Below, in pieces: positions 1-64,000 of a stretch of 64,000 nucleotides of DNA. This DNA comes from Siphonodentalium dalli (lineage: Eukaryota > Mollusca > Scaphopoda > Gadilida > Siphonodentaliidae), in contig CP136066.1 of NCBI GenBank assembly GCA_032622095.1, forward strand, positions 41,305,835 through 41,369,834. The letters run 5' to 3'. How positions within the stretch are numbered: position 1 is the stretch's first letter; every line of letters starts with the position of its first letter. The translations under genes were made by a program, and so were the position numbers. The notes beneath the pieces were generated by a model that did no database searches, was not told the origin of the DNA, and saw only the letters and a program-made list of their open reading frames with translations.

Positions 1-500
1 TTGGAACCTATGTCATAAATCAAATTCATATCAATTACTAATTCATATCACCTTCTGATAATTTGATTGGTTTGTTGACAAAAAGTGTGTTCTGATTGGG
101 TGAATGACAGCCGGGGGCCGAGCCGCATCTCTGACTAAATGCAGGTCAAATTCGTGCGCGTCAAATACACGAATCAACGCGATGCCGAAATTCTCGCAAT
201 TATAATCTTGAAATATATAGTTTTGGACATTGTTATACGATAAATAGAATATGTAATTCGTATTTATCTAATAAACATACGATATAATGTCACAAACTGA
301 GAACAGAATAGCGCACTATATCTTCGCGTGCAAATTATTTCTGCTAGTTCACCAGGTGTAATTGGGCTTCCGGTGCAATGAAGTGACGTCACATTAATCT
401 TTTGCTGCCGATGTCATATAGCTATTTAGTGATTTGTGTGCGTTTTGGACATCATAATCAATTTATAGGTGTCATATGCTAAATATAATATGTAATTCGT
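1..500. other. Non-coding, no gene seen
   Basis: AT-rich sequence with no supported exon. A roughly 60-bp stretch around 220-290 (TTTTGGACAT...ATATGTAATTCGT) recurs in diverged form around 445-505, next to the foldback element. Confidence 0.5.
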
Positions 501-616
501 GTTTCTCTCATATGATATTTATGAAACTCGTCACGATTTTTCAGTTTTCTCTCGCCGGAGGCTCGAGAAAACTGAAAATTCTTAGACTCGTTTCATAAAT
601 ATCATATGAGAGAAAC
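501..616. repeat. Foldback (inverted repeat) element
   Basis: The left arm starting GTTTCTCTCATATGATATT is repeated as its reverse complement ending AATATCATATGAGAGAAAC, meeting at CTCGCCGGAGGCTCGAG near 551-567. The arms are about 57 bp with a few mismatches. It has the form of a hairpin MITE; no transposase and no clear target duplication were seen. Confidence 0.8.
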
Positions 617-655
617 ACTCATTTCATATCCTCTATTTATGTGTTTTGTTATTTA

Positions 656-3600
656 TAAAGTCAGAATACCGAGTTAATAAGTGTCAGAATTCCGAGTTAA
701 AAGACAGAATTCCGAGTTATAAAGTCAAAATTCCGAGGTTAATTAAGTCAGAATTCCGAGTTTATAAAGTCAGAATTCCGAGTTAAAAAGACAGAATTCC
801 GTGTTTATAAAGTCAGAATTCCGAGTTAAAAAGACAGAATTCCTATTTGAAAAGACAGAATTCCGTGTTTATAAAGTCAGAATTCCGAGTTAAAGAGACA
901 GAATTCCTAGTTGAAAAGACAGAATGCCGAGTTTATAAAGTCAGAATTCCGAGTTGAAAAGACAGAATTCCGAGTTTATAAAGTCAGAATTCCGAGTTAA
1001 AAAGAGAGAATTCCGAGTTTATAAAGTCAGAGTTCCGAGGTTATAAAGTCAAAATTCCGAGTTATAAAGTCAGAATTCCGAGTTAAAAAGAGACAATTCC
1101 GAGTTTATAAAGTCAGAATTCCGAGGTTATAAAGTCAAAATTCCGAGTTATAAAGTCAGAATTCCTAGTTGAAAAGACAGAATGCCGAGTTTATAAAGTC
1201 AGAATTCCGAGTTGAAAAGACAGAATTCCGAGTTTATAAAGTCAGAATTCCGAGTTAAAAAGAGAGAATTCCGAGTTTATAAAGTCAGAATTCCGAGGTT
1301 ATAAATTCAAAATTCCGAGTTATAAAGTCAGAATTCCGAGTTAAAAAGACAGAATTCCGTGTTTATAAAGTCAAAATTCCGAGTTTATAAAGTCAAAATT
1401 CCGAGTTTATAAAGTCAGAATTCCGATTTAAAAATACAGAATTCCTAGTTGAAAAGACAGAATTCCGTGTTTATAAAGTCAGAATTCCGAGTTGATAAAG
1501 TCAGAATTCCGAGTTATAAAGTCAGACTTCCGAGTTAAAAAGAGAGAATTCCGAGTTTATAAAGTCAGAATTCCGAGATTATAAAGTCAGAATTCCGAGA
1601 TTATAAAGTCAGAATTCCTAGTTAAAAAGACAGAATTCCGAGTTTATAAAGTCAAAATTCCGAGTTTATAAAGTCAAAATTCCGAGTTATAAAGTCAGAA
1701 TTCCTAGTTAAAAAGACAGAATTCCGAGTTTATAAAGTCAAAATTCCGAGTTTATAAAGTCAAAATTCTGAGTTATAAAGTCAGAATTCCTAGTTGAAAA
1801 GACAGAATGCCGAGTTTATAAAGTCAGAATTCCGAGTTAAAAAGACAGAATTCCTATTTGAAAAGACAGAATTCCGTGTTTATAAAGTCAGAATTCCGAG
1901 TTAAAAAGAGAGAATTCCGAGTTTATAAAGTCAGAATTCCGAGGTTATAAATTCAAAATTCCGAGTTATAAAGTCAGAATTCCGAGTTAAAAAGACAGAA
2001 TTCCTATTTGAAAAGACAGAATTCCATGTTTATAAAGTCAGAATTCCGAGTTTATAAAGTCAGAATTCCGAGTTAAAAAGACAGAATTCCTATTTGAAAA
2101 GACAGAATTCCGTGTTTATAAAGTCAGAATTCCGAGTTAAAAAGACAGAATTCCGAGTTTATAAAGTCAAAATTCCGAGTTTATAAAGTCAAAATTCCGA
2201 GTTATAAAGTCAGAATTCCTAGTTGAAAAGACAGAATGCCGAGTTTATAAAGTCAGAATTCCGAGTTAAAAAGACAGAATTCCTATTTGAAAAGACAGAA
2301 TTCCGTGTTTATAAAGTCAGAATTCCGAGTTAAAAAGAGAGAATTCCGAGTTTATAAAGTCAGAATTCCGAGTTGATAAAGTCAGAATTCCGAGTTATAA
2401 AGTCAGACTTCCGAGTTAAAAAGAGAGAATTCCGAGTTTATAAAGTCAGAATTCCGAGATTATAAAGTCAGAATTCCGAGATTATAAAGTCAGAATTCCG
2501 AGTTAAAAAGACAGAATTCCGAGTTATAAAGTCAAAATTCCGAGTTTATAAAGTCAAAATTCCGAGTTTATAAAGTCAAAATTCCGAGTTATAAAGTCAG
2601 AATTCTGAGTTAAAAAGACAAAATTTCCGAGTAATAAAGTGAAAATTCCAAGTTTATAAAGTCAAAATTCCGAGTTATAAAGTCATAATTCTGAGTTAAA
2701 AAGATTCCAAGTTGAAAAGACAGAATTCCGAGTTATAAAGTCAAAATTCCGAGTTATAAAGTCAGAATTCTGAGTTAAAAAGACAGAATTCCGAGTAATA
2801 AAGTGAAAATTCCAAGTTTATAAAGTCAAAATTCCGAGTTTATAAAGTCAAAATTCCGAGTTTATAAAGTCAGAATTCCGAGTTAAAAGACAGAATTTCG
2901 AGTTAAAAGTCAGAATTCCGAGTTAAAAAGACAGAATTCCGAGTTATAAAGTCAAAATTCCGAGGTAAATAAAGTCAGAATTCCGAGTTAAAAAGACAGA
3001 ATTCCGTGTTTATAAAGTCAGAATTCCTAGTTGAAAAGACAGAATTCCGTGTTTATAAAGTCAGAATTCCGAGTTAAAAAGAGAGAATTCCGAGTTTATA
3101 AAGTCAGAATTCCGAGATTATAAAGTCAGAATTCCGAGATTATAAAGTCAGAATTCCGAGTTAAAAAGACAGAATTCCGAGTTTATAAAGTCAAAATTCC
3201 GAGTTTATAAAGTCAAAATTCCGAGTTATAAAGTCAGAATTCTGAGTTAAAAAGACAGAATTTCCGAGTAATAAAGTGAAAATTCCAAGTTTATAAAGTC
3301 AAAATTCCGAGTTATAAAGTCATAATTCTGAGTTAAAAAGATTCCAAGTTGAAAAGACAGAATTCCGAGTTATAAAGTCAAAATTCCGAGTTATAAAGTC
3401 AGAATTCTGAGTTAAAAAGACAGAATTCCGAGTAATAAAGTGAAAATTCCAAGTTTATAAAGTCAAAATTCCGAGTTTATAAAGTCAAAATTCCGAGTTT
3501 ATAAAGTCAGAATTCCGAGTTAAAAGACAGAATTTCGAGTTAAAAGTCAGAATTCCGAGTTAAAAAGACAGAATTCCGAGTTATAAAGTCAAAATTCCGA

Positions 3601-4624
3601 GGTAAATAAAGTCAGAATTCCGAGTTAAAAAGACAGAATTCCGTGTTTATAAAGTCAGAATTCCTAGTTGAAAAGACAGAATTCCGTGTTTATAAAGTCA
3701 GAATTCCGAGTTAAAAAGAGAGAATTCCGAGTTTATAAAGTCAGAATTCCGAGATTATAAAGTCAGAATTCCGAGTTAAAAAGACAGAATTCCGAGTTAA
3801 AAAGACAGAATTCCGAGTTTATAAAGTCAAAATTCCGAGTTTATAAAGTCAAAATTCCGAGTTATAAAGTCAGAATTCTGAGTTAAAAAGACAGAATTCC
3901 GAGTAATAAAGTGAAAATTCCAAGTTTATAAAGTCAAAATTCCGAGTTATAAAGTCATAATTCTGAGTTAAAAAGATTCCAAGTTGAAAAGACAGAATTC
4001 CGAGTTATAAAGTCAAAATTCCGAGTTTATAAAGTCAAAATTCCGAGTTATAAAGTCAGAATTCTGAGTTAAAAAGATTCCAAGTTGAAAAGACAGAATT
4101 CCGAGTTATAAAGTCAAAATTCCGAGTTTATAAAGTCAAAATTCCGAGTTATAAAGTCATAATTCTGAGTTAAAAAGACAGAATTCCGAGTAATAAAGTG
4201 AAAATTCCAAGTTTATAAAGTCAAAATTCCGAGTTATAAAGTCATAATTCTGAGTTAAAAAGATTCCAAGTTGAAAAGACAGAATTCCGAGTTATAAAGT
4301 CAAAATTCCGAGTTTATAAAGTCAAAATTCCGAGTTATAAAGTCAGAATTCTGAGTTAAAAAGATTCCAAGTTGAAAAGACAGAATTCCGAGTTATAAAG
4401 TCAAAATTCCGAGTTTATAAAGTCAAAATTCCGAGTTATAAAGTCAGAATTCTGAGTTAAAAAGATTCCAAGTTGAAAAGACAGAATTCCGTGTTTATAA
4501 AGTCAGAATTCCGAGTTAAAAAGACAGAATTCCGTGTTTATAAAGTCAAAATTCCTAGTTGAAAAGACAGAATTCCGTTTTTATAAAGTCAGAATTCCGA
4601 GTTATAAAGACAGAAAATTCCAAG
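656..4624. repeat. 4 kb minisatellite, 20-22 bp unit
   Basis: Tandem variants of AAGTCAGAATTCCGAGTTAT and AAGACAGAATTCCGAGTTAA, about 190 units, many with an EcoRI site (GAATTC). Units differ by small changes, and groups of units recur as higher-order blocks: the marker AAAGATTCCAAGTTGAAAAG recurs at about 2701, 3338 and 3973 (636-bp period), then at 101-bp and 186-bp spacing to about 4465. Non-coding. Confidence 0.95.
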
Positions 4625-5640
4625 TTGTGATGTCACGAATTATTATCTAGTACGACGTTGTTGTTTTTGAATTTTGCGACCACTTTTGTTGCACAGTAGG
4701 TTGGTGGGCTTAAAGCATTAATGTCGTAATAGAAATATCTTGTAACTGTGTCTTTTGATTACTGGTATTGTAAATGAGAATTATGAATATTGAATTACAA
4801 AGTTCATTCGTAGCGGTAGTTTACCTTTTATTGAGAAAATAAGACATCTTAAATAACGACACTATAGTAACTACAGTCTACACCCATCGGGGCGAGTGAA
4901 AAGTGATCGAAATTCCAGATGTGAAATAATAAGAATGTCATCACGAATTCACCTTTCTACTGTGCGAAGGTGGGCCTTTAATGTACATCACTTGGTACTG
5001 TGCGAAACGAAATAATATATATTTAATATGGAATTAATTGTTATCATAAGACTACATAGTACATACATGAATGTGATAATCCATAAATATCATAAAGTTT
5101 TCTGGAATCGAAAGAAAACATATAATTGTGAACAAAGCAGAAGATACATTCGTGCAGGTTCAGGCGAACTCGGTCAATGCGGAAAGTTACACGATGAGGT
5201 TGTTCGTCGATTTTCGTTAAAATAGACACGACACTTTACGAATGAAATGAACAGCTATGAAATGGACACGCTTCTCCATATAGTATCTCAGTCCCAGCGC
5301 TCACCCAGCGTCAAGAAAATAAATAGACAGGTTGAATTCATTAAACAAATTCCCGCTCCCATCTCGACAAGATATATTGTCACTTTGATGTTGGTAGTTT
5401 ATACCATGTATAGTCTAGCTGTCAATCAAGACTACGCGGAAGTTCGATTTTCTTAATTTTGCTCTAATTACTTTTACCCAGGAAATATAGGCTTATGTAA
5501 ATTTTATTTGAAGGGAATACCAGGGAATCTATAAACAGATGTTGATAAATAAAAAAAAAAAACGAACAAAAAAGCCACAGCTACCCTCATGTGAGTGGTT
5601 TTGCCTTGGTTCGTTAATTACGCTAGCGTATGATCATATT
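4625..5640. other. Non-coding, no gene seen
   Basis: Short open frames of 60-69 codons exist at 5028-5225 and 5247-5456, but they show no domain, signal peptide or splice context that I recognise, and I treat them as chance. Confidence 0.5.
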
Positions 5641-5644
5641 AGCT

Positions 5645-6560
5645 TTGTTGGTTCTTGGAAACCGACCATAATAAAAATATCCATTTCTGTAATCTGAGTG
5701 CATACATGGAAAGCCTTTATATGTATCGACATTAAAATACAATATGTTAAAAACATATGTTAATAATGGCTGTGTTGGTTCTTGGAAACCGACCATAATA
5801 AAAATATCCATTTCTGTAATCTGAGTGCATACACGGAAAGCCAGTATATGTATCAACATTAAAATACAAATATGTTAAAAAAATATGTTAATAGTGACTG
5901 TGTTGGTTCTTGGAAATCGACCATAATAAAAACATCCATTCCTGTAATCTGAATGCATCCAGGAAAAGCCATTATGTGCATGTATAAAACAATACAAAAC
6001 AAATATTTAAAAATTATTATTTGAATAACGTCTGTTGTTATAAACCGACCGTAATCAAAATTTCTATTACTGTCGTTATGTGAATACCAGCGCAGCCATT
6101 ATTAAACAATCTTTTAAATACGAGCAGACACTGATTTCCCCCCCCCCCCCCAAAATTAGCCAAACACCACGAAAATGACAACTTTCGAAAAAAATAACAG
6201 TACTTCTATTCTTTTTTTCTTTACATAATCAACTTGCCCCATTAGCATCATAGCACATTAGCAGGATCACATAAACAGCGCTGGATACATGACTTGCTTA
6301 TTTTACAGATATGTATATTACCACAGCAAGCTCTCTCGCCGTTCTCACACTGACTCTGACGACATCATTCATCGTTATCCAATTAAGAAGGTTAGTGGCT
6401 TTAATAATGGTTGTATTGATTGTTGGAAATCGACCATAATAAAAATATCCATTCCTGAAATCTGAATGCATCAAGGAAAACCATGTTGTATAAACGTTAA
6501 CATACAGATATGTTTAAACATATTTTAATAATGGCTGTGTTGATTGTTGGAAACCGACAT
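5645..6560. repeat. Degenerate tandem repeat, ~128-bp unit, about six copies
   Basis: The marker TGTTGGTTCTTGGAAACCGA followed by CCATAATAAAAATATCCAT recurs at about 5645, 5773, 5901 and 6031, and in weaker form near 6420 and 6540. A reverse-complement fragment lies at about 6715-6787 (CACTCAGATTACAGAAATGG). A 14-base C run sits at 6138-6151. Confidence 0.8.
6090..6290. repeat. Dispersed repeat, related copy at 42600-42800
   Basis: The order GCAGCCATTATT, AATGACAACTTT, AAAATAACAGTACTT, then AGCAGGATCACA is matched with substitutions at 42600-42800. Low-copy mobile debris of unknown class. Confidence 0.45.
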
Positions 6561-6611
6561 TTTAAACACCACGAAAATGACAACTTTAGCTTAGACAGCG
6601 TGTGCAAGTTT

Positions 6612-6900
6612 TTTGGTGGCATGTCTACTTGAGATTTTAATTTAAGGTAGACCCACATCCCATGTTTTTAAATATTTTTTTTAAAGTAACATGGATATAT
6701 TTTTGAAACAAATTTGTATTTTAACGTTTATACATATAATGGCTTTTTCTGTATATGCACTCAGATTACAGAAATGGATATATGTCACTGGTATATTCGA
6801 CTTATATTTATGCAATTAAGAAGGTTGGTGGCTTGTCTACTTGAGATTTTAATTAAGTTAGACACCTGTTCCGTGTTTTTGAAGTAATTTTTTTTAACAG
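6612..6900. repeat. Two-copy direct repeat
   Basis: GTCTACTTGAGATTTTAATT followed by a GTAGACCC/GTTAGACAC segment and a T-rich stretch occurs at about 6622-6690 and again at about 6836-6900. Non-coding. Confidence 0.6.
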
Positions 6901-7146
6901 AAATCCTTGAATTATGGCAACATGAAATTTTCGCATTTACACATATCAGAAATAACGATGAAAACATTTCTCATCAAAACTTTGTTTGACAAATTCAAAA
7001 ACATGATCTTGAATCATAACAATGTCGAGCAGTAGTTAACAGAATGCATATACATGTATATATGTACCCAAGTGATATGTGTTTGAAAAGTTCACCAGTC
7101 GGAATGCATTGCCAGTGTCACCATTCGTCTGCCAGCGATTCAACTA

Positions 7147-7320
7147 CAGTAATGCCCTAAGTAATCAACTCCTTAAACACAGCAGAATTATGGGTAACTT
7201 TTCAGAATTTAGTCGGAGAGCTTTCCGATGAATATCAACAAGCAATATTTCCGACTAAATCCTGAAAAGTTACCCATAATTCTGCTGTGTTTAAGGAGTC
7301 GATTACTTAGGGCATTACTG
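7147..7320. mobile_element. Hairpin MITE, Tc1/mariner-like ends, copy 1
   Basis: TA-flanked element with near-perfect inverted arms of about 75-80 bp: left end CAGTAATGCCCTAAGTAATC, right end GATTACTTAGGGCATTACTG, with TA at 7145-7146 and 7321-7322. TA target sites and CAGT termini suit the Tc1/mariner superfamily. No transposase. Two relatives in this window are at 40289-40380 and 62902-63159. Confidence 0.85.
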
Positions 7321-8660
7321 TAGGTGTAGTCGGCTTCCCCCGTGACGTTCATGCTCAATGTTGATATAACATTAACGTATCGTCTACGTTTCCTGCGACT
7401 TAAACCAACCTGTGACATCAGTTATTTTAGATACTGGTTTATGACGAAGATTTGTTTCATTACTCTCCTATAGCAAAGTTTACGCCCAGACCATTGGGCG
7501 GAATTGTCCGTCAATTGCGATGCGATTTAATGTGGTCATGGGTTTTGACCGCGATACAAAATTATCAAAAAGGGTTCAGTCAGTTTGTTTAATTTTTCTC
7601 TCTGTCAAAATCCCATAACTACATTGCGTCCGCCGTTTATTTATTAAGTGATCCAACCAAAATGGAATCATAATTTTATGAATGCACCTGTACACTGTGT
7701 GTAAAATCTAATTACATGGCTCTTATTGATAAGAACTTACATAATATTAACGATAATAGCGACGATTTGTAAGAGTATTTTCAAAAACATTATTTTACTG
7801 CCATGTTTTCCATACAACACACGATGAAATTTAGAAACGTTTCCTTGGCCGTGCTTCTGTTCGATTGTTTCCCCCGAGCAGGTAATACTAAATACGGTAA
7901 CGTGACACCGGCTTCGATTGATCCGACGATGGTATCCTGTTTTATATCAAGCTTTATGACTTACCTACTATATACCATTTCGGATCTGTGTACACAATAG
8001 CTGTTGTATATAACAATGTTCTCCCATTCTCATTGTATATATGTTGTGTCTCAATACTAATGAATCTGTACAATATGAGTATTAAGAGAATAAACTAATT
8101 AATTAATTAATATTTATACATTGTAATTACATCAGCCACTGCACATCACTGCTAAATTAAAATATGTCTAACCTGAACCCACATGCGTGATCAAAAGCGG
8201 CGCATCAAACGGCATGGAGTTATATTCCATTTTTATAAATCATGTAGTGTTATGGTGTTTTGTGTCGGCTGCTAGCCGGAACTCCACATGCTATTGTAAA
8301 TAGTGTGTATATATATATTGTAAATACATTATCTCTGAACCTATGTATACTCTTTAGGTGATGAGAATAACATTTGAATTTGAAATATTTATTGTTTTAA
8401 ATTTACCACATGGCAGGGATTGTGTGCATGCAATTAGAAAAAGTTGTAATTGTCAAATATTATCAAAGTCAGCAGTGAACATATAGTAGTTTAACGTAAG
8501 TAACTGGTATATTCGACTTCTATTTATCTAAGTGCATGTACATTCACACGCTGGCAAATCTGAAGGCACTTTGTTATAGGATGCACGGGTGTGAGGAATA
8601 CACTACGTATCAAATAATCACACCTGGTACTTTACTAAACGCACAGTAAGGCAAAAAGAG
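7321..8660. other. Non-coding; possible signal-peptide-like exon not supported
   Basis: A short frame from 7803 contains MKFRNVSLAVLLFDCFPRA followed by CAG|GTAATA at 7882, which could be a first exon with a weak signal peptide, but nothing links it to the cyclase gene. The rest is AT-rich with (ATTA)n near 8096-8112. Confidence 0.25.
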
Positions 8661-8666
8661 TCAGGT

Positions 8667-9741
8667 TACTATGAATCGGGCGGCTGGTTACTATGAATCG
8701 GGCGGCTGGTTACTATGAATCGGGCGGCTGGTTACTATGAATCGGGCGGCTGGTTACTACGGATCGGGCGGGCGGCTGGTTACTACGGCTCGGGCGGCTG
8801 GTTACTATGAATCGGGCGGCTGGTTACTACGGATCGGGCGGCTGGTTACTATCGGGCGGCTGGTTACTACGGATCGGGCGGCTGGTTACTATGAATCGAG
8901 CGGCTGGTTACTACGGATCGGGCGGCTGGTTACTATGAATCGGGAGGCTGGTTACTACGAATCGGGCGGCTGGTTACTACGAATCCGGTGTCAGTAAAAA
9001 CTGTTTACCGCAGCTTAAAGGGTCATGTTACTACGAATCGGGCGGCTGGTTACTATGAATCGGGCGGCTGGTTACTATGAATCGGGCGGCTGGTTACTAC
9101 GGATCGGGCGGCTGGTTACTACGGATCGGGCGGCTGGTTACTATGAATCGGGCGGCTGGTTACTATGAATCGGGCGGCTGGTTACTACGAATCGGGCGGC
9201 TGGTTACTATGATTCGGGCGGCTGGTTACTACGAATCGGGCGGCTGGTTACTATGAATCGGGCGGCTGGTTATTATGCATCGGGCGGCTGGTTACTACTA
9301 ATTGGGCAGCTGGTTACTATGAATCGGGCGACTGTTTACTATGAATCGGGCGGCTGGTTACTACGAATCGGGCGGCTGGTTACTACGAATCCGGTGTCAG
9401 TAAAAACTGTTTACCGCAGCTTAAAGGGTCACGTTACTACGAATCGGGCGGCTGGTTACTATGAATCGGGCGGCTGGTTACTATGAATCGGGCGGCTGGT
9501 TACTATGAATCGGGCGGCTGGTTATTACTAATCGGGCGGCTGGTTACTACGAATCGGGCGGCTGGTTACTATGCATCGGGCGGCTGGTTACTACCAATTG
9601 GGCAGCTGCTTACTACAAATCGGTCGGCTGGTTACTACGAATCGGGCTGCTGGTTTTTATGAATCGGGCGGCTGGTTACTACGAATCGGGCGGCTGGTTA
9701 CTACGAATCGGGCGGCTGGTTACTACGAATCGGGCGGCTGG
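8667..9741. repeat. Minisatellite, 22-bp unit
   Basis: About 45-50 units of GGTTACTATGAATCGGGCGG plus CT, alternating TATGAAT, TACGAAT and TACGGAT versions. A unique insert (GTGTCAGTAAAAACTGTTTA...AAAGGGTCA) occurs at about 8988 and 9393, 405 bp apart, showing block duplication. The unit has no stop in several frames, so the short reading frames here are by-products. Confidence 0.95.
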
Positions 9742-10280
9742 TTCAATTGTGGCAAGGACGAGGCTATGCGCGACATTTGGCAACACCTCTTTTAAGTTTC
9801 TACTTTGCGGAAGTAAAAGTACATTTCAATAGATTTTTGTTTTAAAGTTAATACGAATGCTTAATGAATGAACATTGCTATCTAAGTTGTCAGCTGCCAT
9901 TGTTTTGTGACACTCATGTCTGTTTATGGACGGGCACTCAATTTTTCTTATATAAATAGACTGATTCCTGGTCCAAATCTGAGAAAATCTGAAAATAGTA
10001 AACTGATCTGTCAGCAACTGTAAGGTATATATGTAATTCCTTAAATTATTCTCTAAATTACATTTGCATGCCAGAAATTTAATCTTCAAATATCGGAATA
10101 AAATCAATCCTGCAATTACTTGCGACTTTCATCGCGCTAATAAACGATAACAAAATTGAAAACACCTATTCTGTAATACAAACATTACCACTCAAAAATG
10201 TACAATACATAATCACATGTGAAGAATGTTATATAAGAAATGACTAGAAGGTCGATAGGGGAGGGATTCACTCGAACTTG
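9742..10280. other. Non-coding, no gene seen
   Basis: The array edge runs into a short frame coding NCGKDEAMRDIWQHLF and a stop at about 9793. It slightly resembles cyclase ectodomain segments, but there is no splice evidence and I do not call it. Confidence 0.4.
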
Positions 10281-11022
10281 GTTTAATAATTACCCTGCAT
10301 GCCGATCAAAACCAGCGACCACAATCGATCTTTGTTTAATAATTACCCTGCATGCCGGTCAAAACCAGCGACCACAATCGATCTTTGTTTAATAATTACC
10401 CAGCATGCCGATCAAAACCAGCGACCACAATCGATCTTTGTTTAATAATTACCCTGCATGCCGATCAAAACCAGCGACCACAATCGATCTTTGTTTAATA
10501 ATTACCCTGCATGCCGATCAAAACCAGCGACCCCAATCGATCTTTGTTTAATAATTACCCTGCATGCCGATCAAAACCAGCGACCACAATCGATCTTGGT
10601 TTAATAATTACCCTGCATGCCGGTCAAAACCAGCGACCACAATCGATCTTTGTTTAATAATTACCCTGCATGCCGGTCAAAACCAGGGACCACAATCGAT
10701 CTTTGTTTAATAATTACCCTGCATGCCGATCAAAACCAGCGACCACAATCGATCTTTGTTTAATAATTACCCTGCATGCCGATCAAAACCAGCGACCACA
10801 ATCGATCTTTGTTTAATAATTAGCCTGCATGCCGGTCAAAACCAGCGACGACAATCGATCTTTGTTTAATAATTAGCCTGCATGCCGGTCAAAACCAGCG
10901 ACCACAATCGATCTTTGTTTAATAATTACCCTGCATGCCGATCAAAACCAGGGACCCCAATCGATCTTTGTTTAATAATTACCCTGCATGCCGATCAAAA
11001 CCAGGGACCCCAATCGATCTTC
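10281..11022. repeat. Minisatellite, 53-bp unit, ~14 copies
   Basis: Units of TTTAATAATTACCCTGCATG followed by CCGATCAAAACCAGCGACCA and CAATCGATCTTTG, well conserved, with period 53 measured between 10335 and 10388. Differences are single bases (CCGATC/CCGGTC, TACCC/TAGCC). Non-coding. Confidence 0.95.
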
Positions 11023-11599
11023 CAGTCATTCATTGTGCTCAACTTTTCAAAACTACCAAAACAATTGTAATTGACATATTGTTCAAATTCCAACACAATC
11101 TCCCAATAATAGCACACAGTGAGCGCGTGCACATAGTTGGCTTGACACGGCGTAAATGGTTCGTCGCTGAAGTTATTGCTTGATAAACCTTGGATATGTT
11201 CGTCTGAACCGTATGGTGAGTTTTACCTATTCCTACCGGCGCTATTATTGTGTGAATGTAGAGGGTGCGTGTTACAGTAATCTGTCAATTGTGCTAGCTG
11301 TGTGTAAGTAGCCTACTATAAGAGCTACTGGCCTGACGTGTTGCGGTCTTATACCAATTCGATAGCGAATGGTACTTAATCGGAGTTGACCTTTAGATAG
11401 CGATTTATATTAAAATGCAGTAACAGCTAGGTGACTCGCGACGTTATATCGAATTGAGGTTAGGATTCTTGACTATCCTCCCCCAAGCGCACCCACATAA
11501 TAACATATTTTGACGTATGTGCGATCACTTGTTGATAACTTGTGGTGTTGTAAATTCTTTCATACAAAGCTCCGTTATTTAGCCAAAGTATACGTTTTA
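11023..11599. other. Non-coding, no gene seen
   Basis: Single-copy-looking AT-rich sequence without a recognisable exon or repeat. Confidence 0.5.
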
Positions 11600-11770
11600 T
11601 ATAGAGGATATCCACACTTTTTCAGTGGATATGGGTTATAATTTATGACAAAACATTGAATTTCCACGAGTGGCTTTAGCCACGAGTGGAAATTCAAATG
11701 TTTTGTCACCACGAATGAGATTTAACCCATATTCACAGAACAAGTGTGGATATTCTGTTCATTATATACT
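11600..11770. repeat. Foldback (inverted repeat) element
   Basis: The arms pair GATATCCACACT and GTGGATATGGGTTATAATTT with ATTTAACCCATATTCAC and AGTGTGGATATT. The centre is CCACGAGTGGCTTTAGCCAC near 11663-11685. Imperfect 75-80 bp arms, hairpin MITE form. Confidence 0.8.
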
Positions 11771-11975
11771 TTAGTTACTTGCCTATGACCCCAATGAATG
11801 TCAATACATAAGAAATTTCAAGCTGACACATTGCGCCCAAAACATAGTCCCATATTTAAAACACTCAAAAAGTATAGATTTTGTATTTATTATATATTTT
11901 CGTTACTTGCCGGTGGCCCCCAATGAATGTCAGTACATCATAAATTTCATGTTGACACATTACGCCCAAAAACAA
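11762..11975. repeat. Two-copy direct repeat, 128 bp apart
   Basis: GTTACTTGCCTATGACCCCA, AATGAATGTCAATACAT and GACACATTGCGCCCAAAA at about 11774-11841 recur in diverged form at about 11903-11970. Confidence 0.75.
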
Positions 11976-12057
11976 AACACATAATAATGAAGCAAAGTAG
12001 ATATAAAAAGAGAATCAGAAAAAAGACATCAATCATAATGGAACTGGTAATAATACC

Positions 12058-12079
12058 AGTGAGATATCGATATCTCACT
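12058..12079. repeat. Perfect 22-bp palindrome
   Basis: AGTGAGATATC followed by its exact complement GATATCTCACT. It is followed by a related partial palindrome to about 12106. No function is evident. Confidence 0.7.
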
Positions 12080-12325
12080 AGTGGGATATCACTTATATCT
12101 CACTGCTAAAACCTTATAATTCATGGGCAAGTATATAATAAATGGAGTTATCATCCTTCCGATTAACTGAGGATACTCATTTCAAAAAATAATCCTAACC
12201 CCGCTTGGTACGTGTTACTGCGATTGAATATCAATCGCTATATAATCGTGAACCCCGATTAAGTATATCCAAAAACATGAGCGTATTATACACTACATCT
12301 ATGAACTGGACTTTCTATTCCGAAG

Positions 12326-12410
12326 GAAGAAGCGCACGGAGAGAGAGCTGCACGAAGGAATGATCTGGAAGATAACACCCACAGACATACAACCTATGTC
12401 TAAACACCAG
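12326..12410 (+). CDS. Guanylate cyclase exon 1 of window: juxtamembrane segment
   Basis: The frame ending at 12410 reads KKRTERELHEGMIWKI and then TPTDIQPMSKHQ. A basic stretch, an EL pair, then W-K-I and an acidic-I-Q motif is the usual layout just inside the membrane of receptor guanylate cyclases, before the kinase homology domain. The donor is CAG|GTAAGA at 12411, phase 0, which fits the phase-0 start of the next exon. The 5' edge is uncertain. I chose the AG at 12324-12325 because a pyrimidine-rich stretch and a TGAAC branch-like site precede it, but the frame is open further upstream (FLFRR is encoded there) and a start nearer 12282 is possible. No transmembrane helix is visible. The 3' end of this exon is the founder sequence of the 39-bp array that follows. 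Confidence 0.8.
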
Positions 12411-12898
12411 GTAAGACCTACAGACCTACAACCTATGTCTAAAAACCAGGTAAGACCTACAGACATACAACCTATGTCTAAAAACCAGGTAAGACCTACA
12501 GACATACAACCTATGTCTAAAAACCAGGTAAGACCTACAGACATACAACCTATGTCTAAAAACCAGGTAAGACCTACAGACATATAACCTATGTCTAAAA
12601 ACCAGGTAAGACCTACAGACATACAACCTATGTCTAAAAACCAGGTAAGACCTACAGACATACAACCTATGTCTAAAAACCAGGTAACCCCTACAGACAT
12701 ACAACCTATGTCTAAAAACCAGGTAACACCTACATATTTACTACCTATAATGTCTAAAACCCAGGTAACACCTACATATTTACTACCTATAATGTCTAAA
12801 TCCCATGTAACACCTACATATTTACTACATATAATGTCCAAAAATCAGGTAACACCTACAGACATACAAACTATAATGTCTAAAAGCCAGGTAACACC
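12378..12898 (+). repeat. 39-bp array of copied exon end plus 5' splice site
   Basis: Each unit is ACAGACATACAACCTATGTC, TAAAAACCAG and GTAAGACCT, matching the last ~33 bases of exon 1 (12378-12410) plus its donor. Donor copies lie at 12450, 12489, 12528, 12567, 12606 and 12645, all CAG|GTAAGA; from 12684 on they become GTAACC/GTAACA and units lengthen to about 42 bp. 39 bp is 13 codons, so the exon frame continues as VRPTDIQPMSKNQ repeats until a TAA at 12585-12587. The opposite strand is also open, for 180 codons (12299-12841), because of this periodicity. Confidence 0.95.
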
Positions 12899-13094
12899 TT
12901 CAGATGTTGCTTAACTATTTTGATGTATGTGTTAATCTTATGCCATCATCTCTTGTGTGTAGGCCTATGATGTATGCATAGATGTATTTGTGTATCATGT
13001 GTAATAGAGGGCATGGTACTCGTTGAAATGTAGGCGCTCTGGGCCATCTGGGATAAAGCGCTATATAAATGTTATTTATTATTATTATTATTAT
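12899..13094 (+). mobile_element. SINE or LINE 3' fragment inserted in the 39-bp array
   Basis: A 196-bp insert ending GATAAAGCGCTATATAAATG, then TTATT and (ATT)n, the tail typical of CR1/L2-group LINEs and their SINEs in invertebrates. TAACACC flanks it on both sides (12892-12898 and 13095-13101), as expected of a target-site duplication. No RNA polymerase III boxes were recognised, so it may be a truncated LINE. Confidence 0.75.
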
Positions 13095-13425
13095 TAACAC
13101 CGACAGACAGACAACCTATATGTCTAAAACCAGATAACACATACAGACATACTACCTATAATGACTAAACAGGTAACACTTACAGACATAAAACCTATAT
13201 AATGTCTAAACCTGGTAACACCTAATTATATACAACCTATAATGTCTAAACCTGGTAACACCTACATATATACAACCTATAATGTCTAAACACCAGGTAA
13301 CACCTACATATATACAACCTATAATGTATAAAGACCAGGTAACACCTACATATATACAACCTATAATGTTCAACAAACCAGGTAACACTAACAGGTATAC
13401 AACCTATAATGTCTAAATACCAAAT
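13095..13425 (+). repeat. Distal, diverged part of the 39-bp array
   Basis: Continuation beyond the retroelement: units of ATATACAACCTATAATGTCT and AAACACCAGGTAACACCTAC, 39-45 bp, with GTAACA in place of GTAAGA. More degenerate than the part next to exon 1. Confidence 0.85.
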
Positions 13426-13544
13426 CGAATATCCGAGTATTTCTTCCATCAATACGAAGTGTCCCCCAAGCAAATAGCAAATCAATTATAATATGAAGGA
13501 ACGAAGTGGTCCTGTTAATGTGCGAAATGTGTTAAAGATACTCA

Positions 13545-13948
13545 ATCCGATCAGAGGGTCCCCATATCATCAATATACAACAACAATATTTCTTCAAAAT
13601 ACGTTTTAGTTATCAGAATCGATTAATTGTAACAAAATAATGCTAACCACTGTCAACTATGGTATAAAATTTCCCAAAGCGTGCTATTTAGCAGCATTTT
13701 GTTCAACGAAATATGGCTGTATTATCACTTGAAATTCACGAAATTTAACCGTATTACCACTTGTTTTTTAGAGTTATCCATCTTCATCCGTAATTTTTTA
13801 CCGAGACCACCCATTTGACGGTGTGTTTCTGGGCCACAAACAATTGAAATAACAAACTTATAAAATCGATATCTGATCACTCTGAGCTTTGATGGTAAGT
13901 TCCTCGACTCGATTCAAATATTGTTTACCCCCGAAGCCAAAGAAATAG
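13545..13948 (+). repeat. Dispersed repeat (inverted copy at 24335-24650)
   Basis: GAGGGTCCCCATATCATCA, TTATCAGAATCGATTAATTG, TAACCACTGTCAACTATGG and GAGCTTTGATGGTAAGTTCC are matched in the same order on the opposite strand at 24335-24650. Mobile debris of unknown class. Confidence 0.8.
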
Positions 13949-14169
13949 TAATTTAGGGGTGTTTAATCGGATTGAATACCTTTAATACTGGATATTAGTT
14001 GTTGCAGATCAACTATAATCAAGATGGCTATTAACGTCGTTTTGCAAACTCCATTGCAGCCATTACTCATTTTTTGTCACAAAATATATGTTCTCGAATA
14101 CAGACACCGGCTTTTTCTCAAATAATTTCAAGAATATGTCATTACTCCAAACAAGCATAGAACATCTCA

Positions 14170-14325
14170 AACAGACAGTAAAACATGGATGTTTTCGTAC
14201 GAATATCTTTTGACAAACAGTAAGACATCGGTGTATTCGAATGAATATTTTGACAAACAGTAAAACATGGGTGTTTTCGAATGAATATGTTTGACAAACA
14301 GTAAAACATGGGTGTCTTTGTATGA
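14170..14325. repeat. Short tandem repeat, ~41-bp unit, four copies
   Basis: TGACAAACAGTAAAACATGG followed by GTGTTTTCGAATGAATAT, starting at about 14171, 14211, 14251 and 14292. Short frames on both strands are by-products. Confidence 0.85.
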
Positions 14326-14515
14326 ATATGTGATTAATAAACTCGCGATCGTTGACCATCACCTCAATGTGGGAGATGGTTATGCGATTGTGTCCTTAAA
14401 TAGTGATCGCCATGACTGTGGCCTTACTTATTATATATTAGTGGCAATGAAATCATTCGTCGTCGTGAAACACGAGAAACCCGATTAAGTTTCTTCTCAT
14501 GCAGCCCGGTAACTT

Positions 14516-14720
14516 CACCATCGCGGTTTTCGTCATCACCAACATATTCACCATCGCCATCATGCATCCTTCTCCTCATCCCCATCCCCATCAGGTCATG
14601 TTCACCACATCGTCATCATCCTAATCATCATCATCATCTTCGTCCTCTTATCGTGGTAATCATCATCATCGTCGTCATCGTCGATCACAAACGCAATAAT
14701 CATCATAACACCCAGCATCG
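14516..14720. repeat. CATC-rich low-complexity stretch
   Basis: Irregular CATC/CATCAT/CGTCAT runs, a decayed microsatellite. Confidence 0.75.
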
Positions 14721-14887
14721 TTGTCATCAAGTTGACAAACGGCATTTGTATCCTTCATCCCATTTTCTTCTCTTCTGATTGGCGGAGGTTGCGTCACATG
14801 GCGGGCCGCAAATCACTTTTTACCCTCGAGGGTAACATTTCGACAGTACTGTTGTTGACCGCTCTGTACGGTTGCCCGTAAGTGCCA

Positions 14888-15092
14888 CGGCGAAACAAAC
14901 TTGTCAAAAGTTTGTTTTGCCGTGAATTTTTTACTCACGGCAAAACAAACTTTTCAATCACGGCAGAATAAACTTTTCACTCACGGCAGAATAAACTTTT
15001 CACTCACGGCAAAACATTCTTTTCATCCACGCAAAACAAACTTGTCACTCACGGCAAAATAAACTTTTCACTCACGGCAAAACAAACTTTTC
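14888..15092. repeat. Minisatellite, ~23-bp unit, with an inverted first copy
   Basis: Units of CACTCACGGCAAAATAAACT plus TTT. The first part (CACGGCGAAACAAACTTGTC then AAAAGTTTGTTTTGCCGTG, about 14888-14926) forms a hairpin. Confidence 0.85.
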
Positions 15093-15868
15093 ATATAAAA
15101 CACCTGGTCAGACACCACTTAACTCCAATGGTTAACTTATAAAACACATGGTCAGACTCCCACTTACCTATAATGGTTTACTTATAAAACACATGGTCAG
15201 ACACCCACTTACCTATAATGGTTAACTTATAAAACACATGGTCAGACACCCACTTACCTATAATGGTTCACTTATAAAACACATGGTCAGACACCCACTT
15301 ACCTATAATGGTTAACTTATAAAACACATGGTCAGACACCCACTTACCTATAATTGTTAACTTATAAAACACATGGTCAGACTCCCACTTACCTATAATG
15401 GTTAACTTATAAAACACATTGTCAGACTCCCATGGTCAGACACCCACTTACCTATAATGGTTAACTTATAAAACACATTGTCAGACTCCCATGGTCAGAC
15501 ACACACTTACCTATAATGGTTAACCTATAAAACACCTAGTCAGACACCCACTTATCTATAATGGTTAACCTATAAAACACCTGGTCAGACACCCACTTAC
15601 CTATAATGGTTAACCTATAAAACACCTGGTCAGAACCCATTTACCAATAATGGTTAACTTATAAAACACATGGTCAGACTCCCACTTACCTATAATGGTT
15701 AACCTATAAAACACCTGGTCAGACACCTACTTACCTATAATGGTTAACTAACAAAACACTAACTCTGTCAGATTTGTCACCTGGTCAAACACCCACTTAC
15801 CTATAATGGTTAACTTATAAAACACCTGGTCAGAAACCCACTTAACTCTAATGGTTAACCTATAAAAC
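15093..15868. repeat. Minisatellite, 45-bp unit, ~17 copies
   Basis: Units of GGTCAGACACCCACTTACCT, ATAATGGTTAACTTATAAAA and CACAT. On the minus strand each unit reads CCATTATAG|GTAAGTGGG, a strong 5' splice site consensus, so this array too carries donor-like motifs, but antisense to the cyclase gene. Confidence 0.95.
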
Positions 15869-16022
15869 TGATGTTGATTTTTCAATAATAGTGTGATTAT
15901 AATCTTTGGTATCTATATGCCTAGTTTATATATCATTTAGTTTTGAAATTTATTTACATATCAGAAAACAATGTTAAATTGTTTTGTCTATGTTGCTCTA
16001 ACTGAATGACTGAATTCCTGAA

Positions 16023-16398
16023 GGGCCCTGTGCCAATGCATTCTCTCATATAATTATGCGAGTCGACCATAGGTCGCCTCGCATATATAAGAGAATGCAT
16101 TGGCTTAACACATTAAAAATTATAAAATTGTTAAAGAATGTAAGAAAAATGGTAAAAAGTGTTAAATTTGTTTTTTTTAGGCCAATGCATTCTCTTATAT
16201 ATGCGAGGCGACCTATGGTCGACTCGCATATATAAGATAATGCATTGGCACAGGGCATAACTGTAACTATCACAATGTGGTCAAGGAGCCGGTTCCAATG
16301 ATATCCATATTTGTATGGTTCTATTGAGACAGACCGAATATATTTTAGGCTGTTGAAGCTTTATTTGGCCGGTTTTGGCCGCTTTGTTGGGTAAAGGG
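16023..16398 (-). mobile_element. TTAA-type MITE with two hairpin modules, copy A (truncated)
   Basis: Inverted orientation relative to copies B-D. The outer end TTGTTGGGTAAAGGG is followed by TTAA at 16399-16402; the other outer end is lost just before GGGCCCTGTGCC. Inside are two hairpins built on CCAATGCATTCTCTTATATA / GCGAGTCGACC, facing each other across an AT-rich spacer. Confidence 0.85.
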
Positions 16399-16406
16399 TT
16401 AATCAT

Positions 16407-17137
16407 TCTATACTATAGATAGAATCTCGCATTCAGTTAAACAGTGTACCTAGGAATTGTTTATTATCCATTTGAAGGGATGTTAAGGTGATAACAGCAG
16501 GCGACAGATACATAAAATTGCAGAATGGTTTGTTGAATTTGAACATTTCCTTTGTGATAAGTACTCATCTATGATGCTTTAGTTGTGACATAACTCCATA
16601 TACAATTGCCAATACCCCATTATAATCCCACAACTTGATTCAAACTATATGACTGTCCCAATATATAGAACCCCAATCTCAAATATTCGTGTTCGATTCC
16701 TTAATGAAACCTCACACATCTTACTCCTAGCGAAGACATACACACAATGAACATGGCTCCCAAATATGGTCATGGGAAATGACCATAACGGCAGAACCAA
16801 TCCCGATGTGTATTGCCAAATGCCTCATCTAATATGCATCCCAAATAGTATATAAGAAACAGTCACATCACATCACATCATGCTTTCACTAGACTCATCT
16901 CATCTTGAGGTTCGCACACCTCTCCAGGCATCACCTCACTAGGCATCACCCATTCGGGGGCTTTACTTCGCGGCGACTTGATTGTTACATTTATATACAC
17001 TACTTGTATTCACGACGTATTAAAGACTTGTAACGTATAAAATACAAGTTGTACCTATATCTATGTGTCCATTACATCACATAGTATAGAACAGGTTAAT
17101 ATTTAAATACAAGTGTATTTGTATCCGGATCCGATGT
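16407..17137. other. Intronic, no gene seen
   Basis: Single-copy-looking intron sequence between two MITEs, with CATCACATCACATCATG-like simple sequence near 16860-16960. Confidence 0.5.
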
Positions 17138-17141
17138 TTAA

Positions 17142-17510
17142 CCCTTTACCCAACAAAACGGCCAAAACCGGCCAAATAAAGCTTCAACAGACTAAAATAT
17201 CTTCGGTCTGTCTCAATAGAACCATACAAATATGGATATCATTGGAACCGGCTCCTTGACCACATTGTGATTGTTACAGTTATGCCCTGTGCCAATGCAT
17301 TCTCTTATATATGCGAGTCGACCATAGGTCGCCTCGCATATATAAGAGAATGCATTGGCCTAAAAAAAAAAATTCTACATTCTTTGACAATTTTATCATT
17401 TTTAATATGTGTTAAGCCTATGCATTCTCTTATATATGCGAGGCGACCTATGGTCGACTCGCATATATAAGAGAATGCGTTGGCACAGGGCCGTTCTGTT
17501 GGTTAAAGGG
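17142..17510 (+). mobile_element. TTAA-type MITE with two hairpin modules, copy B
   Basis: TTAA at 17138-17141 and 17511-17514. Ends CCCTTTACCCAACAAAACGG and CCGTTCTGTTGGTTAAAGGG. TTAA targets and CCCTTT termini suit the piggyBac superfamily. No transposase. The right end lies about 20 bp before the acceptor of cyclase exon 2. Confidence 0.88.
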
Positions 17511-17531
17511 TTAATGGTATTTTCGTTCCAG

Positions 17532-17696
17532 CTAAGCTATAAAAGTCTCCGCTCCTCACGGATGTTCACTTCCGAGCAGTCACTTGAGCACGCGTCGGAC
17601 AGCTTAGGGCTATACAAAGGAATCCAAGTCTTCGTCAAAAAGACCAGCGTCACTGACTTCACCCTGGGCCGTGACGTATTGATGGACCTCAAAGCG
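17532..17696 (+). CDS. Guanylate cyclase exon 2: start of kinase homology domain
   Basis: This exon of 55 codons, phase 0 at both ends, begins LSYKSLRSSRMF and runs to LYKGIQVFVKKTSV and GRDVLMDLKA. It corresponds to the N-lobe of the receptor guanylate cyclase pseudokinase. VFVKK occupies the place of the VAIK lysine, and LMDLK the helix-C segment where a Glu is usual but Asp is found. No canonical glycine-rich loop is evident, as is common in this family. The domain binds ATP and transmits the signal to the cyclase; it is not expected to phosphorylate. The acceptor is TTCGTTCCAG at 17522-17531 and the donor GCG|GTAACG at 17697. The 3' end of a TTAA-flanked MITE lies only about 20 bp upstream of the acceptor. 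Confidence 0.9.
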
Positions 17697-18322
17697 GTAA
17701 CGTCACTCCAATATTATAGTCTGATTTATGAATTATAGGTGGAATAATTTAGATGTAAGAGGGAAAACTTATAGTATTAGCCAGGTTCAGACACACGTAC
17801 TTGAAAGTTGAAACTTGTAACGTGTGTTACTATGGTACTACTATGGATATAGACTTCATGTCATGTGATTGTACGGCGCCAAAGCTATACTTTTTGAGAT
17901 ATCGGCCCGACTTGTACAAGAACGTGTAAACAATAATCCGGTTGTCGAGACAAGCTGGTTAAAGTGTCACCGCCGCCTACATGCTTAATTGGATTCAATG
18001 AAAACACTACCTAGCTATTGTTTCAATAATCACAATTGTCCCAGCAATCGAAACTATAATTATCACTGTATATGAATTCCGCACGTATTTTCAAAACGAT
18101 TGTTATTGTACATATCGTAAATAGTTCTTTGCATAAAACAGATTAAATAATGGATAACAAGGGGAGAGAAAAGTTAATATTATTTTCTTCATCACATACT
18201 TCATATTTTAGACTTTTTTATTGTAATTAATATTTGCTTGTGATTAAAGGACACTACTTCATCGCCAATAATTCTGGGATAAACGTACACTGGTTCATTG
18301 GATGTTCATTGGATATTCGGGG

Positions 18323-18380
18323 GATTCGAGCATGAAAACAGTTTGTGTTCAGGTTCACAAACTGTTTTCATGCTCGAATC
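18323..18380. repeat. Perfect hairpin, 25-bp arms
   Basis: GATTCGAGCATGAAAACAGT plus TTGTG, an 8-base loop, then the exact reverse complement. No function is evident. Confidence 0.85.
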
Positions 18381-18979
18381 TTCAGGCACAAAAAGCTAAT
18401 CGAATCCCCACAAAGGCACTTATAGTCGTAATTACATGTCATGCAGTGAGATATCCTTTTTCTTTTCGTGTGTACGTTCCATAGTGTTACTAGGAACAAC
18501 ACCTGAACAATTTCCTGTTAATCGTATCATATTGTATATAATAAACAACTGTCCGTTTGCGCTCGATTGTGTGACACCTGCCTGTGTGGTGGTGCAGTTG
18601 GCGCGCGTCGTCAATCGCAACGTGCTCCACTCAAATGTGTTCACCTTTCATCGGGCGATGCTGATGAATTGTAAATTAGAGTTAGCAGCTCTCGAATATT
18701 TCATGACCATATCACGTCTGGCTATATGTTCCCAAGACATCAAGCTATTGAGCTATCCCAACAGCTCATCTCGAATACAGCAAAAAGAAGATAATATCGA
18801 ACATATTTGTTTTTACAAGGAAATGTTTCGGATTCATATTTCACAACCTCGACAAATGGTAACCGAAACCACTTGAACACATATCTTCTCAATAATCATA
18901 TTTATATTGTGACGAGTTTGATAGTCAGCTAGCAATACATGATACATGTACATATCTCCTTCGTTATCTTGTGTGTATG

Positions 18980-19172
18980 GTTGTTATTTATATAGGAGAA
19001 GCACACAATGAATAAACACTTCGAACTGAGACATCTTGCCGCCATTTTGAAACAAATTATGACGTAGGTTTGTTTATGGTTGAGTTATTTATATAGGTGA
19101 AGCACACAATGAATAAACACTTCGAAATGAGACATATTGGCGCCATTTTCAAGCAAATTATGACGTAGGTTC
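18980..19172. repeat. Two-copy direct repeat, ~97 bp
   Basis: TTATTTATATAGGAGAAGCA, CACAATGAATAAACACTTCG and GCCGCCATTTTGAAACAAAT occur twice in tandem, the second copy ending ~35 bp before exon 3. Confidence 0.85.
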
Positions 19173-19210
19173 CCGCACATGAATAATGCATGATTTACCT
19201 CATCTTTCAG

Positions 19211-19315
19211 ATGAAGGAAATGGCACATGAAAATCTGAATGCGTTTATTGGGGCTTCCGTTGACGTTCATGAAATCCGCACGCTATTCAAATATTGCAAG
19301 AAAGGAAGTCTTCAG
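19211..19315 (+). CDS. Guanylate cyclase exon 3: kinase homology domain, N-lobe
   Basis: This exon of 35 codons, phase 0 at both ends, reads MKEMAHENLNAFIGASVD, then IRTLFKYCKKGSLQ. The pattern H-x-N-L...F-I-G-A followed by an E/K-Y-C-x-x-G-S-L-Q hinge is diagnostic of the receptor guanylate cyclase pseudokinase and joins directly to the exon before (LMDLKA|MKEM). The acceptor follows CATCTTTCAG. The donor is CAG|GTTTGT at 19316, weaker than the donors that seeded arrays elsewhere in this gene. A 97-bp intronic duplication ends about 35 bp upstream of the exon. Confidence 0.9.
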
Positions 19316-19540
19316 GTTTGTTATAATTATTTCCACGAACGTGGCTAGATGTTCTCAGATTGGGGATGTCTAACTTGGGATGTTACAACTGAACCACCCC
19401 TATCTTAAAACAGAACGATATTCCAAGGCTGGGAAATATCATTTGCATCCCCTTTGGTTTAGAATGTTCCAACTAGTATCTCAAGCTTTCCAAATTGTCA
19501 ACCCTTCCATGACTGGAGCTTCCTGAACTTTTGCGAAAAC

Positions 19541-19800
19541 CCTGTGCCAATGCAGGTCGCCTCGCATATATAAGAGAATGCATTGGCCTAACACATTTTA
19601 TAGTATTTATTATAATTGTAAAAAAATGTAAGAAAAATTAAAAAAAGATGATTTTTTTTAAAAGAATGTAAGAAATAATGACAAAAAATGATAAAAATTG
19701 TTAAAGAATGTAAGAAAAAATGATAAAAATTGATATAGAATGTAAAAAAAATATAATGATAAAAAATAATAAAATTGTTAAAGGATATAAGCAAAAATTA
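19541..19800. mobile_element. Fragment of the two-hairpin MITE
   Basis: CCCTGTGCCAATGCAGGTCG then CCTCGCATATATAAGAGAAT and CATTGGCCTAACACATTTTA: one collapsed hairpin module followed by the expanded AT-rich spacer (AATGTAAGAAAAA repeats). Confidence 0.75.
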
Positions 19801-19884
19801 TAAAAAAAATGTTCATCCTAATACCCCAAATTATAGTATGGATGTAAATCATTTTTTCTAAACATGACATGTAGAGGAACTCTA

Positions 19885-20020
19885 ATGAGTCACAATTCAA
19901 TACGAAATTTATTAACAGAGTGCACTAAATTATATTGGAGCCGAGCTTTAGCGAGGTTCTAACCGAATTTAGTGGCCGAGGTTAATAAATTGCGTATAGA
20001 ATTGCGACGAATTTGATATC
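19885..20020. repeat. Foldback (inverted repeat) element
   Basis: GTCACAATTCAATACGAAAT then TTATTAAC pairs with GTTAATAAATTGCGTATAGA then ATTGCGAC, around a GAGCCGAGCTTTAGCGAGG centre. Imperfect arms of about 45 bp. Confidence 0.7.
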
Positions 20021-21349
20021 ACATAATCACATTTAGCAAGCAAAAAACGATCTCGAAACGGCTGGGTTTCAAAATTTTTTATATTGATATCATTATCACA
20101 ACTAATGAGGAAGTAAAATACATTCAAGAACAAAATATAGTTTTAATGTGTCTTTTTGTGTTAACAAAATTGTCACCCATGTTTATCTCATAGTCAACAC
20201 AACATAACCCAACACAAATCGAATATCATCAGTATATTCTAATTGACATAATAATAACGTTCCGACTTGAAATCGGCATCATTGATCCAAGCTCTTACAT
20301 CACTGAGCGTGCCGATAATACACGTGTGTCTTACTAAAATAATACGAGGCTGGGTTTATGGGCTAATTATGATAAAGGTAAGATCTACCCGATTTGGGTC
20401 TTAACCATTTCTTTATTTAATATTCATTGACGAGTAGTTCACATAGGGAATGTTCACATAACAGGTTTGTTGGACTTATTATCTAAACATTTCCCTCCAA
20501 TAAATAGGATTCCTTCTGAACTTGTATTGTCTGGGTTAATCAAAAGTTGTTTAATGAGTACCGAGTTAGTTTGTCTGTTTGCTTATGACCATGTATAGGT
20601 GCCTTGTTTTCAAACAAGATCGATTTCGGTAAAATGTGTCACAGTAGTCAGTAAAGACATTTCTCACAGAGCTATGGTTATGACATGTAATTTCGACATT
20701 TCCTGTATTTATAAAAATACATTATGGTATATGTATGGGTTTGTCGAAAAAAACAAACGTGGGCTGATTTATATGGTTTTAGAAACAGTTTTAAGTGATT
20801 CAGAAAACATTTAAAAATAAATCCTGTGTGGTCCTTGCAGTTTGTTATGAGCAAGTTGAAGTCGTTTACAAATATTATTAAATCAGTTTTGGTGGAATAT
20901 GTGCAAGGGGTTACATTTTATTTTTAATATGTATATCACTGGAAAAATGTTCTTTGGTAGTTTGTGTTAAACAAGTGATGAACCGTCTCACACATATGAT
21001 GTTTACGGGACTGTAAGATATATTGTTATCCCTTACCACATTCTCATCCCTTCTGATTGGCAGAGGGCGTGAGTATAACATGCTTAATTAATCTTGTAAT
21101 TTCAGAAACCATCATCTCTCCTCATTAAAGTGTCCAAAGGGAGATTGTGGTTTCAGTTAGAAATTGATTGATTATCATTGATACTTTGTTTCTATAGCAT
21201 GTGCATATAATAATCTTTCTATATGGGAACGTGGAATCATTAGCTTATTAGTCGCATTTGTCTCATGCGTGGGTCATACTGAATCATCAACACATAATGG
21301 CACAGGTCCATTGTCTCCTGACTTGACCAATCGGGATGACTGAACGTTG
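20021..21349. other. Intronic, no gene seen
   Basis: AT-rich intron sequence. The 71-codon frame at 20599-20814 shows no recognisable feature. Confidence 0.5.
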
Positions 21350-21353
21350 TTAA

Positions 21354-21745
21354 CCCTTTACCCAACAAACCGGCCAAAACCGGCCAAATAAAGCTTCAAC
21401 AGCCTAAAATATCTTCGGTCTGTCTCAATAGAACCATACACATATGGATATCATTGGAACCGGCTCCTTGACCACATTGTGATAGTTACAGTTATGCCCT
21501 GTGCCAATGCATTCTCTTATATATGCGAGTCGACCATAGGTCGCCTCGCATATATAAGAGAATGCATTGGCCTAAAAAAAATCTTTTTTTGACACTTTTT
21601 ACCATTTTTTCTTACATTCTTTAACAATTTTATAATTTTTAATGTGTTAAGCCAATGCATTCTCTTATATATGCGAGGCGACCTATGGTCGACTCGCATA
21701 TATAAGAGAATGCATTGGCACAGGGCCCTTCTGTTGGGTAAAGGG
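21354..21745 (+). mobile_element. TTAA-type MITE with two hairpin modules, copy C (most complete)
   Basis: TTAA at 21350-21353 and 21746-21749. Ends CCCTTTACCCAACAAACCGG and TTCTGTTGGGTAAAGGG. Hairpin modules at about 21500-21571 and 21652-21724 are inverted to one another. Confidence 0.9.
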
Positions 21746-21795
21746 TTAAGTTGAGACAAAGAATAATAGCTTGGATGAGATTCCATGTTCCCAAA

Positions 21796-21891
21796 AGATA
21801 GACATGCTCTCTCACCCAGAGATAGACATGCTCTCTCACCCAGAGATAGACATGCTCTCTCACCCAGAGATAGACATGCTCTCTCACCCAG
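21796..21891. repeat. Perfect tandem repeat, 24 bp x 4
   Basis: AGATAGACATGCTCTCTCAC plus CCAG, four identical copies directly after MITE copy C. Confidence 0.95.
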
Positions 21892-22169
21892 ACTTTCAGA
21901 TAATTTGTAACACATTGATCTCCGTGACTGCTCATAGTTACTCGAATACATTTTAGTTGGAAATAAATAACTGTCATGTTATCTAAGAGTTTTTACTAAG
22001 TGAAAATAAATCTGGGAGTGCTATATATAGTGTGACGTCCACATGACAACAAGCGCGATTTGAATGATGTCATCTTCGTGCACAATATGACATTACGAGT
22101 CGAGCGCGCTAACCACTGGACCAGCGAAATATATGTGTAGAAACCATTACATGACGTTCACTATTGCAG

Positions 22170-22241
22170 GATGTTCTTGAAAACGACAATATTCAGCTTG
22201 ATTGGATGTTCAAGTTCTCCTTCTTGTCCGATGTTGTACAG
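22170..22241 (+). CDS. Guanylate cyclase exon 4: kinase homology domain
   Basis: A short exon of 24 codons, phase 0 at both ends, reading DVLENDNIQLDWMFKFSF and LSDVVQ. The run S-L-Q|D-V-L-E-N-D...L-D-W-M-F across the junction with exon 3 is nearly invariant in receptor guanylate cyclases, so the call is firm despite the length. The acceptor is CTATTGCAG and the donor CAG|GTGAGTAG at 22242. A diverged copy of the donor region lies 148 bp downstream (TGTGCAG|GTGAGTAG at 22390), so a decoy donor of similar strength exists. Confidence 0.9.
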
Positions 22242-22450
22242 GTGAGTAGAGCAGGCTACCGCGTGTATTTGTAGTCCAGAATAGGGTTATAATTCATGGA
22301 ATATCTGGTAGCTGCAGATGAACAGAACACGTCAACACATACAATTGTAGTCCAGAATAGAGTTATTATTCTTGGCAGATCTTGTGCAGGTGAGTAGAAC
22401 GGGTTACCATGTGTACGTTTAGTCCAGAATATAGTTATCCATCTTGGCAG
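22228..22450 (+). repeat. Diverged repeat of the exon 4 donor region
   Basis: GTACAG|GTGAGTAGAGCAGG at 22242 recurs as GTGCAG|GTGAGTAGAACGGG at 22390. The downstream marker GTAGTCCAGAATAGGGTTA recurs at about 22271, 22347 and 22419, giving a ~74-bp unit with three partial copies. Confidence 0.8.
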
Positions 22451-22599
22451 ATATCATGCAGCTTGGAAAATGGCCATTGTGATACAAAGTTTTAATTTGT
22501 TCACACAGCGGAATCCATGAATTGAACACTTACAGTGCTGTTCCTTGCTTTACCATTCATACATACGACGTTTGAGCACGATAGAGAGGTTCCGCTTAC

Positions 22600-22645
22600 A
22601 GCTTGTAGTTTGTAGCTTGTAGCTTGTGGCTTGTAGTTTGTAAGG
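22600..22645. repeat. Short tandem repeat (TTGTAGC)n-like
   Basis: GCTTGTAGTTTGTAGCTTGT and AGCTTGTGGCTTGTAGTTTG, 7-bp period. Confidence 0.7.
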
Positions 22646-23133
22646 TAAATGACAGCAAATCATATTGCAATAATTACAAGTGAATGCGAACATATATGTG
22701 CAATTAGGGAACATCTCGTTATTTCTTTGGCATAAAGAGTGATGTTGCATAAGGGATAACTATTTGGTAGTAACAGTTTAAAGAACTCGTGACAATCTGT
22801 TGAGTTATAAATTATAATTATGAACTATCTATATCCAATATGTACTCGAAAGGAGATGGCTGTGTAATGGCTAAAAACTACAAGGAGAATCTCTCTCTGG
22901 TTGTAGTACGCTTGTGATATAATATACATACTGTCTTCTGGCTGCTATACATAACAGAAGTGGGACTGTTTAAAAGCTACAATGTGGTACATATCATGTA
23001 ACATTGTGTGTTGCATCTGATGGTGTGATTTAACCCTTTCTTTACTAAATGTATTGTCCCATGCAGTTATAAAAGTATACATTGTAATGGTTTATTAGTC
23101 ATCCGGGGGAACAATAAGCAGACGACCAAGTCT

Positions 23134-23544
23134 AAATAGCGTGTCTGTCATTTGCAGAATGAGATCCCCAGACGGTGAATTTAGTGATGATATCCCGCAC
23201 ACAATTCACCCTCTGGAGACCTCATTCTGCTTAGGCCTCATCTTCTGGGAAGTATCTACAGTATCAAATTAACATTGTTTTTTGCTACATTTCCCTTCTA
23301 GGAAGTTTTTATATCCCCTAATTTGCAGAAGATAAAATTCATAATTGAGGTGCCCAATGGGTGAACATCACCAACTTCAACTGGGGAACTTCAATCTGAT
23401 CCTAGGACTGCCATAACAGTTGAGGGCCTTAGCAGAATGAGGTCCCCAGAGGGTGAATTTAGTGATGCTAGCCCGCTATGCGGGATAGCGTCACTAAATT
23501 CACCCTCTGGGGACCTCATTCTGCAAATGACAGACACGTTATTT
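23134..23544. mobile_element. Two-hairpin MITE, family X, nested
   Basis: The outer ends AATAGCGTGTCTGTCATTTG and CAAATGACAGACACGTTATT are inverted. Inside are two hairpins based on GCAGAATGAGGTCCCCAGAG and GGTGAATTTAGTGATG (23153-23232 and 23431-23524). The architecture matches the CCAATGCATTC family although the sequence is unrelated. Confidence 0.8.
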
Positions 23545-23590
23545 GCAGACTTGCAGACGACAGATAACACAAGTGCTGAAGGAGTCTAAT

Positions 23591-24032
23591 TGTGACCCGC
23601 CATATCAAATCCAGTCGTAAGTCGAGATTTTTTTACCCTGTGCCAATGCTTTCTCTTATATATGGTCGACTCGCAAATATAAGAGAATGCATTGGCCTAA
23701 CAATTTTTTATCATTGTTTTTAATAAATGTTTCTTACAATTTTTAGGACATAAATAAAAAACATCCATTACCCTACAGGGAGCCCCACACATATATAGAA
23801 GCATATAGAAGAGTGTCGTCTGCTCATGTTTGTCTGGGGCTCTGTATGGGTGAAATTATAAAATTGTTAAAGAATACAAGAACAAATTATTAAAATTGTA
23901 AAAAATTGTTAGGCCAATGCATTCTCTTATATATGCGAAGCGACCTATGGTCGACTCGCATATATAAGAGAATGCATTGGCACAGGGTAAAAAAATCCCG
24001 ACTTACGACTGGATTTGATATGGCGGGTCACA
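23591..24032. mobile_element. MITE family Y carrying the CCAATGCATTC hairpin modules
   Basis: The long inverted ends TGTGACCCGCCATATCAAAT, CCAGTCGTAAGTCG and TTTTTTTACCC are unrelated to the TTAA MITE ends, yet each is joined to the same GTGCCAATGC...CATTGGC hairpin. The spacer contains a further ~100-bp segment (CAGGGAGCCCCACACATATA...CTGGGGCTCTGTATGGG). Confidence 0.8.
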
Positions 24033-24334
24033 ATTTATCAGATCGAAATGTTCAGATAATAAGATCAAGAAACGATGAGTTGTCATTTTTTAAAACTTAT
24101 TTATATCTGAACATTTCCTATGGGAACTACTCATCACTGAGTAAAGTACATAAAGGGTTAGACACAGATCCCTAACAATAATTAGTGGAAACACTAAACA
24201 TATCTATATGTAAGATTAATTAATGGAGAATGTACATGCGTGATCTCTCTGATAACATGGCTAGTACACTGGAATCGACCAAACGTGGTCGAACAAGTAT
24301 ACGTCCGTTCACGCTGTAGTTCTGAATACAGTCT

Positions 24335-24650
24335 CATTTATTTGGCTTCAGGAGGATAAAAATACTTGATTCGAGTCGAGGAACCCCTCCCATCAAAGCT
24401 CAGAGTTATCAGATATCCATTTTTTAAATCTATTCTTTTTCACCACCTGGAATATTTGACGGCCTAGCAAATATTCAGTGAGCCGAACGACATACTTTCG
24501 ATAACACATTGCTTTGAACAAAATGTTGATATATAACACGTTTTGGAAAATGTTATACTAGAGTTGACAGTGGTTAGAATTATTTTTTGGTAATTAATCT
24601 ATTCTGATAACTGATGAGTATTGTGAATAAATGTTGTTAGAATCTGATGA
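24335..24650 (-). repeat. Dispersed repeat, inverted relative to 13545-13948
   Basis: GAGTCGAGGAACCCCTCCCA, ATCAAAGCTCAGAGTTATCA, GAGTTGACAGTGGTTAGAAT and GATGATACGGGGACCAT are the reverse complement of the 13.5 kb copy. It ends just before exon 5. Confidence 0.8.
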
Positions 24651-24691
24651 TACGGGGACCATCGAATCTGACTGTGTACCTTTAATTACAG

Positions 24692-24851
24692 GGAATGGTT
24701 TATTTACATAACAGTCGTCTGAAGACGCACGGTCGACTGGCGAGTAATAATTGTGTGATTGATGGTCGCTGGGTTCTTAAACTGACCGATTACGGTTTGG
24801 CAAATTTTAAGTCGAATGGGACTGCATCGGACATCGGAAATATGGATAAAG
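24692..24851 (+). CDS. Guanylate cyclase exon 5: pseudokinase catalytic-loop region
   Basis: Phase 0 start, phase 1 end, 53 codons plus one base. It reads [31 protein letters not shown] and TDYGLANF. The catalytic-loop HRD of true kinases is replaced here by [10 protein letters not shown], which lacks the catalytic Asp, and DFG is DYG. Both are standard in receptor guanylate cyclases and mark a pseudokinase. The acceptor is TTTAATTACAG and the donor AAAG|GTATGC at 24852. A dispersed repeat, present in inverted orientation at 13.5 kb, ends about 40 bp upstream. Confidence 0.92.
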
Positions 24852-26788
24852 GTATGCTGATTAACCAGGTGTGAAACATCTGTTCAACTAATATAGTTTT
24901 ATATATATTGAACTGCTATAATTAAATTTGTCAGTGCCGCATGTATGTCTTCTATGGCTTTGTTTAACACTTTCTTTACTAAATGCGAGTATTGATCCCT
25001 CAGGAATCTTCAGATAATAAGTTCAACAAACATATATGCCAGTCCTATTTACTATTTAAAAGACATATTATGTACTTGTTCGGGTATGTGAAACTGATAA
25101 GTTAGCATTCAGGCACTATGTCAACTGGAGGAATATTAGTATATTAGTAACATCGCCGAAAATTTCAAGCAAATCGACGGTACCACTCCATAGAAATCAT
25201 CGCTTGAACTACCCTCAATTGTAAATATTCGGGACGCAACTATCTGCGATAAACTAACGAAAATGATTTCACCTTCGAGAATAACTGCCATTAATTAATG
25301 TATAAGAATGACGATGTGCGTTGCTAATTTGGATATAATAATTGTATAAATACTTTGAGCAAGATTATTCTCCTTTTCTATTTGATCACCCTACCGCAGT
25401 GTTTCACATTTCCCCCAATTAACAAGAATCCTTCTGCCCTTATTTTATCTGTTATCTGTTCATATTTTCTAAACATCATCTTAATAGCAACCACCAAGGG
25501 TGCTTATACCTAAGGCAGGTGAATGATGTCATATAATTTTTTCTATATCCATCAGTGATTTTTCAAGATCGCGGGTATAGATTTTGATGTCACGTGACTT
25601 CCGGTTACAACCGTGTGGAGATTGCAAAAAAAAACGCGGAATTGGAAATGAAGCATCGTGATAAAAATGAAAGTAACTATACTTCACAAATTACGAAGAA
25701 TTCACGTCTGATTTAAGTCTATTAATTACATTTAGACCAATTTCGCTGGTCAGCTTAATGAAAACGAAAAATGAAGAAGTCATGACGATAATCCAGACAA
25801 GATTTTACAATCCACGACACGTCTCGTCAATTTGGCATTTCGTCTCCGTCGTGACCACTGCATGGTGTTACATAATGTATTCTTAGCGTTATGGCGCCGA
25901 AAAAAGGCAAATATGAGGCACATCATGTGTGGTTGCTCCACTACGTGTCAATTATCATATTTGATCTTTCCAATTGGAACTCCATTTAGTAAAGTAAGAA
26001 TCAAAACTATGGGATGGATCATCTCAAACACCTTGGTATGTGCACAACAAATGGTTCACATGGATATGGGAAAGTGTTTCTATATCTATCACATATTATA
26101 ATATGTGTGGGTGCTTCTTTGGTATCTGTGCATATATATGACCACTTGTAATAATAATTAAACATGTTATTGACATGAGGTCACCCATTTTACAGACCTA
26201 GCCCTTCTTTGGACATTATTCTTCATGATCTGACGCTAATAAATTATGATCAGGTGAAACTAGTCTGAGAAATTCTAACTGGAACGATAATATTTTTGGA
26301 TCATGATAATTATCACTACTATTGACATTGAGTCCAATTCTTAACAAAATAAGAACATATCACAATACGGGTTCGTTTTGTCATATTTTCACTCAGACCT
26401 AGTCATCGTCAACAGTTGACATGAATGTGAAGCGCAACATTTTCATCGGAATAAGGATAATCACAGCAGAGTATCGCCAGACATTCGCTAAATTATGCCA
26501 ACAAATGTCAAAGGTCTAGAGCTGCTTCTGTTTTGTTTTCATTGTGAGCACAGACAATTTATCAGGGAATTATATTATTATGTATTACACTTTGTATTAT
26601 GTTCCCTATTCATGACATAGTAGTCAACATAGTTGGATTTATATATGATCCAGAAATTGTGTTCAGAAACAAATCCCTGTATTTAGCTCCCGTTGTTTTT
26701 ATTATTTCTGCGAAGTGTATACAACTGAGATTATTGAGGCATTGTTTTAGGGAATTACCCAGCTAGATGCCATATACTCAAAATATAT
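24852..26788. other. Intronic, no gene seen
   Basis: AT-rich intron. The marker TTTAACACTTTCTTTACTAA near 24961 and GATAATAAGTTCAACAAA near 25014 are fragments of the second TTAA MITE family. The 89-codon frame at 25832-26101 is not recognised. Confidence 0.45.
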
Positions 26789-27165
26789 TATACTAGCAGG
26801 GTGACCCGACTTCGTCCGGGCTGTTTCCCCTCTGCTTTCATCCGTCGAAAGGCGCGATTTGACCTTGAATTGGCAATTTTGAAGGTCAAGGTGAGGTCGG
26901 GGTCACGATTTGAGCCGTCCAAACAATCGCCGGACAAAAGTACCCCTAGGTATCAAATTTCGTCGACATCCCGTCGAAAGGCGCGATTTGACGTTGAATT
27001 GACCATTTTGAAGGTCAAGGTCAGGTCGGGGTCACGATTTGACCCATCTAAAACACTCCCCGGACAAAAGTATCCCTAGGTATCAAATTTCGTCGAATTC
27101 CGTCCGGCAGTTTTCCCGGCCATTGCTAACAAACAAACAAACAGAAGTCCCAAAATATGTATTAG
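26789..27165 (+). mobile_element. Dispersed repeat beginning TACTAGCAGGGTGACCCG
   Basis: Starts ATACTAGCAGGGTGACCCGA, contains two ~150-bp tandem units (CGTCGAAAGGCGCGATTTGA, TTTTGAAGGTCAAGGT, CACGATTTGA), and ends TTTTCCCGGCCATTGCTAAC then (AAAC)n. The same start, inverted, occurs at ~37285. Probably a retroelement-type family; class not certain. Confidence 0.65.
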
Positions 27166-27299
27166 ACTTCTCAATTTTGACATCCGCGTGACCAACGGGT
27201 GATGTTCTGCGAGCAAGTTATGTCAAGTATGGATGTTACGATAACACATTATTGTGTGAATGAGGACACCCGTGATCACAATATACGAAATACAGATGA

Positions 27300-27565
27300 G
27301 GTGTGGTGTCCCGTGTCAGTCCAGGGAGCCAGTGTGGTGTTCGTGTAAGTCCAGTGTGGTGCTCGTGTCTGTCCGTGGGGCTGGTGTGGTGTTCGTGTCA
27401 GTCCAGGGAGCTGGTGTGGTGTTCGTGTCAGTCCAGGGAGCCGGTGTGGTGTTCGTGTCAGTACAGTGGGGCTGCTGTATGTTCGTGTCAGTCCATGGAC
27501 CCGTTGTGGCATTCGTGCACCCTGTCTTATATTATCAGTTCAGGGAGCTGGTGTGGCATGCATGT
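27300..27565. repeat. Minisatellite, ~30-bp unit, about nine copies
   Basis: GTGTGGTGTTCGTGTCAGTC plus CAGGGAGCTG and variants. A multiple of three, so several overlapping short frames stay open; none is a gene. Confidence 0.9.
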
Positions 27566-28193
27566 ACCCTGGCTTAAGTCCGACACCCCTTGACCATAAT
27601 GCACAAAACAAAACAATGCACATTAGCTACATTCATACAACTGGAAAAAGTGCCTGGAAAATGTTCATGAATGTTTCTTAATTTGTTGTATTGCTTATTA
27701 AACTAAGGATATGCCATAAGTTGGTGCATGACTGTCGACTCTGCCAGATATTTGGAGGCTAATTTCGGGGGAAAGTTAGTTCTAGAACAACTTAAGGAAT
27801 TATCAACGAGATGCTATACATACTGAAATCAGCCTTAAAACTCACTCCCGAATAGTTATTGTAGAAATAAATTATCGGGCTGACCCTTACCGGGAATCTA
27901 ACCTATGCCCACGTAGTCTAGCTCTAATTGCGATGATGGAACCCATGACACACGATTATGGAACAACCCCCGTTGGAAATTATATAGAGTTTTGTAGTAA
28001 ACTTTTATAGACTTTTTATGTAGTAAACTGTAGATTATGTGAATTATATAGGTTATTTTTCGTTCATATACCCGAGAGCACAGTATGGCCCCATTACAAT
28101 GAATTGCCTGCAAAGGTACCATCGTGTGAATGTACCACTAACGGTTTTGCTGTTGTCATGTTGTATCAACTTGTATGATACTTTTCTCTGCAG

Positions 28194-28346
28194 ATCTTAT
28201 ATGGACTTGCCCTGAGTTGTTGAGATTTGGTGATACTAGTTGCAGAGGAACACAGAAGGGCGATGTGTACAGCTTTGCAATCATAGCGCATGAAATATAC
28301 TTCCGAGATGGGGCGTTTACTACAGACGACGGACTCACGTCCAGTG
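28194..28346 (+). CDS. Guanylate cyclase exon 6: activation segment, C-lobe
   Basis: Phase 1 at both ends. It reads DLIWTCPELLRFGD (the D is completed from exon 5), then RGTQKGDVYSFAIIAHEIYF and DGLTSS. W-T-x-P-E-L-L, where CPE stands in place of the kinase APE motif, and G-D-V-Y-S-F-x-I-I are hallmarks of the family. The acceptor is a strong CTTTTCTCTGCAG and the donor CCAGTG|GTGAAT at 28347. The following intron is 14.5 kb and holds the 23-bp satellite, a large inverted-repeat element and the 25-bp array. Confidence 0.92.
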
Positions 28347-28404
28347 GTGAATATATCTAGGCATTATTAACCCATGACCGGGGCTTCCTGAAATATTGCG
28401 AATA

Positions 28405-28625
28405 CCCTGTGACACTGCATTCTATTATACATGCGTGTCTCTCATAGGGGGCCTCACATATTTTAGAGAATACATTGCCATAACAATAGCTACCTTGATC
28501 TTGTCAGCCAGTGCATTCTCTTGTATGTGCAAGGCTCCCCATGGGAGACTCGCATATATAAGATAATGCACTTGCACATGATCTTTAATGCACGACCAGC
28601 GGTGTTCCTGTCAAGAAAGGGCTAA
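28405..28625. mobile_element. Diverged two-hairpin MITE
   Basis: CACTGCATTCTATTATACAT ... TTTAGAGAATACATTGCC, then CAGTGCATTCTCTTGTATGT ... AAGATAATGCACTTG, followed by GCACATGATCTTTAATGCAC...AAGAAAGGGCTAATT, a diverged TTAA-MITE end also seen at 62546-62610. Confidence 0.65.
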
Positions 28626-28857
28626 TTAAGTAATGTAATAAAAAGTTATTTCTCCACAAGTTTGTATATAAAATGGTGTATGTACATCCAACCGAAAGCC
28701 AATGACTGGCGGTAGCGCATGTTCCAAGGTGCCCGACACTATATGCTATGAATTTGGAAAGTCACTTTAAGCTAGTGTTTCGTGTCTATTTTTATTCGCC
28801 GACTACTCGTCAGGGGACAGGCGATTTAATTAGGTAAGTTGACATTTTATATGTCTG

Positions 28858-29013
28858 TTAACATGTATTCCATGTGTATATAGTTTGGGCCACGTCATGT
28901 GGTGTTGTTGGATTTGCAAATTTCATGCAATCATTCTGTTAACATGTATTCCATGTGTATATAGTTTTTCCACGTCATGTGGGATTGTTGGATTTGCAAT
29001 TTTCATGCAATCA
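28858..29013. repeat. Two-copy tandem repeat, 78 bp
   Basis: CTGTTAACATGTATTCCATG, TGTATATAGTTT, CCACGTCATGTGG and TGCAATCATT occur twice in a row. Confidence 0.9.
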
Positions 29014-29136
29014 TTCTGTTGGATGGTTTGTAGTTTGTCTTATTTGACTCGCCGTTAATCTTAGTCTGACATATTTCTGACTGTAGCGTCAATAGTTTCA
29101 ACCTCTCCGCGTTCGTTGCGATGTGAATGAGAATGA

Positions 29137-32100
29137 TCATCATCGTCACTATCAGCACCTTATCATAGTCACTATCAGCACCTTATCATCGTCACTATCA
29201 GCACCTTATCATCGTCACTATCAGCACCTTATCATCGTCACTATCAGCACCTTATCATCGTCACTATCAGCACCTTATCATCGTCACTATCAGCACCTTA
29301 TCATCGTCACTATCAGCACCTTATCATCGTCACTATCAGCACCTTATCATCGTCACTATCAGCACCTTATCATCGTCACTATCAGCACCTTATCATCGTC
29401 ACTATCAGCACCTTATCATCGTCACTATCAGCACCTTATCATCGTCACTATCAGCACCTTATCATCGTCACTATCAGCACCTTATCATCGTCACTATCAG
29501 CACCTTATCATCGTCACTATCAGCACCTTATCATCGTCACTATCAGCACCTTATCATCGTCACTATCAGCACCTTATCATCGTCACTATCAGCACCTTAT
29601 CATCGTCACTATCAGCACCTTATCATCGTCACTATCAGCACCTTATCATCGTCACTATCAGCACCTTATCATCGTCACTATCAGCACCTTATCATCGTCA
29701 CTATCAGCACCTTATCATCGTCACTATCAGCACCTTATCATCGTCACTATCAGCACCTTATCATCGTCACTATCAGCACCTTATCATCGTCACTATCAGC
29801 ACCTTATCATCGTCACTATCAGCACCTTATCATCGTCACTATCAGCACCTTATCATCGTCACTATCAGCACCTTATCATCGTCACTATCAGCACCTTATC
29901 ATCGTCACTATCAGCACCTTATCATCGTCACTATCAGCACCTTATCATCGTCACTATCAGCACCTTATCATCGTCACTATCAGCACCTTATCATCGTCAC
30001 TATCAGCACCTTATCATCGTCACTATCAGCACCTTATCATCGTCACTATCAGCACCTTATCATCGTCACTATCAGCACCTTATCATCGTCACTATCAGCA
30101 CCTTATCATCGTCACTATCAGCACCTTATCATCGTCACTATCAGCACCTTATCATCGTCACTATCAGCACCTTATCATCGTCACTATCAGCACCTTATCA
30201 TCGTCACTATCAGCACCTTATCATCGTCACTATCAGCACCTTATCATCGTCACTATCAGCACCTTATCATCGTCACTATCAGCACCTTATCATCGTCACT
30301 ATCAGCACCTTATCATCGTCACTATCAGCACCTTATCATCGTCACTATCAGCACCTTATCATCGTCACTATCAGCACCTTATCATCGTCACTATCAGCAC
30401 CTTATCATCGTCACTATCAGCACCTTATCATCGTCACTATCAGCACCTTATCATCGTCACTATCAGCACCTTATCATCGTCACTATCAGCACCTTATCAT
30501 CGTCACTATCAGCACCTTATCATCGTCACTATCAGCACCTTATCATCGTCACTATCAGCACCTTATCATCGTCACTATCAGCACCTTATCATCGTCACTA
30601 TCAGCACCTTATCATCGTCACTATCAGCACCTTATCATCGTCACTATCAGCACCTTATCATCGTCACTATCAGCACCTTATCATCGTCACTATCAGCACC
30701 TTATCATCGTCACTATCAGCACCTTATCATCGTCACTATCAGCACCTTATCATCGTCACTATCAGCACCTTATCATCGTCACTATCAGCACCTTATCATC
30801 GTCACTATCAGCACCTTATCATCGTCACTATCAGCACCTTATCATCGTCACTATCAGCACCTTATCATCGTCACTATCAGCACCTTATCATCGTCACTAT
30901 CAGCACCTTATCATCGTCACTATCAGCACCTTATCATCGTCACTATCAGCACCTTATCATCGTCACTATCAGCACCTTATCATCGTCACTATCAGCACCT
31001 TATCATCGTCACTATCAGCACCTTATCATCGTCACTATCAGCACCTTATCATCGTCACTATCAGCACCTTATCATCGTCACTATCAGCACCTTATCATCG
31101 TCACTATCAGCACCTTATCATCGTCACTATCAGCACCTTATCATCGTCACTATCAGCACCTTATCATCGTCACTATCAGCACCTTATCATCGTCACTATC
31201 AGCACCTTATCATCGTCACTATCAGCACCTTATCATCGTCACTATCAGCACCTTATCATCGTCACTATCAGCACCTTATCATCGTCACTATCAGCACCTT
31301 ATCATCGTCACTATCAGCACCTTATCATCGTCACTATCAGCACCTTATCATCGTCACTATCAGCACCTTATCATCGTCACTATCAGCACCTTATCATCGT
31401 CACTATCAGCACCTTATCATCGTCACTATCAGCACCTTATCATCGTCACTATCAGCACCTTATCATCGTCACTATCAGCACCTTATCATCGTCACTATCA
31501 GCACCTTATCATCGTCACTATCAGCACCTTATCATCGTCACTATCAGCACCTTATCATCGTCACTATCAGCACCTTATCATCGTCACTATCAGCACCTTA
31601 TCATCGTCACTATCAGCACCTTATCATCGTCACTATCAGCACCTTATCATCGTCACTATCAGCACCTTATCATCGTCACTATCAGCACCTTATCATCGTC
31701 ACTATCAGCACCTTATCATCGTCACTATCAGCACCTTATCATCGTCACTATCAGCACCTTATCATCGTCACTATCAGCACCTTATCATCGTCACTATCAG
31801 CACCTTATCATCGTCACTATCAGCACCTTATCATCGTCACTATCAGCACCTTATCATCGTCACTATCAGCACCTTATCATCGTCACTATCAGCACCTTAT
31901 CATCGTCACTATCAGCACCTTATCATCGTCACTATCAGCACCTTATCATCGTCACTATCAGCACCTTATCATCGTCACTATCAGCACCTTATCATCGTCA
32001 CTATCAGCACCTTATCATCGTCACTATCAGCACCTTATCATCGTCACTATCAGCACCTTATCATCGTCACTATCAGCACCTTATCATCGTCACTATCAGC

Positions 32101-32944
32101 ACCTTATCATCGTCACTATCAGCACCTTATCATCGTCACTATCAGCACCTTATCATCGTCACTATCAGCACCTTATCATCGTCACTATCAGCACCTTATT
32201 ATCGTCACTATCAGCACTTTATCATCGTCACTATCAGCACCTTATCATCGTCACTATCAGCACCTTATTATCGTCACTATCAGCACATTATCATCGTCAC
32301 TATCAGAACCTTATCATCGTCACTATCAGCACCTTATCATCGTCACTATCAGCACCTTATCATCGTCACTATCAGCACCTTATCATCGTCACTATCAGCA
32401 CCTTATCATCGTCACTATCAGCACCTTATCATCGTCACTATCAGCACCTTATCATCGTCACTATCAGCACCTTATCATCGTCACTATCAGCACCTTATCA
32501 TCGTCACTATCAGCACCTTATCATCGTCACTATCAGCACCTTATCATCGTCACTATCAGCACCTTATCATCGTCACTATCAGCACCTTATCATCGTCACT
32601 ATCAGCACCTTATCATCGTCACTATCAGCACCTTATCATCGTCACTATCAGCACCTTATCATCGTCACTATCAGCACCTTATCATCGTCACTATCAGCAC
32701 CTTATCATCGTCACTATCAGCACCTTATCATCGTCACTATCAGCACCTTATCATCGTCACTATCAGCACCTTATCATCGTCACTATCAGCACCTTATCAT
32801 CGTCACTATCAGCACCTTATCATCGTCACTATCAGCACCTTATCATCGTCACTATCAGCACCTTATCATCGTCACTATCAGCACCTTATCATCGTCACTA
32901 TCAGCACCTTATCATCGTCACTATCAGCACCTTATCATCGTCCT
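29137..32944. repeat. 3.8 kb satellite, 23-bp unit, nearly perfect, ~165 copies
   Basis: The unit is TTATCATCGTCACTATCAGC plus ACC. Only the first unit (ATCATAGTC) and a cluster at 32199-32310 carry changes that I noticed; the rest look identical. No frame of the unit has a stop, so a 1277-codon open frame (29123-32956) arises with a 23-residue period. It is not a gene. Such uniformity beside strongly diverged arrays indicates recent expansion or active homogenisation. Confidence 0.97.
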
Positions 32945-33123
32945 TCTCGCATATAGCATAATTACCACCAGGGTTCGCGCTAATTCACATTTGTCAAAAA
33001 ATATTTTCATTGTTACATAAAATTTACTAGTGGTGTTTTATAAGGTTTAGGAAAAGTTAACACCTCCATAAGGATGCACCTCATTATCATCATCAGCAAT
33101 ATCCTAACAGCAGCAGCGAGAGC
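32945..33123. other. Intronic, no gene seen
   Basis: CAGGGTTCGCGCT near 32970 is also seen at about 43896, possibly the end of a DNA-transposon family. Confidence 0.4.
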
Positions 33124-33127
33124 TTAA

Positions 33128-33379
33128 CACTTTCTTTACTAAAATGAGTCTCCCACCTAGCTAAAACTATATACATTGGAATGGTCTATTAGCCACCTGC
33201 AGGGATGTTCAGAAAACAAACGTAGAGGACAAACAGACTAAACGATAATACATGTGCAGAAAGAATCATATTCATTGGTGAGAATTGTTCTGATAATAAA
33301 TTCAAAATGGTCGTTTTTTCTTGTTCATTTATTTGAACATTTCCTAAGCAAACTACTTTAGTATTTAGTAAAGAAATGG
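33128..33379. mobile_element. Second TTAA-type MITE family, uninterrupted copy
   Basis: TTAA at 33124-33127, ends CACTTTCTTTACTAAAATG and AGTATTTAGTAAAGAAATGG, then TTAT, a decayed TTAA. About 250 bp, no coding capacity. Confidence 0.8.
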
Positions 33380-33639
33380 TTATATTGATATAATCATCGT
33401 CATCAACGGTATAAGCTTTATCATCATCGCAGTTGTGTAAATGTAATATAGGTGATTGGATAGCTTAATTCTCTTTTGACTCACTGAGAGTGTCCACAAT
33501 ATGCTAATATCAATTTTATTCCACAATGCATAACACAGTTATTTGAACACAACGTGAAAGTGATTACGTATGACACTGGCTCGTATTGAGGCGTTCATGG
33601 AATCATAATGTGCGTTAATAGTAATCGACCCGAATGAGC

Positions 33640-34250
33640 TCCGACCTTTCTTGTATCACTTTTTCCCCTATCCTCAAAATGAGGAGTCAACAGTTGCAAT
33701 ACTTAGAGCCCAACTAACCCCACACCACAATGCGCTCCTCCCCAAATTGCCTTCCACCCAAATGCCATCCATCAAAATGCGCTCCATCAAAAATGCGCTC
33801 ACAAAATGCCCTCCCCTTTTCTCTGCTCCCAAAATGCTTTTCCCAGATATGCCCTCAATTGCCCTTCTCTGGCAGTTTCCCAGTCTGTTTGTGGATGGGT
33901 ATAATGAGGAAACACCACAATATTTGATTTTCTTAATAGAGGCTTCTTTGAGCGTGTTTGCTTGCTTAGTACATACACTTTGAAGTTCACTTAGGGTCAG
34001 GGAGGGCAGTTTTTGAGTATGCATTTAGAGAAAGCATTTGGAGAGGAACGTATTTGGGTTTGTAGACCGGGTTGTCCCTGAGTCGGGATGTCCTTGGATC
34101 GGGAAGTCCTTGGTCAGGCTAGCTGGGGTCCATCGGGTTGGGTTGTCTCTGTGTCAGGTTCCCGTAATACTTGGCTACCGATATGGTCCACGTTTAGAGA
34201 AAGCAACCACACTCTACTATGACATGGTATCTGCCTCAAATGAAAGTCCG
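33640..34250. other. Intronic; short frames not called
   Basis: Frames of 60-116 codons on both strands at 33651-34024 come from a run of ATGCGCTC/ATGCCCTC motifs around 33730-33860. No domain is seen. Confidence 0.5.
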
Positions 34251-34256
34251 GGAGCA

Positions 34257-34600
34257 ACAGGGGTGAAGTAAAAATTATCTGTTAAAGTTTTTTTCTCCAT
34301 TTGGATTGTGACTCTGGGTGGTGTGTACATCAATTTCTAGGCGGGTGTGGAGTTCTCACCCTTGAGCATTCCCTATCATCCAAGATGGCAGCCAACATGG
34401 CCGCCGTAGTATAGAATATGAACTAAGTCAGTTTAATCTGTTTTGTTGGAAACTATATATCATGAAATTAACTCAAATTTATAAATTATTTGGATGCTAT
34501 TACATTATACTATTGTTTGAAGGAACATCTGGCACTCCATTAGAAATATGGCTGCCAAAATGGCGACCGGAATGTGAAAAATATGATTTGTTTCGCCTCA
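34257..34600 (+). repeat. Left arm of large inverted-repeat element (34257-41702)
   Basis: Starts CAGGGGTGAAGTAAAAATTA. CACCCTTGAGCATTCCCTAT, CCAAGATGGCAGCCAACATG and ATATGGCTGCCAAAATGGCG follow in order and are matched in reverse complement at 41390-41702. CAGGGG termini resemble hAT elements, but no 8-bp target duplication was found. Confidence 0.75.
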
Positions 34601-37285
34601 TCTATCTTCTATATCTATATTTGCGAATGTCTGTCTGTCTGTCTGTCTGTCTGTGTTCTATAGAAATTCACAGGGGACCATCTAGATGATGCCAAAGGGG
34701 TCTACTAGGAGTAGCTTTTCACGAGAAAGATAATGGTCGGGGTTAGAATTTATAAAGTGACGCCGTTGTTGTCAGGGGCAGAAAAGGGGGAGGGGCAGAA
34801 AAAAAATTTGTCGCCGATTGCCACGAAACTTACATATAATCATCCCCATGATATGAAGAATCCAACGGTGTGGTTTAAATATGTCAAAAGTGGCGTCGTT
34901 TGAGTCAGGGATGAACGGAAGGGGAGAGGGGCACCAAAATTGATAAAACTAATTTTAGCGCCGATTTCCACCAAATTGATATATATTCTTCTTCATGATA
35001 CAAGGAATCTAATTGTGCGATTTAACAACGCCAAATTGTTTTTGGATGAGAGATTGGAAGGGGGTGGGCACTAAATTTGATAATAAGTCGCCGATTGCCA
35101 CCACACTTACACAAAATCATCCCCATGGTATGAGGAGTCTGATGGTGTGGCCTCATTCGAGTCAGGGTTGCATTGAAAGGGACAGGGGCACCAAAATTGA
35201 TGCACAATTTTTTAGCGCCAATTTCCACCAAATTGATACACGTTCTTATCCATGATACGAGGAATCTAATCGTGATTTAAAGACGCCATAATGGTGCTGT
35301 TTGGGTGAGAGATGGAGAGGGGAGTCATTGGCACCAAATTTGATAAAAAAAATTGTTTAGTCGCCGATTATCACTAAACTTATAAACAATCATCTCCATG
35401 ATATCAGGAGTGTAATCGTGTGGTTTAAGGATGTCACAAGTGGGGCCATTCGAGTCAGTGGTGTATAGAGATGAGAGGGACACAACAAATTATATCGATA
35501 TGTTTAGTGCCGATTTCCACCAGATTGATACATATTCTTCTCCGTGATACGAGGAATCTTATCGTGTGGTTTAGATACACCAAATTGGTGCCCTATGGGT
35601 GAGAGATATCGGGACCTTAAATTTGATACGAATTTGTATACTCGCCAATTTTCACCAATTTCATATATATGCATCTCTAATCTCTAATGAGTCTTAGTGT
35701 GTGCAGCTTGAGTCCGAAATAGGGACGGGAGGGTCACCAAAACTGATACAAAATATTTTTAGTACCAATTACCATCAAATTCAGACAGGTTCTTCTCAAA
35801 TGATACCAGAAATAAAATCGTGCTGTCTGTCTGTCTTTTTGTCTGTCTGTGTGCGTTCTATATATAACTTCACACGGTACAATCGAGATGGCACCAAGGC
35901 GTTCTAAGAGGGGTAACTTTTTACAAGGAAGATAATGGTGTGGGTTAAAATTTTCTAAAATGACGCTGTTGGTGGGAGGGGAAATTAAAAAAATATGGTG
36001 AAATAGTTTTGTCGCCGATTTCCACCAAACGAATACATAATCACCTTCGCAATATGGCGTTGTTCGAGTCAGCGTTGCATCAATTGATTTAATAAACTAA
36101 ATTCCACCAAATTCATACACGTTTTTCTCTAATGATATACCATGAATTAAATCACATTTGGTGTCGTTTGCGTTACGGATGGCGAGCGGATATGTACTAT
36201 CATTGATAAGATTGCTATTCGCCGATATCCACATATAAGTTATATACAGTCACCAGGCCATCTCCATATCATTTTAAGTAGTTGGGCGTTCACATTTCAC
36301 AATCCCGACATATGGTGACCCACATAAGTCACTTGAACAATTATATCTTCTTAACAGTCATATTTATATGGGAATGGCAATCAAGGCATTCACACAATGA
36401 GCTAGGAAAAAGAGATAACTAGAAGAAGCATTAAACGTATATTTATCATTCTATTGAAGAGATACATATATTCGTGCAAACTGAGAGACCTCGAACCGTC
36501 AGAGGATTGCATAGATGTAATAACAAAATTTAGTCTGTTCCATTCAATACAGTTTCCACAAAAAGTTACAATTTGTCAAGAGATATGGAAGGCCTGTTCA
36601 AAAATAGTGGTCACATTGTGCAGTCAAATATAGTTTCTTCTGATATACAAGAAAATGCAGTTAGTAGCACAAGACTTTTCAGGATTCTACCAATACTGAC
36701 ATCTGACAAGGGTTTTAGAACAGACTTATCGACTGACATAAACAACTCAAAATCTCGCTCTGTGCCTGGCACATGTAGCTGATATATGTGCGCAGCAACA
36801 TTTCGTTTAAACTAAGAATATTTAGCCAATATATAGCACCATGAACAGAGGAGCACCTGAAAATTTCTTTGAAACATCTGTATCTTCATGGATATATGAT
36901 AGCCACGTATCCTCGAGATCTTAGTCCAACCCACTAGATTGATTGATACATCTCAATATGTAAAACCCAATTATCATCTTTTATCGAACTAATGTGTATA
37001 TGATGTTCATGTATCATATTATAACGTCTAATGTATACGCAGTTGTAAATAAATAAATACTTCATTATTGGTGGAACGGATTAATCGCGATAAACAGAAT
37101 GACAATTGACAAGGTGAGCCACTACTTATATTCCATGACTGTAATAATCATGTTTTGTGATGCTATTTGAATATATAATTTATGAGAAAACGTATAACAC
37201 TTTAAGCAAGAGCATTCTCTATTCCCAACAAATATCCACAGCATACATTAACCTGGGCAACGCCGGGTAACCCTGCTAGTATCTC
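34600..37285 (-). mobile_element. Repeat element, minus strand, TACTAGCAGGGTTACCCG start
   Basis: On the minus strand it starts at ~37285 with ATACTAGCAGGGTTACCCGG and ends near 34620-34657 with an (ACAG)n run, the same plan as the element at 26.8 kb. Its body at 34800-36250 is a degenerate dimeric repeat: a CGCCGATTTCCACC-type motif recurs at about 34813, 34961, 35090, 35216, 35360, 35507, 35645, 35765 and 36013, alternating two types with a ~275-bp double period. Confidence 0.65.
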
Positions 37286-37394
37286 ATATAACCGTTCCTA
37301 GTGTTTTGGACTGGTTGCAAATTGTGCCGTGTTTTCTTGTTACTCATATCGTATGATCATTTGCTCAGTACTGCATGTTGTTCATTTCGTCCCA

Positions 37395-37620
37395 GCCACT
37401 TCCAATCCCTAACAAAATAGATCTTACAGAACATTGTATGAAATTTTCCCGAAAACTCAATATTGGTTCCTGGCCATATTTTAATGTGAAATGAACAGAT
37501 TTGAAGGAATTAATAAGCGAGTGTGAGTATTGCCTATAAAATACAACCTTAGTAGGGCCTGAAACAGTTACTATAATTTATGATGGCAGTCAAAATGGCA
37601 GAAAATGTATAGAAAATGAT
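37395..37620 (-). repeat. Dispersed GCCATTTTGACTGCCAT repeat, inverted copies at 40.7 and 41.1 kb
   Basis: On the minus strand, CTGCCATTTTGACTGCCATC, GTAACTGTTTCAGGCCCTAC and CTGTTCATTTCACATTAAAA match 41055-41250 and, less well, 40800-40930 on the plus strand. Part of the large inverted-repeat structure. Confidence 0.7.
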
Positions 37621-37709
37621 ATAGTTTGTCCCTATGCGCTTGCTTGTCGCGACTGATATATGCATGGAGTTGACTAATTGCATTAGATACATTAAAAAGA
37701 AACATTTAA

Positions 37710-38066
37710 CCCTTTACCCAACAGAACGCCCAGAAACGCCCTAACAGCCTAAATTATCTTCGGTCTGTCTCAATAAAACCATGGAAATATGGGTATCATT
37801 GGAACCGGCTCATTGAGCACATTGTGATAGTTACAGTTATGCCCTGTGCCAATGCATTCTCTTATATATGCGAGTCGACCATAGGTCGCCTCGCATATAT
37901 AAGAGAATGCATTGGCCTAAAAAAAACTTTTTTTTAACACTTTTTACCATTTTTTCTTTAATATGTGTTAAGCCAATGCATTCTCTTATATATGCGAGGC
38001 GACCTATGGTCGACTCGCATATATAAGAGAATGCATTGGCACAGGGCCGTTCTGTTGGGTAAAGGG
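37710..38066 (+). mobile_element. TTAA-type MITE with two hairpin modules, copy D
   Basis: TTAA at 37706-37709 and 38067-38070. Ends CCCTTTACCCAACAGAACGC and CCGTTCTGTTGGGTAAAGGG. Both internal hairpins are intact. Confidence 0.9.
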
Positions 38067-38162
38067 TTAAATAGGACATGCACATACGGTATGAGATATG
38101 TTTTGTAAGACCAGAGACTCCCGCATTATATTTCATTTATTTACAACCTTGTAACCTTGTAA

Positions 38163-38600
38163 GATGTGTGTGGTGGGGATACCTATATATGTTTGTGGTG
38201 GGGATACCTATATATGTATGTGGTGGGGATAACTATATATGTATGTGGTGGGGATACCTATATATGTATGTGGTGGGGATACCTATATATGTATGTGGTG
38301 GGGATAACTATATATGTATGTGGTGGGGATACCTATATATGTATGTGGTGGGGATACCTATATATGTGTGTGGTGAGTATAACTATATATGTGTGTGGCG
38401 GGGATACCTATATATGTGTGTGGTGGGGAGACATATATATGTGAGTGGCGGGGATACCTATATATGTATGTGGCGGGGATACCTATATATGTGTGTGGCG
38501 GGGATACCTATATATGTATGTGGTGGGGATACCTATATATGTATGTGGTGGGGATACCTATATGTGTATGTGGTGGGGATACCTATATATGTATGTGGTA
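38163..38600. repeat. Minisatellite, 25-bp unit, ~17 copies
   Basis: GGTGGGGATACCTATATATG plus TATGT, with ATAACT, TGTGTG and GGCGGGG variants. No stop in any plus-strand frame, which creates a 177-codon artefactual frame (38078-38611). Confidence 0.95.
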
Positions 38601-40288
38601 TAACCTTGTAAAATTTAGTTCCGTGACATCAACTATGTGGAGAATGCACACACAGTGTATGACGATAATATGATTTGTGCATACTGATGTGGTTAAGATT
38701 AATCATATGTACACGGCAATGTTGTCATACTGGTCTTGTGGGCAATGAGTTCCAAAACCGTACTACATAAAATGTTCTCATACTCTAGTAGATCAGGGAG
38801 ATAATTTTATCACAGCATCATCAAATGAAGATACATTGGGTTGCTGGTACAATGTAACGGTGTTATCATCACATTTAATTATCACTCACGCACTTTCATA
38901 TGACAGCATCGAACCTTGCATGAGTTTAGATATCAGCGTATACCGGGCATCGTTGATGATATAACCCTGAACTGACATTTATTCAACTGTCTCTTCATGC
39001 ACAATGAACAATCTAATTTCCGTGTGCAAGACGATTAGAGGGGAAGCCAGGAATCCTGGTTTCACATGTACCAATCTATATGCCGTGTGAACTGACATAG
39101 AACATGCGCCTGACTACAATGGGGCATTTGGAAGACGATAATTCTAAATGAATATAACACACAATGACCCGATCCCAAAGTGAGCTTGGTCAAACTATTG
39201 GCAACTGGTTAATTATCAAATTACTGGCTGAAGTATATAACACAGTTGGTAGAATAGAGGCTAGCTCTAGTCATGGAAGTGTGCATATTTGGACTATTTA
39301 GTTAAGTAGAAATCACACTATGGCGATTACTCCCGATCGCTAGCGGTTGAGAAATTCCAAAGTATGCCCAGAACAATTGTTGCTTGGAAGCAATATTTGC
39401 AGAGAAAATTGGGTCACGGTGGAATAAACTTGAAGATACACAAGAGCAGGCTAGGATATCATTTTCTCTGAATCAGTTGTTCGCACATGGCACATCCCAA
39501 ATTGGGGGGCTAAATCAATTGTGGTCACAACACGGGCATAATAATTATGACACTGGTACCAAATGACAAGCTCTCCAATCTGGTAGTACATTGCAATACT
39601 CAACGATAAGTGGTGATGGAAAATATTTCCGGAACGAGACTTTGGGTTTAGGAGCAAATGCACTTCTATGTTTTTTATTCTAAGTGTATATGCCCATGAC
39701 AGCTTTTATTGTTTTCATATCTGAATTTCTGTCCACGATGCTTGTGCAATGTACATGTTCCTGACTAAATGGTGGTATTTAATTGCATTGCACGTCCGGT
39801 TATCAAAGATCGCGATAGATATAAGACAAATTATATTAGCCCAGGCGAAAGCTGGCAACTTGAAGATTCAACATGAATATACATGTTTAGGGTTTTGAGG
39901 GCTATTGTATATAATGTTATATGGCATGTCGAAACATGCATCACCACAGTTGGAACCAGCCTCCACTATATAGATACCATGGTTATGCTAAATTATATTT
40001 TCCGATCCAGTACTCCACACTTAGTATAGATGCATGCGTACTGCATAAATATCCAAATAACTCTCCCCAAAACTAAACAAATTTAAGCATTTGGTGGGAC
40101 CTATCAGACCCAAGAAGAATAGAGCGCAAATTCAAGACAAAAATTCAAACCGTACATCCTTCAAGTGAAGCACGAGTTCGGTCTGTTCTACTTCGAGGGT
40201 TGGTGAGTTATTTATCATGAGGTGATCATGTTTGGTGCTATCTCAATGTTCTGAAAACGCTGAAATGTGATCAACTATCAGCCACCTA
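38601..40288. other. Intronic, no gene seen
   Basis: AT-rich sequence without recognisable exons or tandem repeats. The 60-codon frame at 39384-39566 is not supported. Confidence 0.5.
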
Positions 40289-40380
40289 CAGTAATGCTCT
40301 AAACAATCGACTACTTAACCACATCAGAATTACCCATATTTCTGATGTGGTTAAGGAGTCGATTATTTAGAGCATTACTG
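40289..40380. mobile_element. Hairpin MITE, Tc1/mariner-like ends, copy 2 (short)
   Basis: 92 bp, almost a pure palindrome: CAGTAATGCTCTAAACAATC ... GATTATTTAGAGCATTACTG, TA on both sides (40287-40288, 40381-40382). It lacks the central part of copies 1 and 3. Confidence 0.88.
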
Positions 40381-41389
40381 TAGCATTACTCGATAGTAAG
40401 TACAGCTTTTTATGAACTATTTGGCATAATGAAGAATGTTACCTGCAAAAGTTATTGACTGTTGATTATTTGTTTGGTTGTTCAGTCGATAGACCATATC
40501 AGGACTAATACTACATCATTCCCACAGCCAGATTATGTTGAACTTTGACCATAATTGTTTTTTTTATTTCTGTGATATTTGTGCTATTTGATGATGATTT
40601 AATTCCTGAGCAGAGGCGCGAACTGCATTATTTCCATGATGAAATGTCAACATAAGCCTCACTGCTTATAATCATATATGATGCCCTAGACTTAGCCTTA
40701 ATGAGGCTAAATATTGATTTTCGCAGCCATTTTGAATGATACATTAGCTATTACAAAATGTGTTCAAGTGTGTGTCACCAATCTAACACTTCTGATATAT
40801 TTGTCACCATTTTGACTGTCATAACTGTTCAAGCACCGATGAAATTGAATTGTATAGGTAATAATTGCCTGGGCTTAACTCGTTCATTTCACATTGCACT
40901 ATGGCTAGAAATACGAAATTACACCAAGATAAATTTGATTAGGGATTGAAATGGACTGAGACAAAAGAAATAACAAGAGTAATGTCTCAATGCAGATTAA
41001 TCAACTTCACACATCAACCACAACGTCTAAACAAATAAGGATGAACATAGAATTTTCCATAAATTTGCCGCCATTTTGACTGCCATCATAGACCATAGTA
41101 ACCATTTCAGACCCTACTGAGATTGTATTTTGTCAGTAATACTTCCAATGGCTTAACTCCTTCGGATCTGTTCATTTCATATTAAAATATGACTAGAAAC
41201 CGAAACTGAGTTTTCGAAGAAATATCATACTACGTTCTTTAAAGTAGCTGAGCATAAATGAACAACAAATTTCACTGCCCAAATATTCGTAGGATATGAA
41301 TAATAGGAATACAAACAACAACTTGTCGTCAGTTCCAAACAGTAGAAACGGGTATAGAAGATATGAGTGAAAATGTGTCTATTTTTCAA

Positions 41390-41702
41390 TTCAGGTCACT
41401 ATTTTGGCAGCCATCTTGCCATTGGAGAACCACTTGTTCCTACAAAATGTAGTACAATGTAATAACATCCCAATAATATATACATTTGTATACATTATAG
41501 AAGACATTATCTCCCAATAAAATGGATTAAACAGAGTTAGTTCATATTTTGTAACACGTCGGCCATGTTGGACGCCATCTTGAATTATAGGAAATGCTCA
41601 AGGGTGTGAACTCCACACCCACCCAGAAATTGAAGCACATACCATCCAGAATCACAATCCGCTGAGAAAAAAAATTTAACAGAGAATTTTTACTTACCCC
41701 TG
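41390..41702 (-). repeat. Right arm of large inverted-repeat element
   Basis: Reverse-complement match to 34257-34600, ending TTTTTACTTACCCCTG at about 41702. It includes CCATGTTGGACGCCATCTTG and TGCTCAAGGGTGTGAACTCC. Confidence 0.75.
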
Positions 41703-42600
41703 ATAATAAAGTGCGTTCTCGATTATGAATGTTGTGATCGGTTTCGAGGTATCATAGGTAATTTTGTATGTGGCAATGTGGTATAAAGAGCGACCAATCT
41801 TCCGTCGACCAAAAGCGTTAGGCAATAAAGAGCGTTAACAATTATTAACTTTGTTGTCTTTTTCAAGGTATTATATAATGTGGCATGTGGCATTTGAATA
41901 TACGAATGATTGAGAATTTGGAAATAACTTACACAAAAACAACGATTGAAACAAAATAAGCATGTTATTAATGGCTGAAAAAACAACCAACCCAGGCGCT
42001 ACTAATTATATATTCATAAAAAAATATAGTCTGCCACACGAGAATGACCGAATATAACCACACTATCTTGATTAATTACATAACACATCGGATAACAACA
42101 GTATATATACACTGCGCGCGCACAAACTGATTCACATAGGGGTTAAGGAAATGGCATCTCGGCCCTTTCGAATATCCCGGTGTTACCCCCCCCCAAATCA
42201 CTTCATCATCAACTGATTCACAAATTAGTATCTGTTGACAAACAATTACCGAATCATATAGTCTGCATAATAAACTCCAGATCCGAATCTGTTTTTAATT
42301 CGCTGTACCATTTTGACGTCGTCGTAGTCTAGTCACATTCGAGAGGGCTTTCTGATTGCGTTTGGTGGTTTCTAGACCATATAAATAATTTAAGAAATAT
42401 CTTAGTACCGTCACTGTTATAAAGTTGTCATTCTCACGGTGTTTAGCTACTCTTAAAGCATCAAGGAAAAGTAATTGTCTATGAAACATTTAAGAACCTT
42501 TATATTTAAATAATATTTCAAGAATAGCGGCCCTGGTATTAGGTGCTAGCAATACGACTGAAATATTCATCTTGATTATGGTTGGCTTGCAACAACCACC
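41703..42600. other. Intronic, no gene seen
   Basis: AT-rich intron with a short C run near 42187-42196. Frames at 41723-41986 and 42295-42489 (minus) show no known domain. Confidence 0.45.
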
Positions 42601-42800
42601 ACAGCCATTATTTCATTATTTTATAACCTGAATGTGTTTGAATGTTTTATACACATCGCGTCTTTTCCTTTATTCGCCCAGACAACTGAGACTCCACACA
42701 AATGACAATTTTAGATAAAATAACGGTACTTTACCATAACAGCATCATTTTGAACTATCAGGATCATAGCAATTCAGCAGAACACACCATCATTGTTGAA
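42600..42800. repeat. Dispersed repeat, related copy at 6090-6290
   Basis: CAGCCATTATTTC, AAATGACAATTTTAGATAAA, ATAACGGTACTTTACC and TATCAGGATCATAGC parallel the 6.1 kb copy. Ends ~55 bp before exon 7. Confidence 0.45.
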
Positions 42801-42852
42801 AATTAGGACCAGTTAACTAAGGGTGAAATTGGAAACTTTCTATCCATTGTAG

Positions 42853-43033
42853 AAATAACCAACAAAGTGCGGTCTGAAAAGATCGACCCACCTTTCCGCC
42901 CAACTGTAGCCACCGCCTATGATGTACCTCCACGTATGTTGGGCTTACTTTGTGATTGTTGGGCTGAAAATCCCGGTGAACGACCAACATTCGAAGACAT
43001 CAGAAAGTACATCAAGAAACACAACACAGATCA
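42853..43033 (+). CDS. Guanylate cyclase exon 7: end of kinase homology domain
   Basis: Phase 1 start, phase 2 end. It reads EITNKVRSEKIDPPFRPTV, then MLGLLCDCWAENPGERPTFE and DIRKYIKKHN. The E-I-x-x-K-V...P-F-R-P and C-W-A-E-x-P-x-E-R-P motifs close the pseudokinase C-lobe. The acceptor is TATCCATTGTAG, and the phase-1 G of exon 6 completes GAA for the first Glu. The donor is ATCA|GTAAGTG at 43034. A dispersed repeat also found near 6.1 kb ends about 55 bp upstream. Confidence 0.92.
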
Positions 43034-43035
43034 GT

Positions 43036-43890
43036 AAGTGAATATCTATTTGACTAATAGTATTAATTACATCCATCTGCTTCTCTGTAGTACTCTGCCA
43101 TTGCTTTCAACAATGCTAATGCATATAAATAGGATGATTATATTATAGGGCGGAGTGAACGTTGAATATTGGAATCTCGTCATGGCAACGTCACTAAAAA
43201 GCTCCATAAATTTAATGATATTTCTGACTAAAATTAATTTTCAGGTTGATAATTTTCACTGATAAATAATTAGAAGTACTAAGCACGGTTTTCTAATATA
43301 ATTACGCATTTCAAAGGCATCATACCAATAGCAAACAGTTCATAAATCGCTTCACTATTTATAAGTTTGTTATTCAATATGATGCTTTCTAACTGTAATT
43401 AAATTAGGAAACCAAAGTTATTCCGTAAGTAAAATTTAGAAGTGGTCGAGTATAATCACAGTGTGTGTACGAGTCATCAGATAGCTAGTATAAGTGTTAT
43501 TAATGGGCACAGTCAGAACATCCCAGAATTATAATTTTACGATTTCAGTTTATCAATAGATGGAATATCAAAACTAAGAGGAACATGGAGAAATACATAG
43601 ACGTTGTTCTTATATTCATTACTGATAGTTGTCAATTAACGAATTTTTGCATGTTGAAACCATTGTTATGTAAACAAATCCATTACAGTTATTTGTCAAC
43701 GAACATCGCTAAATGTATAGTAAGTTCAAATATGTTAGTCTGAATATGATTTTCAGAATATTTTTCAATGCTCTGACCTTTGAAAATGTCTACCATCAAT
43801 TTTGATCAATTTGGTGTCTTACTGGACTTATTGGACTGGAATCCGTAATTCCACTATAACTATAACGTTTACATACCAATCTAATTGACA
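43036..43890. other. Intronic, no gene seen
   Basis: AT-rich intron sequence after exon 7. Nothing recognised. Confidence 0.5.
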
Positions 43891-43892
43891 TA

Positions 43893-44390
43893 CGCAGGGT
43901 TCGCGCTGGACCGAAATATACTTTTGCCAAATATTTTGCCAAATGAAAATATTTTTTGCCAAATTCTTTTAGAAATTGCCAAATGCTATTACTTTCTGCA
44001 AAATGAAGTTTTATATTTCTACAAGCGCTGTTTGAAAAAACATTTGTTATCGTTAGGAAAGCAGTTAATTATTACCGAACAATACGATTGTTGAAGTGCT
44101 GCTTCACCAGAAGTGCAAATAGAAAAGAGGATTATCTATATGTGAACACCACAACAATAACTTATATAGTAATCTGATCGATACTAATGCTATCAGATTA
44201 CCTGCATTTTGATAAAGGTGTTAACATTTTCTAACCTTATAGACCGCAGTTAATTGCAATGGTTTCCTTAAATTAATGTCATGAGTGACCAATACTTTTT
44301 TTTCCTTGATAATTTAAAAAGTGACTTGCCAAAACTTTTGCCAAATGAAAATATTTTTTGCCAAATGTAAATTATTTTTGCCATTAGCAA
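43893..44390. repeat. TGCCAAAT-rich repeat debris
   Basis: CAGGGTTCGCGCTGGACC at 43896 begins a stretch with repeated TTTTGCCAAATGAAAATATT. The same motif cluster recurs at about 44330-44385. The 69-codon frame at 43885 results from it. Confidence 0.55.
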
Positions 44391-45840
44391 GTGGAAACTA
44401 ATAACAAAGGTAATCTATTTTTTCTTTTTTTGTTATTTTGCATGAACCCACTACGAAGGCATGTAGGCGAATTTGAATCTGTGACTTGTTACATTTGAAG
44501 TAAATCATAGGTATCGATTTAGCTTGATTGCGTTTGAATCAGTCATGTAACAAATAAGACATGAAATGACGAATATTATACTGTTACAATTACTATAAGC
44601 ATCTCCCAATCATGGGGTGGGTGGGGGGGGGGGGGATAAAACGCAGAACTTCAAGAGTAGAGTGAAGTTTGACCGCCGTGTCAAGCAAGTTAAACCAATG
44701 CAAAATCAGTCGTGTGAATATGCTCACACGAGCTTACGGTTACGATTGCCTTGAACATCGTTCAGATGGCGCAGTATTGACCCAATTTGAATGACCAAAA
44801 CAAACTGGACAACTTCGTCAACTCTTTACCGGCCGTGCACACGTTGACGAACATCAATAAATATATGAGTTAAACATTCCAGCGAAGATTGTTATTGGTT
44901 GTCATAAGCACATCCATTTTTTCACAAAAGAGCTGCCGGGGTAATTATATTTTGGATATTCCAAGTGCACAGAAATATATTTATATTCACATATTGCTTC
45001 TGCGTTTCCCATATCATTATGATAGCCACCCTCTCTGATCAATGTGGTTATATCTAGTTTTCGCGGATTGTAAATGGCATGGGACCTAAAAATCCCCCGT
45101 GATTTCTATGATGGAGTCTTCGTGGGGCTGATTTAAAAAAGCTATATAAATGTTGTAGATATGTAATAAGAACTGAAAGCACACCTTAATGTTACCCTGT
45201 AAGTAGTCAGTAACAAATGGGATCTTTTTGTAATGTCTCTGTATTGTGTTTTTGTATGGTTTTTTATAGAATATTAAAAAATAAGAAATCAATATCACTA
45301 TGTTTAAACTGATATAAAAATTTAACTCAAACATATTTCAACTACTTGTTGAACATTGAACAACTTAACATCATGACATTTTTGAGAAGTTTGCTGAGTG
45401 AAACTTATTTCTGTTTACATGTTCCTGATTCAAAATTAATCTGTCGTAGTCGGTTTTCCTCGACACTGGGGCCGTGGGTTTTACAGGGCTGATAAAAAGG
45501 CGCCACATCTGCCAGGTACGGGGCATAGGTCTGTAGACCCCGTCAAAATGCAAACACTGTTACAACTCTATAACATTGCCTGCAACTTGTATCCGTCGTT
45601 CTCACTAAGTGTATACATATAAGCAATGAATGGTGGAGTGAACGTGGTCATAGGTTCATGGAGTTAATTCATTTTGTTTATCTGTGCTCGTGGTCAAAAT
45701 CCCATGACCACAGTGAAACTGCAATTATTTTTTTATGTGACGCCATATAAATTACCTCTATACATGTAGATGAGATTGTGAAGGGGTGCCACGTTCCGGT
45801 GACAGTACAATATGGCGAAAGCTAACTTATTCATTGTTAT
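44391..45840. other. Intronic, no gene seen
   Basis: AT-rich intron with a 14-base G run at 44622-44635. Minus-strand frames at 45086-45334 and 45371-45553 are not recognised. Confidence 0.5.
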
Positions 45841-45850
45841 CTGTATTCGA

Positions 45851-46106
45851 CTTTTGTCAGACAGGGAGGCGACAGGGATATAATGAATTTATTCGATCTT
45901 ATCTTTAATCTGTTTGTCAGACAGGGATGAATCATGGATATAATTACCTTATTCGATGTGTTCTTTAGTCTGTGACTGTCAAACAGGGAGGGATTATGGA
46001 TATAACGACCTTATTCGATGGTATCTTTATTATGTTTCTGTCAGAAAGGGAGGTATAAATGATATAATGAACTAATTTGATATTATCTTTACTCTGTTTC
46101 TGTCAG
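45851..46106 (+). repeat. Tandem copies of the exon 8 acceptor, 60-66 bp unit
   Basis: Five copies (the last is the real acceptor) of TGTTTCTGTCAG|AAAGGGAGG and then GATATAATG with a TTATTCGATNTTATCTTTA-type filler. Copies of the TCAG end at 45860, 45920, a mutated one near 45982, then 46044 and 46106. Each carries ~25 bp of the exon's 5' end. Confidence 0.85.
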
Positions 46107-46247
46107 AAAGGGAGGTATAATGGATATAATGGTGCAGAAGTTAGAGAAGTACGCCAGTAACCTTGAAGATATCGTGGCACAGAGGACAATGGAACTTACA
46201 GATGAGAAGAGAAAGACTGATAATCTGCTCAATCGAATGCTACCACC
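46107..46247 (+). CDS. Guanylate cyclase exon 8: coiled-coil dimerisation linker
   Basis: 141 bp, phase 2 at both ends. It reads KGGIMDIMVQKLEKYASNLE, DIVAQRTMELTDEKRKTDN and LLNRMLPP. This is the linker helix between pseudokinase and cyclase domain of receptor guanylate cyclases, ending at the M-L-P-P/R that opens the cyclase domain. It mediates dimerisation and signal transfer. Both edges have been tandemly copied into the introns: the acceptor and first ~25 bp recur upstream at 60-66 bp spacing (five copies counting the real one), and the donor and last ~10 bp found the 47-bp array downstream. The donor is ACC|GTAAGTAT at 46248. Reading into the intron meets TAA at once. Confidence 0.94.
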
Positions 46248-46456
46248 GTAAGTATAATATTCAATAATGAAGCCGATATCCCAGTGCTTGTGAGAGAGAG
46301 ATTCTGACTACTAGATTTCCTATGTATGCTATATTAACGTATAAATAAGTGACAATACAAGGTAACTTGAACACCTTCCGTTGTGTGTGAGTACTGTTCA
46401 ATTGTCAGTTTGAGTATCATATACTGAGTACAAAGTGCGGCTAGTATATCATTGTA
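46248..46456. other. Founder unit and unique spacer
   Basis: The intron opens with GTAAGTATAATATTCAATAA then TGAAGCCGATATCCCAGTGC, the sequence of which the 47-bp array is made. About 165 bp of unique sequence separates it from the array proper. Confidence 0.8.
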
Positions 46457-49400
46457 TAATATTCAATAATGCAGCCGACATCCCAACACTAGCACCGTAA
46501 GTATAATACTCAATAATGCAGCTGACATCCCAATGCTAGCACCGTAAGTATAATATTCAAAAATGAGTCTGACTTTGTAGGGCTAGCACCGTAAGTATAA
46601 TATTCAATAATGCAGCCGACATTCCAATGATAGCACCGTAAGTATATTATTCAATAATGAATCCGACATCCCAATGCTACCACTGTAAGCATAATATTCA
46701 ATAATGAAGCCAACATCCTAATGCTAGCGCTGTAAGTATAATATTCAATAATGAAGCTGACATCACAATACTAGGGCCATAAGTATATTATTCAATAATG
46801 ATGCCAACATCCCAATGCTAGCGACGTCAGTATAATATTCAATAATGAAGCCGACATCACAGTACTAGGGCCATAAGTATATTATTCAATAATTAAGCCA
46901 ACAAATCAATGCTAGCGCCGTAAGTATCATATTCAATAATAAAGCCGACATCACAATACTAGCGCCATAAGTATAATATTCAATAATGAAGCCGATATCG
47001 CAATACTAGCGCCATTAGTATAATATTCAATAATGAAGCCGACATCACAATACTAGCACCATAAGTATATTATTCAATAATGCAGCCAACATCCCAATGC
47101 TAGCGCCATAAGTAAAATATTCAATAATGAAGCCGATATCCCAACGCTAGCACTGTAAGTATAATATTCAATAATGAAGCCGATATCCCAACGCTAGCAC
47201 CGTAAGTATAATATTCAATAATGCAGCCGTCATCCCAACACTAGCACCGTAAGTTTAATATTCAATAATGAAGCCGATATCCCAACGCTAGCACCGTAAG
47301 TATAATATTCAATAATGAAGCCGATATCCCAACCCTGGCACCGTAAGTATAATACTCAATAATGCAGCCGACATCCCAACACTAGCACCGTAAGTATAAT
47401 ATTCAATAATGAAGCCGATATCCCAACGCTAGCACCGTAAGTATAATATTCAATAATGAAGCCGATATCCCAACACTGGCACCGTAAGTATAATACTCAA
47501 TAATGCAGCCGACATCCCAACACTAGCACCGTAAGTATAATATTGAATAATGAAGCCGATATCCCGACACTAGCACCGTAAGTATAATATTAAATAATGC
47601 AGCCAACATCCCAACACTGGCACCGTGAGTATAATATTCAATAATGCAGCCGACATCCCAACACTGGCACCGTAAGTATGATATTAAATAATGCAGCCGA
47701 CATCCCAACACTAGCACCGTAAGTATAATATTAAATAATGCAACCGACATCCCAACACTGGCACCGTAAGAATAATATTCAATAATGCAGCCGACATCCC
47801 AACACTGGCACCGTATGTATAATATTCAATAATGCAGCGGACATCCCAACACTGGCACCGTAAGTATAATATTCAATAATGCAGCCGACATCCCAACACT
47901 GGCACCGTAAGTATAATATTAAATAATGCAGCCGACATCCCAACACTGGCACCGTAAGTATAATATTCAATAATGCAGCTGACATCCCAACACTGGCACC
48001 GTAAGTATAATATTCAATAATGCAGCCGACATCCCAACACTAGCACCGTAAGTATAATATTAAATAATGCAGCCGACATTCCAACACTGGCACCGTAAGT
48101 ATAATATTCAATAATACAGCCGACATCCCAACACTGGCACCGTAAGTATAATATTCAATAATGCAGCCGTCATCCGAACACTGGCACCCTAAGTATAATA
48201 TTCAATAATGAAGCGACATCCCAACACTGGCACCGTTGGTATAATATTCAATAATGCAGCGACATCCCAACACTACCACCCTAAGTATAATATTCAATAA
48301 TGCAGCCAACTTCCGAATTCTAGCACGGTAAGTATACTATTCAATAATGAAACCGATATCCCAACACTATCGCCATAAGTATAATATTCAATAATACAGC
48401 CGACATCCCAACACTGGCACCGTAAGTATAATATTCAATAATGCAGCCGACATCCGAACACTGGCACCCTAAGTATAATATTCAATAATGAAGCGACATC
48501 CCAACACTGGCACCGTTGGTATAATATTCAATAATGCACCGACATCCCAACACTACCACCCTAAGTATAATATTCAATAATGCAGCCAACTTCCGAATTC
48601 TAGCACGGTAAGTATACTATTCAATAATGAAACCGATATCCCAACACTATCGCCGTAAGTATAATATTCAATAATGCAGCTGACATTCCAATGATAGCAC
48701 CGTAAGTATATTATTCAATAATGAATCCGACATCCCAATGCTACCACTGTAAGCATAATATTCAATAATGAAGCCAACATCCCAATGCTAGCGCTGTAAG
48801 CATAATATTCAATAATGAAGCCAACATCCTAATGCTAGCGCTGTAAGTATAATATTCAATAATGAAGCTGACATCACAATACTAGGGCCATAAGTATATT
48901 ATTCAATAATGATGCCAACATCCCAATGCTAGCGACGTCAGTATAATATTCAATAATGAAGCCGACATCACAGTACTAGGGCCATAAGTATATTATTCAA
49001 TAATTAAGCCAACAAATCAATGCTAGCGCCGTAAGTATCATATTCAATAATAAAGCCGACATCACAATACTAGCGCCATAAGTATAATATTCAATAATGA
49101 AGCCGATATCGCAATACTAGCGCCATTAGTATAATATTCAATAATGAAGCCGACATCACAATACTAGCACCATAAGTATATTATTCAATAATGCAGCCAA
49201 CATCCCAATGCTAGCGCCATAAGTAAAATATTCAATAATGAAGCCGATATCCCAACGCTAGCACTGTAAGTATAATATTCAATAATGAAGCCGATATCCC
49301 AACGCTAGCACCGTAAGTATAATATTCAATAATGCAGCCGTCATCCCAACACTAGCACCGTAAGTTTAATATTCAATAATGAAGCCGATATCCCAACGCT

Positions 49401-50972
49401 AGCACCGTAAGTATAATATTCAATAATGAAGCCGATATCCCAACCCTGGCACCGTAAGTATAATACTCAATAATGCAGCCGACATCCCAACACTAGCACC
49501 GTAAGTATAATATTCAATAATGAAGCCGATATCCCAACGCTAGCACCGTAAGTATAATATTCAATAATGAAGCCGATATCCCAACACTGGCACCGTAAGT
49601 ATAATACTCAATAATGCAGCCGACATCCCAACACTAGCACCGTAAGTATAATATTGAATAATGAAGCCGATATCCCGACACTAGCACCGTAAGTATAATA
49701 TTAAATAATGCAGCCAACATCCCAACACTGGCACCGTGAGTATAATATTCAATAATGCAGCCGACATCCCAACACTGGCACCGTAAGTATGATATTAAAT
49801 AATGCAGCCGACATCCCAACACTAGCACCGTAAGTATAATATTAAATAATGCAACCGACATCCCAACACTGGCACCGTAAGAATAATATTCAATAATGCA
49901 GCCGACATCCCAACACTGGCACCGTATGTATAATATTCAATAATGCAGCGGACATCCCAACACTGGCACCGTAAGTATAATATTCAATAATGCAGCCGAC
50001 ATCCCAACACTGGCACCGTAAGTATAATATTAAATAATGCAGCCGACATCCCAACACTGGCACCGTAAGTATAATATTCAATAATGCAGCTGACATCCCA
50101 ACACTGGCACCGTAAGTATAATATTCAATAATGCAGCCGACATCCCAACACTAGCACCGTAAGTATAATATTAAATAAAGCAGCCGACATTCCAACACTG
50201 GCACCGTAAGTATAATATTCAATAATACAGCCGACATCCCAACACTGGCACCGTAAGTATAATATTCAATAATGCAGCCGACATCCGAACACTGGCACCC
50301 TAAGTATAATATTCAATAATGAAGCGACATCCCAACACTGGCACCGTTGGTATAATATTCAATAATGCAGCGACATCCCAACACTACCACCCTAAGTATA
50401 ATATTCAATAATGCAGCCAACTTCCGAATTCTAGCACGGTAAGTATACTATTCAATAATGAAACCGATATCCCAACACTATCGCCATAAGTATAATATTC
50501 AATAATACAGCCGACATCCCAACACTGGCACCGTAAGTATAATATTCAATAATGCAGCCGACATCCGAACACTGGCACCCTAAGTATAATATTCAATAAT
50601 GAAGCGACATCCCAACACTGGCACCGTTGGTATAATATTCAATAATGCACCGACATCCCAACACTACCACCCTAAGTATAATATTCAATAATGCAGCCAA
50701 CTTCCGAATTCTAGCACGGTAAGTATACTATTCAATAATGAAACCGATATCCCAACACTATCGCCGTAAGTATAATATTCAATAATGCAGCTGACATTCC
50801 AATGATAGCACCGTAAGTATATTATTCAATAATGAATCCGACATCCCAATGCTACCACTGTAAGCATAATATTCAATAATGAAGCCAACATCCCAATGCT
50901 AGCGCTGTAAGTATAATATTCAATAATGAAGCTGACATCACAATACTAGGGCCATAAGTATATTATTCAATA

Positions 50973-51518
50973 ATGATAATAATAATAATAATAATAATAT
51001 TTATATAGCGCCTATCCCCCGCAAGGGGCCCTAAGCGCTTTACACATTATATAAATACACAAGAAATGAACATGGAAAATAATCAATAGATATGTGGAAT
51101 TATATATAATCAGATTTTGTTAGTTTTCTTTGTGTCGGGGTAGCGTCGTCGGAATATGTGAGTTTTTAAAGCAGATCGAAAATCGGTTAGCAAGCAAGAT
51201 TGTCGCATTTCATTTGGTAGAGAGTTCCAAATGTCGGGACAGGCTACAGAGAAAGCTCTGTCGCCGACGGTCAAAAGATTTGCACCTTGAGGGCAGAGAA
51301 GGGACGATTCACCAGAACGAAGTGTTCGCCGGGGAGTGTATGGATATATCAGACTGTTAATATATTCGGGATTCAGAGACAAACATCCGACGGAAACCAA
51401 ATGTTGCTATTTTGAATTGTATCTGATCTTTGATAGGTAGCCAGTGAAGGTCGGCGTGCATGGTTGTTACGCTACAGCCTTTCCTTCTTCGGAGTACAAT
51501 TCTGGCGGCGGTGTCCAA
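50973..51518 (-). mobile_element. 5'-truncated LINE, copy 1, inside the array
   Basis: On the minus strand it ends GCGCTATATAAATATTATTA with (ATT)n, the CR1/L2-type 3' tail, preceded by TGTGTAAAGCGCTTAGGGCC. The coding part is the C-terminus of the reverse transcriptase polyprotein. Duplicated with the array at 53428-53973. Confidence 0.88.
51110..51400 (-). pseudogene. LINE reverse transcriptase C-terminus, broken copy
   Basis: A 96-codon frame ending LTVGDRAFSVACPDIWNSLP then NEMRQSCLLTDFRSALKTHI. G-D-R-A-F-S-V-A-x-P-x-x-W-N-S-L-P...F-x-S-A-L-K-T-H is the standard C-terminal end of CR1/L2-group non-LTR retrotransposon polyproteins. Compared with the second copy it lacks 5 bp in the stretch before PEYINSLIYPY, so the frame upstream is shifted. 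The copy keeps the natural C-terminus (FRRRYPDTKK). It is 5'-truncated and cannot encode an active enzyme. Confidence 0.85.
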
Positions 51519-53427
51519 CATCCCAATGCTAGCGCCGTCAGTATAATATTCAATAATGAAGCCGACATCACAATACTAGGGCCATAAGTATATTATTCAA
51601 TAATTAAGCCAACATCCCAATGTTAGCGCTGTAAGTATCATATTCAATAATGAAGCCGACATCACAATACTAGCGCCATAAGTACAATATTCAATAATGA
51701 AGCCGATATCACAATACTAGCGCCATTAGTATAATATTCAATAATGAAGCCGACATCACAATACTAGCACCATAAGTATATTATTCAATAATGCAGCCAA
51801 CATCCCAATGCTAGCGCCATAAGTAAAATATTCAATAATGAAGCCAACATCACAATACTAGCGCCATTAGTATAATATTCAATAATGAAGCCGATATCCC
51901 AACGCTAGCACTGTAAGTATAATATTCAATAATGAAGCCGATATCCCAACGCTAGCACCGTAAGTATAATATTCAATAATGCAGCCGACATCCCAACACT
52001 AGCACCGTAAGTTTAATATTCAATAATGAAGCCGATATTCCAACGCTAGCACCGTAAGTATAATATTCAATTTGAAGCCGATATCCCAACGCTAGCACCG
52101 TAAGTATAATATTCAATATTGAAGCCGATATCCCAACACTGGCACCGTAAGTATACTACTCAATAATACAGCCGACATCCCAACACTAGCACCGTAAGTA
52201 TAATATTGATTAATGAAGCCGATATCCCGACACTAGCACCGTAAGTATAATATTAAATAATGCAGCCAACATCCCAACACTGGCACCGTGAGTATAATAT
52301 TCAATAATGCAGCCGATATCCCGACACTAGCACTGTAAGTATAATATTCAATAATGAAGCCGACATCACAATACTAGCACCATAAGTATATATTCAATAA
52401 TGCAGCCAACATCACAATACTAGCGCCATTAGTATAATATTCAATAATGAAGCCGATATCCCAACGCTAGCACTGTAAGTATAATATTCAATAATGAAGC
52501 CGATATCCCAACACTGGCACCGTAAGTATAATATTCAATAATGCAGCTGACATCCCAACACTGGCACCGTAAGTATAATATTCAATAATGCAGCCGACAT
52601 CCCAACACTAGCACCGTAAGTATAATATTAAATAATGCAGCCGACATTCCAACACTGGCACCGTAAGTATAATATTCAATAATACAGCCGACATCCCAAC
52701 ACTGGCACCGTAAGTATAATATTCAATAATGCAGCCGACATCCGAACACTGGCACCCTAAGTATAATATTCAATAATGTAGCGACATCCCAACACTGGCA
52801 CCGTTGGTATAATATTCAATAATGCAGCGACATCCCAACACTACCACCCTAAGTATAATATTCAATAATGCAGCCAACTTCCGAATTCTAGCACGGTAAG
52901 TATACTATTCACTAATGAAACCGATATCCCAACACTATCGCCATAAGTATAATATTCAATAATACAGCCGACATCCCAACACTGGCACCGTAAGTATAAT
53001 ATTCAATAATGCAGCCGACATCCGAACACTGGCACCCTAAGTATAATATTCAATAATGAAGCGACATCCCAACACTGGCACCGTTGGTATAATATTCAAT
53101 AATGCACCGACATCCCAACACTACCACCCTAAGTATAATATTCAATAATGCAGCCAACTTCCGAATTCTAGCACGGTAAGTATACTATTCAATAATGAAA
53201 CCGATATCCCAACACTATCGCCGTAAGTATAATATTCAATAATGCAGCTGACATTCCAATGATAGCACCGTAAGTATATTATTCAATAATGAATCCGACA
53301 TCCCAATGCTACCACTGTAAGCATAATATTCAATAATGAAGCCAACATCCCAATGCTAGCGCTGTAAGTATAATATTCAATAATGAAGCTGACATCACAA
53401 TACTAGGGCCATAAGTATATTATTCAA

Positions 53428-53973
53428 TAATGATAATAATAATAATAATAATAATATTTATATAGCGCCTATCCCCCGCAAGGGGCCCTAAGCGCTTTAC
53501 ACATTATATAAATACACAAGAAATGAACATGGAAAATAATCAATAGATATGTGGAATTATATATAATCAGATTTTGTTAGTTTTCTTTGTGTCGGGGTAG
53601 CGTTGTCGGAATATGTGAGTTTTTAAAGCAGATCGAAAATCGGTTAGCAACAAGATTGTCGCATTTCATTTGGTAGAGAGTTCCAAATGTCGGGACAGGC
53701 TACAGAGAAAGCTCTGTCGCCGACGGTCAAAAGATTTGCACCTTGAGGGCAGAGAAGGGACGATTCACCAGAACGAAGTGTTCGCCGGGGAGTGTATGGA
53801 TATATCAGACTGTTAATATATTCGGGAAGGGATTCAGAGACAAACATCCGACGGAAACCAAATGTTGCTATTTTGAATTGTATCTGATCTTTGATAGGTA
53901 GCCAGTGAAGGTCGGCGTGCATGGTTCTTACGCTACAGCCTTTCCTTCTTCGGAGTACAATTCTGGCGGCGGT
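53428..53973 (-). mobile_element. 5'-truncated LINE, copy 2 (duplicated with the array)
   Basis: About 99% the same as copy 1 and with the same junctions to the 47-bp units (TAATGATAATAATAAT on one side, GTGTCCAACATCCC on the other). It therefore arose by block duplication, not by a second insertion. Confidence 0.9.
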
Positions 53974-53982
53974 GTCCAACAT
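53644..53982 (-). pseudogene. LINE reverse transcriptase C-terminus, copy 2
   Basis: A 112-codon frame: LDTAARIVLRRRKGCSVRTM, HADLHWLPIKDQIQFKIATF, then PEYINSLIYPYTPRRTLRSG and GDRAFSVACPDIWNSLPNEM. A-A-R-I-V...D-L-H-W-L-P-I...I-Q-F-K-I is the thumb/connector region of CR1/L2-group reverse transcriptases. A 1-base difference from copy 1 near 53650 (GGTTAGCAACAAG against GGTTAGCAAGCAAG, 2 bp shorter) changes the C-terminal frame. The first Met is encoded partly by the array junction, so it is not a real start. Confidence 0.85.
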
Positions 53983-56900
53983 CCCAATGCTAGCGCCGTC
54001 AGTATAATATTCAATAATGAAGCCGACATCACAATACTAGGGCCATAAGTATATTATTCAATAATTAAGCCAACATCCCAATGTTAGCGCCGTAAGTATC
54101 ATATTCAATAATGAAGCCGACATCACAATACTAGCGCCATAAGTACAATATTCAATAATGAAGCCGATATCACAATAATAGCGCCATTAGTATAATATTC
54201 AATAATGAAGCCGACATCACAATACTAGCACCATAAGTATATTATTCAATAATGCAGCCAACATCCCAATGGTAGCGCCATAAGTAAAATATTCAATAAT
54301 GAAGCCAACATCACAATACTAGCGCCATTATTATAATATTCAATAATGAAGCCGATATCCCAACGCTAGCACTGTAAGTATAATATTCAATAATGAAGCC
54401 GATATCCCAACGTTAGCACCGTAAGTATAATATTCAATAATGCAGCCGACATCCCTACACTAGCACCGTAAGTTTAATATTCAATAATGAAGCCGATATC
54501 CCAACGCTAGCACCGTAAGTATAATATTCAATATTGAAGCCGATATCCCAACACTGGCACCGTAAGTATACTACTCAATAATGCAGCCGACATCCCAACA
54601 CTAGCACCGTAAGTATAATATTGATTAATGAAGCCGATATCCCGACACTAGCACCGTAAGTATAATATTAAATAATGCAGCCAACATCCCAACACTGGCA
54701 CCGTGAGTATAATATTCAATAATGCAGCCGATATCCCGACACTAGCACTGTAAGTATAATATTCAATAATGAAGCCGACATCACAATACTAGCACCATAA
54801 GTATATATTCAATAATGCAGCCAACATCACAATACTAGCGCCATTAGTATAATATTCAATAATGAAGCCGATATCCCAACGCTAGCACTGTAAGTATAAT
54901 ATTCAATAATGAAGCCGATATCCCAACGCTAGCACCGTAAATATAATATTCAATAATGCAGCCGACATCCCAACACTAGCACCGAAAGTTTAATATTCAA
55001 TAATGAAGCCGATATCCCAACGCTAGCACCGTAAGTATAATATTCAATAATGAAGCCGATATCCCAACGCTAGCACCGTAAGTATAATATTCAATATTGA
55101 AGCCGATATCCCAACACTGGCACCGTAAGTATATTACTCAATAATGCAGCCGACATCCCAACACTAGCACCGTAAGTATAATATTGATTAATGAAGCCGA
55201 TATCCCGACACTAGCACCGTAAGTATAATATTAAATAATGCAGCCAACATCCCAACACTGGCACCGTGAGTATAATATTCAATAATGCAGCCGACATCCC
55301 AACACTGGCACCGTAAGTATGATATTAAATAATGCAACCGACATCCCAACACTGGCACCGTAAGAATAATATTCAATAATGCAGCCGACATCCCAACACT
55401 GGCAACGTAAGTATAATATTCAATAATGCAGCGGACATCCCAACACTAGGACCATAAGTATAATATTAAATAATGCAGCCGACATCCCAACACTGGCACC
55501 GTAAGTATAATATTCAATAATGGAGCCGACATCCCAACACTGGCACCGTAAGTATAATATTAAATAATGCAGCCGACATCCCAACACTGGCACCGTAAGT
55601 ATAATATTCAATAATGCAGCTGACATCCCAACACTGGCACCGTAAGTATAATATTCAATAATGCAGCCGACATCCCAACACTAGCACCGTAAGTATAATA
55701 TTAAATAATGCAGCCGACATTCCAACACTGGCACCATAAGTATAATATTCAATAATACAGCCGACATCCCAATACTGGCACTGTAAGTATAATATTCAAT
55801 AATGCAGCCGACATCCGAACACTGGCACCCTAAGTATAATATTCAATAATGAAGCGACATCCCAACACTGGCACCGTTGGTATAATAGTCAATAATGCAC
55901 CGACATCCCAACACTACCACCCTAAGTATAATATTCAATAATGCAGCCAACTTCCGAATTCTAGCACGGTAAGTATACTATTCAATAATGAAACCGATAT
56001 CCCAACACTATCGCCGTAAGTATAATATTCAATAATGATGCCAACATCCCAATGCTAGCGCCGTAAGTATAATATTCAATAATGAAGCCGACATCACAAT
56101 ACTAGGGCCATAAGTATATTATTCAATAATGAAGCCAACATCCCATTGCTCGCGCCGTAAGTATAATATTCAGTAATGAAGCCGACATCACAATACTAGT
56201 GCCATTAGTATAATATTCAATAATGAAGCCGACATCACAATACTAGCACCATAAGTATATATTCAATAATGCAGCCAACATCCCAATGCTAGCGCCATAG
56301 GTATAATATTCAATAATGAAGCTGACATCACAATACTAGCGCCATAATTATAATATTCAATAATGAAGCCGATATCACAATACTAGTGCCATTAGTATAA
56401 TATTCAATAATGAAGCCGACATCACAATACTAGCACCATAAGTATATATTCAATAATGCAGCCAACATCCCAATGCTAGCGCCATAGGTATAATATTCAA
56501 TAATGAAGCTGACATCACAATACTAGCGCCATAAGTATAATATTCAATAATGAAGCCGATATCCCAACGCTAGCACTGTAAGTATAATATTCAATAATGA
56601 AGCAGATAGCCCAATGCTAGCACCGTAAGTATAATATTCAATAATGCCAACGACATCCCAACACAGGCACCGTAAGTATAATATTCAATAATGTAGCTGA
56701 CACCCCAACACTGGCACCATAAGTATAATATTCAATAATGCAGCCGACATCCCAACACTAGCACTGTAAGTATAATATTAAATAATGCAGCCGACAATCC
56801 AACACTGGCACCATAAGTAAAATATTCAATAATACAGCCGACATCCCAACACTGGCACCGTAAGTATAATATTCAATAATGCAGCCGACAACCCAACACT

Positions 56901-59900
56901 GGCACCGTAAGTATAATATTCAATAATGCAGTCGACATCCGAACACTGGCACCCTAAGTATAATATTCAATAATGAAGCTGATATCCCAACACTGGCACA
57001 GTTGGTATAATATTCAATAATGCACCGACATCCCAACACTACCACCCTAAGTATAATATTCAATAATGAAACCGATATCCCAACACTATCGCTGTAAGTA
57101 TAATATTCAATAATGATGCCAACATCCCAGTGCTAGCGCCGTAAGTATAATATTCAATAATGAAGCCGACATCACAATACTAGGGCCATAAGTATATTAT
57201 TCAATAATGAAGCCAACATCCCATTGCTAGCGCCGTAAGTATAATATTCAGTAATGAAGCCGACATCACAATACTAGTGCCATAAGTATAATATTCAATA
57301 ATGAAGCCGATATCACAATACTAGTGCCATTAGTATAATATTCAATAATGAAGCCGACATCACAATACTAGCACCATAAGTATATATTCAATAATGCAGC
57401 CGATATCCCAACGCTAGCACTGTAAGTATAATATTCAATAATGAAGCAGATATCCCAATGCTAGCACCGTAAGTATAATATTCAATAATGCCGACGACAT
57501 CCCAACATTAGCACCGTAAGTTTAATATTCAATAATGAAGCTGATATCCCAATGCTAGCACCGTAAGTATAATATTCAATAATGAAGCCGATATCCCAAA
57601 ACTGGCACCATAAGTATAATACTCAATAATGAAGCCGACATCCCAACACTAGCACCGTAAGTATATATTGAATAATGAAGCCGATATCCCAACGCTAGCA
57701 CCGTAAGTATAATATTCAATAATGAAGCCGATATCCCAACACTGGCACCGTAAGTATAATACTCAATAATGCAGCCGACATCCCAACACTAGCACCGTAA
57801 GTATAATATTAAATAATGCAGCCAACATCCCAACACTGGCCCCGTAAGTATAATATTAAATAATTCAGCCGACATCCGAACACTGGCACCGTAAGTATAA
57901 TATTCAATAATGCAGCCGACATCCCAACACTGGCACCGTAAGTATAATATTCAAAAATGCAGCCGACATCCCAACACTAGCACCGTAAGTATAATAATAA
58001 ATAATGCAGCCGACATCCCAACACTGGCACCGTAAGTATAATATTCAATAATGCAGCCGACATTCCAACACTGGCACCGTAAGTATAATATTCAATAATA
58101 CAGCCGACATCCCAACACTGGCACCGTAAGTATAATATTCAATAATGCAGCCGACATCCCAACACTGGCACCGTAAGTATAATATTCAATAATGCTGCCG
58201 ACATCCGAACACTGGCACCGTAAGTGTAATATTCAATAATGGAGCCGACGTCCCAACACTGGCACCGTAAGTATAATATTCAATAATGTACCGACATCCC
58301 AACACTACCACCCTAAGTATAATATTCAATAATGAAGCCGATATCCCAACGCTAGCACCGTAAGTATAATATTCAATATTGAAGCCGATATCCCAACACT
58401 GGCACCGTAAGTATATTACTCAATAATGCAGCCGACATCCCAACACTAGCACCGTAAGTATAATATTGATTAATGAAGCCGATATCCCGACACTAGCACC
58501 GTAAGTATAATATTAAATAATGCAGCCAACATCCCAACACTGGCACCGTGAGTATAATATTCAATAATGCAGCCGACATCCCAACACTGGCACCGTAAGT
58601 ATGATATTAAATAATGCAACCGACATCCCAACACTGGCACCGTAAGAATAATATTCAATAATGCAGCCGACATCCCAACACTGGCAACGTAAGTATAATA
58701 TTCAATAATGCAGCGGACATCCCAACACTAGGACCATAAGTATAATATTAAATAATGCAGCCGACATCCCAACACTGGCACCGTAAGTATAATATTCAAT
58801 AATGGAGCCGACATCCCAACACTGGCACCGTAAGTATAATATTAAATAATGCAGCCGACATCCCAACACTGGTACCGTAAGTATAATATTCAATAATGCA
58901 GCTGACATCCCAACACTGGCACCGTAAGTATAATATTCAATAATGCAGCCGACATCCCAACACTAGCACCGTAAGTATAATATTAAATAATGCAGCCGAC
59001 ATTCCAACACTGGCACCATAAGTATAATATTCAATAATACAGCCGACATCCCAATACTGGCACTGTAAGTATAATATTCAATAATGCAGCCGACATCCGA
59101 ACACTGGCACCCTAAGTATAATATTCAATAATGAAGCGACATCCCAACACTGGCACCGTTGGTATAATAGTCAATAATGCACCGACATCCCAACACTACC
59201 ACCCTAAGTATAATATTCAATAATGCAGCCAACTTCCGAATTCTAGCACGGTAAGTATACTATTCAATAATGAAACCGATATCCCAACACTATCGCCGTA
59301 AGTATAATATTCAATAATGATGCCAACATCCCAATGCTAGCGCCGTAAGTATAATATTCAATAATGAAGCCGACATCACAATACTAGGGCCATAAGTATA
59401 TTATTCAATAATGAAGCCAACATCCCATTGCTAGCGCCGTAAGTATAATATTCAGTAATGAAGCCGACATCACAATACTAGTGCCATTAGTATAATATTC
59501 AATAATGAAGCCGACATCACAATACTAGCACCATAAGTATATATTCAATAATGCAGCCAACATCCCAATGCTAGCGCCATAGGTATAATATTCAATAATG
59601 AAGCTGACATCACAATACTAGCGCCATAATTATAATATTCAATAATGAAGCCGATATCACAATACTAGTGCCATTAGTATAATATTCAATAATGAAGCCG
59701 ACATCACAATACTAGCACCATAAGTATATATTCAATAATGCAGCCAACATCCCAATGCTAGCGCCATAGGTATAATATTCAATAATGAAGCTGACATCAC
59801 AATACTAGCGCCATAAGTATAATATTCAATAATGAAGCCGATATCCCAACGCTAGCACTGTAAGTATAATATTCAATAATGAAGCAGATAGCCCAATGCT

Positions 59901-62545
59901 AGCACCGTAAGTATAATATTCAATAATGCCAACGACATCCCAACACAGGCACCGTAAGTATAATATTCAATAATGTAGCTGACACCCCAACACTGGCACC
60001 ATAAGTATAATATTCAATAATGCAGCCGACATCCCAACACTAGCACTGTAAGTATAATATTAAATAATGCAGCCGACAATCCAACACTGGCACCATAAGT
60101 AAAATATTCAATAATACAGCCGACATCCCAACACTGGCACCGTAAGTATAATATTCAATAATGCAGCCGACAACCCAACACTGGCACCGTAAGTATAATA
60201 TTCAATAATGCAGTCGACATCCGAACACTGGCACCCTAAGTATAATATTCAATAATGAAGCTGATATCCCAACACTGGCACAGTTGGTATAATATTCAAT
60301 AATGCACCGACATCCCAACACTACCACCCTAAGTATAATATTCAATAATGAAACCGATATCCCAACACTATCGCTGTAAGTATAATATTCAATAATGATG
60401 CCAACATCCCAGTGCTAGCGCCGTAAGTATAATATTCAATAATGAAGCCGACATCACAATACTAGGGCCATAAGTATATTATTCAATAATGAAGCCAACA
60501 TCCCATTGCTAGCGCCGTAAGTATAATATTCAGTAATGAAGCCGACATCACAATACTAGTGCCATAAGTATAATATTCAATAATGAAGCCGATATCACAA
60601 TACTAGTGCCATTAGTATAATATTCAATAATGAAGCCGACATCACAATACTAGCACCATAAGTATATATTCAATAATGCAGCCGATATCCCAACGCTAGC
60701 ACTGTAAGTATAATATTCAATAATGAAGCAGATATCCCAATGCTAGCACCGTAAGTATAATATTCAATAATGCCGACGACATCCCAACATTAGCACCGTA
60801 AGTTTAATATTCAATAATGAAGCTGATATCCCAATGCTAGCACCGTAAGTATAATATTCAATAATGAAGCCGATATCCCAAAACTGGCACCATAAGTATA
60901 ATACTCAATAATGAAGCCGACATCCCAACACTAGCACCGTAAGTATATATTGAATAATGAAGCCGATATCCCAACGCTAGCACCGTAAGTATAATATTCA
61001 ATAATGAAGCCGATATCCCAACACTGGCACCGTAAGTATAATACTCAATAATGCAGCCGACATCCCAACACTAGCACCGTAAGTATAATATTAAATAATG
61101 CAGCCAACATCCCAACACTGGCCCCGTAAGTATAATATTAAATAATTCAGCCGACATCCGAACACTGGCACCGTAAGTATAATATTCAATAATGCAGCCG
61201 ACATCCCAACACTGGCACCGTAAGTATAATATTCAAAAATGCAGCCGACATCCCAACACTAGCACCGTAAGTATAATAATAAATAATGCAGCCGACATCC
61301 CAACACTGGCACCGTAAGTATAATATTCAATAATGCAGCCGACATTCCAACACTGGCACCGTAAGTATAATATTCAATAATACAGCCGACATCCCAACAC
61401 TGGCACCGTAAGTATAATATTCAATAATGCAGCCGACATCCCAACACTGGCACCGTAAGTATAATATTCAATAATGCTGCCGACATCCGAACACTGGCAC
61501 CGTAAGTGTAATATTCAATAATGGAGCCGACGTCCCAACACTGGCACCGTAAGTATAATATTCAATAATGTACCGACATCCCAACACTACCACCCTAAGT
61601 ATAATATTCAATAATGCAGCCGACATCCGAATGCAATCACCGTAAGTATAATATTCAATAATGAAGCCGATATCCCAACACTACCACCGTAAGTATAATA
61701 TTCAATAACGCAGCCGACATCCCAACACTAGCACCGTAAATATAATACTCAATAATGCAGCTGACATCCCAATGCTAGCACCATAAGTATAATATTCAAA
61801 AATGATTCTGACATCGTAGGGCTAGCTCCGTAAGTATAATATTCAATAATGCAGCCGACATTCCAATGATAGCACCGTAAGTATAATATTCAATAATGAA
61901 TCCGAAATCCCAATGCTACCACTGTAAGCATAATATTCAATAATGAAGCCAACATCCCAATGCTAGCACCGTAAGTATAATATTCAATAATGAAGCCGAC
62001 GTCACAATACTAGCGCCATAAGTATATTATTCAATAATGAAGCCAACATCCCAATGCTAGCGCCATAAGTATAATATTCAATAATGAAGCCAACATCCCA
62101 ATGCTAGCACCATAAGTATAATATTCAATAATGAAGCCGACGTCACAATACTAGCGCCATAAGTATATTATTCAATAATGAAGCCAACATCCCAATGCTA
62201 GCGCCATAAGTATAATATTCAATAATGAAGCCGACATCACAATACTAGCGCCATAAGTATATTATTCAATAATGAAGCCAACATCCCAATGCTAGCGCCG
62301 TATGTATAATATTCAACCACTCTAAGAATAATATTCAATAATGAAGCTGACATCACAATACAATACTAAATATAATATTCAATAATGAAGCTGACATCAC
62401 AATACAATATTAAATATAATATTCAATAATGAAGCTGACATCACAATACAATACTAAATATAATATTCAATAATGATGATGTCAAATAAAATTCTACCAG
62501 CGCAAGTCTGTTATGAATATGGGTATTGGACAATTGCGATGCAGC

Positions 62546-62610
62546 ACTGGCACATGATCTTTAATGCTGCACCAGCGCAGCTCCCGTCGTCTTCCTCATG
62601 AAAGGGTTAA
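62546..62610 (-). mobile_element. Solo end of a TTAA-type MITE
   Basis: On the minus strand, TTAACCCTTTCATGAGGAAG then ACGACGGGAGCTGCG and ATTAAAGATCATGTGCCAGT. Related to 28560-28625. It ends about 75 bp before exon 9. Confidence 0.6.
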
Positions 62611-62683
62611 GATGCGATACATTGCCATATTTACATTGTGTTCATCTATATGAACGTGTGAATCTTTTTCGATCTATTCACAG

Positions 62684-62876
62684 GAGCATCGCCGATAAGC
62701 TTAAGAGAGGAGAAACGATTGAACCAGAGTACTTTGATGAGGTAACTATATTCTTCAGTGATATCGTGGGCTTCACAACGATCTCGGCAGCCAGCTCTCC
62801 AGTGCAGGTCGTCGACCTACTCAACGATCTCTATACGATGTTCGATGGGATCATCGCCGACCACGACGCTTATAAG
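62684..62876 (+). CDS. Guanylate cyclase exon 9: start of the cyclase catalytic domain
   Basis: One base plus 64 codons, ending in phase 0. It reads [50 protein letters not shown] and [14 protein letters not shown] carries the first metal-binding Asp of class III nucleotide cyclases, and the [10 protein letters not shown] lead-in is typical of receptor guanylate cyclases. The acceptor is CTATTCACAG and the donor TATAAG|GTCAGC at 62877. The following exon (K-V-E-T-I-G-D-A-Y-type segment with the second metal Asp) lies outside the window. A hairpin MITE begins only 25 bp after the donor. Confidence 0.94.
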
Positions 62877-62901
62877 GTCAGCCCAGCTGTAGTTGGATAT
62901 A

Positions 62902-63159
62902 CAGTAATGCTCTAAGTAATCGACTTCTTAACCACAGCAGAATTATGGGTACTTTTCAGGATTTAGTCGGAAATATGGCTTGTTGCCATTCATCGGAAAG
63001 CTCTCGGATTTAGTCGAAAATATGGCTTGTTGCTATTCATTGGAAAGCTCTCGGTGAGAGCTTTCCGATGAATGGCAACAAGCCATATTTCCTCCTAATC
63101 CTGAAAAGTTACCGATAATTATGCTGTGGTTAAGAAGTCGATTAATTAGGGCATTACTG
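62902..63159. mobile_element. Hairpin MITE, Tc1/mariner-like ends, copy 3 (long)
   Basis: Left CAGTAATGCTCTAAGTAATC, right GATTAATTAGGGCATTACTG. TA at 62900-62901 but TG after the right end. It contains a duplicated inner block (GGATTTAGTCGGAAATATGG / GGATTTAGTCGAAAATATGG), making it longer than copy 1. Starts 25 bp after the exon 9 donor. Confidence 0.88.
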
Positions 63160-64000
63160 TGGCACCAGGGACAAATCCTGATAATTTTTGGGGTGGGTCA
63201 CAAGTTTTCCGGATGAGAATGTCCCATGTAATTTGAGATGACACAATTGTTCTGATAAAACATTTGATATGTAACTAAAGACCCAATTGCAACCTCAGAT
63301 TTACCATTTACACTATGTATTGTTAATTTGTTTAATTTTGCCTTAAAAGTTTAAAATTCAGTTGATAAAAAAATTGTTTTCTAAGAATTCGGGGACATTT
63401 GGGCTACTAGAGTTTGGGCACCAAAACCTGTAACAGGTATCTAAACAGCCCTGGATATTCCCTGAGTACCAAGAACCAATTATTGGTTGTGTTCGTGATT
63501 GTTCAGTCATGTTTCTAACAGTGGATTAGCACCACGGTTGCTATCATCGCTGCTATGTTTTATAGTCCGAGAGCTGAGACACTATTTCACGATATTTAGG
63601 TAACAATTTTTATTGGTAGTTATTGAATCGATGCGAACCAGCTAATCAGAAAACCTATTTCTCAATATTGGAAGTATCTGCCTTTGTCTGCGAATTACAT
63701 AGTTCATGTTTTTTAAAAAGTGTATTATTTAACAAATATCGAAAAATCAATTTTTGCTATTATTTCTAGAAATAATAACCAAATAGGTATGTTTAATGCA
63801 CATAATTAGTGTAGCAACATAAATCAAGCAAGTGTTTGTCAAGATTTTAAGGAATACGCGAGAACTGTAACATTTCATGACGACATTGGGCAAAAGATAT
63901 TTGTCGATTGAACAAACATATCCGCTTACCATGTCTTTAGCGGAACGTTATCAATGCCAGGTTTTTGATTTGCTCATAGAAAACTGCAGCACATACATGC
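63160..64000. other. Intronic, no gene seen
   Basis: Presumed intron after exon 9. AT-rich, no further cyclase exon recognised before the window ends. Confidence 0.5.

Follow-up and report, generated by a model that had tools for sequence, protein, structure and literature searches.

A basic question is how the spliceosome settles on a single donor when many equal ones are present, and it is raised by an intron of a molluscan receptor guanylate cyclase gene that is filled with repeats derived from the 5′ splice site of the preceding exon. We analysed a window of 64,000 nucleotides from Siphonodentalium dalli (contig CP136066.1, positions 41,305,835 to 41,369,834), in which all exons and repeats described below lie on the plus strand. 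Exon C1 (46107–46247; KGGIMDIM...LLNRMLPP), identified by phmmer and its reading frame, belongs to an NPR-type receptor guanylate cyclase and is the source of both arrays that flank it. With C1 and C2 together as the query, phmmer matched ANP receptor 1 (E 3.1e-35). C1 is in frame with its neighbouring exons, and its 3′ end, which encodes the cyclase residues MLPP, passes into the intron as ...ATGCTACCACC/GTAAGTATAATATTC (slash marking the junction), the real donor being CC/GTAAGTAT at 46247/46248. The next exon, C2 (62684–62876), agrees with C1 in frame and phase, contains the start of the catalytic domain (PF00211, E 8.8e-15) and is the expected splice partner. Upstream lie K1 (17532–17696), which we take by resemblance to encode the kinase-homology domain, K2 (19211–19315), K3 (22170–22241), K4 (24692–24851), K5 (28194–28346) and K6 (42853–43033). 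Neither an Rfam scan at gathering thresholds nor a tRNA scan returned a match in the window.

An earlier, sequence-only reading had described a 47-bp array behind C1, and both TRF and a wraparound alignment bear this out. TRF reports 337 copies at 46454–62316 plus a 44-bp derivative at 62328–62476, and the wraparound alignment gives 342 units over 46454–62476. The founder (46238–46284) comprises the last 10 exon bases and the first 37 intron bases, and two TGCT motifs (46238–46241 and 46285–46288) are indeed spaced 47 bp apart. A 70-base segment across the junction scored 93 against the array, whereas none of 60 shuffled versions exceeded 38. The origin of the unit from exon end plus intron start thus stands, but its exonic part is 12 bases long (AATGCTACCACC, with one difference from the unit consensus) rather than 10: 323 of the 342 units share the exon's A immediately 5′ of TGCT, a position that is G at the founder's intron end. 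Likewise, the array is real but the roughly 300 donor copies ascribed to it are too many, since only 173 of the 342 units retain GTAAGTAT and 220 an intact GT.

The first duplicate had been attributed to slippage between the two TGCT motifs. The pair exists at the right distance, but it does not establish the event, and the array is not contiguous with its founder. Between them lies a spacer (46285–46453) that begins with TGCT and is then unlike the unit: 46289–46453 scored 16, with a shuffled mean of 16.9. Because of this stretch, a simple TGCT–TGCT slip alone is insufficient for the layout, and we rejected it as a full account since the spacer parts founder from array in both copies of the gene described below. 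With a score under the shuffled mean the spacer cannot be read as degenerate units either, nor does it recur 3′ of the array (score 24, shuffled maximum 29). Our best reading leaves the spacer unexplained. Within the array, two pairs of adjacent blocks are nearly identical: 46722–48785 and 48833–50896 differ at 2 of 2064 positions, and 55068–58302 and 58350–61584 at 2 of 3235. Presumably the boundary was copied by short tandem duplication and its copies were then multiplied within the intron, partly through duplication of whole blocks.

The phenomenon is not confined to this donor. A small 62-bp acceptor array, unmentioned in the earlier reading, whose coordinates start only with the exon, sits at the other end of C1 and overlaps its start (45855–46131; score 84, shuffled maximum 34). 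Its four copies, three with AG and one with AA, carry the pyrimidine tract, the acceptor and the first ~22–25 exon bases upstream of the real acceptor at 46106/46107, and all four run into a stop. The upstream exon K3 has a 72-bp donor repeat (22221–22452; score 78, shuffled maximum 29), in which the exon end TTCTTGTCCGATGTTGTACAG/GTGAGTAG is copied downstream. An acceptor candidate at K1 scored 36 against 30 for shuffled sequence, yet the match is purely intronic and was not counted.

The sequence-only reading would have had to be given up if the unit occurred elsewhere as an unrelated satellite where this exon is missing. We searched the genome (2.23 Gb, 9 contigs) for an exact 18-mer of the unit and obtained 174 matches, 163 of them in the window and 11 in an inverted duplicate of the gene 87 kb away. 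The duplicate contains the founder, the spacer and the acceptor array, together with 17 units at one end of the array and 15 at the other; of 79 scored "units" in its intron, only those in the end stretches were counted, and the founder and isolated matches, mostly within an 11.2-kb insertion, were dropped. This insertion, rather than the array, makes up most of the duplicate's 14.8-kb intron. The array thus predates the gene duplication. As the duplicate has the same array edges but only about 32 units, compared with 342 in the window, most likely the window array grew tenfold after the duplication, although the duplicate may instead have lost units. The pair has a dN/dS of 0.15 (bootstrap 0.07–0.28, 390 codons), and because the coding sequence is constrained in this way, the mRNAs of both duplicates are presumably spliced correctly.

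A second giant array occurs in a related cyclase gene (C8) on another contig. At the homologous junction, starting right at the exon, 533 units of 31 bp extend over 16.4 kb, with GT in 436 and GTGAGT in 423 of them. This array differs from that of the window and matches the C8 gene's own version of the junction, and probably it arose independently. Could a foreign satellite have invaded the gene and overwritten the exon end? The units far outnumber the founder, which speaks for it. However, the exon end is coding, the donor position is widely shared (of 20 cyclase loci with a C1 homologue, 18 have GT at the corresponding phase-2 position), the exact 18-mer is absent elsewhere in the genome, and the C8 array follows its own host junction. 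We regard the likelihood of an invasion as close to nil. The junction match, the homologous donors and the confined 18-mer strongly support an origin from C1's own 5′ splice site. The near-identical blocks (99.9% over 3.2 and 2.1 kb) could also mean that repeated haplotype blocks inflate the length through an assembly error. This is very unlikely, given an array of comparable size at the C8 locus and a duplicate in which the founder, the spacer and the terminal units recur; for these two reasons we consider the array real, even if its length should be inexact.

Giant donor arrays at one homologous junction in two cyclases may exceed chance, yet junction counts show no enrichment. A search of ~1.5 kb at each of 18 testable donors in the homologous position revealed no copy crossing the junction in 14. 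Outside the window gene and its duplicate (the C6 pair), 2 of 34 cyclase junctions (L023–L040) carried such a repeat, no excess over 43 of 702 control points. The comparison is not an even one: L023 and L037 contribute 18 and 12 of the control matches, the cut-offs for junctions and controls are slightly unequal (both real matches pass either one), and some acceptor positions are guesses made by rule, including those at L038 and L039, two loci that lack GT where the donor should be. The L030 donor was left out of the count, its borderline score of 37 only matching the best of its shuffles. In a non-random myosin control of 10 of 85 matches, hand-picked at separate places and with 7 on contigs C3 and C4, a test on exon pieces found one locus of the 10 duplicated on the donor side and none on the acceptor side (control, 39 of 646 points). 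A myosin locus flagged by a first automatic test has its repeat outside the exon.

Does the array do anything? A field of U1 sites could aid exon recognition, or slow or regulate splicing and so switch between the full receptor and one ending at MLPP. Such a function would accord with the retention of GTAAGTAT in about half of the units, with the immediate stop upon read-through, before the catalytic domain (the TAA noted in the sequence-only reading is there), and with the second cyclase, whose GTGAGT is kept in most units and whose array varies less in the donor columns (0.033) than elsewhere (0.064; unranked against other 8-column stretches). In addition, duplexfold predicts that 158 GT sites in the array match the real donor in pairing with U1, against a simulated mean of 6; since the scan is permissive, the C8 array yielding 241 sites even on its minus strand, we prefer exact motif counts. 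However, the donor columns of the window array are no better conserved than other intron-derived columns (variability 0.094 each). Ranked by variability from the lowest, the 8-column donor stretch comes no higher than 15th of 47, and few columns vary more than the +1 G, which is replaced in 32% of units, often by a change from CG to CA. Moreover, the duplicate remains constrained with about 32 end units, and most of the testable homologous donors show no junction copy in the ~1.5 kb scanned. A functional donor array is therefore very unlikely in our view. About as unlikely is the more specific proposal that arrays arose independently after MLPP in two cyclases for a function, recruiting U1 or slowing splicing before the catalytic domain and thereby setting the ratio of full to stop-terminated, cyclase-less receptor. 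Sequestration of U1, one of three roles offered earlier, finds no support, as the array shows no special conservation of its donor bases and intact decoys are no scarcer close to the exon (13 of the first 20 units) than overall (220 of 342).

Another of these roles was telescripting, in which the U1 sites would shield a long AT-rich intron from premature polyadenylation. The array does hold 30 ATTAAA hexamers where simulation gives a mean of 16, roughly a doubling, as well as 5 AATAAA. The latter number is below simulation (34), however, and the sense strand of the C8 array contains none of a set of four polyadenylation hexamers. The intron is only 413 bp long without the array, containing one AATAAA, so there is little to protect and the argument is circular; in the duplicate, most of the intron length comes from the insertion and not from the array. 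We consider telescripting highly improbable.

The third role, neutrality, best fits the variability of the donor bases and the undepleted decoys. We propose, with a probability of roughly 0.85, that the array is a giant mirage minisatellite that arose from a cyclase exon–intron boundary and whose neutral expansion is tolerated by exon definition. The exon would be recognised as the span from its own acceptor to the closest strong donor, and for this reason splicing would ignore the copies. The decoys lie downstream of the exon and seem to have no good acceptor among them: pyrimidine-rich YAG is absent from the array (simulated mean 6), and recursive splice sites inside it were rejected, AGGTAAGT having 0 copies. 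Decoy use would meet a stop directly, so that errors would yield no altered full-length protein, and the array would thus be effectively neutral and free to grow. In this sense a natural experiment has seemingly been run twice, with several hundred copies of the true donor placed behind it in two related genes, and the duplicate pair sets about 32 against 342 copies behind otherwise similar exons within one genome.

A literature search for the exact phrase "mirage minisatellite" returned nothing, and the portions available of the literature on U1, decoys, minisatellites and mollusc subjects contained nothing relevant. The kind itself is already known. Mirage minisatellites that span exon–intron boundaries have been described in amphioxus (Adh3, TnC, the globins BflGb6 and BflGb9, PGBD5) and, according to the parts of these reports at hand, reportedly leave splicing undisturbed (PMC3087553, PMC3902484). 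As there, the unit analysed here spans the boundary of its host exon, many but not all copies keep the AG or GT signal, and the true exon is found at the margin of the cluster, with the repeats intronic, here beyond a 165-bp spacer. New are the small mirages of C1 and K3, the change in size between duplicates, the second giant array and the coding constraint. Hosts in the reported cases, as far as those parts extend, are all cephalochordates, and our findings suggest that mirage repeats occur beyond amphioxus. The amphioxus genome is about 0.5 Gb, unlike the 2.23 Gb in 9 contigs here. In size, mirages can reach 16 kb, nearly a whole intron: the present arrays have 342 and 533 copies at 16 kb each, whereas the available text gives 10-72-bp units in Adh3 and a count of 3 or 6 units in BflGb6 (PMC3087553). 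Unlike the amphioxus cases as described there, both junctions of one exon are affected, and two related genes carry giant arrays at their homologous junction. Internal tandem repeats at exon–intron boundaries are likewise known from human genes that lie in segmental duplications, with 30-bp units repeated 4 times on average, which the accessible part of the report ties to new introns or alternative splicing (PMC2812944). In the potato RdRp gene an intron was reportedly gained by tandem genomic duplication (PMC4974935); in S. dalli, by contrast, no new intron is evident and an existing one has been lengthened.

An NPR-type receptor guanylate cyclase gene is represented by eight exons on the plus strand of the window: K1-K6, which we take by resemblance to be the kinase-homology domain, and on the cyclase side C1 (46107-46247) and C2 (62684-62876), the latter matching PF00211. 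Joining all eight with their fitting phases yields a single open frame of 390 codons, and C1 and C2 together match ANP receptor 1 with an E value of 3.1e-35. Tandem repeats make up about 48% of the window (hand-summed from TRF rows). In the intron 3' of C1, 342 units of 47 bp fill positions 46454-62476. The exon ends in ATGCTACCACC and its intron starts with GTAAGTATAATATTC, and this junction matches the array with a score of 93, whereas 60 shuffles reached at most 38. The units are on average 89% identical to their consensus and 82% to the founder, the real donor junction of C1; GT is kept in 220 and GTAAGTAT in 173 of them. The spacer between founder and array (46289-46453) is without resemblance to the unit. 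Since the base 5' of TGCT is A in 323/342 units, as in the exon, and not G as in the founder's own intron, the copied exon part comprises 12 bases, with one mismatch to the consensus.

The sequence-only reading had derived the array from the exon's own 5' splice site, a view that would have been at odds with finding the unit as an unrelated satellite elsewhere. In the 2.23-Gb genome (9 contigs), the exact 18-mer GTATAATATTCAATAATG has 163 forward matches and 11 reverse matches, the 163 lying within the window and the 11 within a duplicate of the gene; no exact copy was found outside these two places, and the proposed origin is upheld. At least 20 loci carry a C1-type cyclase exon, and GT stands at the homologous phase-2 position in 18 of 20 cyclase loci. 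Because the 18-mer is confined to the window and the duplicate and the GT position is so widely shared, the coding sequence of the C1 end is ancestral and the array derived.

The duplicate lies in inverted orientation on the contig of the window gene (G000:C6:41408001-41488000, L009-L016), about 87 kb away from C1 to C1. It retains 8/8 exons at 93-99% identity to the window gene without any coding indel, and founder, spacer and acceptor array are all present. Its donor array consists of two end stretches of 17 and 15 units, split by an 11.2-kb insertion in the C1-C2 intron (L010-L012) with 1.28-kb terminal inverted repeats of 92.7% identity; the insertion resembles a large inverted-repeat mobile element. 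Because close matches to both ends of the window array were found in these end stretches, alongside founder and spacer, the donor array is older than the gene duplication. The window array would then have grown about tenfold after duplication, shrinkage of the duplicate's array being judged less likely. Neighbouring blocks of 3235 and 2064 bp inside the window array show only 2 differences in each pair, and such near-identity favours recent growth by blocks or, in part, an assembly artefact. Two AAT microsatellites within the array (50969-50999 and 53426-53456), 2457 bp apart, are probably part of a repeated block. Between the two genes dS is 0.117 and dN 0.018; early loss of function in one copy would predict a dN/dS nearer 0.5 or more, and because the observed ratio is 0.15 (bootstrap 0.07-0.28), function appears to be retained in both genes and so in both mRNAs. 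The exons differ by 1/141 bases in C1, 3/193 in C2, 10/165 in K1 and 12/181 in K6, and the lower numbers in C1 and C2 could reflect gene conversion or stronger constraint.

A second giant array occurs in a cyclase gene on contig C8 with 74% identity across the C1-type exon, where 533 units of 31 bp (16,446 bp) start directly at CCCACC/GTGAGTACGA (slash, exon-intron boundary). GT is present in 436/533 and GTGAGT in 423/533 units, each composed of about 20 exonic and about 10 intronic bases. Since register and intron part are unlike those of the 47-bp unit, this array was probably born independently. It terminates in GTGAGTACGACTCGAGTATG, which we take to be where the old intron resumes; about 3 kb further on comes the C2 homologue. 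An exact 22-mer of its unit has 108 matches on one strand and, among the matches listed, all are within the C8 array.

Do the copied donors affect splicing? In the window array, the eight donor columns and the other intron-derived columns have the same variability of 0.094, and the donor stretch ranks as the 15th least variable among 47. The +1 G is missing in 32% of units, frequently by CG to CA, a pattern expected of unselected methylated CpG. Intact decoys are not scarcer close to the exon (13/20 among the first units). The C8 array shows lower variability in its donor columns than in its remaining columns taken as a group (0.033 against 0.064), the one result leaning towards constraint. 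Exons or recursive sites inside the window array are unlikely, because both pyrimidine-rich YAG, by the analysis's own rule, and AGGTAAGT are absent from it. As proposed earlier, a stop lies directly beyond the exon: reading through the donor gives MLPP and a stop codon, in which decoy use would likewise end. The suggestion that the array protects a long AT-rich intron by telescripting is circular, since the intron without the array measures only 413 bp.

Junction copies are not confined to donors of C1. A 62-bp array 5' of C1 repeats its acceptor and the first 22-25 exon bases four times (AG in 3/4; score 84, shuffled maximum 34), all four copies leading into a stop codon, and a 72-bp array 3' of K3 copies that exon's donor (score 78, shuffled maximum 29); both are also found in the duplicate gene. 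Thus 3/16 junctions of the window gene are duplicated, and no junction-crossing copy was found at the remaining 13. At the other 18 cyclase loci, 2/16 testable donors and 0/18 acceptors are duplicated, near the 43/702 at control points in the flanks. One of these two donors is that of the C8 giant, the other is duplicated once at a locus on contig C5. Ten fetched myosin exons gave 1/10 on the donor side and 0/10 on the acceptor side (controls, 39/646 points). Because these counts are near those of the controls, the junction copies look like general local duplication in this genome extending to exon edges. The myosin case (L051, G000:C4:288890850-288892350), an exon end GACCTCATTGAAAAG followed by GTAGG with one extra copy just 3', is a mirage, i.e. 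a repeat spanning an exon-intron boundary of its host gene, in an unrelated gene. At another cyclase exon (L037, G000:C1:96707066-96707203 with flanks), an intronic tandem repeat right 5' of the acceptor (score 52) does not reach the exon.

Further repeats occur in the window. A 23-bp array in the K5-K6 intron (29139-32942; 165 copies, 99% match) is much more homogeneous than the 47-bp one. A MITE-like element of about 400 bp with apparently palindromic ends has several copies regionally in both orientations (16020-16402, 17138-17519, 21350-21749, 37706-38070). Two adjoining arrays at 14928-15868 show by eye, on the minus strand, donor-like GCC/GTGAGTGAA and TAG/GTAAGTGGG per consensus unit and are candidate mirages of a possible opposite-strand gene. 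An inverted repeat 3' of C2 (62899-63160) contains an internal 47-bp duplication (62959-63054); segments resembling parts of it occur at 7145-7326 and within the insertion of the duplicate.

In the literature searched, which offers partial coverage, no mirage arrays this large were found, and because of that coverage their absence is weak evidence for novelty. Mirages have been reported in amphioxus as tandem repeats over exon-intron boundaries, at donors and acceptors, with normal splicing and unstable copy number (PMC3087553; PMC3902484). As far as these reports describe them, the window array shares their defining anatomy. It differs in its scale, in affecting both sides of one exon, in being matched by another giant array where a related gene has the homologous junction, and in a host genome whose size does not fit amphioxus.
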